Source: Ectocarpus siliculosus (lineage: Eukaryota; Sar; Phaeophyceae; Ectocarpales; Ectocarpaceae). From it: a stretch of 64,000 nt of DNA. Each line of letters opens with the position of its first letter. The stretch's first letter is position 1. Location of the stretch: the NCBI GenBank assembly GCA_000310025.1, contig FN649743.1, forward strand, positions 4,216,807 through 4,280,806, given 5' to 3'. Below, piece by piece: positions 1 to 64,000 of the stretch. The translations under genes were made by a program, and so were the position numbers. The notes under the pieces are model-generated. The model was not told the origin of the DNA and did no database searches. It saw only the letters and a program-made list of their open reading frames with translations.

Positions 1-39
1 ATCCCCACCCTTTGCGGAAGAAGGAAGCGCTACTACATC

Positions 40-3000
40 ATGGGTGAGATACGAAAAGACACAAACGACAGCACAACAACAGGTTACAGCAGTCTAGGGC
101 TAACATGAGTCTGCTTTTTTTGTACTGCTACATCACGATGGGTTTGTCGCACCACGTAAAAGTGCTCCAGTCCTCAAGTAGGAGATGCCGCCATTGAACT
201 ACTCTGGACGTGATGAATATCTGAGTCACTCTATCCACCCCCTAACTCTAGTTTATGCGAGCACTGCTGGCCTTTCGTCCTGCAACCTGTTTCGCAGGAA
301 ACTGCATCATCACCCCGCCGTCTCAGGTGGCCGTTATCTCTGGCCCTGGTAAATCCCGCATGGTCATCGGGCAGTGGTGAGCTGCGCATAGCTGTACATG
401 TAGAACGAGTGGATTGCGCGTGCGGAGCACTAACCCAACAAACTACTTTAACGCCTACCTGCTCTGCACTGCTGTAGGTCACGCACTGCTCCACTCTGTA
501 CATATATATGTTGCACAACAGCGCAGTCTAGAGCAGCGCAGGACTGCTGTGTAGTTGTTTCGTTATTTAGTTGTGCAGTCTTAGCCGTAGTAGTTACATA
601 GTTTCACGCTCGACAACTTCTCGTGTAGACAGATGGTCTAGCGCGCAATTCGCCACATTCATGCCCGCTAAATAACAGCGCCCTCCCATCCTCCTGCCTT
701 TGTTGTTTGTCGTTTGTCCCTGCAGCGCATTTCAAAAGTGGTTTATCGGTGAGTGAGGGTAACTACCTGATCCTGTCGGATGTTATTAAAACGGCCCTTA
801 CTCCTTCCCGGTTCTTCTCTGGAAATAAATGTAGACTACACTGCTGTCAGAGTAGGGCCGCTGCCACTTTCTGAGTTGAGTGTGGAGAAGGACTATTCTT
901 CATTGCGTTTGCAAGACTGAAAGCGGTGGTCAGACGAGCGATCGGAATCGAAACGTTTGTTTGTTGATGTGCGTTTGTTTGCTCAGTAGGCAACGATCCT
1001 GTGTGGGGCTCATAGAGTCGTCAGCTGTATGTTTGTGCAGCTTCAGTTGTCATCGTCGTGAAGTATTATGCATGGGTAAATTCATTAGGTATGTATGTAT
1101 GTGCGGTTTCCTAGATAAAATTAGACCATCTGATCAGTGGTTGCCCAGTCTTTCGTCCGACGTTCGGTACATACAGCAGTCGAACCTTTACTAAGACCCA
1201 TGTTTATGGTCGCCAAATCTTTGCGAAAATGTTTATATTTTCAAACATTTGCGGACAAAGATTTTGTTTCACTGTTTATGGGAGAAAATCTTCGCCAAAA
1301 TATTCTCAAACATTTTGAAATGGGGCAAAAGTCGCTCGTTTGACAAAATATTCTCAACATTTTGAAATGGGGCAGGTCGCGGAAATGTTTCCCAAGAGCG
1401 GCGGGATTAGTAGACGACCGCCCCTTCCGTCCTAAACACCAACCACTGCGTAGCGCACACTCAACGTAGCAAGCTCATAGAGGGATCCGGACAACCCTAG
1501 AGTCACCGTGTCAATGTTTTGCCGGCTGATACATGGCGGGAGCTCGTCAAGCGTGCACAAAAAAACAAACAGACGGGGGTGGTTTGGAGGGCACGGAGAA
1601 AGCGTGGTTTGTGTCTCCAAACGGCAAAAAGTCGGCTGCTTGAGAGGAGAGGTGAGTACAAAACTATCCAGCGCTCGTCCTCTAGACCATCGATTCATGT
1701 CTTGTCTTCTTGGGTGTCTTCTCCATCAACGGCTCTCATCCGGGTGTGCGTGGTTCAGCAGTGGACTTACTCAACAGGCAGGGAGGCGCGTCGCTGTGAA
1801 CTCGATGTGTTGAAAAAGTCTTTTTTGGGACGGAGGAACAAGAGCTCTATATTCAAGTGAAAAAATAGACCGAAAAAAACGTTGTGTCCACAACTTTGCG
1901 CGCATAACGATGTGCCTCCCTGCCGGCTGAGCGCGGCCACTGCCAACCCACGCACAACCGGATGAGAGTCGTTGATGGAGAAGACACCCAAGAAGACAAA
2001 ACATGAATCGATGGTCTAGAGGACGAGAGCTGGATAGTTTTGTACTCACGTGTCCTCTCAAGCGGCCGACTTTTTGCCGTTGGGAAGTGCTGACGCACGT
2101 TTTGGTCTCTTTTTGACACCGAGAACATTTTTTCTCGCACGCCCGGAGCGCTATCGCCACATATTGGCGGGCACAGCATCAGCTCAGTGCATCAAGGGTT
2201 GTGGGGAGCCCTTGGCGAGCTCGTTACATTCAGTTTCCATGACGCATTTGTGGTTTGTCTGTCACAAATCGTTTGGTAGCAGTAGACCACGATTGCCGCC
2301 GCACGTGCGATGCATTTCGAGAAACCACACGATAAAGATTTTTTTGCCCATAAAAACGGTACTCAAATGTTCCTCTGGCAGATATTCGCGCGCAAATGTT
2401 TGACAACATTTGAAGATTTTTTTCAAAGATTTGGCGACCATAAACATGGGTCTAAGGACGTACTCCTTCTACTTCTCGGTACTTGGTCTGCAAGACTGCT
2501 ATCTGTGTATGTATGTAGCTTGGCCAAAGAAAGCAAGTATCCATCTCTAGCCCGAGGAATTTTCCCGGGCTTTCTTCGTTAATTTCTCCGCGGTAATTTC
2601 ACTGCGTGCGGTAATTACCGTTTCCCGTGATCCCGTGATACATCACCATTAACGCCCAAACCATAAACGAAAATATTGATGTTTGCCATTACCGCGCAAA
2701 AATTGCAATTCCCGAGTTACCGCGGGGTACATTGCCGCCGTAAGAACGATGAGACCCATACACCACAGCAGTAAAATGACTGCTCACTCTACGCCAAGTA
2801 GGTATATGTGCGTCCTCTTGTTTGTTCTTTCCTCCTCTTTTGTTATTTCCTCCTCTTTCGCCTGATTGGCTGATTTGACCAACAGGTGTTCATGGTTGGT
2901 GTTTTTTTTGGGGGCCTGTTGCGTAAGGGTTGTTCTCTTGTTTTTTTGTTGAACCGTTCAGATCCACATCGTTTCTGTGTATGTATGAGGAACGCGGCGC

Positions 3001-6000
3001 TTTCTTCTTGCCGGCCCTTTCTGCTGATGGCATAAAAATTATATAATTACTTGGCGCAGCGCTGGACTTGCCACGTCGTCTTGAGGCCACGCGAGCCTGC
3101 CTGCAATGAAGTGCATATATTATGTATTATGCTGTCTGGTTTTCACCCTTCTTTTTATTATGCGACCGGTTTGTTTGGTTGACGGACGTGATGCTCAGTG
3201 AAAGTGTCGCGCACGTTTGTTGTGCGGTGGCCACACGCATAAGGAACACTTCAAAGCAAGTAAGCGAAACAGGGTCCGACGTGCCATGATGTGGATGACT
3301 GTACAACTCATACCGTGTTGACCAGTTACCGTGAAAATATGAACATTTATTTCTGTGCATTGCCGTGGTGGCTGGTTACCGTACAAGAAAATTACCGTCT
3401 TGACCAGTTACCGCACGAAATTTACCGTGGTGGCCAGTTACCGCCAAAAATACTAACCTGTGCCGTGGTGGCCAGTTATCGCCCAAAAAATACTGGATTG
3501 TTCCATGGTTTCTGGCTAACGCGGGAAATGATGCCGACATGAAAACTGTAGAGTGCTTCCGGGGAAAATTCTTGTTTCTCAATAAGGCCGCCCGCACAAA
3601 GTGGCGCTTACATATGGATATGCCACATGTTTACTCTACAGTAGTAGTTCCAACCATTAACTTGTACAAACGGAACTACAGCAGCAGTGCTCTGCGTCCA
3701 GGATGGGCATGTTTGCTCATACCTGCTATGTTACTCTGTCGCAAAGAATGGCACCACATAGTCTACATTTGTAGCCTGGATTGGACGAGCACAAGCGCAA
3801 CCAATATTGCATCCTGCGCCGTATGTACACTGCACAGACCGGGCGTGGAGTTAAGAAACACCATAATCGGGTCGAGACCAAGTTTTTCGTAAACAACACA
3901 ACAAAGTCCAACAAGGGAGTTTCTAGCCACCGCATGCACCCTACACTTTCTGGAGACTTCCTTGTCCGCAACGATATTAGTTTGTAGCCACACTTTGGTC
4001 AGGGGGGTTTCCAGCCATGTCATATTTGTCCTCGGCGACGCGACCACACCTAACAGTAGTGGTGCCGTCACGCAAAGCCTAAAAAAGCTGCCCACCGAAG
4101 CTGCCATATCACACCGCGCCGAAGTCTGAAGGCTATAAAGCGGCCGCACGTGTCGACACAACACCTTATTTCCTTCCCTATTGCCTCCGTCACCAGAGAG
4201 GGTGGAGATCCTGAGCCTTGAGCTGATCACCTTGACAGTGAAGAGCGTGGAGGCCGAGACCGTGCGAGGCGTTCGCGTGACCGTCAGCGGAACCTGCCAG
4301 GTCAAGGTCGACGCATTCACCCAACAGGACCTCGAGCAGAACCTTCCGCAGATCACCTTGGCGTGCCAGCACTTCCTCGGCAAGGTCGGTGATATGCTTG
4401 TTAACTAAATCTTGGCCGATCAGCACAACCCCATCAAGCCTCAAACAGCCCTAAGCGTTCGTTCTTTTGCTTTTCGGCCAAGGGGCCCACTTGCTGCGTG
4501 CTTTTCGACCGGTATGGCAGACGTTTTCTTGCCCTGGTCTCGCCACCACATCTATACAACTGGCAACGTATGTATTTCTCTGCTATCCTCACCCCCCTCG
4601 CTATTCACAACCATTTTTTCCCATTTCGGTCGCCTGCTTGTATCGGTTCTCCTTCTGTCAGACTGAGGATCAAGTCCACCAAGCGCTTCTCCGGACTCTT
4701 GAAGGCCACCAGCGGCAGATCCTCGGCACCCTCACCGTGGAAGAGCTGTACAAGGTGTGTTGTCGGCCCGTCCACAGGAGAAGGCATGGCAGATTTGTAC
4801 ATCTCAATAGAAACATACGCATAGCCAAACGAGATAAGGCATACTATACCAACGTTTAGAACATTTTTTGCAACAGCAGCCCGGCCTTGATGACATCTCT
4901 GAGGACTTGTAGGCGCCGCGACAGCACCGCCGGTAGAATGAACCCGTGGATAATATATTGCGATTGTAGATCACACTTCCCTTTTGGCACGTAGGTTCTT
5001 CAGCATTCAGCTCCTTCACAACTGCGGAACCTGTGGGAACTCCGCTGGTCTTTTTTCCCCCCCAAATGGTTTCATCGCTTTTTTTTTTCCTCTTTCCCAT
5101 GTCGACCGGGAATTTAGGATCGCGCCGCTTTCTCACAGCGTGTCCGAGAACACATCCAGGAGGTGAGAGAACATCGGTGGGATAGGCTGGTGTTTTCCCG
5201 GGGGGGAGGTTGCGGGATATGGTCGCCTCAACAGCGAAGCATCTCGTTACGTAGGGAGCATGACCTCCACGTCGTGACGCAGAGCTCATGGCGGTTGAGG
5301 TGGTGATGCCTCGATCCGACGTTGTTGCAAGTCCTGTGTTTGTTTCAACGTAGAAGGTGCGCGAAGCCAAGGTTCGCAGAAGCTGAACCGTTCCTGCGGG
5401 ACGCAAGGCTCTTCATTCGCTAGCTGGGATGCTCCGCCAAAGCGCCGTGCTTTTCCACTCACCAACAATGTCTGCGCCAGCGGTGCTGCGACGATGGCAT
5501 CTAGTCCGGAAGTCTGTACACCCCGTCACGACTAATCGCGCTGTTTTTGTGTCCCAACTCTTGCCTCGGTAGGACCTGAACAACATGGGCTTCGCGCTCG
5601 TGTCCTACACGGTGAACCAGGTCCTCGACTCCCAAGGATAGTGAGTACGGCACCAATGCTTGTGCGACGCTGTGTGCATTCCATGCAGGGATTGCTCCTG
5701 GGAAGGCGAGGCGTTGGCATCCTCCAATTTTTTCCCCCTCTGCCGAGAAAAAGTAGCGATACCATCTTGTAGGTCTGTAGACGGTAATCGAGTGGATACA
5801 TGTGCAGTGGAGGACGTGAAAACCTCCCGGATAAATCGTAAACCTTCTAAGTGTGGTGACCATTGGCCCCTTCAAGTCGCGATGGCGCCTGTGTTGATGC
5901 GGACCGGTAACAAAATGCTGGCATCGTCGACAATGAAGCCGTGCATGCTGTGTGACGGCACCCATCTCCCGCTGCACTATACCCTCTCTTGCCCGTGCGT

Positions 6001-9000
6001 TTTCTGCTTCTCTCGTTAATGCGATCTGTTGGCGACCTTCTCGCAGCATGGAAGCGCTTGGTGCTACTCAGACCGCCCTCGTCAAGGTCGGTGCCAGATA
6101 GAGTATTACACAATGTTGCATGGATGTTTGGCGCCTTCTTCGTTGCAGCTACAAACTTAGCTAACTCTGGAAGTTGTCCTCTGCACGACCACTTTTGACA
6201 TCATGGTGACCTGTGGTCGTTCACGTTGGCCGCGTGCCTAGCCTTTGCTTGTGCGTTGCTAAAAAAAACAACCATTGTGTGAATATTTGCACCACGCGTC
6301 CCAACCGCTTCTTTGTTGTCATGTTGAAGCGTGATATGTTGAGAGCAAGCACAAGTCGCATTCTTGTTCACTCCCATCGATGTCAACATTTACGTCACAA
6401 TCCCCTAGCATATTTCTCTTTCAATCGACATCTACAATTGCATCACAAGTTCTCTGCCTATCTCGCTTCTAATGTTGCCGTTTCGCAGCGCGAAGCCGCG
6501 GAAGGAGAGAGCAAGAACGTTTCAGAGGCCAAGAAGCGCGTGGCCGAAAACGAGAGCTCTGCCAACATGGCCGAGGCTACCTACCGCGCGGAAGCACACG
6601 TCGGGGTAAGTTTGTTTTTCGAAACTAGACACTATACGTCTGCACGATGTACTTTCACCCCCAATCGGCGGTTGATTTTTTATTATTCGAGTCTTTTTCA
6701 TGCACGGCCCGTGATCAAAACGTTGTGTCCCTAGCGTGGGTCTACAGCAACTCGAAACATTTTTCTTTTTTGCTATCGAGTGCTGCGTGACCGTTTCATG
6801 ATCCCAGCACCGAGGATGTACATCCTCGTTCCATCGTGGCGAAATAACGTTTGGCTGTACAAAATATCATGGTTTAGGTGGCCATGGAAGACGAGAAGCG
6901 GGCCGCGGCTGACCGAGACCTGGCCATCAAGAAGGCGGCCTACAAGGCCGAGGTCAACCACGCCGAGGCCACCGCGGCGGTAGCGTTCGACATCGAGAAG
7001 GCCCGGCAAGGGCAGACGGTGGTGCGAGAGCAGACGAAGCAGAGAGCCGAGGAGGCCCTGGTGATGCTGGACGTGCAGGGTACGGAGGCCCTGACGATGC
7101 AGAAGCAGAAGGAGGGTGTCTCGAAGGCGATGCTCATCGAGGAGAAGAACAAGGCCGAGGCCATCCGCGCCAAGGCCGACGTAAGCACCGTGCCAGCGCC
7201 GGGTTGGCGTAGTACATGTCCCGTTGCGTTCTTTTCAAGAAAGGGAAGCCTTCCTGTTGAGCACTCTCGCCGTTTTTCGTGCGCGTGGTTGCGTTGCAGA
7301 TGATTGCTATGCTCGGGGAGCTACTGCTACCAGAGTGTGTATCATTACGATTCCCGCACCCACCCACCCCCTTGTGTGGCCCTTACGGCTGAGCAGGCCA
7401 AAGCACACGAGATCAACCAAGTTGGTGTGGCCGAGGCCTCCGCCATCTTGGCTAAGGGAGAGGCAGAGTCCAAGGTATGGATTGCAACACCCCTCTTTTG
7501 GCTCACTTTTGGTCGTCATAGCTCGGAGTTTTCGCCCGCACCCACGTGAACGTCGCTTTGACATCTGTTTTTTGCTCCTCTTGTTTCAATCTCTTCTCCC
7601 GATGTTCTTCCTTTTTACTTGTACATTGAACACAGACAAATACACTCACGTGAAGGTCATGATACACACACTGGTGGTTAAAAGCGCAGGGCTCTCGAGC
7701 TCCGACGGAAGCTTAACTTTGCAGATGAAGCTCGTAGGAGACGCTGTGTTCGTGCAACAATGCAGCGAAGACATCTGAATGACGGCGCCCCAGGGTGTAG
7801 CTTGCCGGTTTAGATGGAGACACTCGGAATTCACATTTTCGCTGCGGGGCGATCGCTCTTTTTCGCCACCTTCTTTCCTTCCAGGTTCTTGAACTTCGTG
7901 GCGATTCATTCCAGCACTTCGGCAACGCCGCCATCGTGCAAAGCATCGTCGACAGGCTGCCCGACATCGCCAGGGAGATCGCCGCCCCTCTCGCCAAGAC
8001 CGACAAGGTTCGACTCTCCCACTGCCCCTGTTTCGCCGCATTCTTGCACCATGATGAGAACCACCTTCCCCCACCAGCTTCTTTTGAATGTGCCGGGGGT
8101 GTTCCACGATATTTCCACTGGTGTATGCACGTATTTTGAGCTACAAATTCCGAAAAGCTGAGCGGCGGTGTTGTTGATCATCTGGAGCGGAAGAAAGCTC
8201 GTCTTGGAACAGATTACACACATGCGGCGCAAAACTTGTGTCCACCGTCCGCCCACCATCTCTGCCGAGTGTAGAACGCACCTCCGCGTAGCATGTGGCT
8301 TTTCTTTGCTCTCTCTCTCTCTCTCACCACCTCAGCGTCCCCGCGATAGTCTCCTTGTGGCTTTGGTGGGGCTGTGATATTTCCCCTTGAGAGATTTACT
8401 GAGGACAGGTGGCGTACTTCATTTCGATAGCCTCTTGAAGGTATGCTCCCCGCACCGACCCAAGATCCGACACTATCCGAATCGTTTATATTCTGAAGTC
8501 GGTACACACCCTTAACCTCGGTCTTCTTTCGTTCTCCACGCGTTTCCAATGTCCTGTGCGTTGTGCGTTGTGCGTTGTGCGTCGCACTTTGCAGATGGTG
8601 TTCATCGCCGGGGAGGGCGGGGGCGCCGGCAGCCGGCTCACCCAAGACGTGGGCAGCATTCTGGCGCAACTACCCGAGACTGTCGAGGCCTTAACTGGAG
8701 GTATTTCTCAGCTCGCTTTCCCCGTCACTTTTTTCGGAGAGCAGTAGTCTGTGCGATTGGTGCAATCTTTACCGGTGTTTTATCAACGCGAACGTCAACT
8801 TCGTTTTTCGACCCACATCAATTTATACGCCTTTCTCGCCCCTCCTCCCTGTCTGATTTTCGCAGTGGACATCACGAAAGGATTGGACCGCATGGTCGGG
8901 AGCGGAGGAGGGGGAACGGGAAACAGCAACGGCCACATGGACCCGAAGCTTGCTGCCCTGCTGGGGGCGGCCGCCGCTAAGCAGAGGTCCCAGCCCGTCA

Positions 9001-9017
9001 CGCCAGGAGACCACTAA
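40..9017 (+). CDS. FLOT: Flotillin, copy A (14 exons, complete)
   Basis: Flotillins are SPFH/PHB membrane scaffolds that oligomerise on the cytosolic face of microdomains. Exons read: 40-43, 298-376, 726-748, 4197-4384, 4662-4754, 5118-5162, 5573-5640, 6047-6086, 6489-6605, 6878-7180, 7397-7474, 7885-8007, 8595-8700, 8866-9017. They total 1419 nt, 472 aa, in frame throughout (animal flotillins are about 427 aa). Visible landmarks are N-terminal MGNC, as in animal flotillin-2 and typical of N-acylated proteins; the SPFH segment with CQHFLGK, RTLEGHQRQILGTLTVEELY and NNMGFALVSYT; a long Ala/Glu/Lys coiled coil in exons 9-11; then LPDIAREIAAPL and LPETVEALTG near the end. The start is set by ATG+G at 40-43 followed by a GTGAGA donor. 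Intron 3 (749-4196) is 3.4 kb and holds a fold-back repeat. The first 39 bases are all that is visible upstream, so the promoter is outside the window. The family call is firm; single splice sites are hand-made. Confidence 0.93.
1194..2453. mobile_element. Fold-back (long inverted repeat) element in flotillin A intron 3
   Basis: A 30-nt perfect inverted repeat (1194-1223 and 2424-2453, beginning AGACCCATGTTTATGGTCGC) bounds the segment. Inside it a second pair of arms, 1621-1787 and 1914-2080 (167 nt each, about 90% identical by eye), faces a 126-nt loop. The nested palindromes resemble a fold-back or long-TIR DNA element. No transposase frame is visible and I could not fix a target-site duplication. 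A transcript of the host intron could form a very stable hairpin here. Confidence 0.7.
3310..3525 (+). repeat. Degenerate tandem repeat in flotillin A intron 3
   Basis: Four to six imperfect units of roughly 30-50 nt built around GTGGTGGCCAGTTACCG, followed by an A-rich stretch, run through the last part of intron 3. Scattered TTACCG motifs also occur at about 2600-2740. No coding sense is seen. Confidence 0.5.
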
Positions 9018-12000
9018 GGATCCAGTGCCATCGACTATATGGCAGCAACAAGCTTTAGGGGTCCAGAGATTGCTGCCTTCCGGAACACCTCACAACCTAG
9101 GCACGCTGAAATTTTCCGGCCGTACATGCAGCGCAGGGCGAATATTCTTCTGTCGACTCTGTGTGCTGCCTGCGTGCCCCTCTATCGTGAGGAGGGCATC
9201 CTGTTGATCGGTTCATGTGCTGCCGCCCTTCCTTTTTGCTTTTCGTGAGAGGCCAGGAAGCGACCGTGGGGGGGGAACACGCTACGTCTTCGTGGTACCC
9301 CTTCATTGTGTCGGCTGTAATTATTCGGGTTGAACATTATCTAGAGGTCCGAGTCTACCGCTCTGTGTACCGAATCTTTATTGAAAACACTGCCGTTGAT
9401 TCCAAGTGTCTGGTAGAGACAGCAGAGACGAAGTTTACTGCCGTTTCTCATGTAATGTGTGTCTGTTTTGGTGAAGGCCAGGGTCGGCACATCGCCGTGG
9501 CCAAGCAAACGAGCACGATGATGGCGGTTTCTAGCCCATCGTTGTTGGACTTGGGAAGGGGGGCGTCTGTACGTTTTCGTAGATGTTCAACGTACGTTGG
9601 GAAATCTGTTCGCACGGAGGCTAGGGGCGGGACATCGCCGTGGCCAAGCAAACAAACACGATGGCGGTTTCTAGCCCATCGTTGTGAGGCTTGGGAGGGG
9701 GGGCGTCTGTACTTTTCGTAGATGTTCGACGTACGTTGGGAAATGTGTTCGTACCTGTTTCAACAATGCTTGTGCACTTTGTGACGTTTGCCTCCTTCGG
9801 AGTCATGGATTTGTATCTGCCGTGTAAGGGTCTAGACTATTGAGCTATTTGTGTTTGCTGTGTGGTGGAGGTGGGTCTGTCGGGTCGAGTCAGGGAAAAT
9901 TGACTCCTGTGTTTGGTTGTGGGTGCGTTTGAGCCGACATGCAGAAATTGTTGCGCCTTCCCTGTCGTGTATCGACGACTACATATATGGATGGATGGGC
10001 GTTACGGGGAACTTTGGAGTCGGCGTTGCTTTTGGCACGTCCTCAGTTGCCGGCTTGTACCGTGTACGCTTGAAGTAAGGCCATGTGCACGGGTTCGGGA
10101 GACTTGGGCGAGACCCTTTTTCATTCGAAGGTGTATCGCTTGAGTTTGGGGTGAAGATCGGCGTGAGAAGAGGAAGTACGATTGTCGGCGCACATTGTTG
10201 GTACAGGAATGAGTAAGCATCGTGTCGTGATAGCCTACAGGTGTTTTCACGGCAATTCGACGAGAACTTTGACATGATAACAAAACACACCGAAAATATT
10301 TTTTATTTCATCTCGATCTTTGCAACAGGACCTCGGGTCTTATGGCATCCGATCCCTAAAACTATTTTCACGAGGAATCGAAAACGAATGCGACGCGCCG
10401 GTATTTTGATTGGTCTTCCGGTAAGGAAATTTCGCTTTGTTTTCGGAAATAATGGAATAATCTCGGTTTTCCATAAGAAAAATCTGTTTGTAGATATATC
10501 GACGAGTGTTAAGCCGATTAAAAAACTGCTTCCATACCGTACGTCTCTGCGGCTGTTTCATGCGGATTCGTTCAACCTACGATGGAGCCTCATTTCTCGA
10601 AGGGTTAGCTTTCTTTCCCGAAACCCCAGGGAAATGAACCCTCTGGTGGGAGCTTTTGCTAATTTCTTGTGGTAGGAAAATAGGAAATAAAGAAAAAAGG
10701 TAAACGACAGCGTCCCACGGGACGGCCATATTTGGCCTCAAACAAAAAAAGGTTGAAACCTAACCCTTCCGGAAAATCTCATTTCCTCGTCAAAGGGCTT
10801 TGAATGCATCCGCTTAGATCGGCCCAAAAACGGGTACGTTTTATTTTTCATCGGCCAACAATTTGTCGAGATATTGGCGCTATGGTCAATACTCGAAATG
10901 CGCGAGAATTGTGCTTTAGATTCCATCCACCTGGCGCTTTCGCGCAATCTTTTCAATATTTTAATCCCCCATAAACTCTTCGAGATATCGTGAAAAGAAG
11001 CAATTGTGATGGTGCCAAAATGCCGTGACACATCTGTACCTAGGTCCTTAAGCTCCTCTCCCCCCGAAAGGTATTGCCTTCCGAATCACAGCAGTATGTC
11101 GCGCTTCAATCCGCGCGGGAGAGAGGCCGAAACGCCAAGGTACCTGTTCGTGCCCATGGAGCTACAGAGAGGACGTTCACGGCGTGCTTGTGCACTCGTC
11201 GCCCTACCGGTAATCCGGGGCCTCCATCCTTGGTAGCGGTTTTTACCGTACACTCGTTTGGGTAGGCTTGGCCACAGACGGGAAGTCTGGAAACGGAGTC
11301 TGAGAGGGTTTGAGCTTGGCCGCTCACAACCTCTAAGATGCGAAGGACACTATTACCCATTCGTCTGTGGCGCGGGCGAGGTGGAGAACGGGCTACGTCT
11401 CCCTACACTTCGTACTGGCTGTGCGCGTGCAGCACGCCGCCGGGAACAATCTACACGCGCCTGGAGTCAGTCACGCAATACTTGAACATTTTCATCTTGC
11501 GACATATCGAACCTTGTATCCAGCGGTCCTTCTTCGACTCCGCAAGAAGAACATGATGACAATCTCAGCTTCCTTCGCATGCCTCCACCCAAACTCGTCT
11601 CGGCGCAAACAGTGCTACGTATATACATGCAAACTCGAGTTGAAGAGGTACTGGATTGTTGCGTTTTCACGGGCAAAATACTGCTTACCCATCTACCCAG
11701 CAGAACGAACATGAAAACCCTGTTGCAAGCTACTACATATTAATCGAACTGGCCGCATCCATCGGCCTCCCCGCGGCGCGTGCGCACTCAAAACGGAGTA
11801 AGATCGCGCACACAGAGGATAGTCAACGACGAAAAACAAATTAAGACAACCAGCTACCAGCAACACGAGTGCGGCACTCGCTTGACACACGCGTGACTCG
11901 AGAAAAGGGCGTTGAACCAAGGCACGCCGTTCAACATAATCTTACGTCTCTACAGCAAGGGAGCTCCCCCCGTAGTGATTGGCTTCCTACGAATTGTTGC

Positions 12001-12769
12001 CCGAGTTTGTACTTCATACACTCCTACAATACAAGACTTAATTATCCCGGTGTTAATCGCGATTCGAAAAAGGTACTTGTGTATCAATAATACCAACAGT
12101 TGGAGAGTTCTTGTATTCGCCCGATTCGGCTGAGGAGAACACAACATCTTGTACGAAAATCAGACAGTTACACGGCCAAACAACAACAATCAATCTTGCT
12201 TAAGTGTGAGGTGAGCATCCAACTGCGGGTTGCAATCGAACTATTTTGTACTGTTGCTTCACGATAAACATACATAAAGATGGGCCGCTGTATCCTTCCA
12301 CAACGACATCACAAACCCTCCATGCCGAGCCAGAAATACAAACCCTTCCGCGATTATGGCACACGCCACAAAGAGAGGCCCGATTGGCTAAGCTACGTGC
12401 GCTCTTTGCTGCTTGGACTATTGCGAGCAGGGGGGCGTGACAGGAAGGCGACCTCTTTGCAATAAAAAAAAACGATACGCCAACAGTCTCGAACTTCAGG
12501 CAGGATTGCAGTCGCGGTCAACGTCCGACGCCCCGCAGATGGCCACAGAGGCTGTCGCTTCCTTTTCTATCCTGAAAATGGCATTCAATACATCTCTAAC
12601 GCCCAACACTGTCGTCTGGAAAACATCACGAAAGAGTCTAAACAACATGTGCGCGCATGCGCACGCAGGAGATGTACTCTCCTCCGGGTCAAATATTTAC
12701 CAAGATGCCGTCACCACAATTGTTTCGTCGTCAGGAAAAGAGTAGAGTAGAGCTGTGCCACGGTTCGCA
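9018..12769. other. Spacer between the convergent flotillin genes; no supported gene
   Basis: This stretch holds both 3' ends. Open frames here lack recognisable similarity, splice-consistent partners or exon-like codon use. It contains a 143-bp direct repeat and, at about 10240-11030, an A/T-richer block with many short CGAAA/TTTCG motifs that differs in composition from its surroundings and may be an old insertion. No termini could be defined for that block. Confidence 0.5.
9479..9760 (+). repeat. Two-unit direct repeat, period 143 bp
   Basis: The unit starting near 9479 (containing ACATCGCCGTGGCCAAGCAA at 9489) recurs with the same motif at 9632. The units agree over about 120-135 nt with small indels and scattered substitutions. 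It lies about 0.5 kb downstream of the flotillin A stop codon and is not coding. Confidence 0.75.
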
Positions 12770-15700
12770 TTAATTCGCTTTTCCGGTGGAACGGGGGAGG
12801 GGGGATCCCTTGCCGGCCGCGGGTCCGTTGCTTCCTGCAGACCTCTCCTGCCCGCCGCCCCCAAGGTAGCGCTCCAAACCCTTCGTAATGTCGACTGCGA
12901 GAAGAGAAAAAGAGTGATGCGGGGCTTCAGAGACAAACGGTGGGCTTCTTTGTCGTTGTGTTGAAAGCAAGTCGATGTACATATACCCACAGATAACAAA
13001 TGGAGACAGTCAAGGAGCTTGGGACGACGAAAAACAAAAAGGAGAGCCGCATGGTATGGACGACAAGGTAGGGTGTCTGACGGGCGCCCGGAGCAGGCAT
13101 GAATGTTACCAGCGGTGGCCAGGTTCGCTACTAGAGAATGAATAACATCCAGGAGGTGATCCTCGACACAGGCCTGCTGGCAGCACTACCTCCCCCCAAG
13201 TAGAGCAGGCAATATCGTAGAACAGTCAAGGTTGGCGCTGAGACCCGCGGATAAACCATTGGGTGTTGGGATAGTACCTTATGTTCACTACACACAACAC
13301 TCAGTATTGATGTCACTAAGCTTTGCAAACGTGCGGAAATCGCGATCACGGCGTCTCCGGGTGGTCGCAACCAGGCCTGCCAAAGTCTACCCAAGTCTTG
13401 GATGGCAGAGAAGAAGTTACCTCCCGTCAGTGCCTCAACGGTTTCGGGGAGTTGCGCCAGGATGTTGCCAACGTCTTGCGTAAGGCGGCTGCCGGCACCG
13501 CCGCCCTCGCCAGCGATGAAGACCATCTGCAGAGAGAACAGGACGCGCACACAGAAGATGGGGGGAAGTGCGGGACAGACATCACAGGGAGAGGAAGAGT
13601 AATCGACGTGAGCGCGGTTTTCCACAGGACGCGAGTTTTCGAACCGTACGGCCGGGTCAGCCGAGGCTTGGTGGGGGCGGACTGCTCAGGGTACCGGTGG
13701 CCGCGTGCGAGCGATACGGTCCAAAGCGGGGAGGCGTAGGCATGTTTGACACGAACCCTCCTCCTCACAGAGACAAACCTTTCCTCCGATGATACCTCGT
13801 TCTCTGCCGCTGTTAGGGCCCACGCGTCGCCCGCTTCAAGACGCGTATCGCTCAAACAAGACACACCCCCAGATTCGGATCGTGACCCCCAAGTCCAAAA
13901 TAACACATGCCTAACGAACGGCGCGTGGTCAAGCAGAAACACGTGCTGTTTGAGATCACACGTGCCCCAAGCGGGGAAAAACACACAGGGCGGGAATCGG
14001 GGGGTGTCACGCACCTTGTCGGTCTTCGCGAGAGGAGCGGCGATCTCCCTGGCGATATCGGGCAGCTTGTCGACGATGCTCTGGACCACCGCTGCGTTTC
14101 CAAAGTGCTGGAATGCATCACCACGGAGCTCGAGAACCTGGCGCCCAAGAACGAAAAAAGGACAACAAAAAAGCCCCCGAAGCGTGTCCAAATCACGGTC
14201 GGGATGGTACGGGGAGTACTGCCCCCAATCGCAAGAAATGGGGAAACTTTCGCATCGACATGCGACTTGTTCAATTCAAAGAAAAAATCGGCCATGGTGT
14301 TAATGTGTGCGTGAACGAAGCAGTTCTTTCACTCTGGCCGCATCCATTGCTTCGAAAGCGAAGTCGACCATACGCCCGAATATACTAGCTCGGCGAGTAT
14401 ACTACGCAGTGAAGTATAGTGCATGGCCTAGCGGTCTACAGACTGGGCGGCTTGTAAACCCTCTTAGAACGTCACACGATGAGTGTCGAGACGAGCTCTA
14501 AGCATGCACAACCACGAAAGCAGCAGCATGAACCAGTGCTACGTGGTTGGCACTGCGCCGCGTTTTACCTTAGCCTCGGCCTCTCCCTTCGCCAGAATGG
14601 CCGCCGCTTCTGCCACGCCGACTTGGTTGATCTCGTGCGCTTTCGCCTGGGAAACGCGTACAGGTACGTTCGACAGCACGCGTTAATGGCGGAAAACGGG
14701 GGGGCATCGTATTGGGCGGCGGCGAGGAGCCCGCATCTTTGATTGCGAGCGACTCGCTGCAGCCACAATAGCTGCAGAATTCAACCGTACCTCAACCCCG
14801 CGGTGCCGTTCTTCCCTTAAACTCCAATTACATCGGTGCACCCCCCCCGAACAGACCTCTGCGTGGAAACGACTAAGGTTCTCCGCTTGTAGGCATAGTT
14901 CACGTCGGGTTTCGACGATCGTAAACCGCCTGGACGGAAAATCCTGTGTAAAGCAGAATTGCCTGACCAGTCCGAAGGGCCAAGAGCCTGTGAGAAAGAT
15001 CGACCTGCCCCGCGATCTTTGGGCGACCGGTATTCGTTCGTGGCCTCCGCCCCGAACCGCTAGCAGCAAGGAGTTCTCCGAGGAATAAAACGAACACCAT
15101 GTCATGCCGGGGGGCAAGTTTCGCGACTAGAGCAGGCGGCGCGTATGCCTGCTAAACGCACCGGGATGTAGGGCGCACGTCTCGACCCTGGCATATGGAA
15201 AAAAGTATCACCCTCCAAGCCAGCGTGCCCTCGACGTGCGTAACTGGGAAAGATGCCGCGCAAGTCACGGCGATCAGAACTCTTTCTTCTAGTCTGCCAC
15301 CCCGACTAAACAGCGACAATACACGGCCAATTCCCCCGAAATTCTCACGTCGGCTTTGGCGCGGATGGCCTCGGCCTTGTTCTTCTCCTCGATGAGCATC
15401 GCCTTCGAGACACCCTCCTTCTGCTTCTGCATCGTCAGGGCCTCCGTACCCTGCACGTCCAGCATCACCAGGGCCTCCTCGGCCCTCTGCTTCGTCTGCT
15501 CTCGCACCACCGTCTGCCCTTGCCGGGCCTTCTCGATGTCGAACGCTACCGCCGCGGTGGCCTCGGCGTGGTTGACCTCGGCCTTGTAGGCCGCCTTCTT
15601 GATGGCCAGGTCTCGGTCAGCCGCGGCCCGCTTCTCGTCTTCCATGGCCACCTGAACAGGTGGCGATTGGAGGTTGTTGTGAATCGTCGTAGGTGCAACG

Positions 15701-18700
15701 CGAAGGCATCGGATTGCGTCTCGTGAACGTTGCCCAATGGTTGACAACAAAAACGTAGGTAGGCGTGTCTTACCCACCGCCTCTTTGCCTGGCAACAACT
15801 TGGACGGTCCAGGGGCCTGGAGGCAGATAGACCCAAAGGGAAAGTAACCTGTCGAACCAATCACACCTTTACTTGCGTAGTGTCTATCCCTTCCTGGTAC
15901 AAACCAGGTTCGCTTCCTATTCCGCCACTAGACGGGTTTCCAGAGAACACCCGTCAGAGCGATGTAGGAGCTCTTCGTCATTCGGGCCATGAGTACCACC
16001 AGCATACATGGGACATATTACAGTGGTGGGCGTGGTTGAGCGGCCCCCTGCTAAGTGACATGCCCTGTATAGCAACGTGCTCTGTTAGCAACCATAAAAT
16101 CGCTTGGTGGTACCACTGCACCTCGACTAGTAGACACTACTATACCGGCAATGACGACCTGCCATGAATAGCGCGCTCCTGACACTAGGCGTCGTCGCAA
16201 AACCATGCTCTTCCCTGTGCAAGTGGCCGATGTGTTTTCCAGAGATAGGCTACATCTTCCGAGGTCTGCGCATGGGCGACACTAAGAATGCACCCACCCC
16301 GACGTGTGCTTCCGCGCGGTAGGTAGCCTCGGCCATGTTGGCGGAGCTCTCGTTCTCGGCCACGCGCTTCTTGGCCTCGGACATGTTCTTGCTCTCACCT
16401 TCCGCGGCTTCGCGCTGCGAAACGACAACAAGAGAGCGAGATGGGCAGCGGATTTGTGATGTTAATGTAGATGTTGATTGGAGCGAACAAGAAAGCAACG
16501 TGTTGCTTGATCTCGCCCTCCGCGGCTTCTCGCTTCGGATCGAAAACGGTCCCCCGGAGAGACAAAAACATGCATAGTCTCTGCAGCAGGACGACGGCGA
16601 ACAAAATGCGGTGAAGACGCGAGAGACGTGAGGGCGGAAGACGTTAGGGCGAAAGACGGTCTTCGAAAGAAAGAGCGCCGGACTCGTCGCGGGTGTTCTC
16701 GTGCTCTTGTAACGTTCTTGGACGATAACACCCCTGCGACGCTGAGAAAAAAAGAGGAATGGAAAGGCCAGAGCGAGTCATCAAACTCGACACTGGCTAG
16801 GCGGGTCCGTGCATCTCCGGCCCATGAAAACGTCCGCGTGAACAGGGTCAGAAGTGGCCAACCGTGAAACGAAGAGAGGGAAGTCCATCGAGGCGCAACA
16901 GCACATGTATCCCGAACAAAGCAACTTCGCGACGCACCCTTCCACAGGGACGCATCGGGCACAAAAAGGCCCGAAAGTGCAGCAACGATATGAACACAGC
17001 AGTACAACGTCGCTTGCAGTCGCACGACACGACGTCAAACCACAAAAAACCAGGTGTACCTTTACGAGTGCAGTCTGAGTGGCACCGAGGGCCTCCATGC
17101 TGCAAGGTTACGAGCGAGGGAATGGCACGCCATCCATTCAAGAAGGGGGTACCCACCAACGAGCCGAGATGGTGTCCCGAAGGAGGGTTGGCGAAGCACA
17201 GAAGAGAGGCAGAGAGACAGACAGACCGGAAGACAGGCAAGAGTCAGACAGAGGGACACGCACACACGACAGAGAACATAGAAACCGAGTCCGACCACAA
17301 GAGACGAGAATGACCAAGAAGCCCACCCAACGCTTTCAAACAGGACAAAGAGCATGCTAGACTGTAGAGAGAAGTCGATGAAGCCAGGTCATCACCACAC
17401 GATCACAGGGCAGGCATCGTTTCGCGGCAGGAAAACAGAAGCCCGAGCAGGGAAGAAAGGTCGGGGTATGTGCGGTGGAATTCCTAACGTTGAGCAAGCC
17501 CTAACTGGCACGATTACTCTAGTCGCACCGCAATATAGTGTCGGCATCACTCAGGGCGAAACGAAACGCTTGTGATGTCAAGAGCGCTGGATCGGTCGAA
17601 CGAGACAGCACACCCCGAGACGACAACGCCTCCAAACGATATCGATCTCGAAGACGAGACTTTCGTGTATGCGTACGCCCCTCCCCAAGAACCCCGACCC
17701 AGTGCAAGAAGCGACTCGCCCGTCATGAAACTACATCTTAGCGGAATGTTCACACGCAACAACGCAGGAGCTGTGTGTACACCATAGACCTTTGTTCTCG
17801 GGAAACATTCACGCCTGTTTTCACGTGTAAGTATATTGGGCTGGAGAAACAGAGACCGCGGTTGTCGCACTGACTTCAGGAGCTGGCATGTGGCATGTCG
17901 TCTGCAAAATAAAAAATACTTGGGAGAGCCGAGAAAATGCGCCGATACTCACTATCCTGTGGAGTCGAGGACCTGGTTCACTGTGTAGGACACGAGTGCG
18001 AAACCCATGTTGTTCAGGTCCTACAGTTCGGAACGTGGGGTTTCACGTCGATCACAAGCCGCGAAAGGAGAGCACGTGGGACACGGGGGGGTGCACACAC
18101 TTAATGCATGCTAAAGTCGGTAGATCACTGACCTCGCATCCCTACGATACAGGGATGGAGCGATATGCCGGGTTTTCGCCGGTCCAGCCTACGTTTCACA
18201 AGGCATGAACCAGAAGCTGGTCATCACATGGGAGGCTAGGGGGGGGTTCAGTACAGCGCGGAACAGATGGGGCGGGCAGTTTCGAGAGAGCTTTCCAACG
18301 CGTGATAAAGACTTGGGTGACATCGCTTGTGTCTGTAAATTTTACGTCAACAGCGTAAACCGGCTGACCAACGGAAAGGCGTCATTCCTATCGCAGGACA
18401 TGCCTGAGCGAGAGCAGGCCGTACGAACTGAGTCTCATCCTAGTTTCCAAATCACAGGACTCACCTCCTTGATGTGCTCTCGCACGCGCTGGGAGAACGC
18501 TGCACGATCCTGCACAACGTATCGAAGGTAAAGAAATGGGGAAGCGAGGAGGGGGAAGAAGAGGGAGCAAGGCTGGATGCTGATGTGACCAGAGCTGGAC
18601 TAGGGAAGTCGAAGAATCGAGAAGCGGTCAGATTTCGCTCCCCGTCGATACATACTTGAACCCAACAATGACCACTTCGCATTCACCCCCCCAAAACACC

Positions 18701-21700
18701 CGAAATAGAGAGATGAAGACATCTTCTTAGTTTGTGCCGGCTTCTCGCCATGGCGTGACGCCATGCGGTCTTGTATCATGCCCGGTAGACATGGCCAACA
18801 CTGCTGGTGGTGCTGTTGTCATAAAGCAAAGCAATAATCTGACTCCTTACAATTAGAACGAGGAAAGGCAGCAGGACACGCCGCAATAACCAGACTTGAC
18901 ACAAGACAAACAACATGCCAAGGTGATACGTCTTAACACTCGCAGGTTCGTAAACTCAACCACCTGGACACAAAGACAGGCGGTAGAAGCAGGGAAGTTA
19001 ACAATAGTCGACAATCATCCACTCGCTTTCGATACTCTACCATGCCCCCCACACCCGAAACGCCCGCAAACGCCTCCAGGTACGGAAGCACAACCAACGC
19101 GCCTTGTACAGCTCCTCCACGGTGAGGGTACCGAGGATCTGCCTCTGGTGGCCTTCCAGGGTCCTGAGAAGCGCTTGGTGGACTTGGTCGGACGTCTGCC
19201 GAAACACAAGCACAACACAGCATCAAGGAGCAACCAGGTGGTAAGGAGACAAGATATTGCGAGAGGACGGCGGACGGGGAGAGAAACATCCCCACGGAAG
19301 GGTCCGAGGGCCAGTAGACTTTAAGAGTCTTGTCACTTGAAGCAGCCGTGAATGCTGTCTCGTAGTTGTCGATGGCCCCGAGGCACGCGTTCTTTCTCGA
19401 CAAGCACGGAGAGTGCGGGCTCAACCATATGCTTAACAACATATTGTTGGCTAATATCCTCCGAAGGAGTATCCAACTCTCGCTCTAGGTCCACACTCCC
19501 CTGTGCCAGCAGCTTTTTTTCCCGACGACACCTGGGGCATGGCAGCCACACACCTCTACGAGCGCAGCAAGCAAACAGCGGCCGATGTAAGGACCCGAAA
19601 TTGAAGTCACCAAACTCTATCTTCTGAACAACAACCTACCAATCGGACGGGAGTTCGAATCCCAGGAGGTGCGTTTTATCCGCGTTTCGTACATGGTAGT
19701 TGAAAGCGCTTGCTTTCATGAGTACCTTTCAACCCTTCCAAATAGATAAGGCACGCAACGCAGAGGAATCATTCTGCGTGGTCGTGGATTGGAGCTCTTC
19801 AGGAAAGTCGTACGGAAGGCAGACGTTACCAACCAAAGCCAACCATGGAGATAACGACGAACTACCAAAGTCTCGCCAGGTGATGTCAACGCCATGTGTT
19901 ACGAGGAAACAACTCAGAACCAGCCATCTAATCGAAGAGCACGCAAACGGCTGGCTGACCTTTCCGAGGAAGTGCTGGCACGCCAAGGTGATTTGCGGAA
20001 GGTTCTGCGACAGGTCATCGTGCGTGAAGGCGTCCACCTTGACCTGGCACGTTCCGCTGACGGTTACACGAACGCCTCGCACGGTCTCGGCCTCCACGCT
20101 CTTTACGGAGAGGGTAATCAGCTCCAGGCTTAGGATTTCCACGCTCTCTGCCGACCGCGAAATCCACGACGCAACCGTTTTATGAGAGCAAGCTCTGATC
20201 ACCGAGGGCTGGGGCGGGCAACGGACTAATAGCATCCTTCCGATGCCCACACTGGGAGGGTGTGCGCATCCAACAAGTTCAAAAAGCTGAGGGTTGCGAC
20301 CTAAGAATTTGTTCATCTGTTCCTACAAGGCACGCACTGCAGCAGTAAGCGAAGTCAATACAGTTGGCGCCCGCAGTTAAGAAACATTTTGTTAAGAAAT
20401 TGAGGCTCACTTTTTCACGAAAAACAAGAAAATAGGGTTAAGAAACATAGCTCAATCTGGGTCACACAACAAGAAATGTCTCAATAAGAAACACAGCGGC
20501 GACCGCTACCCTACTACATAAGAAACGAGGGTTTGCGGGGGAGTGTGTCGAATAAGAAACAAACCCCACAGCTCTCTCGCTCTTTCCCCCTCTCCCCCTA
20601 CCCCCCCCTCCCATAGTGCATTATTATTAGTTGTACGACGAGGGGGGAGTGTTTTTTTTGCGGCGCCCCCTCCGGCCCCCTGCGGGCTCTGCCACGCTCT
20701 CTGCTGGCGCTAAAGCTTTGGCACAGCACACCGGACAGGCTGCGAACCACGACATGCTGTCTGCTGTACACGGCTTTGATGGTGCTCTCCACCAGCTCTC
20801 GTGAGGTCACCCTCAGAGATCAACAAGAAAGAGCTGTCAACGAGCCAGCTCGGGGACATCAAGAAGCACCTTCTAAGAAATAAGAAACATGATATAAGAA
20901 ACTGAACGACATACATGCGCTGAGTTTATAGCCCACAATAAGAATTCGAGGCTGGACCTGAAATAAGCGTTTCTTAACTGCGGGCGCCAACTGTAGCCTA
21001 TGCTACAAGGCAACCCAAGGAAGACACAAATCACCACAGCACAAGTGCACTCCATAAACGTTATCGACAACCTATCCTGCAAAGCTCCGCATGCATGCAT
21101 GCCCTCTTCGTCTCTCTACTCTCTACACGACGCCTGTGCGAGCCGTTGTCCACAAGCTCACACACGGCGAGCGGTGGACCGACGCCAGTAGGCGCTGAAC
21201 TCACCGATAAACCATTTCTGGAACGCGCTGCAGGTCACGAGCAAAAAGAACCAAACAGCAGCAGGCATATTGTAGCAGCAGGCGACAGAAAAGAAGTAGG
21301 CCTGAGTGTTCAACAAACATGTGTGCGGAAAACGGCGACTACAGCAGTACAACAGTTAATTAATGTGTGATAGCAGTACAGGCTACTTGCAGTCTAGCGC
21401 GGATGGCAAAAGGAACACCGAGCCGGTTCAGCCCGCCACGGCACCAAACGCATTCGTCGCGATGCTGCCGCCCACGGACTCACCATTCCCCGATGACCAT
21501 TCGAGATTTACCAGGGCCGGAAATAACGGCTACCTGGGACGGCGGGGTAATGATGCAATTGCCTGCGAGAACGGCGCGAGAATATAGCACGTCAAGGGGG
21601 GCAGTCGGAGATAAGGCCGGTTCGGCGTTGTGCACCAGGTACGGAACACTTTTTTTAACCGACCGTGTGTACAACACTAGGGCCACAAAAGCGAGAGCAT

Positions 21701-21973
21701 CTGCTACTGCTGTACCGTGCACAACGGGAGCAGGGCATGGTCTTGCCAAGCAGTGTAAGGGTGCCTTGTGGTGTGCTGGGAACCATCTGCGGGGGGGTGT
21801 AAGCAGGCAAGCGTTAGCCTATTACGGACAGGTCCCGATACCGCGGGGGAGAAGACAAGTGTTGCAGCAGTGTTGTTTCGGGGGAGACTTACAGCACAGC
21901 TGTAGATTGCTTGAGCACACCACGCTGCCTACAAATATATCAGAAAGCCCTATCATAGCAAGCTCATACCCAT
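12770..21973 (-). CDS. FLOT: Flotillin, copy B (14 exons, complete, convergent to copy A)
   Basis: This is the paralogue of copy A, with the same product type and role. Exons in coding order: 21973-21970, 21562-21484, 21227-21205, 20147-19960, 19195-19103, 18509-18465, 18020-17953, 17099-17060, 16414-16298, 15651-15349, 14646-14569, 14137-14015, 13526-13421, 12894-12770. They total 1392 nt, 463 aa. Every intron phase matches copy A. The 4-nt first exon at 21973-21970 (ATGG before GTATGAG) is the least certain; the next exon supplies the conserved NCIITPPSQ start. The C-terminus differs from copy A after VDITKGLER. Oddities: a GC donor after exon 5 (19102-19101), a 633-bp transposon-like insertion in intron 3, and a 33-nt partial copy of exon 9 at 16500-16532 that might be an extra in-frame exon. 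Introns show no visible similarity to copy A, while the 303-nt exon 10 is almost identical. Confidence 0.92.
16500..16532 (-). other. Partial duplicate of flotillin B exon 9 (possible extra exon)
   Basis: On the minus strand these 33 nt encode REAAEGEIKQH, echoing the REAAEGESKN start of exon 9 about 85 nt downstream. It sits between an AG (16534-16533) and a GT (16499-16498) in phase 0, so it could be included without a frame change. No equivalent is seen in copy A. The donor context (GTTGCT) is weak, so it may be a relic rather than a used exon. Confidence 0.5.
19101..19102 (-). other. GC splice donor, flotillin B intron 5
   Basis: After the exon ending in codons for VEELYK, the minus strand reads AAG then GCGCGTTG, where copy A has AAG then GTGTGTTG. 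A GT donor 4 nt further on would break the phase with the next exon, so a GC-AG intron is the simplest reading. A base error remains possible. Confidence 0.65.
20361..20993. mobile_element. 633-bp TIR element (MITE-like, TA target site) in flotillin B intron 3
   Basis: It is bounded by 25-nt perfect terminal inverted repeats starting CAGTTGGCGCCCGCAG and flanked on both sides by TA (20359-20360 and 20994-20995). Terminal CAG with a TA duplication is typical of pogo-like members of the Tc1/mariner superfamily. The interior has many TAAGAAAC motifs near both ends and no convincing transposase frame, so it looks non-autonomous. A homologous 634-bp copy in opposite orientation lies at 44444-45077. 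Confidence 0.85.
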
Positions 21974-23755
21974 GTTTGGTGTCCAATGTAAGAGTGTCTG
22001 TGTTCTCGGACCGCCGTGTACTTCTCCGCGACTGCGTGTCTCCTGTGGCGCTGTGGTTGTATGACCCGAGGTGGTGCAATGGTTGAAGCGGCGGCGGATT
22101 GTGCTGGTAGGGGTATCTGGGAACTGCGGACGGAGGCGCGCGCGGAGCGTTCTGCTGGTACGGGTATGGGTATGCGGTCCGAGAAATTTCCTTGGGGAGA
22201 GAGAGGGGGGACGTGCCCGGCCGGGGTGTTTGGGTGGCGTCAACAAGCCCTCTGTGCCTGCTGTGTTCTCTCTGGCAGTGCGTTTCGGGTATTCGAAAAT
22301 AATGGCAACGCCGAGGAAAGGGGGAACTGGTGACGAGCAAGGCGATGACGTCCCCATCGCTCGTGTTGTCGACAGACTGGTGGGTGTGTTGGCCTTCACC
22401 GACCTACACTGCTGTCCTACTGCTGTATGTGACGTAGGTTGATTAGCTGCACTACGTAGGATATCGCACCCCCAGTTCGATTTTCAAAGCTCGATTACTT
22501 GGCATTGGCAGGAAAAACAGCGACGTTACCAAAGGAGGCGTTGGGGACCGTCCCGTCGAGAGCTTTCCGGCAACACATCCTTTGATTTCAGCACCCCCTT
22601 CGTTGTGAAGTAATGAAGCTTCGAAAATCGTTCCAAAGGGAGTGTGGTATCTTACACCCTTCGGTAAGTTCTCTTGAACGAAACCTGTCTGCTGAGCGCT
22701 TGCTCGGTACACACCAAGGTTTCGCCGCAAACATTTGGCGCATCGCTCTCTCGTGTTGTCTGTGTTGACTCAGAGAGTGTGTGCCGATTGTCTACGTGCA
22801 ACCCACGAGATTTCTGGGCTCGTCCTTCGGAGTCTTGGGAACACGTTGAAGTACTTATGCATACATCTTCTTGAAGTATTCTACTTTCTATAACTTCTTG
22901 GAGTCTACGACGCCGCTTCGCCCACCAGCAACCCGCGTCTCGAGAGCTCGAGAGTCACTCGTGCAAAAGGCTGTGTCCACAGGATAACAAACCTTTCAAC
23001 GGGGATGGAACAAAACCGTTGCTTTTTACCGATTTCAGGATGACGGAGGAATTAAGGAATAATAAAATGGACGGGATGACGGGATTCCCGCGTGTGGTAC
23101 ACCGCTGCTCTTGCGGAATACAAAAAAATATATATATATGCCTTGTTGTCGATTGTCGTGTCCAGCCATGTCGTGTTTCGGTGCATGCCCCGAAGCATAT
23201 GATACCAACGGCCTGATACCACGTCGTACAAGTCCGTACAGACGCAATTGGTGGTTTTGGGCTGATCGACAAGGCACTAGATGCATGGCAGTGGTACTTA
23301 CCGTGCGCCTTGTCGCGCCTCGACCTACAACAGTTCACGGACACAACTGCTGTAGACAACAGGCAGCAGTATGTATACAGTAGTGGATAGAATGAAGGCA
23401 CATGTATCACTCGGAAGTTGAACAGAGTTCGACACATATACTGACACGTGAGACTATTTTCTTTTCTCTCGTAAGAGACAAGTACCACTGAATAGGCATC
23501 GGCACACGGGAGGGATCAATCTTTGGAGCACAGAAGGGCGGCCATTCTGGATGGATAAATGTATTTCAGTCATGCCTTTCGGGGGGTGGACTGTCTTTTC
23601 GCGTCGTACATAGTCACCCCTCGCACGTGCTGATCATATTGATTGATGGGTGAGTGTTTAGCTTGCACGTAGAATACGGTCCCTAACTTTCTTGATATCT
23701 TGTCAACCCAACGGACGCGCGCTATCGGCAACGCTTGCTGCACCGTTGTCGACAG
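21974..23755. other. Spacer upstream of flotillin B and the WD40 gene
   Basis: This should hold the promoter of flotillin B (reading left) and the undetected 5' exon and promoter of the WD40 gene (reading right), so the region is potentially divergent. A run of TATA dinucleotides at 23128-23140 is visible but not placed at a known start. No coding exon could be supported. Confidence 0.4.
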
Positions 23756-26700
23756 GACGATGACCGAAACAGGAAAGACGACGACGTCGCCGTCGTAGTC
23801 GGACAGCTGGTTCCTGCCCCGACGCTAACCGCCTACGCGGTATCGGCAACGTTAAGGACAACCCCCGACAACACTCTCTGGGCGGCCACCGCGCGGGGAC
23901 CTTCATCTTCTTCCTCGTACGCAGCACCGGTCATGCACAACAGCACGGGCTCTTTTAGCGTCGCTGGGACCAGCACTTCGGGGGGAGCCCGCAGCGGCGG
24001 CCTTAGACGTGGTAGCAGCGGTGGCTCGGTCCCGGGAGGGAAAGCACGCGGAGGTGGCGGTGAGGGAGACTCTGCTACTGCTGCTGCTGCTGCTGCTGGT
24101 GGGGAAGGGGCGTACATGCCGGTGATGACACACACGGGGACGAAGAACGTCCCCGGCTGCGGTACCGCTAGCAGCACGGGGGGGAGGCGTTTCGGGGAGG
24201 GGGCGCCGGCGACGACGGCCGCCGGCGGTGCCAGGCAATCTCGCGGCGCTCCGTTTGCGCCGGGTGAGCAGGAAGGAGGCTGATAGTAGTGCCGAAGGGC
24301 GCAGTCTACACAGGCAGGCTTGTGATTTGCTACCGGGTTGTGATGGGCGTTGTAGCATAGTTTCGGTTTCTATGTGTCTGTTGTTTACAATGGTGTGGGT
24401 TCTCAGCCTCAGAAGTAGTGGGGCGACTGTTCCCAACGAGCAAGTCTTAGGTCGACCGAGAAATAGCTTCGTCGAGGTGGTTCTCTTAACAGTTTTGCCG
24501 TCGTTTGAAGGGGCCGCCGCCGGTCTCTCGCGCACTCCTGCAGGTGCGTCGACATGCTGAACATCGATCTCGCCCTGTGTAAAGCGCCAGACCACCGCTC
24601 TCCCTTCCGCGCACGAAACCCATTCCGAAGTCACTCGTAACGCAAAGCAAGTACGTAGATATCAGAGCGGGCTGCGTTAGCCTAAATGTGCCACCTCAGC
24701 AAGTATACGGATTTTTTTTTCTTTCCTTCTCTCATGGACGCACGTCCTTACTTTCGAACACATCAGCAGGAGGCGGGGGATCCTTGCCGATGAAGGACGG
24801 AGACTACGTAGCCGACGGGGGCCCCGTGCTTGTCGCGTGCGGACAGGGGAAGTCGATGTACAACGTCAAGGGGTGCATGTCCTCGTGGGTGCTCGTTGGC
24901 GGTGGCGGCGGCGAACAACCAGACGCCGTCAAAGAAAAAATGGCAACAGCAGCCGGCCGTGGCGCCGGGGGGTGGGGCGGAGGAGGAGGTAAGGGGAGAT
25001 GTTCAAGCTTTTGGTGATGTTCACCCGTGGTGGGTCAGGCGTTTTCCTCCTATAATGTCGATGCCAGTCCTTTTTCCCGAAATCTACTCGCAAATTTACA
25101 GGCCGACCAGCCTACGGTGACCGAGAAACCACGGTGTTTACTATCCCGCATTCAAAGATGTATGATCCGGTTTTGCTGGTGTAGTCTGGGTTGACATACC
25201 TTTGTTCCAGGCCTCCTGCCGATGCCTATTGTCGATGGCTGCACGCCCGACTGCATCTAGAAGGAAGCCCATACCAGTTGATGCTATTTATCTCGGGCCT
25301 GTTCGTGTTAGTTAGAAGGCTCCTCTGAGCACTGCTTTAGTTTTTAACGCCTGTTCCTGTAGAGAACCCTTACTGCATTCGACGACAACACCCTTCTCGA
25401 TGACGCAACAATATATAACACGCAGCCAATCGTCTTGGGGAGATAATCTAACATGCACAAGCACGTTCCCGACACCCAGCACCCAGCAGCCAATCCTGGG
25501 CACTTCGGTCCGAGGACAACCCGGCCGGAGACGGCGGCGTGATGTGCTCGGCGTGCGTCCCGTCGATCGCATCAGGGCAAGCGTCGGGCACGCTCATCAC
25601 GGGGGGGAAGGACAGCGTTCTGAGGGAGTGGGAGATCGCGGAGGGGCGCCCGCGCCTGGTGGCCCACATCTCGGGGTAAGCATGGGAAGCTTCGCCTCCT
25701 TCCCAGCGCTATATTCCTCCCTGCGGTAGTGCCAGTATATAGGGCAGGCGTTAAATAGACCACCGCGTAGCAATAGTGAGCCGGGAGCTCTGCAGCATCT
25801 GTAGCGCGCTTCTTTTGGCCAGCCCTCGTCCTAAAGGCATGCGATGGTAATATTCTCATCCTCGCTCTGAGTAACCCTTGCCGGACGGCGCCAGCCACCG
25901 TGCCCCCCCCCCCCTCCTCACTATCTCATGCTCTCTTCGACCTTCTTCGTACCACCCCTCCAACATCACCATTTGCTCATGGGTGGCACCAGCCCACACA
26001 CCACCACCGCAGTGCGCTCACCCCCCTGCATGCCGCAGCTTGCATCCGTCTCACTCTCCCCCCCGGCCCCCCGAGTGAAGACNNNNNNNNNNNNNNNNNN
26101 NNNNNNNNNNNNNNNNNNNNNNNNNNNNNNNNNNNNNNNNNNNNNNNNNNNNNNNNNNNNNNNNNNNNNNNNNNNNNNNNNNAGGCCCCCGCCCCCCCCC
26201 CCCCCCCCCAAGGGGGTCCCCCCCCCGCTATGCGCCGGTGTGCTTCGGTCTCATTTCCCCCCCCCCCCCCCCCCTGGGGTAAAAAACCCCCCCAACCCCC
26301 CCCCCCCCCCCCCCCCAGGCACACCGACTGGATCTCCTGCTGCGCTCTCGTTCCCTCCGCGACCGCCGGCGTCGCCCCCTCGGTCGCGGTGTCCGGCGGG
26401 CGGGACGCGTCCGTTCGCTTCTGGCACAAGTCCGACGCCGCCGCCGCGGAGGCCGCCGCCGCCCGAGCGGCATCGGACGCCCTGGCCAAGGAGTCCGCCC
26501 AGGGCAAGAGGAAGTCGTCGCTCCGGGCGGCGTTCGCGAGCGGTAGCCGTAGCTCCAGCGGTAGAGATCTGGGAAGCGGGGGCGGCGGGGGCGGTGGTAT
26601 TGTGCCGCCGGGCGATGGCGGGTGGTCGCTGGCTTCCTCCGTGGCCACGGCGCACGGGTCATCCGAGTTCGTCACGTGCTGTGCTTCCCCCGGTGGGTCC

Positions 26701-28189
26701 TCGGGAGCGGCCGGGGGCTGGGTGGCGACCGGGGGCACCGATTGGTCGGTGAGTAGGAGGCCTACTGCGTTTGGGCGTCGCCTACATGAGTTGAGCGATG
26801 TGCAGTTGATGGGGGTTTGATCCATCCGTTGGACACGTTTGTGGCTACGTTTTGGGTTTGCTTCAGAGCTCGACGTCGTCTCCGAACACAATCAGCTTTC
26901 GCTGCAGTGCTTTCGTGATAATGGTGTCATGCGTTTCCGACAAAGTTGACACTAGTGCTGTAATTTTCTTCCTTGTGTTTACGCCAAACCTTGGCGCTTG
27001 AGAATGTTCTCCACTGAAGCTAGTGTACGGTATCATCGTCATCGAAGAAGTGCCTACAAAAAAGCGCCCGTGATTACCCCCCTCTGTACGCAGGTTCGAC
27101 TGTGGGACGTGGTAAAGTTCCGTGAGTTGGGCAGACTGTCCTTCATGGGCCACAGCCACCCGGTTCGTTCGCTGGCGTGCTCCTCTGACGGGAAGCTTCT
27201 CGTCAGCGGGGGCGACGACCACAAGGTATGCTCCTTCCGCCTGTCTGGCATTTATTCTGTTGCATCCTCGGATACATTTTTGGCATTTAGCGTCTCGGCC
27301 CCGTACTCTATAGAGCCATCTCATGGCGTGCATCGCGAACAATACGTATCTATGGTCGTGAGATTGGAACGCCAAAACAAATCATGGTGATTCCTTATTA
27401 AAGTAGGAGGTTCTAGGATTTATGCGCCAAGTGACCGCCTCGTCGTCATGGACGGTCCCCAGGGAAACAGACTGGCCCTCAATGGCAACTCGTTGGACCC
27501 CTCAGGTCACGGCGACTCGCACTTGGTGCAGCATATGCCGACCCGTTGAAAATCCCGATAATTTTGGTCGATTCCGGCTTTCAAAGGGGTCCACGTACTC
27601 CGCACGAAGCAAATGAGCACCCGCCCCCACCCCCCGGCCGGCCTCCCCGACGACCCAGGTCATCGTCTGGTCGCCTCAGAGCCGGAGACCCCTCGCCACG
27701 CTCAAGAGCCACGCCAGCGCCGTTCACGGCGTCGCCGTGGACCCGGGGACGCACTCCGGCGACGCCCCCCGCTGGATAGCCTCGGGCGGCGGCGAGGGCT
27801 TCCTCCTTGTGTGGGACCCCCGTAACTTCGGCTCCCCGGTCGCGATCCTCCGCGGAGAGGTGACCGCCGCCGACCCGTCCTCCTTGTCGGAGGCGTTCTC
27901 CTCCGGCATGTCCGTCGCCGAGCGGGAAGGAGGCCTGCAGGGAGGGCTTGCCGGGGCGAGGTCGAGGGGGGAGAGCGGCCGGTGGGAGGGGGAGACCACG
28001 GGCGCCACGATGCTGAACGCCGTGAACTGCCTCGCCGCCGGCGGCGCCGGGAGCGGCGGGGACTGGCTGTTCGCCGCCGGGGAGACGGTCGTCCGGTCTT
28101 GGCGCCGGAGGGACGGGGTCTGGCACGGCGGGGCCGGGCTCCCCGGCGAGGGGCTGGGGGGAATCGCGAGCCTGTCGGTGATCGAGTAA
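23756..28189 (+). CDS. WD40-repeat beta-propeller protein (5' end unresolved, contains assembly gap)
   Basis: Six exons are supported: 23756-24263, 24770-24988, about 25480-25675, 26319-26748, 27094-27225 and 27659-28189 (stop). Propeller motifs include LITGGKDSVLREWEI, a SGHTDWISCCALV join across one intron, VSGGRDASVRFWH, VRLWDVVKF, GHSHPVRSLACSSDGKLLVS and GGEGFLLVWDPRNF: about six or seven blades, probably one propeller. Linkers are rich in Gly, Ser and Ala, with an alanine run in exon 1 and a long Ala/Lys/Ser linker in exon 4. WD40 proteins are scaffolds; no specific family is recognised, so no function is assigned. The first exon shown opens at an acceptor (CAG before 23756), so a start exon must lie upstream. 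The 100-N gap at 26083-26182 and the poly-C tract up to 26318 fall in intron 3. The gene converges on HGH1. Confidence 0.85.
26083..26182. other. Assembly gap (100 N) with flanking poly-C tracts
   Basis: Exactly 100 N are followed by unusually long C runs up to the splice acceptor at 26317-26318. The even length suggests a placeholder of unknown size. The C-rich sequence next to it is probably low-quality base calling or a collapsed repeat. Open frames across it are not real. Confidence 0.97.
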
Positions 28190-29224
28190 AGTTTCTCATG
28201 GTACAGGTGAAGGGCGGACGTTGCTCGCCTCTCGGCGGTCGAGGAATTTTCATGGTACGGAAGGATCAGGAGGGCGGGCGTTGCGGAATGATGGATGTCA
28301 CCGCGAGCTCCGCGCGGGTGCGGTGTGGTTGGGGCGGGGAGTGGTGTCGCTGCGGCAATGGGGAGTTAAGTGGGTCTTCGTGAACGGCTTTGGGGCCGTG
28401 ACCATCGTGATTTTTTTTGTGGGAATGTATACATTTGTGTCTCGGTGATGTTTTGAGCACATGACGCACGCATGGGTGTGTAGGCCTCCCCTTGTATGGA
28501 CGCAGCGTGGATGCCGGCCGTCATAATACCTCGGGATGAAACAGGACGAAAACACACCCCAGACGCAAGTCCGTACGTACCTTGGGGAGGCGCGTTTTTT
28601 TCTCGCGAGAGTAGCTGACGTTCAATCTGTGTAAGAGCAAAACCGTAGGCGGCGGGCATTGGGTAGCTCGGCTGTTGTAGAGCAAGACAATACAGACGCC
28701 CAAACAAAAAAGTACATGTTACAAGGCTCCCCCTCGGGAGTTTGATGATTTGCATCCCGGGGGCGACGCAAGAGGACATGGCCAAAACACCGACGACAAA
28801 GGCCGAGGGCTGCAAGGCGACAGGACGATTTGAGTCCGAATGGCTGAGTCGGTCGGGCTGTCGGCGTCATGGGTTGTTTTATCATCTTTTACGTGGTTCG
28901 GCGTTGCCGCGGGAGGAATTCGAGCCGTCCTGACGAGCTCCATAGCACCCGCCTCTCTCCTTGATCAGGAACATACGCGTACGTGCCAAAGAACATGGGC
29001 AAGGCACTACCTTGTCCACCCTTATCTAGCCCACAGGTTTTCTCCGCACGCCTGCCGATGCTGGCTCGTGAAGTGGGCTGGCCGCTTCGCTCATTCAGAG
29101 CAACTCCCTGCATGGCCAACATCTACGCCAACGACACAAAAACCTCTCGACATAGGCGTGTTCCACCAACAACCACGTCTCCTCGTGCCCGTGCCGGTTC
29201 CTGCACAAAAACAGCCCGTCTCCT
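28190..29224. other. Spacer between convergent WD40 and HGH1 genes
   Basis: It contains both 3' ends. No exon-like sequence, RNA gene or repeat was recognised. Confidence 0.5.
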
Positions 29225-31447
29225 TCACGTCTCGTCGTCCCCGGAATCGTCGTCGAACGCCGACAACATCTCGATCATTGCGTCGCCCCCCTCTTCCCCA
29301 ACAAACTCTTCCACCGCCTCCTCCTCCTTCGCTCCACCCCCGCCCTGCGCACTGCCGCCCTTCTTCTCGACAGCCGCGCCGCCACCGTTCTCCACCACAA
29401 GCTTGTCGCGTAGGAATGCCGTCCTGTCGGCTGTGGACCCCGGGGATGCGGTAGACGGGGGCATCACTTCAATCTCCGAGGAAGGCTCTGTCGTTGCAGG
29501 GTCCTCTCCCGCCGACCCTGCCGCCTACGACCAAGACAACGTCGTCGCAAAAAAAAAAAAAACATTTCACATGCACGGGATTGTTGAGAGGCATACAGCG
29601 ACATAAAATTGATAAATTGATAGGTCGGTCGGGCATCGGAACCCATCAAACTTTCGATCATCTCCGAATCCATCACCGTTCCGATTAGTTAGGTCTTGTC
29701 TGCCGGCATGTTCTCCATCCATCGACTCGGCGATTCAGCAACAACCGTCGACTTGTATGGGTCCCGAGTGCAAAAAAAAAAAAAAAGGGTCTCGAGTGCG
29801 TTGCGTTTTGTGAAAAACAAGCTCTCATGAAAACACGTGAGGGAGGTAAACAGAACGCGCTACCACCTAGGAACTTCGCAGTATAATAGTTTATAACTTG
29901 AGCCTAAAAAACAAATCCAAAATCATGGCCGCCCTTCGGAACAGGTGCTTCGTCAAGAAGCCGACACTAGAACCTATATAGTCTGTTGTTGTACCCCATA
30001 GACAAAAAAAAAAAACGAGCCTCGGCCGAAACAAGAGGTTCTGAAAGGGGTGGTGCGTGATGTATACCGTCTGCGCAAATTGTGGTACCTCCTTGCCCTC
30101 GCTGTCTGCGAGGCTCTTGAGGTAGTCGATGCGGCCCTGCTTGTCTTGCTCGTCCCGCTGAAGAAAGTTGACGAGGTTGTAGCACACCTACGCGGCGTTC
30201 GGCCATCGCGCGAGATGGTGGTGGGGGGGGATTAAAAGCGATAAACCCCGCTAGACAAGGCTGCAAGGTCTCAAAACCGGTGAGCAAAAATCGAGCTTAT
30301 CCCTCAAACTGGGGCGGAAACAAGGTCACCACATCCAAAACGACAAACACACGAAATAGGCACGCAAACAGGAGGGAGCGTCAGCAAGACGTCTGACAGT
30401 AGTGACAACGATGATTTTTTCGTGGTGGCTCATTTTGCCTCCGCCGCAAGCAACTCCATGGTTTTCAAGCGAACTAAGGCAAGGCGGACAAAACGATGGT
30501 GCAGGGTTGAAGCCTTCACACGAACACCCCTTGTCCAAATGACCACACGAAAAAAACAGCGTGATCGATATTAGGCAATAGCCGTGTGTGTGTCCTTTCT
30601 GCCCTCCTCCGGGTCGGAATTTGCCCTGCACAAACGAACTTCGCGGCTGCTCCGTCACCTGCGATATCTCCGCGTCGGGCTCCGACTTGTCCATCTCCCG
30701 AATCACGAAATAGACCCCGCATTTTCGCAGCGACTGCCGGGACTCTAGTATGGCGCACAGCTGCAACAGGTTCGGGTGGTCGCAAAAAGAAAAATACAAG
30801 GGCAGCACGGTCAAGGAGAAGGGCAATCCCCAACGGAGGAGGCGATGCCACTCGAAAACACAAATGACCAAAGCGAGTCCTTCATAGCTGGGTCGAGATC
30901 TACATACAGCATGGCTTGTTCGTCGTTTCGGGGGCTGGCCTAAAGGGCATGAGCCCCTTGCCGCCACAAGAGTCAAGCGGCTAAGGGCGTCCGCGTGCAG
31001 CCAAGGTCAGGGGGTAGAACGAGGGCAGGGCGCACGGACCGGGGGGGTCATCGCTCGAGCAGACGACAGTAGAAAAGTGACGGTCAAACATCGCCAAGAC
31101 CTTCAACCCCACCCCATGGTGGACGCGTTGTTCCAGCTCGTTTCACGACAGAGGCACAACGGAGCGAGCCTTGGGGGGGAAACGAGCGGATCGTAAGTGA
31201 GGGAAAGCCTTCGTTTACCTGAAGCAGGGCTTCGACAATATCCCGCTTGATGCACTGAACGGGCTCTCGTCTTCTCGGCGCTGCGGGGGAATCTTCATAA
31301 GAACCTTCTTCTTTTTCTTTCCTCCACACTCGGGGGTCGAGGATGACCTGACACAATACGACGACAGTAAAATGATGGAAAATACTAGACCAGAGGGTTG
31401 TGAAGACAAGTTAAAAGGCAGGCAGAGGGGGATTAACGTTCGGGGTA

Positions 31448-31483
<36 letters not shown>

Positions 31484-34400
31484 AAGAGACAGAGAGGTAC
31501 ACACCCGAGAGAGAGGGAGGCAGAATAGAGAGAAGGAGAAAGAGAGAGTAGAGAGACAGAGACAGAGACAGACAGACAGCAGAGACGGCTACGTCCCTTT
31601 GAGCCGCAGAATGGTACACGATATATCGGCTCCTCCTCCTAACCTTTTCTTCGAAGTCGTACTCGTCCTTGTCGTCGGCGAGCCTCATGAGCAGATGCGG
31701 CACAACCTTCACCTCGTGCAGCAGCCACGGGTGGTCCAGCTCCTCGAAGCAGCAGTTTCGGACACACCCGGCGACGCCCCATCTTCGCACCTGAGATGCA
31801 TCCGTGCACGTAACGGCTTCACACGTTGAGGCGACACAGCACGGCCTCATAGGCTGTCCGATGGAAGCAACCCGCTCGACACAGCAGGAGGACGGTGCTT
31901 GGAGATGACTGCTGTAGACTTGGTGGTGGTGGTGGTGGTAAAATGAGTTTCCATGCGAAACTGGTGGGACGAGGTCCGGTCCGCAAAAACGAATGCAGCA
32001 AACACAGCGCGAAACGATCGACGGCATGTATACAACACACCACCACTGCAAACACTGCCAGCGGCAACAGCAACAGCACTCGCACCGACGACCACGAAGA
32101 CCACCACGAACAAACAACACGCTCACGGTTAGAACGAAACATGCAACAGCGCATAGCGCCTCTTGAATAAGGCTTTTTATCCACGTGCACGCAAAAAAGA
32201 CGGCGGGCGTACAAAGTTGATCGTATGCACCAGGTGATGATGGTTTCGCCGTGTGTACCCTCTCTCTGACGACGCGCTGCAGCCACGCCGGTCACCACCG
32301 AACCAACTACTGCTGACACAGGCCGGAAGCGTTATGCCCTTGTTTCACTCACGGGATTGGCGGAAGCTAGCTGCGGCAGAACCTCCGTCAGCGCCACGAG
32401 TGGATCCGGTCGCCTCAAGGCTCGTCTATCAAGGAAGAGTAAAATCAACATAAGGAAGGGGAAGGGGGGTGATGGGGGTGGGGGTCCCTTGTCAGCGACG
32501 GATCCACGGGCCTCCCAGCAGTAAACATGCGCTATCAACCTGCATAGGAAGACTGGACAATTTCACATTCTATGCTCGCCAAGGCTGCTCTTTGTGGCTA
32601 AGCTTCGCGGGTACAGTCGTCCGCCGTAGTCTAGCGGGTGTAGTATAACACTCCAGAACCGCACAATTTCCTGGCGAGATTGTTAAACATAACACTTCCT
32701 CCGACATGTTATCCAGGTCGAGCACGGACATGTTGGGGGGAATCTCGGCCTCGTCCAGGGAAGAAAAAAAAGAAAAAAAGCGCGATGCGAGCGCGGCAGG
32801 CTCAGGAGCAAGTCCTACAAAGACGAGCGCAAGTGCCATGTAGCAATAACGAGAGAAAATATGGACGCTTCGCGAGATGCGCAACTGCACGTACCATTCA
32901 CAACGCCACATTTTTCGCTGGGCTAGCGCTGGCTGCAAAAACTGCCCCAAACTCTCTCTCTTTCTCTCTCCCTCCCTCCTCTCCATTCGGACAAAAAGTT
33001 GCTAGACGCCACACAAACAAGGGCGAGTGTCAATCTCGCATGCCAGCTGAACAACTACACAGCCGCACCCACCATACGGGTAGAACTTGCGTTGGACATC
33101 AACGAGTGTCACCGAAGACTCGTTCCTCAACCCTGGGAATCGAGGCAGATTATCACCCCAGGAACCAAGGCAGTAATATAACCGAGGTACCCTGAAGGAA
33201 TCAAGATAGAAAATACCGAGGTACCCTATTAATAGGAATCATGACAGATATTGCCGACGTATTGGGTAAAGGTCAGAACGCTTTCGGGCGCATTCACTAC
33301 AACACACCAATCAGTCGTCTTACATTCCAAGCATTACACCCCCCGAATACTAGATATGGGAAACCAACAAACAAAGGGAGCGGAAGAAGCACCCCAAATT
33401 CTTGCGAAAACCCTGCTGTGTGTAACCGACCAAAAGACCTCACCTTCCCTCCGGGATCCTGGCAGCGTTGCAAAGCACGCTCGCGCAGTGCTGCCATTGG
33501 TCGAGCACCTCCCCGCCCTTTCGTTCTCTCTTCTGCGTCGCCCCCCTTCCCTCGTCGTCGTCGTCGTCGTCTGCTTGGGTATCGCGGAGGGCCGCTCTCC
33601 TGTCCACCACCCTAGCCTGGACCGACACACAGCAGCAGCAGCAGCAGCCGTGGTTCGTGGTGGCATTGTTGCAGCATGTGGATAGCATCGCCGCAACCGG
33701 GTGTACTAGTGGCGTCAGTCATACGCTCGGCGTCAAAGCGCAGGTGGTCGAAAGTCGGATCAAATTTTGAAGGACCGCACCGTACGGCAGGGTGAGGGCA
33801 GAGTGGACACGGACCAAGATAAACGCTCTGCGTTTACCCGCCATATCTTCGATCATCCCGCCTTCCGTGGCATCGCGCAAGACGTGCTGTCTCCAACGCA
33901 GGAACAACCACTACCGAAGGACATGACAACCCCTGCGTTCTGTAGAGTGCGTTCAATCCATGCTCGATCCTACCCCGTCCCGCCAACTCCTCCGCCGACC
34001 TCGAGCCAAGCAACCGTCGACCTGGACATGTAGCAATGCCAACAAAAACAGTCTAAACTCTAACTTCCCCCCGCCAATCAGCAAAGCAAGTGATCATCTA
34101 GTGACGAAGACATATACAAAAAGAAAAGTTCGCGAAACCACATGCCCGAGAAAACGAGCCCCCACTAGACATCGTCAACAAACCGCAACCCCCAAAAAAA
34201 AATTCCATACAAATGACGATTTCGCTCACACGTCGCAACAACTCCAAACAAGCGACACAGCTGACAAATCGAAACCAAGAGAATCGACAGGGCATGTAGA
34301 ATGCAAACAAGCAAGAGCAAGAAATTCTCACGTCATCTCGACTGCCGCCAACGAGCACGGGGTAGGGCAACCCGTTGTCGGCCGGATGCTTCGCAAGCCA

Positions 34401-37400
34401 CCGCGCCAGCCTCCTGATGTACTGGCCTTCCCGCAGCGCGCCGCCCGCGACGCCGACCTGCGCCAACTTCGTCGCTCCGACCTGGTATAAGTGTCACCGC
34501 GCCACGACAGGATTCACTGAAATTAGAAGAACAACAGGCGCTCCATGCTTCCTGAAATAGTCTCCTAATGTATCGCACGTGGTACAAAGTGCATGTTCCT
34601 TTTCTAATTCCTTCAAGGTAAAGAGAAAGACAACCAAAAGTTGTGATACCTCCCAGTGTAATACAGACAACATTGAAGGTATGTTCTAGGGAGTACAGTA
34701 GACACGGAACCAAGAAGGGGCGTCGTAAAGGCGCCGGAATGATGCTTTCTTTTGTTTTCCCCCGGAAACCATTGTTCCCAGCAAGCAGCCTTGTCGGGTG
34801 GAAAAGAGCCACACGCCACCCGCACAATCACGAAAATGAGTTCGTTGTGTGCTCACTCCCAGCGAGCGCATAACAAGCAACCTCAAACCCGAAGCACCGA
34901 CGAAACACAACAGTCGTGCACCCCCCCCGGTCCGCACCTTGGGGGAATCGATCATCTCCGTACGAGACTTCAAACTCAACACGCTAAAACAACCTGGCTT
35001 TGCGTGTTTTCGGAAGACAGTCCCAGGGAGGAGGATCGAGCCGCTCGAACTTGCGCATCTCACGGCAGGCGCATGTGGGTACATATTGGCCAGCACATCT
35101 GTTCATGGCCGTGCCATCGCCTCGGGACTTCGGTCTGGTGGTGGGTAGAGCTCGCTTTCCAACAAAAAAACTACGGGTACGCAGATCGGTTCAACCGTAC
35201 GGGTTCATGACGGAGCAGGCTCTGCTCCAAATGGCAAGAAACCAGAGAACCGGCAGTGACAGGAGGAGGCGCAGCAGAATGATACCAGAGTACGTAAAAA
35301 AAAAACGCTGAGAAACCAGGGGCGTGAAAGTGCGTGTCACACACGATAGGAAATAGGGTCCTATTTCAAACTTGGCCTCGCGACACAGACTGCCGGAGGG
35401 AGCAGTCATCACGCCGTTGCCCGGAAAGCTTGTGTGCAACTTCGGCAAACGTCGGACCAGTTGCCCGTTGTCCCAGCAGACGACACACGGTGCGTTGTTA
35501 TCGGCAACTTCAAAACCAGTTTTGGATGAGCGCACCACGATTCGCAGCTGGACGAATTCAGCACACAAAAGGCGAAATACAGCATGCGGGGCGCTTGAGT
35601 ATTACCTGCACACGCGTCACGTTGGCGAGCAGCTGGAGACACAAGTCGCGCATGAAGGGTATACACTGCTCGTCCGACACTGCCTCCATCATCCTGGGAT
35701 CACGGACAATTACGCAAAATATGTCAACCGGAAGAAAAAAAAGGCACGGCAATTGTTGTTGTTGTTGTTGTTGGTGGTGTTGTCGATGTTGCCCTTTCGG
35801 CTGCTGCTGAACAGGTGGTATAGCCTACCTATTGGCAGTTGGAACGTTGGGACAATTCGAATGTCCACGGGAGGCAACAACAAAGCACCCAGAAACGACC
35901 CTAGACACGGAACAACTTCAGCCGCGCAGAAACGATACACGCTCAAAGAGGATAGTGCTTTGGTATGAATCCATGGTCGCGTTTATCGCAAAAATGTCTA
36001 CAGGTATTTCCCACACAAATGCTATTGTCCATCGTACCTGTTAACGATGCCAGCCTTGCACATGTCCTCGAGTGCAGCCACAGAAGTCTCCTCCGCGCTC
36101 ACGTTGACCAAACATGATACCGCGTCCTTGCCAATGGTTCTGTGAAAAAAACGAACGAACGCCGGAAAGCACAACATCAACACACAAAACAATCGCCACC
36201 GACCTACATGTTGATTTTCGTTCTCGCTCATCCTGTGGTTGGGCAAATTAGTCGTGGATGTTCAACTTCTACTTTCGTGTTGTCGCGTACGTGTCCGGAT
36301 GGACACCAGTGTTCATTGCTCCCACATCCACTTCCAACGACGTTCTTGCTCGTTGCACAGACCGAAGCAATCGGGAAAAGAGGCGTTTCGAAATCCCACC
36401 AAGCACACACCAGAAAACATCGAGAAAAACAAGATATCGACTTCTGCATCCGACATTCTCGGTATATATATCCTTGCCAAAAATAGAGAGATTAAAAAAA
36501 CATGTTAGCCAACAACACTACTCCCCAACGGCGGTAGGTGTTTCCTCAGCACGCAGCCATCACGCCAGATATCAAACGCGTTAATTAGTTGTCCCGCATT
36601 TTTTCGGCCCTGAATAAAAAAAGTCGACAGGATTGGAAGCGAGACGATAAGCACTCACCCCACGTCCCCCGAAATGCGGCACAACCACTTCACGGCACCG
36701 CACTTGTGCAGGAGCGCCACGCCCTCCTTGGTGGCGGATGCCGCTACAGCTGTAGCTGCCGCGGCTTGCCTGGTGTTCCACGTCGCGGTGTTCCACGTCG
36801 TTGTAGAGGCATTTATTTTTCCAGAGGTAGCGATGCAAGAACGGGGGTCGAGATTGAAATCAACGGCGGCTTCGGCGTTTTTCCCAAGGAGTTTGTAGCG
36901 GTGCTGCGCTTCATTGGCGAAGGGGGGGGGGAGAATTGTCGTGGGGAACAGCAGTTATAGCAAGGGGCCCTCCGTCTGGAAACGTCGGAACACCCCTGGG
37001 CTATGTGTCAATCTTAGTCCCGGCCGGGGGGGGGGGGGAATGGGCCTTATATGTCCCCGGGCGGGGACATTTTGACAAAATCCCCGGGGTATCGACATTT
37101 TCGGGTGCTTTTTTCAGCGCGCGCGCGCGGGATCCCACACAGAGCTAGTGGAAATTATCGAAACACCTTAAGAATACGCGTTAATCCTGTTCCCGAGGTC
37201 TAGTGTATGGTGTAGGAAATAGTATGACGACACGAAGCCTACAAATGAAGAGAATTTTATGGGTTTTAGAATGCGGCACGAAAGTCTTTTCAATGAAGAG
37301 TATATCGGTTTTACTATGGACACACTAAATCCTATACAACAGACTGCTGCAAGCGTGCCGCCTAAACCCCCTATATTGCGTGTCAATCTTGGCCCGGGGG

Positions 37401-37728
37401 GTGTGGTGTAGGGGGGTGGTGTTCCACGGTTTCCACATGGAGGGCCCCTTGGTTGTAGGGAAATTACAGATTTAACGTGTCATTTGGACTTTGGAGCAGC
37501 TGGCCATCTGCTAGCATGGCGCCGAGGTCCTTGGATTTCCCCAGCCAAGCTGGTACGTGGGGGGTGGGGGGGGGCTTACCGAATCTCTGGTCGAGGGTCG
37601 CGCAAGAATGGCACCGTTTCTTCGATCAGCTCGCGAGTGATGCTGCCAGTGTTGCGTTCGCCATGATTGCCTTCTGTCTGCTCTCCCGTTGTCTTGGTAC
37701 CTGCTGTTGCACCTTCGAAAGTCGACAT
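29225..37728 (-). CDS. HGH1: HGH1 homologue, armadillo-repeat eEF2 chaperone (12 exons, complete)
   Basis: HGH1 is known in yeast as a cytosolic adaptor that helps fold translation elongation factor 2 with the chaperonin TRiC. Exons in coding order: 37728-37580, 36769-36659, 36139-36038, 35693-35606, 34481-34332, 33616-33444, 32425-32353, 31790-31644, 31347-31219, 30760-30659, 30187-30089, 29524-29225. They total 1623 nt, 540 aa, in frame (human HGH1 is about 390 aa). Family signatures are DAVSCLVNVS, QLLANVTR, DQWQHCASVLCNAARIPEGR, GVAGCVRNCCFEELDHPWLL, REPVQCIKRDIVEALLQ and LRKCGVYFVIREMDKSEPD. Two additions explain the extra length: an acidic insert in exon 6, with six aspartates from a GAC microsatellite, just before the DQWQH motif; and a low-complexity acidic C-terminal tail from exon 12. 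The start is the ATG at 37728, giving MSTFEGATAG. A (CTG)6 run lies just upstream of the exon 6 acceptor. Confidence 0.93.
31447..31489 (+). repeat. GA microsatellite in HGH1 intron 8
   Basis: A near-pure GA run is followed to about 31580 by degenerate GAGACAGA sequence. On the transcribed strand it is a CT-rich tract inside the intron upstream of exon 9. Confidence 0.9.
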
Positions 37729-40700
37729 TGGCCTGGGCCAATCAACAGCAACCACGCATGCAACGAAGCGCAGCAGAATGTGCTTTACTGATTGAAGTTT
37801 TCCGAGGCACACGACGCTGCGGACGTGCAGCAGTCGCGCACCAGTAGCCTTGTCCAGAGGACTCGAGCAAAAAAAAAAAAAACGACGCATTCGTAGCTTG
37901 CCCCGTGTATGTCTCCCTGAAGCCAAGGCCGGGACATAAAAGCCTTTGAGGCATGATGCATAGGCAGCCTGAAATGGAAACTGCTACTTCGAAGCTTTTA
38001 TTTACTGAAGACCAGCTACTGTAAACTTCCAATGTAAACTGCTGTGTTGCACACAACTCCCATCGGTCGCCTTATAGCTGTTCCTGCTAAACGTGCCCCG
38101 CTGCCGCTGCCACCATGCCGCATGTGCGAGAGGACACCCGGCACACCCACATGCAGTCGCAACCGGCTCAATACATATCACTAAATCGAGCAGTTGGTGT
38201 AGGGACTTGAGAAGTCGTCGTTTATGATGCACCCGTAGTGTTGGGTATATAACCTGAGCTGGTATAAACAACGTAGCTGTGTACATTGACGATCGCCGAT
38301 CGCCACCAGATTCAAACTTGAAATAATTCCGCCGCATGTGTCAGGGCGTAGAGCGTAGGTATGCACCATGGAAACGCATGCTCTAGCTCTCTGCGAGCAT
38401 CAACACGCACTCAACCTCCACCCGTTGATGACTTCGATACACGTACAAGCTCTGGACGCAAGGAACACATCGGTGGGAGCAAGCAACTGGGCAAAACATC
38501 AACACCAGTGTGTAGAGAGAAGTTGTGTGGTTTGCGGGGCGCGGCACGAGACCGTGTTCTACGCTACAGCTGCTGCTGAGAAAAAGTCCCTACTCGATGC
38601 GAGAATGACTCGTGGACGACAAGCAGCTCGATCGCACCTTGTGTCCAGTGAAAGTAGTGCGCACAGGTCAGGCAGAGACCGGCAAGTGCTGAGTGCTGAA
38701 AGCAGGATGTTGGATGTTCAAAATGTTCGAGACCGGCTACCAAAGGTTTTCCACAACATTCAAGAGCGTGTTTCGTTCATGTTCAATTTGCAGATCTTCT
38801 CGGTCGGGAGCTCGGGAGCTGTCTCGGAGTCCGAACTCCGAGAATGGGAAGCAAAGCCTCGGGGCGCGCGCGAACGAGAGGGGCGAAGATAAAGAGAGAC
38901 TTGTGTATTTTCAGAGAGACCAATGGATGTATCGCTTCCCCACTCCGTTCACGTCTCAACTCTGAATCTCTCGGTATGTATCCAATGTATCCAGAAAACG
39001 CTAAAAATACTAAGAGGAAACCTGCGCGCCGTTCGGATATTTCCCTTTTTGGAAAGTTATTTTGGAAGGAAAGAGAGAGCCTGTTTCCAAATGCAGGCAA
39101 TAATACGTTGCCGTTGCGGGCGTGGGCGAGGACAGACAAAAAGGGTTGACGACGCGGATACACACACTGTCAGATGTTCATGCATTCATTGTGCATGTAG
39201 TGTTGTCTGACCGCTTTTTTCCCCGCCAACAACGTTTTGACAAGCCTTAGAACCATGGCCGACATTTTTCACGCATGACAAGAGGCTCTGATACATGTAC
39301 GCGCCCGTACTTTTTGAGAACCTGGCAGCTATGCATAGGAGCTCCATCAACATAATTTTTTTTCGAGCAACAACAACTGCAAGCGCACATTTACGATGGC
39401 CGACTACCAATACCCGGGCCTCGCGCATTATTATGCAACGGGAGACATTCCCTACGATAGGGGTGCAAAAATACGAGCTGATTACGCGGTGGCTAAGGGT
39501 TGGCTGTAAGCAGTGGCGTGTACTGTGCAGGCAGTAGGGTTTCAACCCTACCGACTCACTATCTCGGCTTGGCTTCTCGGGGCGGTTATTTCGTATTTCG
39601 GCATGCTTTGGCGTCATTACACATCGTCGTTCGACCAATATACAATTGTAGGACAGGAGTTAGTTAACGTTCCATGCCCCATGCTAGGAGGCACGTCCAC
39701 GGCCACCGCGCAATGTGCCGAATGATCGTGTCAATATAGAGGGGGCGGGAGGCCGAACCGTCCCGCCAGTTGTTCCCCGGGGGAGCAAAGGTCATCCATC
39801 TCTGACAGTCTAGACCTTCGACCCGGGAGCGCGATCGTTTCACGCACGCACGCTACCTCTGAGATACTTCCGCAGGGATGCCGGTTTTCGCGCGTCAATT
39901 AATTGCAGTTGGTGTCATCAATTACAGACCCGTTGATGATGTTTCTAGAGGTGTAGCAATTGCTGCAGACGATGCAAGCCGAAAGAAGCTGCCCACCGTC
40001 CGTGACGAGCGTTTCCAAGGCCCGTCTTACCCAGCATTGCGATGAAAGTGCCTCCCAACGAAATACGCGCGTGTTGGAGAGCAAGACAAGAGCCACTACT
40101 ACCCAAACCCAACCGCTACGCCGACATATTCAAATCCATACGCATACTCGCGAACGTTGCCAAAGGTTTTGCGAATCTAACCCGATTTTGCTACCTTGAG
40201 GTTCTTTGCAGAAAAAAATAGCATGTCGGCAAAAAATATCTGATTTCTGTTCAAGCGCCTTTCTGGCCAGTACCGCCATGAGCAAGAGCAAGAGGACGGA
40301 ATGCCAATATTCAGCGCATTTTCTTGCACATTTTGGCGAAATCACGCTATCGGTACATCCAGCGGAGGCGGACTCACAAAAGTGCACGTGTCCAACCTAC
40401 ACCCTCTTGTTCTAATCTATTGAAACACGTACACGACACAATGTTGCAGCGTCGACTTTCACAAAGAATTATCTCACCTCTTGGAGCAAGGCGACAGCTG
40501 CATGCATCGATTTTCTATATTGTCAGAATGCACGAACACGAGCCGTGCGTTTGCCGCAACGCTTCGAACGACCAATCAGCGACCAAACCAGAACTGCTTG
40601 GACGGTCAAGCGGCTAACCTCCCGATTGCAACAGGAAAATAACTACTGCAACGACAACGACAACGCAGTGTCGTGCTAGTGAACTCCTCCGAATCGAAAA

Positions 40701-41891
40701 AATACAACTACCGTTAACAACACTTTTTTCGGGTACATTCTTAACAGCAATGGCCACCTTGGTGGGTGACGGAGGGAAATTCAATCGAGCGAGGCCTAAG
40801 ACTTGTACACTGAAACGCGACCGGCATGCGTATCGAGAACCCTGTGCGTCCAGCTACAGTAGTCATCTACACCAATTAAAAAAAAAAAAAACACCAAGAA
40901 CATAGATGAAAAACACCACAATGATCGTCATTGTGGCGCACGCACCACCCTTGGAACCGCTTCGCAACTCTCGTGTGCTGGATGTGCCATTCGCCACATA
41001 ATGTCGTGCCTCCTTAACTGGCCAACCCATCTTCCGTGCATGCCCGGGGAGAGCAATGTCCGAAGCGCCAGTCCATGGAGAAAGCAGGTAGACTGGCGAA
41101 AATGCGGCTCTCACCCGCTTAAGGGACGTCAGGTCTTCGATGAATACCTGTAAAGACACATGTGAGAGCGCCAAGAACAATGACGCTACTGTTGTCTGTT
41201 ATTTCTTCAACAATAATAACCCTTCCGGGCTCTGCTCAGTACCTTCAAACATCTCCAATGACGCGGACGCCTGCCAAGGTCAATAATCAGATCTTGACTT
41301 TGACCGCCGGTCGGTGTGGACGTCGGCAGGTCAAACATGGCTCGAACCTTGGTGTGGCAGTAGCAACCAAAATAGCTTCTAGACGTAAAACGAGACATTC
41401 CTTCACGATTTCGTCGACACACCCACCAAAAATCGTATATTTGCAGAACGGGGTTCGAGACGGCAGGATGGCAGCCAGTCTACATCAATACAAACAGGAC
41501 TGTAGCGGTATCATTGATGTAGAGGAACGAGGGGGCCATTGTACCTCGTCGCAAACGTACCACGTCACACGTCAAGATGGCACCGCGACAAACAGCCAGT
41601 GTATTGTCATGGTGATTGTCGCAGCAGAAAACCACGCCTACACCAAGGAAGTTCAATGTAACAAGGGACTGCTACCACCATCTGGTGGATTCCTGGTATG
41701 GATATGATAACTCCTCTTCGAGGTGCTTATCTGTCGAATTCTACGCGATGGACGCCCCCCGGGCAACTTCACAGTTCGAACCCCCGTAAGATTGATCTAG
41801 ACGCATCGATAGGTTCCTGACTACTGTTTGAGTGCCGATCAACCTTTCGATGAACTACTGTCGGTTAGATCTATTCAACATACCCAACAGA
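37729..41891. other. Spacer between HGH1 and the ankyrin gene; no supported gene
   Basis: The left edge should hold the HGH1 promoter. Several open frames of 100-180 codons occur, notably 38368-38892 (+), 41180-41707 (+, with a signal-peptide-like start MTLLLSVISS) and 40980-41150 (-). None has a recognisable domain, repeated structure or splice-consistent partner, so none is called. Confidence 0.45.
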
Positions 41892-43217
41892 TCAGCCCAA
41901 TAGTTCCAGCCCTGGACCAATACATCCTGCCCACCTGAGCACGGCCGACAGAAGGGCGTTGCGTCTTGTGCTCAATCCTAGAACCGGGAACATCCTGCTG
42001 CGCGGGGACGGAGTCACCTTGGTCCTCTTTGTAACCTCTGCAGTATGAGCTATATCTGGGGCATCGCTTACCCACAGCCAAGAGGCTGCGTGAACTGCCT
42101 CAACCCTTAGCAGCAAGCGGTGGACGGCGTTCAGCTTGTGGGCCTGCTCTTCTGTGATGTCCCTTCCTATGACCCTGTTCTCGCCGAGGTAGTGGTCCAC
42201 GAGCCCTAGGGGGGTTTCTTCCACGGGTAAAAATCCAAGTTTCAACACTCGAACTACCGATGTTGTGTCCGCGCCGGCGTCAATAATCATGCGCACGATC
42301 CTGGGAAAGCACCATCTGTCACCTTCATCTTCAATGCTGCATAGCAGAGGTGTTCTGCCGAAAGGGTCGCGCGCTTCGTCCACGTAGGCACCGGTGGGAT
42401 TCCCTTGCAGCTGTTGCTGCCGCAAGAGGAATTTGATCGACCCTTCCCGGTTCTCCTTGATCGCGCCGATAAGGGCGATACCCGTGTCGACCACTCCAGC
42501 ATTAGCCAAAACGGCCATGGTGTCTACAAACTGTTCCTTGGCGGCGTGATAGAGAGCATGTGCGCCCCTGCTAGGACCACCACAGCCGTCGATCCCAAGC
42601 TGATCTAAAAACTCGCGTACCACCAGGGAACGCCCTTTCCCCGCCGCCGCGTCCAATGGGACAAATCTATCGCGCGAAACGTTCAGTCGTATCAACAGCG
42701 GGTCCGCTTTTGCACGAAGGAAAGCCCGGACCGCTTCCACATGGCCTCGCTCACACGCTATGTACAGTGGGGTCGCTCTATCGAACCTGCGGCTGTTGAG
42801 ATTCGCGCCTGCCTCGATGAGTGCTTTAATCAGTGCGGCGTGCCCCTTGTCCGCAGCTAGGTGAAGCGGCCTAGAGCCGTTTGTAGAGGTCGCCGCTTCC
42901 AGGTCGGCACCGGCGTTCACGAGCATCTTGCAAACAGCTAGGTTGCCGTACTGGGCGCAAGTGAGAAGAGCCGTAAAGCCAAGGTCCGCCACTATCAACA
43001 CGTTGGCCCCCTCCTTCACCAGAATCCTCACGATGCGCGTATAACCTCTCTGGGATGCTACCATTAGAGGGGTCCAGCCATCAGGATCGCCTTGGTTGAT
43101 ATTAATCAAGCCCGAGGAGAGGATGGCTGCGGTGCGCTGGGTGGAGCCTGTATCGGCGGCAAAATGCAGCTCATTTTTGGGACCTCGAGGCCACTTCTCT
43201 TGGGCAGGCATGATCAT
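41892..43217 (-). CDS. Ankyrin-repeat protein, single exon
   Basis: The product is 441 aa from the ATG at 43217 (MIMPAQEKWP). The open frame runs further upstream, but only through an 8-bp minisatellite, so this start is preferred. At least five to six ankyrin repeats are visible in the first two thirds: DGWTPLMVASQRGYTRIVRI, FTALLTCAQYGNLAVCKMLV, SRPLHLAADKGHAALIKALI, ATPLYIACERGHVEAVRAFL, then degenerate ones around FGRTPLLCSIEDEGDRW. The C-terminal part (EEQAHKLNAVHRLLLRVEAV, then AASWLW) is not ankyrin and has no known function to me. Ankyrin repeats mediate protein binding; no catalytic domain, signal peptide or membrane segment is seen. It is intron-less, unlike every other gene in the window, as often seen in expanded ankyrin families or retrocopies. 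Partner and process cannot be inferred. Confidence 0.87.
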   Translation of the reverse strand: MIMPAQEKWPRGPKNELHFAADTGSTQRTAAILSSGLININQGDPDGWTPLMVASQRGYTRIVRILVKEGANVLIVADLGFTALLTCAQYGNLAVCKMLVNAGADLEAATSTNGSRPLHLAADKGHAALIKALIEAGANLNSRRFDRATPLYIACERGHVEAVRAFLRAKADPLLIRLNVSRDRFVPLDAAAGKGRSLVVREFLDQLGIDGCGGPSRGAHALYHAAKEQFVDTMAVLANAGVVDTGIALIGAIKENREGSIKFLLRQQQLQGNPTGAYVDEARDPFGRTPLLCSIEDEGDRWCFPRIVRMIIDAGADTTSVVRVLKLGFLPVEETPLGLVDHYLGENRVIGRDITEEQAHKLNAVHRLLLRVEAVHAASWLWVSDAPDIAHTAEVTKRTKVTPSPRSRMFPVLGLSTRRNALLSAVLRWAGCIGPGLELLG

Positions 43218-43286
43218 CTCACTTGCTACAAGGTGTGCTCTCGTAACTCGCTTTATCCTGCGAGAGACAGCAGAGAGGATGACGCC

Positions 43287-43340
43287 CACACGCCCACACG
43301 CCCACACGCCCACACGCCCGCACGCCCGCACACCCGTCTG
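43287..43340 (+). repeat. 8-bp minisatellite upstream of the ankyrin gene
   Basis: About six units of ACACGCCC (later GCACGCCC) lie 70-120 bp upstream of the proposed ankyrin start, in the promoter or 5' UTR. Because 8 is not a multiple of 3, the open frame through it gives an alternating GRVGV/WACGR pattern that should not be read as protein. Confidence 0.85.
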
Positions 43341-44443
43341 AGGCTGGCCCAGAGCCCAGGCTATATTCTCCCAATGAGTTTATCACGGAGGGCATTGATT
43401 GGATGATGTGGACAGTCCCGTCAACACAAGACACAGCGCAATACGCTGCTACAACCCCCGATATTGTATATTGTATCTGGTATGAGGTTAGAGAAGGTAA
43501 CGGGCGGTGTCATGATTGCATCATGGCCACGAATCAAACCGATCTCGCATTTAATTCCGCTCGCGCAGGGCCACGGCGAGGCTTGCTTGCTACCATCTCA
43601 CGAAAACACTAGCGAATGGACTATGGACGTACGTCCTGATCATGGTGGCCTCCGCATGCTACACCCTGACCGGCCTGTGCTGCGTGTGGGCCATGTGGAA
43701 GTTGAGGAGAGAGTTTTTCATCGCCCTAAGGTAGACGACGCTGAATGCTGTGAGTGGAATGCTTACTGCACCTCGTATGTAGATAAGCTGATACTTTCAG
43801 ACCGTAGAAGAGGCACCACACGGGCACTTCTCTGGTCTAGATGCATACCGTAGTGTAAATGCAGTAAATAGTAGACACAGCAGTAATACAACCTTTGATC
43901 AGGGGCAAAGCCGTGTAGGGAATCAGCGCGCGGGTCCAAAGTCAATGATTGATGGGGATTGGCATCGATTCTAAGGCTCAGCACTCGCTTTGATACCCTA
44001 GACTACTGTATGTAGTTGCCTTGATACTCCTTGGTATGCTTCGTAGCAGTATCGGGTGACCCCCTGAGAGCGATTCAGACAGAGAGCCTTCGCGCCATTT
44101 ATAGGGTCTGGTCGAACAACAATACTGCTGTAGTAGTCTAGGCTGTGGAGCCAGTTCGTTTAGTTTCTGATTGCTTTGCAAAGAAAGGTCAGAATCTTGG
44201 TCCGAAAAACGACTTGAAGTAATAATGTGGTTCCGCCCACAGGAAGCACCCAGGGGCCAGCGCTGCAGACAAAGGTGCTCATCAGGGCTGGCAAGCAACG
44301 TCCATGGAAGCTTGAAAGCTTCCATCATGATAGCTTTGAACAACTTAACGCTAACCCTAACCCCCAATGCTATCCTCAAGCTGAACTCGGGTGATATACT
44401 TCCACGGAAGTTATGCCTCCCGAGGTATTAGTCAAAACGTCTA

Positions 44444-45077
44444 CAGATAGCGCCCACAGATAAGAAAAGAAACGTCAACGTCGGGTCGAGCCTCAATCCC
44501 TTATTTTGGGTCAAAGGGCCAGCCCGAAGTCGTCCCATTTCTGAAAAGGCATTTCTTACTCCTTTGGACTGTCGCATCCCCCTGATTCTCATGTTTCTTT
44601 GAAGTACTTCGAATTTCTTATTTCTGCCTTTTGGTTTCTGAGGACAGTCCACTTCTTTCTCAAGACCTCGAAAGAGGCGTGGAGAGTGCCATAAAATCCG
44701 TACAGCGGACAGCATGTGGTTGTCCGCGATGTGTAGCAGTACTGCAGTATAGCACAGTGAGCAGCAGGGGCGCGGGGGGCGCCGCGAAAATATCCACTCT
44801 CCCCCCTACCATAAAAAACGCACTGGTCAGCTAGGCAGGGGGGTGGGAGAACCGAAGGAGCAGCAGTGGGACGTCTCTTTCTGGACACGCTCCCCCAGCT
44901 ACCCCTTGTTTCTTACCGTATGTCTTGGGGGTATCTCACCACGATGTTTCTTATTGGGACGTTTCTTATGTTGTGCCCGAGATTGAGCTGTGTGCCGTAG
45001 CCCTTTCTTCATAATTTTCGAAAAAAATTGAGCCTTTTATTCCTTACAAAAGTTTTCTTTACTGCGGGCGCTATCTG
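44444..45077. mobile_element. 634-bp TIR element, second copy of the flotillin-B-intron family
   Basis: Termini CAGATAGCGCCC at both ends in inverted orientation are flanked by TA at 44442-44443 and 45078-45079. Its reverse complement aligns by eye along the left half of the element at 20361-20993, including CTCAAT, TAAGAAAC and GGGGGAG blocks in the same order. Length differs by one base, so this is a defined family rather than chance repeats. No transposase frame is seen. Confidence 0.85.
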
Positions 45078-45123
45078 TATGCTGTGACTTTGATCGAAGA
45101 AAAATTCCAGGGTAACTCAGGGA

Positions 45124-46012
45124 GTAGAACCGCTCCGCGGAGCGGTTTTGTCCTTCTTCAAGTTCCACGGAGCGGAGCGGAGCGTTTTTTTTTCATTTCA
45201 AAATGTCACAGAGCGGTGCGGAGCAGTTTATCCGAGGGCAAAAGTCTCACGGAGCGGAGTTTTTTTTTCATGTCACGGAGCGGTTTATCCTTAGTGCGTT
45301 TTTTTTCACGGAGCGATTTTGTTTTCTCCGTAGCATAAACCGTGCGAAACCGTAGCCTTGAGGACGGTTTTCCGTCAGGAAAAACCGTTGAAACCGCACG
45401 GATATCCGTACAAAATCGACGGAGAACCAGCAATTTCGTGAAGAACGTTGGGTTTGGTGCACCGAAAACCGATTTTCCGCACGGTCTTCTATGGTTGAAG
45501 GCCGCCGGTGACACTGTATACGTCCCCGCCGCTAGGACAGCCCAAACAGACCAATAATTTATGTCAATTAACCAATTATTCAGAAAGGGACCGTTCCCCG
45601 CATCGATACCTCCTCGACTCCTAGTTCCTGCAACTAGTACAACAGTAGATGATCCCTCACTTGCCTCTCGTTGAAACTTGTCAGTACTCATACCTAATAC
45701 CTCCTGCTGTGAGTATTATGTTTAATAGAAAAAAACCCCGAAAAAATACTGTGACTCCGTGGAAAAACCGTGACTTCACTCCGGTTTTACCCGTGACTGC
45801 ATTGTGGTTTTATCCGTGTTCATGTGATGGAGTAGCTCAAACCGCTCCGTGGAAAAACCTCTTGTACGGATTATTGGGAAGCTCCACGGAGCGGAGCGGT
45901 TTATCCGAGGGCAAAATTCTCACGGAGCGGAGCGGTTTTTTCTATCATGTCACGGAGCAGAGCGGAACGGTTTTTCTCAAGGGAAAGTATCACGGAGCGG
46001 AGCGGCCACACA
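45124..46012 (+). repeat. CACGGAGCGGAGCGG repeat cluster (two blocks)
   Basis: About nine copies of a motif near TCACGGAGCGGAGCGGTTT occur in two blocks, 45124-45325 and 45840-46012, with 20-45 nt between copies and shared linkers such as TTTATCCGAGGGCAAAA. The middle (45330-45840) is rich in ACCG/CGGT words, some in inverted orientation. It may be the sub-terminal array of an unidentified element. It is not coding. Confidence 0.75.
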
Positions 46013-47111
46013 CTTTGAAAATGGTGTAGGAGATCGAGCTCCGTCCACGACCAGCATCCGCTCCCGCCAGAGCTACAAGAGCCCTTCATGTTTGCGTTTC
46101 GCGTTTGTTTCTGACGTGCTCCCGATGCTGAAGGGCATCAGTCAGTGTAGCTTGGTACGCCTACAGCCCGCCACGTTTTTAGGACTTGTGGGTGTCCAAC
46201 CCGGCGCTGAACTGGGGACGAGGCAAGCAGGAAGATCACTTCACACCGGCTTGCATGCAGCAGCAAAACCCATTCGACAAAAATCGTAACTACACGACGC
46301 GCCCCTTGAAGACAACGAATTTTATATTGACTTATTTTGAAAAAAATGCAAAAGCACCAGAAAATACAAACGAGACGCACAAGACCAGTCGGAACCCATC
46401 GCGAAAAACAGAATCGTTGATTCTCACACAGGGCGCCAGTAGAGGCTGCCAAAAACACACATATAATGAGTCTACCTCCACACGCCTCCTTGAAACCAAG
46501 ATCAAATATCACACCAGTCTAAATTCAAGTCAAGAGAGCAGAACGGCAGGCCCGTAACTGAGGTCCGTTTTGCAATACATGTAAACCTTATGCATTCTCC
46601 TGATGTCACTCGAGGACACCCTATATCAGCGGGGGAGGGTGTTGACGCACTCAAATCAGCTTCTTGCGTGGTGATATCGAGAGTCGTTGTAGCGGCCTAC
46701 AATCTCCGCAAAATAGGCCAACACCCAGGGTCTTGTACTGCTTGCTCTCGCCGCCACTGATCCGACTCTCCTGACCTGCGGGTTTACTGCAGTCCCCGAT
46801 GCCACTAGCTACTGGGGACGACTGGCAGTTCAGGGGTTTGCGGTCAATGGCGGTGAGCACGGCTGTGGCAAATGGTGGGTTCCGGCGCAGATAACGGACT
46901 GTTTCAGAGACTGCTGCGACCTTCGATATTTCAGCTCGAGTAGCAAACCTGAACGTGACAGCGCACACGACACCTCCCATGGTGTCCTCTACTGATAAAC
47001 AGTAGAACTAAACGGCGGGAATGTTGCTTTCTTTTTATTACTGAAGCAATTGTGGAAATAGAGCCAGAGTCAGAAAGAGGTTTTCTGCCATTTCGCACGG
47101 CGAATATAACA

Positions 47112-47225
47112 ATCAGTTTCTATTCCAAGTCCCATAGATCAGGAGGCCAAGATATCGAAAACGCCGTTATCAGTTTCTATTCCAAGTCCCATACATCAGG
47201 AGGCCAAGATATCGAAAACGCCGTT
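47112..47225 (+). repeat. 57-bp tandem duplication
   Basis: Two adjacent 57-nt units (47112-47168 and 47169-47225) differ at one base (CATAGATC versus CATACATC). The near identity implies a recent event. It lies in non-coding DNA. Confidence 0.95.
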
Positions 47226-49087
47226 CCGGCGTGCGGAGTCCCGACCTGGGTATCCATCCCAGTAGGGGACACGATGAAGCCGCGGCAAGGGTGATGGCAT
47301 GCCCAGATCTCTTGGGGCCGTGATGTCCAAGGCTGCAGCTGCGGTCCGACAACCCCGAAAAATTGAGCGCACACCATTCACGACCCACTACTTTACGCAT
47401 TGTCACAGACCCAAGCCTCCGATTCTGCCAACAGCTGCAGCTAGGTGCGTTGGACGATCAGCAGTGTGGGGGATTGGGTTTGTGACGGCCCGTGCCGCCG
47501 AGGATCGCGAATGACCTGGATCCAGATATTTTGCGGACTTTCGGCAGATGCAGCCTTCTACAGCACGCCCCCAGCAACAGATGTGGGCTTGCATATCGGT
47601 CATGCCGCTGCTCCGTGGTGTCAACTGTAACGAAAAACGTGTCTCGTACGTGATTGTTGGGTGCTGCCTCGGTCATTTACGACACCAGTCAAAGTCGAGA
47701 AACTCTAGGTTAAGAGCCTCTTGTTTTGTTGTACCGAGGCTCTTCATGTACTCTGTAGGCAGCCCATCAGTTACTACATTGTTTAGGGTTTAGAGAAATT
47801 TGCTTCACTAAGCACCTGTTCTTTGTATGGTGAAGTCCTGAAGTTTATCTTTCTTGAGCCTTAAATTCATGACTCTTAGGTTCTTTCATTGTGGGCCACT
47901 TGTTAGCACGATTTTCAGCGTTCGTTCGGGTTCGTCGACAGAAGTGATTGTAGAGCCAAAACACGTTGGTGTGGGAGAAGTGTTAGTGTGGGTCTTTTAT
48001 TTGTTCCGATTTCTCATACTTTCGTGTATTGTTGCCTTTGTTCTGTGCTTGATGTAGTGTTTATTTAGCATCATAAACAGTTGGTTACTTCGGTTGGTAC
48101 TGATTTGGAGCAGAAATGGCTGGTGTCTACCTTCATCGACAGGAGGTGTATTTTATCTATGGCGAGCTAACCGTTGGTGTCCTTCTAGGTTGAGCGAGTG
48201 AGTTTCCTTCCTGGAAGACGGGGTAGTTTTCTGGGAAGGTTGAAATGGGAGTTGCAGTTGCGACGGCATTATCGAAATTCGTCCTTTCGTTGTGTTCGAC
48301 ATTTTCGGTTTGGAAATGCTTTTCATGCCACGCCTAACACCTCTCACCTTTTCATGATGCCTTGTCTGGGAAGTTGTGCCAAGTGTTGTTGTTGTGGTTG
48401 TTGTGGTCGTTGTGGTCGTTGTTCTTTGTGCTCCTGCAATCTTGGTGTTTTCTCCGCGTTGAGAACAGATAGATTCGGGTGGTTAGTGGACCCGAGCACA
48501 TTCAACCCTCAACGCATATGATGTCTTCCACGTTGTGCTGTTGGCTTATATTTTGAGCTTCGTTTATATACTGAAAATTGTCCTATTTTATCGACTGTGA
48601 AGCGTGCGGTCATCCACAAAACGCGAACACCGCCTGAAACATGAAGCACACTTCGTGAGCCAGTGTTTCTGGGTTGGGGTTGTCCATGTACATGAATCAC
48701 CTCGGAATAAATCGTTCACCTGTTGCGTATCGAGGTTCCACATGTGTGCAGCACACGGTGTACCCTGCTGCAAATATCATCTGCTGAACTGCCGTTGGAC
48801 TTTCTATTGCCTTGCTTCGGTTCTCAGGAGCATTGGGTGCTATTTTTTCACTTCCCCAAGGAGAAATTGCGCCAAGCAGACTTCTGTGGGCGCGATTCTG
48901 ACTGTTACTTGTACGGGGCCCATGATTTTTTGCGACAACTTCGAGGTAGTGCACCAGCACGATTGAGTGGTACGCGCGAAAGTCTGATCTTCTCGCCTAG
49001 AGCTCAAGTTATCACGCGCGACAGAATTTTCCTTCACCACACATCACGGCCAACGGTCCCTCTTGCTACATCTTCTCCGTCCCACAG

Positions 49088-49263
49088 GTCCCCGCTCTTG
49101 GGGTGCATGGCCGGGGCGTCGTTTACCCTGCGCTCTTGTTCGTCGACCTACGTGTACGCCATGTACTGGTACAAATTGACGCCCGGTCCGACCGTCTACC
49201 CCGACAGGGTCCCGGCGTGGATTGATGTCGTCCTTGCGCCGGCCACGTTGGTGCGGATTTTGG
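49088..49263 (+). CDS. Probable membrane-protein exon (partial gene)
   Basis: An open segment between a good acceptor (CCCACAG) and a donor (GTGGGA), with GC-rich third codon positions unlike its surroundings, reads RSPLLGCMAGASFTL, then SSTYVYAMYWYKL and VPAWIDVVLAPATLVRIL. The RSPLL start followed by a hydrophobic stretch resembles a transmembrane-loop boundary in 7TM proteins that carry a C-terminal RGS domain. It lies about 4.4 kb upstream of RGS exons on the same strand, so it could belong to that gene. The link is inference, and neighbouring exons were not found. Confidence 0.5.
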
Positions 49264-52200
49264 GTGGGAAGCTAAGATGCCCTTTTAACGAGTGCGTAGT
49301 TCCGAGTGACACGGAGGACGGATCGGTTCCGTGCCCCGAACGACTAAAAACCGGCTGTATGGGTCGTTGTGCGTGTGCCGTTTCCTGGATTTACGAAAGC
49401 TTAGCTTGTACACCTTGCATGTGCGATCGTGCCAAGCATGCTTTGTTTTGTTTTCGTTCTATGTTTATTATGGCGACGCCCCCCCCGGTTTTCGTGGTGA
49501 GACATGTACTACACGTTTTTCGGTAAATGTAGCCTACTACACTCTTCAGTGCATTTTTTTGTGCATCTACAACCATCCAGGGTCACACAGGAAGGGGTAA
49601 ACACCGGGGACTTTTTCTTATTTTAATTTTTTTTCGTGCCCCACCTTCCTCCTGCGATGCGTGCTGAATTTATGTATATCGCGCGAAGGGTCCAGCCGTC
49701 CTATTCCCTCGTCAACGATGGCAACGTCGAAGTTTGGTACTCACGAGGGCTTTTCAGTTTCGTTTCGCTTCCACCCGTAGATTTTGTGCGTACATGTAAA
49801 TTTTTTACTCCATGGGGATTCGAACTCACAACTTTGCGACTAGCGGTTGCGAGGTTACCACTTAGACCACCGGGGCGACCGGCATGGCAAGCATGCATGG
49901 GTTAAGTCACGTACAAGAGGATAATATTCGATGCTTTCTGTTGTGCTGTGGTTGAGTATTTCGCATGCAACATCGGTCGGGCCCGAGAACAATTCATGCA
50001 GTTGGTCTGGTTAACGTCCTGGTTTGTTCTTTCTACCTATATGTAAATGTTTTTTTTTTTTTCCCACATCTTTTGCTGTGTCTGGTCTGGTGATTGGTCG
50101 TCGTTTCTAGATACTCTGAGCGTGTGTGACGGCTCTACATACGAGGAACTGCGGAGTTGCATATTTTTTCTTTTCGTGTAGCGCCTGAAGCTGATCTCTC
50201 TTTCTCCGCCTCTCTCTCACACTCTCTCTCTCTCTCTGTGTCGGTCTCCCTTGGCAGGTGTCAACTGGAGCCATCGTGGGATGGGTGTTACGACCCCCAA
50301 AAAAGAAACAAATGAGGTCGATTTATGAACGAAAGGCGCGGATTTCGTGTTGTGGTTTCGGCATACGTGCTGCTCGAAGTGGGAGTGTGGACGGTGGTCT
50401 TCATATACGGAATGCCATGGTATGAGGATAATCGTGCGGAGGGGGGGTGAGAGAGAATGTATTTTGAGAGAGAGAGACATAACCAATCGTGCTTGGGGGC
50501 AAGAGATTGGTAACACGATAACCTTATTGATTGAGAGTGATTTGGCGACGTGTGACCTCAAGCGCGCACGAAGCAGTGTACATCAGAATGCAGGCCCCCG
50601 ACTCAATTTGAGAGAGTCGCAAATACAGCGCTGCCTGAATAGTTGTTGAATGCCACATGAACCAAACGTTTTGCGGGCGGTTGTCTCTGTCGCACCTGTT
50701 TCTCCGTTTTTTCGTTTGTATTCTGCTAGGGTCCAAACCGGGGGGATCAGGTTCTTCGATGCGTTCGCGAAGGTGGGAGTGGTGCTCTGTGCTTTGGTTC
50801 TTGGCCGACAACTATGGAAGGTTCAGGACATCGGCCAGCTCAGTACGGATGGCCAACACGTCGCATTTCTATCGATCATCTCAACAAGCAAGAACACGAG
50901 ATTTTCGAAATCTCGACCCGCGGGCGCATGGATGCATACACACTTTTTCCTTCACCGAATACAACAGGCGGTGATTGCATCTAGGATTTCCCGCACGAAT
51001 GACACACTTTAGTCCGCTCCGCCTATCGAACTCCTCTGGGGCAACGTTCAACGTTCAACAGCACGATATGGCCCCCATGCATGTGCAGTCTCCATGGGGA
51101 ACCTGTCGGCTCATAGAGAGCAAGTTTCTGCTGCAAGTATTTTCTATTTCAATACCGTATGTGTCAAGAAGAGAGGGTTAGCTGTGTTCAGGATCGATAA
51201 GAATTTGCATATGTAGTAAAGATATCTGTGTTGGACCGGTGTGATGGGCGACAAGTGACAGTTCTAATTCGCCACCCGCATGCACTGCTACTGCTAACAG
51301 CTCCTTTGGCTGAGCACACCTTGTTTGAAGATTTGTAGCAGATACCCGTTGGTGCGACTGTTTCGTGTCATTTCTGAGCATTGGTACCCCGGGGCATGTT
51401 TCGCGCCGTGCTATACTCGGGATGCGTTCGTCGAAACCCGTGCACCTGCCGAGTTCCTCGATGGATTGATATTCTCAGCACTCTAGGTTGCTTTACCTCC
51501 AGGCCAGCGCTCATATCGTGCAGCGCCAAAATGGTCAAGACTGCGTGTAGCCTCACAGACAATGACATTAGCCAACCAACGAGCTTCACACTAAATATCT
51601 TTTCTACCCAGAAAACGTTGTTCCTACTCATGCCTTATAGTAGATGTCATTATCTCGTACGCGTGAGAAACGAGAGTAGAGCACCACATGACTTATGCGG
51701 GCTAACAATACGTAAAGCGATAACCTCCCCCCCTGAACTAATAGCGCTGTCCTAAGTCGATGGCGATTTTCGACCAAACAAGAAGAGTCGTTTCTGAACC
51801 CTACGCTGCATTGGTCATCCCTGAGTGATAACATTTCGCCCGCCCTCGGCTTCTCCAACCTCTTAATCCACCTCAGCGCCGTTCTTGGTTGCGCTAGCTT
51901 GACCCATGCCCGACCTGGTGTTCAAGTACATCGCCGTCTTCACTGCGATCTTTTCCATGCAACCTGTTGTCTGGACCATGTAAGACGGCAGCAGTCGATG
52001 TGTCCCATGCTTTTCCCCATCTTGTAAGAGCTGGTCTTAGGGTAAGTGACCAAGACAGCATGTAACGGTAGAGCGAGGAAGAATAGTCAGTCACTTGGCG
52101 TTAGAGATGTACGTGTAGGTGTGTTGCCCCAATGGAAACTACGAGGTTTCGCAGGTATCTTGGGGGAAAACAAGAGGACACTTGGCCCTGCCATGTCTGG

Positions 52201-53533
52201 GACAAAGCACCAGGTTGTTCGGGCCCCGAGCTTGAATCCACCAATGACTGTGACCTCAGTATCCTTCTTCCTGAAGGTCACCTTCAGTCATTTCGTCTGT
52301 CAAAGATGCACCTTTAGTTAGGTCAGCGCGCCCCTGCCCTCTGTGCAAATGCACCAGCATTAGGTACCACTAAAAGGTCCGGTAAGGACGACCTCCCTTT
52401 AACAACAAAGTATGACCTTGGTTATTCACGGAGAAGGCTTGACAGGGGTGTGGGAGGGCGTGGTTGTATCTGTTGCCGATCCGATCCGAGATGTTCTTCA
52501 GGAACTAGAACGCTTTGTGACAAATAATGTGTTGATTTCGCTCCGTGGCAACCCGATACCAACTCCGTTTGGCTAACGGGTTGCCCTCGACCAAACCTCT
52601 CAGCTCCGGTTCGCGAAGGAGTGTTGTACGTGCCCTTTGGTTTCGGAAAGGGATATGCTACTCCGCTGTTTGTCACATCATACGGTGCTTGTCACGGTGT
52701 AGTTGCCGAATGACTGTTATATTTACACGCTTAATACGCTGATATCCCAGAGATTCGTGTGTGAATACGTATGAAGCGTTGGCTCGCACTTTCCAACGGC
52801 CCCTGACAAAAGGTGTGTGGTATGGGCGCTACTTTTTCTCATGGCGCAAGCTTGCCAAAGGTGCGGTATGTAAATGAGATCACCTCTTTGAGGTCAGCTG
52901 CTGCGCAATGATAAGCAGCACCGTCGTGTCTAAATCCGCTTCGCCCTTTTCAGTAGGTTGTGAAAAACACAGACGATATGCTCCGCCGTTGTGGTTGGCC
53001 CTCGGATAAACCACTACGCCACGTCCCTAAGAAACAAAGTGCTCCGCAGGGTGGTGATGCCCCGTCAGAGCACCCCGCCGACAATCCGCGACTTACCTCG
53101 TTGGCACGATATAGACAACGGAGTGATCCTATCGGCAATCCATGTCCCTACACTTCCAACATTTCGCAGTTTGCTGCCGAGCAGTCATGACCGACGGCGC
53201 GCTGTGTGGTTCTCACGCCATCAGTTCCACCTCACACAACCAACGCATCCTGCTTGCTCGCACGTGAACATCCGCGGGATCACAGCGTCATCAGACCGGT
53301 ACGAGACTTCATGCTGGGCCAGCAAAGATCGCAGGACCAACGAATAGGCGCGGGGTGCGGCGGTGTACTGGTTCTTCCTCCCTGGATCTGGCTGAGGAGG
53401 TGCCGTATCATCGACCCTAGCAAGAACTACGGTCGTGTCGCCTGCTCCCCCGGCTCCCAGCGACAGAGATCATCCCGGCAGGGGCTCTACAGAGGCCGCA
53501 GTACCCTCCACGAGAACCCGCTGGCTTTTTGTC
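49264..53533. other. Gap between the membrane-type exon and the RGS exons
   Basis: If the two belong together this is intronic with unplaced exons. One candidate exon is 50730-50820 (+), between TGCTAG and GTTCAG, reading GGIRFFDAFAKVGVVLCALV, which is hydrophobic. Otherwise simple repeats (CT-rich 50190-50240, GA-rich 50440-50480) and unrecognised frames are present. Confidence 0.35.
49806..49880 (-). repeat. tRNA-like sequence, probable SINE head or pseudo-tRNA
   Basis: The minus strand carries a perfect A box (TGGTCTAAGTGG, 49869-49858) and B box (GTTCGAATC, 49825-49817) at tRNA-like spacing. However, acceptor and T-stem pairing is poor, with A-C and G-A mismatches, so a functional tRNA is unlikely. 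A tRNA-derived short interspersed element is the better reading. Confidence 0.5.
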
Positions 53534-54736
53534 ATGGGTTTTGGCCCACTGAAGGAGGCCTTTGAGGAGTTTTGCTCGAAGGCGCTTTGCAGTGAGGTAC
53601 GCGAAGACATCGAATCTCGACTGATGTTTGTAGTGCCGGCGTCGACTATGGCGCTGAGCGCGACCCCGAGACATTGTGACAGACTGCCGTAAGCGACACA
53701 TGTTCGATGGAGTGGTTCCTGCGTTTCTCTCCTCTTCTAGACATTGGCTGGATATGATGAAGCCCTTGAGCTGTTGTGGGTATACCTTTCCCGGGAACCG
53801 GGTATTGAGTCACTTCCACCATCCTGCTGCCGGAGGATGTGGCATGGAGGTTTGTAGGAATAACCATGGCGAAACGTAAACATGGCTGTCATTCCTCCCG
53901 GACAGCTACTGTGAACACTTTCTGCTTATATGTGTACGCTCGTCGCGTGTCCGGGGTTCATTGCGGACGACCATAGGCGGATAACCTTTGAGAGATGTCC
54001 CGCTCTTGAAACACTTCCGAGAATCAACTACGTTATGCGCCAAACGCCCAAATTTATCACGGATATGCATTCAATTCGATGGGGTTCACGTTTTCCCTCT
54101 CCACCTCAACCTTGTCTTGTTGTCATGATATGCAGTCGTTCCATTTCTTCGTCGACGTGGCAGAGTATCAGGACTTGCTCAAAGTCACCAGTGGTGACGA
54201 GCACATCAACGATGGCTTCAAACACTTTGTCGGCATTGTCAAAGAGTATATCAAAATCGGTTCCAATTCCGAAGTCAACATCGCCAGCCGGACCAAAACG
54301 AATATTATCGAACTCGGTGAACGGTCCGCGTACGCCTCCCTTTGCCTGGTGAGTGGAAATCAACGAACGGTTTCCGATTCGCCGATGCTGCAACGAAGCC
54401 TGGTGTACGGTGTTTTCTGCTTTTTTTGTCGCCCTTCTACCAGCCTCATTTGGATTGGTTTGACTCGAGAACCCCTTCTTTGTCTGGGGGGTTTGGTGTT
54501 CGACAGCTCTCACGAATGCATGTTCCCTCGTGGAATTCGAAGGGTAAATGCCCGCTGGTAATGTGCCTCTTTGTGTTTTGCCGCAAGAGGACCGCATCGC
54601 AGTGCTCAATCTGGCCGAAAAGGAAATTATCACCATGTTGGCGGAAAACCTGCTGGACAAATTCCAAGCCACGCCATACTATAAAGAGATAGCTGGTGAC
54701 CTCACGTTAGTAGCGAATGAAGCTGCTATTTCATGA
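53534..54736 (+). CDS. RGS-domain protein, 3' exons (5' end unresolved)
   Basis: RGS domains bind activated G-alpha subunits and speed GTP hydrolysis, ending G-protein signals. Three exons are phase-consistent: one ending at 53596 (PLKEAFEEFCSKALCSE), 54136-54348 (starting SFHFFVDVAEYQDLLK and including NSEVNIASRTKTNI) and 54590-54736 (DRIAVLNLAEKEIITMLAEN, DKFQATPYYKEI, stop). Together they give the expected helical order of the roughly 120-residue RGS fold, followed by only about 14 residues, so the domain is C-terminal. The coordinate 53534 is just the first in-frame Met in the first exon; the true exon and gene start further upstream. Proteins with seven transmembrane helices and a C-terminal RGS domain are known in plants and protists, and a membrane-type exon lies upstream at 49088-49263. 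I have not been able to connect them. Confidence 0.8.
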
Positions 54737-57529
54737 GAGGAGTACACGTACTGCTCCCTGTACGGCATACACTTTCCTCATTTGTTCGAAAGGTGATAGG
54801 CCGACAACGTCGGATGTCCAAGGTATCGGAAGATTTCACTAATTCCGGCATGGCGCATTCAACATTGCGCTTCTTCGGTGGCATCGATGTCTGGTATTTC
54901 TTGACGAGGGAGTGACCATTGCTGATCTCTTCTAGTGGTGAACCTAAGGGCGTTCACGACAAAAGATTCGAGCCGAACGGCCTACGGGCCGGTCGGAGTG
55001 GGAAGGAGTACGTAGCAAGTGAAACCGGTGGTCGTGGCCGAGAGCTCATTTCCAGATACAGTGACGAGCTCGAGTTCTCCTACGTTCAGGGTTAAGGAGG
55101 TCGATCTCAAGTCGCCTTCGGCAATCAGCATATCTACATACACAGGGTTTTCGTTCGGTGCCATATTAACTGGCATTGCAAGTGACCCCGTGGCCCCTCT
55201 CTTTGGGTGATGAGCTTTCAGATTGCATAAAGTATCCCACCCACATTCTTGAGCGTTTAGGGGCGCATGAGATGCGTGGTCCACACGGCAGGTCGGAGCA
55301 TCCTTGTCTTGCGTATGTATTATAGCTCCCACGAGGCACGGAAACCCTGAGTACCGGATAAGTACCCTTATCAGGCGAAACCGCACAGAGACAACGCGGG
55401 GCACCAGTGCGGGGGGCGTGTCGGATGTACGGAGTCGATCCCAATGAATCTGATGATCTTTCGGTTCTCGAGGTAAAATGTGTCTCGGTCGAATGGTGTA
55501 TACAATTTGAGATGGCAACAGCGGTGTTGAGAGAGGGGGGGCAATGACAGAGTAATAGAACAGGCTTGTAGCCAAACACGGTTTCCTACCATGAAGTTGC
55601 TCACGTTACCCTGTCGTGGGGGAGTATCGACAAAACGTGTTGTAAGTTGAATACTTCCAGCAAGATGTCACTGAGAGCCAAGTACGATCGCTCTCGAAGA
55701 ACGGTAAGGGGAGAGTACTTCTTTGATGTGTACTTTGTTTGAGCATAGCTCTTGGTAGAACGGAATGTTGTCGACTCGTTGACAACGCTATCGGAAACTA
55801 ATCGCGATGGTGACACCCTGTGACTTTGTAATTCATGTGGGAAGCAAGGGTTCGTTCGTTGATTCAATTTCGAATTTTCGTTTTGGTTTAAGCGATAAGG
55901 TTAGATGCAGGTTTGGTCGTGTTGCAACTACACTGCTCGCGTAAATTGTCCGAAATGCCATTCCAACTGGTTTGAATCAAGGATTCGGAACGGTATCTCG
56001 TTGGTTATTCTTTGTCTTTCCTTTGAGTCGAAGGTTTTTTTGGGGGTTTGGCCAGAACAGGAAGGTGATGACTGCACCCTCGCTTTAACTTATGAAGATG
56101 GAGCAGGGGCTGATCAATGGAGCCCGCCGGTAGGTTAGCATGCCGAAAATTCAATACCACTGAAGGACTGAGATTAGCTGACTATTTTCTCACTACGAAT
56201 TGTTATTTCGGCCGTTCTCAAAGTCATCATGAAAGAAAGTTGTCGTAAAGGTGCAAGAGCGTGGCGCGACGAACACACTGCCCGCACACTCATACCAAAA
56301 CGCCCCCACAAGATATCGGGGCTCAGAACACAGTAAAAAATTGGACTCAGCCGCCGGCAACACACTACAACCTACCATACGGTATGCTTGGTAGGACAGT
56401 CAATGTAAACGGGGAACCTTGACGTTGCTACCAATGACAGGCAACCCGCGCATCCTAAGAAAGAATGTTGTCTTGTCTCTGAGACGAACTGCAGAAACAT
56501 ATGATGCATGGTATTAGCGGAAGGTCCATATACTGGGGCGTCGCCTCTTTTTGAACGGTTGCATTTTGTCGAGTACGTATTCAACCCGAAAAACGGGTGG
56601 ATGAATTCACAACGTTAGAGGCGGTCATGAACATTCAGACGCCGACCGCGCCAGATCCCAGCAACCAAGACATTCGTCCAATACTTTGGTGCCGCTCACG
56701 GAATGAGAGGAAGTTATAGTTACATAGTATCCTTTATCCCATACACCCCGAAAGTCTATCGTACGCACATCAGTCGCCACAAAAAACACATATAAAACGC
56801 CTGCGCGAGAGTGCTATGTAGATCCATGTACCGAGACCTCATCCGGGGAATTTATCTTTTTCGGCATGAGCACCGTTCTTCAAGAGTTTCACCGCATTCG
56901 GGCATTCCTTGCTGTGGCCTAAGCTGGCGATTCCAGCAACTACTATGAACGGCACGTTGTGCGGTGACAACGGAAGGCCTCTCATGCGTCTGAACGGCCT
57001 TTCAGGTTTTTGCAGGTTCCCACGTGCAATGGTCGAAGCTCATGACGCGCCAAGCCAATAATTTCTGCCCTCTAGCTCTGTCCCACTTCGTAGAAATATG
57101 CCAAGCCTGCCACATCAAGGAGGAAGTCCGAGGCAGAAATGGCAACGATCTTTGACTCAGCACTTAGTGATGGTCCCAAAATTATCTCACATCAGCCAAA
57201 CGATACTCGCAATATCGCGATGAGAGAAGCATTCCCTCTCTATTCCACCAGCCTTAGCGGCTCGAGCGCACCTATGAGCAACGAGCGAAAGTACATTGAT
57301 TCCGTGACAACATCGTGCCTTAGAACTTCCACGTGGCGAGGCACACTTGAAGCATGTATCCTAAAGACAAAATTTGTCACGCAATAAAAGTATCGAAGAC
57401 CACACGTATCAACTCCTGAGAGGGCTGAAGCCCGATCTCCGACACCTCATTTTTTGCTTCATGTGAAGTGCGCGGTGTTCTTTTTATATCGTGGCGACGG
57501 TTTCTGGCCTCTCGTGTGTGATGGAGCGA
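54737..57529. other. Spacer between RGS and GT61 genes
   Basis: Both genes end into this stretch. A minus-strand open segment, 55190-54982, reads ENPVYVDMLIAEGDLRST and GELELVTVSGNELSATTTG and looks protein-like, but has no recognised family or partner exon. A plus-strand frame at 57139-57387 is similar in quality. Neither is called a gene. Confidence 0.4.
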
Positions 57530-60500
57530 CTAACCTCCTTTGTATTTTGGTGGTTTCTTCTGGAAGGACTGTGCCGGGCCCGGATTCGGGGCGGCGTCGT
57601 TGCACACATCAATGCGATTGCCGTCTCGCCTCCAAAGCGCCAGGGCGCATCGCACAGTCTTCACGGCCATGTCGTGATCTACCTGGTAGTCTACGGGAAT
57701 TTGGCGCCAAAAGTATCCGAGAAATGAAGTGGGGCGGGGGGGTGGCTTCAATGTCCAATGAATGAGGGAAGCCTTTGCAACCCATACAGCAAGAGGATTA
57801 TGCTGTCCAACGTACAAGTGACGCGCGTTTTAACCTCGATGACTACTGGAGATTCAATATGGAAATATCGTAAACATCAAAGAAAAAGTAGATCTTGTGC
57901 ATGAGGGTTGCTCGCGAATGCAAGGTACGATTTCAAAGTTGTTCTTTTCTTCAGTTACCGTTTCTTGGAGGAGCTTGCGACCGCGGGAAATCGATTTGTT
58001 TTTGACTTGCAGAGTAGCGAAAAACCAGATACTGGGCAAAGGTCCAAAACAGCAATTGGTATGCACCCAACAGCACACGGAGTGCACGGTGCAGCCCCAC
58101 AACACCCCGAGGCCTTAACCACACGGTCGAGTCCTGTGTTCAGATTGCGGGTACGGGAGAACACAAACCATGTGCCCAGAGAAGATGGCCACAACCGGTG
58201 CTAATTGCAACGCCCTGACTGTGACATCACTCACGACACCGGAGATGTCAGCTACACCGTTTCATCGCCCGCAGATAGTGTCGGTGTGTGTTTTCGGAAC
58301 TCATCACATGTGAGCAAAAGGACCCTAGCTTTCAGCGAAGGCTGTTGCCACGGGCTTTCCGCTTTTGTGGAAATCGGTCGCTGAAACCTTCACGTGTTTG
58401 CTTCTGTCGTTGTTCACCAACTTGATTCCTCCATGTGGTGTGCAGAAGACCAAGAATTCTGAACTAACTTCATTACGATCCCCCGATACAGAAACATTGA
58501 AGGGTTTTTCGAAACCGGAGTCATTGTTGGACAACGCCTCTCTGGCAGCTTCTCATTTATACACGATGAGCCTCGAACGCTTATATATTTATCTGTCCAG
58601 CACGGAGGAGTGTCGGTGGGAGCTACTCGCGATTGTCATGGGGATGACGCGATGATGGTTGGGATTAGTGCACAGCTGCCATGTTTTGCCAGCGTTGTTG
58701 ATGTGAGCCAAGGGGCAACAACGAATCCAAGTGGCATAACTGAACGCGACTCACGTGACCCCGGCAGGGTCCGGAGCTTGATGTAACCTCCTCGTCGGGC
58801 CTGCGCAACCTTGTGGAAAATTTCCTTCAAAGCCCCAAACGAAGCGCGATTTTCGTTCGCGATCGAGACGCGTGGAAAAAGGGCACGGTTCAGTGCAATG
58901 GGATCAGCACATAGCAACCTGGTTGTGGAAGCATCGCTGACTTACTATCTGGTTTTTGCGGTACTTCCTCGGACAAATGGAGATGTGCCGGAGGATGCAA
59001 CCGTGGATGCGGGGGGTAGAACCGTAGCCGTATGTTCTGCGCAAATTTCATGTTTGGTAGTGACGGGTATTACTAAAGTTGACTTTGTGAGCGGGCCTAC
59101 GCGAGAACGAACGGTGCCGCAGCTCCTTACTGGAGTCTTAGCACCCACGGTATCTCCTTCTTCCACCACGGTCGTTGCGGGTAGCGTACGATACCGACTA
59201 TGTTGTTGACAGCTGCCTCGAGGGCTTGCCGAAATCCTTGTTCGAGACCGATGGAACTAGCGGTCACCGTTCCCCCTTGGGGAAAAACGGTTGGAAATAT
59301 GTTGGAAGACCGAAGAAAATTGGTTGATTCGAATTCCACAAAAAAATCGTCAGGATCCTGGGTGTGGCATTACTCATTCAGATCTCGCTCATGGAGGCAG
59401 TCACGCCAAGCCCATCTTCCACAACAAGATGAGGTCTCGAGACTTGAGTACCCCCCAACCGTCTTCTTCTCTAAGCTGAGAGGGTGTATCTGAGTGCCAA
59501 ACCTGCTTTCGGCGTGCACATGAGACCGGGGTGTGTGTGCGCGCGCTGGTACTCTGCTGTGCATTTGGGACAACCTTTTTTGCTGGTGCTTCTACTTGAA
59601 AAAGTACTTGCACGTTTGAGTGCACCCACCTGTCCCCTTGGTTTCCCTAAATCGATTGCTGGTAATTGGAATTCGCGTACTAACTAACTTTCAAGTCTGA
59701 AATGTTAAACCTTTTTTTGTGGGCGGTCTGCACGAGAAACTACGTACGGCGAGCTTTGCCCCAGGCCGGTGTCCGTAATCTCGACGGTATGAAACGCGCT
59801 AGTGGGAAGAACGTGTGGTTTTTCCCCCCACCCTGGAGCCCATCCATTAGGTTTTGAGGCCTATGTGGGACCTTTATTTTTCCGGCTGAACCTCGCCTGG
59901 CACCACATACCCTCAAACCTTGAGTCTCATACCCGCATTTAGCACGTCTGGCTTTCAGGGACACCACCGATTATCTGGTTCCATCGAAGTGTTCACGGGA
60001 ACGCAGGATATATCGAGTGGGAAGGGTTGTGGCCTGCAACGCTTGCCCGTAATTTTCGGGGGAAAGGAAAAATCGCCACCACCCTGTGGAATACATCGTA
60101 CCTTGTCCCAACCCTCGCTCATGACCTCAACGAGAACCAACCCTTGGTTGCCGTAAAGAACGTTCGTCAGTTCTGCTCCATGCACTCCGAGGTAGATGTC
60201 ATAGCCCGACAGAGACCCGACCATTTTCTTGAGGCTGTCACTTCCCTAGTGTTTCAGTGCGGAAAGGAAGGCTGCAATGTTCGATTTATGTGTTATAACT
60301 GCGTCGTGTAATCAAAATTGTCTATTCGTGGCTTCAATGGGGTTGGTCGATTCGTGGATGCTTTTTCTATTTGCCACGTGCATCGGGGGTTGACCAGATT
60401 TGGAGAAAGGCAGAGGTGCTCGCGCCTCTCATCAAGCAAGCGCTTACGAGGTATGCATGCATACAGCAACCGAATCTTCTACAATTCGCCAAGTCGTTAC

Positions 60501-63500
60501 CTGTATCCGTTCAGTTACTGTAGAAGGTATGTTCATGCTCACATTGTAGCGCCAGTCGTTCATATGTATCCCTTCAGCAGCCCAAGCATCCCGAAGGGGC
60601 TTCAAATCGCGCATAAACCTGCAGGTGGAAGCATGCAGGTGGCAATTGAGTCAAGCGTAGGCCTGTATCAACTGCACACAAACGAACGTCAGAAGACCGG
60701 GATAGCATCCAAGATACCCGCAGACATATTTCCGAAAAGATTCCACGACGTGCCAACATCGGATCCACAACGGCAGCGACCAAGAGCGGACAAGAGCGCC
60801 GCGCTGACAGCAACAACAGCAACAGCAAAGTAAGACCCGGCATGATGTTCATGACACAAACCTGATGGACAAACGAAGAATCCTTACACACCTACTTGTT
60901 TTGTCTTTCCCAGGCCCCACCGCGTTCCGGTGCAGGAAGATCACTTTAGGCAGTGCACCCGTTGGTGGTGCGGGCGGTACCAGCGGTACGTTTACCGGGG
61001 GAGGGATGGACGGGAGCCCTGGAGAACAGAAACAATAAAGTACGAAACGCCACCTCTATTGGTTGAAGCACTAACCAACCACGAGGTAAAGAAGCCGAAG
61101 CGCGTGTCCAGTCGACACCCGAATCGTCAGTTGGGTGTTCCCCACCGTGTGATGCGTTTGCTGGTAGTATTGATGTTGTAGGACCGGGTGTTAAACTCTT
61201 CAAGGTCCCACCTCACCCCCACGATTTGATATACGCTGAGAACGCGATGGGATTCCAAATAGTCGAAACTCCTCTACAGACAAAGATTATGGTCACAACC
61301 TTTACTCCCTGCACCCTGCCATAGCGGTATGCACCGGTTGGGCATTTACAATTGTTCGCTGTTGGTTGAGTCATGGTGGTGACGGTGCGAAGCACACCGT
61401 TGCTGATATTGTCATGTCGATGTATTTTCAGAGAAAGTATCCCCCAATAAGCAGCCTATCAAAATATAATACGGAGAATAAGAATGTTGGATATCCACCA
61501 ATACTGTCACCTAAGTACTCCAGGGCGTGATGCATCCACGCCCAAGTGGTGGAACTCCTGTCCGCCTGACAGTCAATGTAGTAGGGCTTCACAAACCCCC
61601 ATACCATATGATCTAGGCAGTGGAGCTCCCCGTTTGCGTGCGCTGGAGCTGTTTCGCACACGACAAGAAATCACACAGGAAGAATGGGAATTTGAACTAA
61701 TGATTGCCGGGGAACGTATGGTGTGCACTGCATCAAGAAAAAAGGAGTTTGAGAGTACGAGGCATGCAGCAAACGCGGCGTGGAAGATAATCCCTCTGCG
61801 CATCTCACCGAGGTTGGTGCCGTGCGCGCCTTTGTTGAGATGCAACGTGTGGTTGAACAGCGTGTTGAAAACATCCAGAAACTCTGGGTTGGTGCTGCCG
61901 TGCTTTTGCTTCACCTGCGGAGTGCGCACATTGGTCTGCGAGAACAGAGGCAATAAAGCGGAGGCAAACGACCGTGCATTCAGGCTCCCATGTTTTTTGC
62001 GGCATCCGTTGGATCATGCCCTACCATGTTAGCTGGAACTCAAACATTCCACCTCCAAAACAATAAACTTCGCAAACGTGTTACCACCACCTTTGACGCG
62101 ATAATTAGACCTGAAGACATGATTGGTCTACGCCATATCTACCGAGCACATGTATTTACAACAGCAATCCTATGTTTCCCCTAAGCAAACACTCATGTTC
62201 TCATCGGTTACGGGACGGTGGGGGAACGCTTTCGCTCGCCACTTTCCAGGGTCACTTGAGCATCTATCATGGTATTTTTCGAGACGTTTCTCCGTTTTTA
62301 CACCGCGTCGAGACACAACCAACAACCGGGCCTTGTGCATTGTAATTGAATATGTTCCATATGTAACTGCATGGTATCCTTGTCCGTGTCCTTGGTTCTG
62401 CCCCGACGACTGCCTGTGTTGGCCGTCGTGAGTCGGCCTTGCTGTACTCAGGTGCTTTCATGTGTTCTGTTTCAGTCGCTTCACCAACGTCGCTGGAGAT
62501 GGTGCAATTGGTAATGTGTGGTTCGGGTGTGAAGCGAACTGGCACACATTCCAAGCACGTTCGTATCAAGCACCCTTCAAGAAAAAGAAAAATTGGCTTA
62601 TTGCAAGTATCCCGGCTTCATATACTCCCTTTCATCAATACCGCCTAGAGTGCAGTATGGTCTACCCATCTTTCGACAATGATAAAGTTGCAGATACAGG
62701 TGCAGGGGTTGGCATGATGGTAATGTTTGCCCCGGAATACAGCAATGGACGTGCATTTCCCCCAGCAGCACCTCAACGCGCGCACCACCCTGTATTCAGC
62801 CCCCTCAACGCAGGAGACGGGCACGTTTTCCAGAGAGTTTCTTAGCTCGTTGTTCCAACATTTCTGAACGTATTGCGGCCTAGAAAGAGAATAGCTGCCA
62901 GGATATTCACGACCTTGATCACATAGTGTTGCACGAATGCGAAGACGTGAAAACCTAGCTGGGTACTTTCTAACCTCTGCCAAGTTCAGACTTTGCAATA
63001 TTTCTCTCCGAATAGTTCGGCAAGCCGATCCCCATCCCGCAAATCAAAATAAGAAGCTCACCGTCGAGTCACGCATCAAGCCAGGAGATATTTAAAAGAC
63101 TCACAGCTGTACTATTTCTAAAACACGAATATCGTGTGGATTCATTGATTGGTATTGCTAGGCAATTGTACGCTATCACAGAGGTAAGTCGTTGCCGCCG
63201 TTCTTCAAGAGTGGGGGAGAACAGGATAATGGACGGATGTAAATGTGAAGACAGCTGAACTCGCTATCAGGCAAGAGATTCACGAGCGCGGCCAAGGCAC
63301 ACCTTTTCGAAACGATTGCAGCTGGACAGCTCCACCCCGTCGCAGAGGCAAGGGGTGGATAGGATGTTGGTGGAGGTCGGCATGAAGTTGTCGTTGTGGA
63401 GATGGTACGCGTTCTCCTGGTAGTGCGGCACCGAGTAGAAGGAAACCCCTCTTGTCCTGTTCGTACGTTTCGTGGTAGTCGTCAAGTCAAGGATGTGAAT

Positions 63501-64000
63501 GGCGTGGAAGACACCGCCCGTGACGTGAAGCATGAGGCGTATCTTTTGACTACGTTGCAAAGATCTCACCGCTTGCATGCAAAGAGAAAACCTCAACCAA
63601 CACACATGAACACGGTGGCGTGCAACGACGCGACCACGCCAACATTTGGCAGCAATACCACTTTCGCCACGGCCTCCGCCACCACCACCGCCGCTACCAC
63701 CACCAACAGCAACAGATCGTGAGAGAATCACAAGAGGACAAACTAAAAACATCCACACCACCAGTCGTACCTCGAAGGGCACATGGTCTCCTCAAGTGGC
63801 TCCTCGTGGACCACTATTGGGCTTCCCCTTTTTTCCACCCCTGTGTGGAAAAAATCAACCCATCGACGATTTTCATGTTCAGCGCAACATGGACCACCTC
63901 AAGAGACGGGACGGAGGGTAGCCACCAACGTCTTTGCAGGACCTGCGTGTGCAGCAGAGAACAACCCACCCTGAAGCAAATGTGGCTCTTCAGGAAGATC
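57530..64000 (-). CDS. GT61-type glycosyltransferase (5' end beyond window)
   Basis: GT61 (DUF563) enzymes transfer sugars such as xylose, arabinose or GlcNAc in the secretory pathway; the substrate here is unknown. Exons in coding order: 63840-63771, 63549-63303, 61935-61809, 61018-60892, 60618-60543, 60245-60102, and a last exon ending at 57530 (starting 57772 or 57745). All joins checked are phase-consistent, except that an extra phase-0 exon could lie between 63303 and 61935. Key segments are TGGVFHAIHILDL and FYSVPHYQENAYHLHNDNF (N-terminal half), KVIFLHRNAVGPG with KTSRRFMRDLKPLRDAW (the R..R..N-like region), and the family hallmark YLGVHGAELTNVLYGNQG followed by VLVEV. The last exon (YFWRQIPVDYQVDHDMAVKT) fits the usual C-terminus. 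The N-terminal membrane anchor expected for a type II Golgi protein would be outside the window. Confidence 0.82.
58325..59340 (-). other. Protein-like open segments in the last GT61 intron
   Basis: Minus-strand frames 59339-59127 (GTVTASSIGLEQGFRQALEA), 58917-58750 (ENRASFGALKEIFHKVAQAR) and 58534-58325 have plausible composition but are in different frames. They carry no recognised domain and are not needed for the GT61 fold. They may be extra exons, a decayed mobile-element gene, or chance. Confidence 0.3.
62470..62845 (+). other. Plus-strand protein-like frame inside a GT61 intron
   Basis: Starting after a good acceptor (GTTTCAG), the frame reads GNVWFGCEANWHTFQAR, NWLIASIPASYTPFHQYRLE and GAGVGMMVMFAPEY and ends in a stop at 62845. 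It looks like a real terminal exon or a mobile-element remnant on the strand opposite GT61. No family is recognised. Its third codon positions are less GC-rich than in the confirmed genes. Confidence 0.35.

Follow-up and report, generated by a model that had tools for sequence, protein, structure and literature searches.

One nearly identical exon between unrelated introns: probable interlocus gene conversion in a convergent flotillin gene pair of Ectocarpus siliculosus

Two convergent flotillin genes of Ectocarpus siliculosus lie within the 64,000-nucleotide stretch of DNA analysed here (the window), and they raise the question of how a single exon can be almost identical in two copies that otherwise differ widely. 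Genes A and B (Table 1) have 13 intron positions in common, the same lengths for exons 1-13, and every intron retained in both. An SPFH/Band 7 domain was present (PF01145, Band_7; 76.6 bits against a cut-off of 23.6, E 3.2e-21), residues 1-427 matched Flotillin-2 in the PDB (E 5.6e-65), and the Pfam Flot domain PF15975 gave a weak match below its cut-off (22.7 bits versus 27, E 1.1e-4). The pair is an old inverted duplicate, in which the intron positions have been kept and the intron sequences have diverged past recognition. Intron 3 of each gene carries TE-like insertions. A genome search for a third flotillin that could act as donor or outgroup found none, and only two copies of exon 10; one weak match on C304 was to the C-terminal part (18.8 bits, E 0.08). 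Likewise, when homology ahead of the start codons was sought by comparing the 6 kb before the window with the stretch upstream of gene B, no match was detected. Other matches of that 6 kb inside the window look like simple repeats.

Table 1. Coordinates, in window positions, of the flotillin genes and of the segments discussed as putative conversion tracts and their borders
Feature	Position	Strand	Remarks
Flotillin gene A	40-9017	+	14 coding exons, 472 aa; splice borders and open spliced frame
Gene A exons 1-7	40-43, 298-376, 726-748, 4197-4384, 4662-4754, 5118-5162, 5573-5640	+	
Gene A exons 8-14	6047-6086, 6489-6605, 6878-7180, 7397-7474, 7885-8007, 8595-8700, 8866-9017	+	
Flotillin gene B	12770-21973	-	14 coding exons, 463 aa; convergent with A; stop codon ends at 12770
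Gene B exons 1-7	21973-21970, 21562-21484, 21227-21205, 20147-19960, 19195-19103, 18509-18465, 18020-17953	-	
Gene B exons 8-14	17099-17060, 16414-16298, 15651-15349, 14646-14569, 14137-14015, 13526-13421, 12894-12770	-	
Exon 10 of A	6878-7180	+	Probable recent conversion tract; 303 nt, in frame, AG/GT borders
Exon 10 of B	15349-15651	-	Probable recent conversion tract; 303 nt, in frame, AG/GT borders
Intron 9 of A	6606-6877	+	Unrelated to intron 9 of B (15652-16297); putative recent-tract boundary
Intron 10 of A	7181-7396	+	Unrelated to intron 10 of B (14647-15348); other putative recent-tract boundary
Exon 9 of A	6489-6605	+	Putative older tract, dS 0.20; last 45 nt same as B
Exon 9 of B	16298-16414	-	Putative older tract
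3' end of intron 8 of A	6422-6488	+	Inside putative older tract
3' end of intron 8 of B	16415-16480	-	Inside putative older tract

Exon 10, the longest exon of the pair, was the same in A and B at 301 of 303 nucleotides, with both differences silent and the translations identical, as the first-pass annotation of this DNA had reported (99.3%). Its lower identities for exons 9 (94.9%), 4 (87.2%), 12 (86.2%) and 11 (80.8%) were also reproduced on alignment. The exon-wise silent divergence that it had called for placed exon 10 far below the rest, with a dS of 0.029 compared with 0.70 for the pooled remainder of exons 1-13 and 0.79 when exon 9 is also set aside (Fisher test on silent sites, exon 10 versus other exons 1-13, p = 6e-13). 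Differing four-fold sites numbered 0 of 49 in exon 10, 3 of 19 in exon 9 and 68 of 142 elsewhere. The longest identical run was 167 nt in exon 10 and no more than 45 nt in any of the 12 further exons compared, and when the codon order was permuted 20,000 times the longest run of identical codons (70) was never reached. Two differing codons were seen where 27.8 were expected from the exon's own codon usage, or 32.2 from amino-acid-matched usage, and none of 200,000 simulations reproduced this. GC3 of exon 10 was 0.907, whereas matching for amino acids would predict 0.747 (p 5e-5).

The introns flanking exon 10 had been described as unrelated, and local scores of 18 for intron 9 and 20 for intron 10, both below their shuffle maxima (24 and 25), bear this out. 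Twelve of the 13 intron pairs were unrelated, the exception being the last 67 nt of intron 8, which the first-pass annotation had missed. Here 56 of 65 aligned positions were the same (score 73, shuffle maximum 28), and a genome search found this sequence in two places only. The alike segment adjoins exon 9, whose silent sites were themselves less diverged than those of exons other than 10 (Fisher p 0.0023), and its distance of 0.15 is close to the exon 9 dS of 0.20, as would be expected for one DNA tract crossing the splice site. Exon 9 and the adjoining stretch of intron 8, about 184 nt in all, therefore look like a second, older conversion tract, and since this tract would span a splice site its template was probably DNA.

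Silent divergence across the pair was graded by exon length. Over 12 exons the Spearman correlation between the two was -0.76, and -0.69 with exon 10 removed, while counting on codons gave -0.72 and -0.64, respectively; for the first two values, the silent proportion of the 23-nt exon 3 was limited to a maximum of 1. Only exon 10 is longer than the 200 bp or so given as the length for efficient yeast recombination, and exons 11-13 reached a dS of 0.71-1.98. Exon 7 is an exceptional short exon (68 nt), being little diverged with a dS of 0.22. GC3 rose with length (+0.76) and fell with divergence (-0.93) over the 12 exons. GC-biased conversion would also explain the raised GC3 of the converted segments, although cause and effect are not separated in this correlation and high GC3 might instead promote conversion. 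Distance to the exon edge had no effect with exon length in the model (z 1.4), which counts against the conversion reading, as tracts inside exons might leave the edges more diverged. The earlier description of a recent tract thus stands for exon 10, but not as an isolated event, given the apparent older tract at exon 9 and intron 8 and the grading of divergence by length.

Beta-tubulin, alpha-tubulin and Hsp70 pairs of the same genome also showed little-diverged exons between unrelated introns, and the length trend returned in some of these pairs and failed in others. In the beta-tubulin C9 pair, exons of 425, 531, 210 and 144 nt had a dS of 0.041, 0.049, 0.047 and 0.187, respectively; introns 1 and 2 were unrelated, the likeness included the end of intron 3 (57/65), and the whole stretch of exons 3-4 was 77% identical by gapped blastn. 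The beta-tubulin C2 pair had a similar dS (0.042 over three exons), with the intron between exons 2 and 3 kept in a 99% block. In the alpha-tubulin pair L019/L021, with unrelated introns, a 1001-nt exon had a dS of 0.21 compared with 0.57-0.70 in three shorter exons. Hsp70 L006/L007 had a dS of 0.12-0.17 and three unrelated introns; exon dS was alike in L008/L009, yet the introns of that pair can still be aligned. L009 has one stop and a frame break. Against the trend, the length slope for L006/L007 was +0.25 (z 1.0), the 405-nt exon was the most diverged in L006/L008 and L007/L008 (0.31 and 0.28), and when C9 beta-tubulins were compared with those of C2, divergence was lower in the 210-nt exon (0.27-0.30) than in the 425- and 531-nt exons (0.44-0.55). 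An exon-level permutation over four pairs including flotillin gave a modest p of 0.029, the regression comprising the flotillin pair, less exons 1 and 14, and one of ten beta-tubulin, one of three alpha-tubulin and one of six Hsp70 pairings. The LHC cluster on C16, with three exon blocks, was kept out of the regression; its first gene compared with eight of the nine other copies gave a dS of 0.40-0.49 (280 nt), 0.33-0.79 (99 nt) and 0.81-0.94 (128 nt), any trend with length being weak. For GAPDH and actin, no usable set of close paralogues was found among the genome matches.

From these sequence comparisons, interlocus gene conversion bounded by unrelated introns is the best explanation of exon 10, with a probability of roughly 0.85. 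There is a block of silent identity for which codon bias and protein constraint are insufficient, its length falls within the known range of tracts, and homology is lost at its edges. Selection on the silent sites of exon 10 without any exchange, through codon use, splicing enhancers or an overlapping or antisense product, would fit the high GC3 and the lack of amino-acid change, but the exon's own codon usage predicts many more differing codons than were seen. Constraint from splicing should guard short exons and exon edges, whereas here the short exons are mostly more diverged and the edges unprotected, and it leaves the intron 8 flank unexplained. The silent-site contrast, the unrelated introns and the codon-bias nulls all strongly favour conversion, as the first-pass annotation had argued, and we give such selection only a very slim chance. 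Slimmer still is that of an error in assembly or polishing by which the sequence of a single exon 10 was placed at the two loci. The window does contain a gap of 100 Ns (26083-26182), but exon 10 has two internal differences, unlike flanks and no N within 10 kb, which lowers the worry about assembly without removing it; a single local error would not be expected to yield the graded divergence of the other exons or the exon-only likeness in other families.

The leading alternative, itself very unlikely, is RNA-templated conversion, in which cDNA from the spliced transcript of one copy overwrote exons of the other. This would account for the exon-exact borders of the exon 10 tract and for the identical run being continued through the final 45 nt of exon 9 (a chance of about 0.05 with six mismatches in that exon), and the nearly equal dS of three C9 beta-tubulin exons is in keeping with it. 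However, cDNA should leave intron-free tracts that extend over exon junctions, whereas 67 nt of intron 8 lie inside the older tract and the C9 likeness covers the end of intron 3. Furthermore, both flotillin genes keep all their introns and show no 3' bias, exons 11-13 being strongly diverged. A young duplication with very fast intron turnover and no conversion is scarcely credible; the TE-like insertions in intron 3 of both genes would suit it, but dS is about 0.8 in the remaining exons of these genes, exons 2-8 and 11-13 contradict a recent origin, and pairs in this genome with a dS of 0.04-0.18 (C2 beta-tubulin, Hsp70 L008/L009) keep alignable introns.

Under conversion between the loci, intron divergence would leave homology solely as short exon islands, and ectopic exchange, presumably templated by DNA for exon 10 also, would be confined to one island at a rate set by its length and identity. 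Exon 10 would then have been overwritten recently over its full length, by transfer in either direction between the two copies; exon 9 and the end of intron 8 would have been overwritten earlier, and the shorter exons would mostly have escaped. Repeated GC-biased conversion could have produced the high GC3 of exon 10, and the diverged introns would act like firewalls, leaving each exon overwritable on its own. The inverted, convergent layout, proposed earlier as an aid to pairing, is not required, since exon-only likeness is seen too in a beta-tubulin pair arranged head to head, and between Hsp70 copies and between alpha-tubulin copies on different contigs, although inverted pairing may have contributed here.

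A broader generalisation, which we find possible but rather doubtful, is that in this genome exon islands cut by diverged introns are independent units of concerted evolution. Ectopic conversion with a GC bias, recurring within and between contigs, would keep those above approximately 200 nt alike while shorter ones would tend to escape, so that the pace at which paralogues diverge would depend on exon size. As a corollary for this locus, crossing over between the two oppositely oriented copies of exon 10 would invert the intervening 8.2 kb and exchange exons 11-14 of the flotillin genes, so that this segment may be a recurrent inversion. If true genome-wide, silent distances between paralogues in intron-rich genomes would fail to date duplications, recombination would make long exons seem young and rich in GC, and the part played by introns as barriers to recombination could be measured. 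The flotillin pair is a compact natural test of how island length and identity govern ectopic conversion, with a dozen other exons as internal controls.

Among the titles and abstract beginnings searched, we found none that dealt with these two flotillin genes or described brown-algal conversion graded by exon length. In yeast, as reviewed in PMC3924818, efficient conversion requires about 200 bp of sequence, with mean tracts of about 50 to several hundred bp, although conversion with identity runs near 10 bp is also reported. The 303 nt of exon 10 fit this minimal efficient processing segment and tract range, but the yeast work used built test constructs whereas the flotillin exons are natural islands. 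As reviewed in PMC3966223, interlocus conversion is mostly reported for exons, fast-diverging introns can impede it and both orientations occur; the flotillin pair adds one of 14 exons overwritten, as it appears, edge to edge, with length-graded divergence in one gene pair. The palindromic Hsp70 and Amylase pairs of Drosophila, reviewed in PMC3924832, are likewise inverted neighbouring paralogues homogenised by conversion, with tract GC generally above that of the flanks as in flotillin, whereas the flotillin genes have 13 introns, 12 of them diverged past recognition, and coding sequence that is only partly homogenised. In primate class I alcohol dehydrogenases (PMC3409193), conflicting exon and intron trees are similarly read as exonic conversion, but there the introns can be aligned and show conversion as well. 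The kind of event is already known, and the gradient seen in the flotillin pair is unusually clean.

The window is part of contig C18 of an assembly of 189 Mb in 492 contigs, and within it the two flotillin genes, A and B, lie tail to tail, share 13 intron positions and have exons 1-13 of equal length. Residues 1-427 of the A protein match Flotillin-2 of solved structures (E 5.6e-65) and the protein matches Pfam Band_7, with the Pfam Flot model scoring 22.7 bits, under its cut-off of 27 bits. Among the best-scoring candidates of the genome search, in which some stretches were masked as N, we found no third copy of exon 10, and no third flotillin apart from one 18.8-bit match. The exon 5 donor of gene B (19101-19102) reads AAG followed by GC in place of GT, either because the intron is of the GC-AG type or because of an error in the sequence. 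The foldback element of gene A (see table) also contains an inner inverted repeat of 178 bp (89%), while the 633-bp element of gene B, presumably Tc1/mariner-like, has repeats starting with CAGT and TA on both flanks, with a related stretch (78%) at 44945-45080.

Flotillin genes and nearby repeats in the window
Feature	Position	Strand	Location	Details
Flotillin gene A	ATG 40 to TAA 9017	+		472 aa, 14 coding exons
Flotillin gene B	ATG 21973 to TAA 12770	-		463 aa, 14 coding exons
Foldback element	1194-2453		3.4 kb intron 3 of gene A	terminal inverted repeats ~60 nt (87%)
633-bp element	20361-20993		intron 3 of gene B	25-bp perfect terminal inverted repeats
Direct repeat	9475-9751		downstream of gene A	134-138 nt, 89%

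Exon 10, the only flotillin exon longer than 200 nt, differs between A and B at two of its 303 positions, both silent as the first-pass annotation had claimed (dS 0.029, dN 0), against a pooled dS of 0.70 for the other exons 1-13, or 0.79 when exon 9 (dS 0.20) is also left out. Differences at four-fold degenerate sites numbered 0/49 in exon 10, 3/19 in exon 9 and 68/142 elsewhere (silent sites, exon 10 contrast: Fisher p 6e-13). The longest identical run is 167 nt in exon 10 and at most 45 nt in any other of the 13 exons compared, and the run of 70 identical codons in this exon was not equalled when codon order was permuted 20,000 times. Likewise, the two differing codons compare with 27.8 expected from two draws on the exon's own codon usage and 32.2 from amino-acid-matched rates in the other exons, and none of 200,000 codon simulations gave a count as low.

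The introns beside this exon had been described as unrelated, and this holds: for 12 of the 13 intron pairs, introns 9 and 10 included, similarity was no greater than in shuffled sequence. In intron 8, the last 67 nt are alike in A and B (56/65 aligned positions identical; local score 73, shuffle maximum 28) and adjoin exon 9, with a distance of 0.15 compared with 0.20 in that exon, which is itself less diverged than the remaining exons when exon 10 is left out (Fisher p 0.0023). From these alignments we read exon 9 and the intron 8 end as a single older tract, arising at the DNA level because intron sequence lies inside it. Exon 9 carries 6 mismatches, none of them in its final 45 nt, an arrangement with a chance probability of 0.05 and the sole hint of a spliced template in this pair. 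Gene B also has, in its intron 8, a 35-nt stretch (16498-16532) similar to the beginning of exon 9 (score 38; 300 shuffles reached at most 30). It sits upstream of the converted end, at a distance of 17 nt, and is perhaps left over from an incomplete duplication of that exon.

Across exons 2-13, longer exons are less diverged at silent sites (Spearman -0.76, p 0.004), also without exon 10 (-0.69, p 0.019) or without exons 9 and 10 (-0.66, p 0.038), and a codon-based count gave -0.72 (-0.64 without exon 10). Exon 7 lies off this trend (68 nt, dS 0.22), and with length in the model exon-edge distance had no effect on divergence (z 1.4). GC3 correlates with exon length (+0.76) and with divergence (-0.93), reaching 0.907 in exon 10 against 0.747 expected from its amino acids (p 5e-5). 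In yeast, PMC3924818 gives an efficient segment of ~200 bp and mean tracts of ~50 to several hundred bp, with rare conversion at far shorter identity also on record.

We searched five Pfam families (LHC, Hsp70, tubulin, GAPDH C-terminal and actin) and compared paralogues from three of them. The head-to-head beta-tubulin pair on contig C9 has exon dS of 0.041, 0.049, 0.047 and 0.187 (425, 531, 210 and 144 nt), with introns 1 and 2 unrelated and part of intron 3 similar (57/65 at the end); gapped blastn aligned exons 3-4 through intron 3 at 77%. The C2 pair (dS 0.042, three exons) has its exon 2-3 intron within a 99% block, and total dS is 0.425-0.466 when C9 and C2 genes are compared, rising to 0.67-0.74 against the C27 copy. 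Alpha-tubulins L019/L021, on different contigs, have unrelated introns and a dS of 0.21 in the 1001-nt exon, with 0.57, 0.70 and 0.59 in the shorter ones (57, 134 and 211 nt). Hsp70 copies L006/L007, also on different contigs, show four exons at dS 0.12-0.17 and three unrelated introns, whereas L008/L009, with similar exon dS (0.13-0.18 outside a frame-broken exon), keep alignable introns. From these tubulin and Hsp70 comparisons, therefore, exons of low divergence between introns that have lost homology are a recurring pattern in the genome, which fast intron turnover alone is insufficient to explain.

These families gave further observations. One exon of L009 (C12:3214800-3220700) contains an in-frame stop and another a frame break, and the gene is probably decaying. 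At L017 1084-2034 and 5358-6640 and L018 1156-2106, beta-tubulins C2a and C27 lack an intron present in C2b, C9a and C9b, even though C2a and C2b are near-identical on either side of it. Twenty LHC matches of equal score (127.6 bits, model range 2-161) on five contigs (C92 10, C232 3, C488 5, C11 1, C18 1) indicate either strong homogenisation or recent amplification.

A logistic model fitted to four pairs gave a slope of -0.41 (z -6.0) for each doubling of exon length, or -0.25 (z -3.0) without flotillin; by pair it was -0.87 for flotillin (z -6.0), -0.30 for alpha-tubulin (z -3.4), -0.47 for beta-tubulin C9 (z -1.4) and +0.25 for Hsp70 (z 1.0). Within-pair permutation at exon level gave p 0.029 for the four pairs, flotillin among them. 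Contrary to the length rule, a 405-nt exon is the most diverged in Hsp70 L006/L008 (0.31) and L007/L008 (0.28), and C9-to-C2 beta-tubulin comparisons give 0.27-0.30 for the exon of 210 nt and 0.44-0.55 for the longer exons. The families were picked as conserved and multicopy and, beside flotillin, one of 10 beta-tubulin, one of three alpha-tubulin and one of six Hsp70 pairings were modelled, so the sample is not random.

The best reading of the A/B pattern, with a probability of roughly 85%, is ectopic gene conversion acting only within exon islands. Diverged introns would confine conversion to these islands, whose length and identity may in part set its rate, and a GC bias in conversion is possible. 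The inverted pairing proposed in the first-pass annotation may assist conversion without being required, given that the compared Hsp70 L006/L007 and alpha-tubulin copies lie on different contigs. Conversion of exons is already known, as is the possibility that introns act as barriers to it (PMC3966223). So is conversion between the copies of palindromic pairs, whose tracts are higher in GC; that review (PMC3924832) inclines to the view that GC promotes conversion, over a bias in conversion itself. To these the flotillin pair adds the unusual part, a clean gradient by exon size inside a single gene pair.
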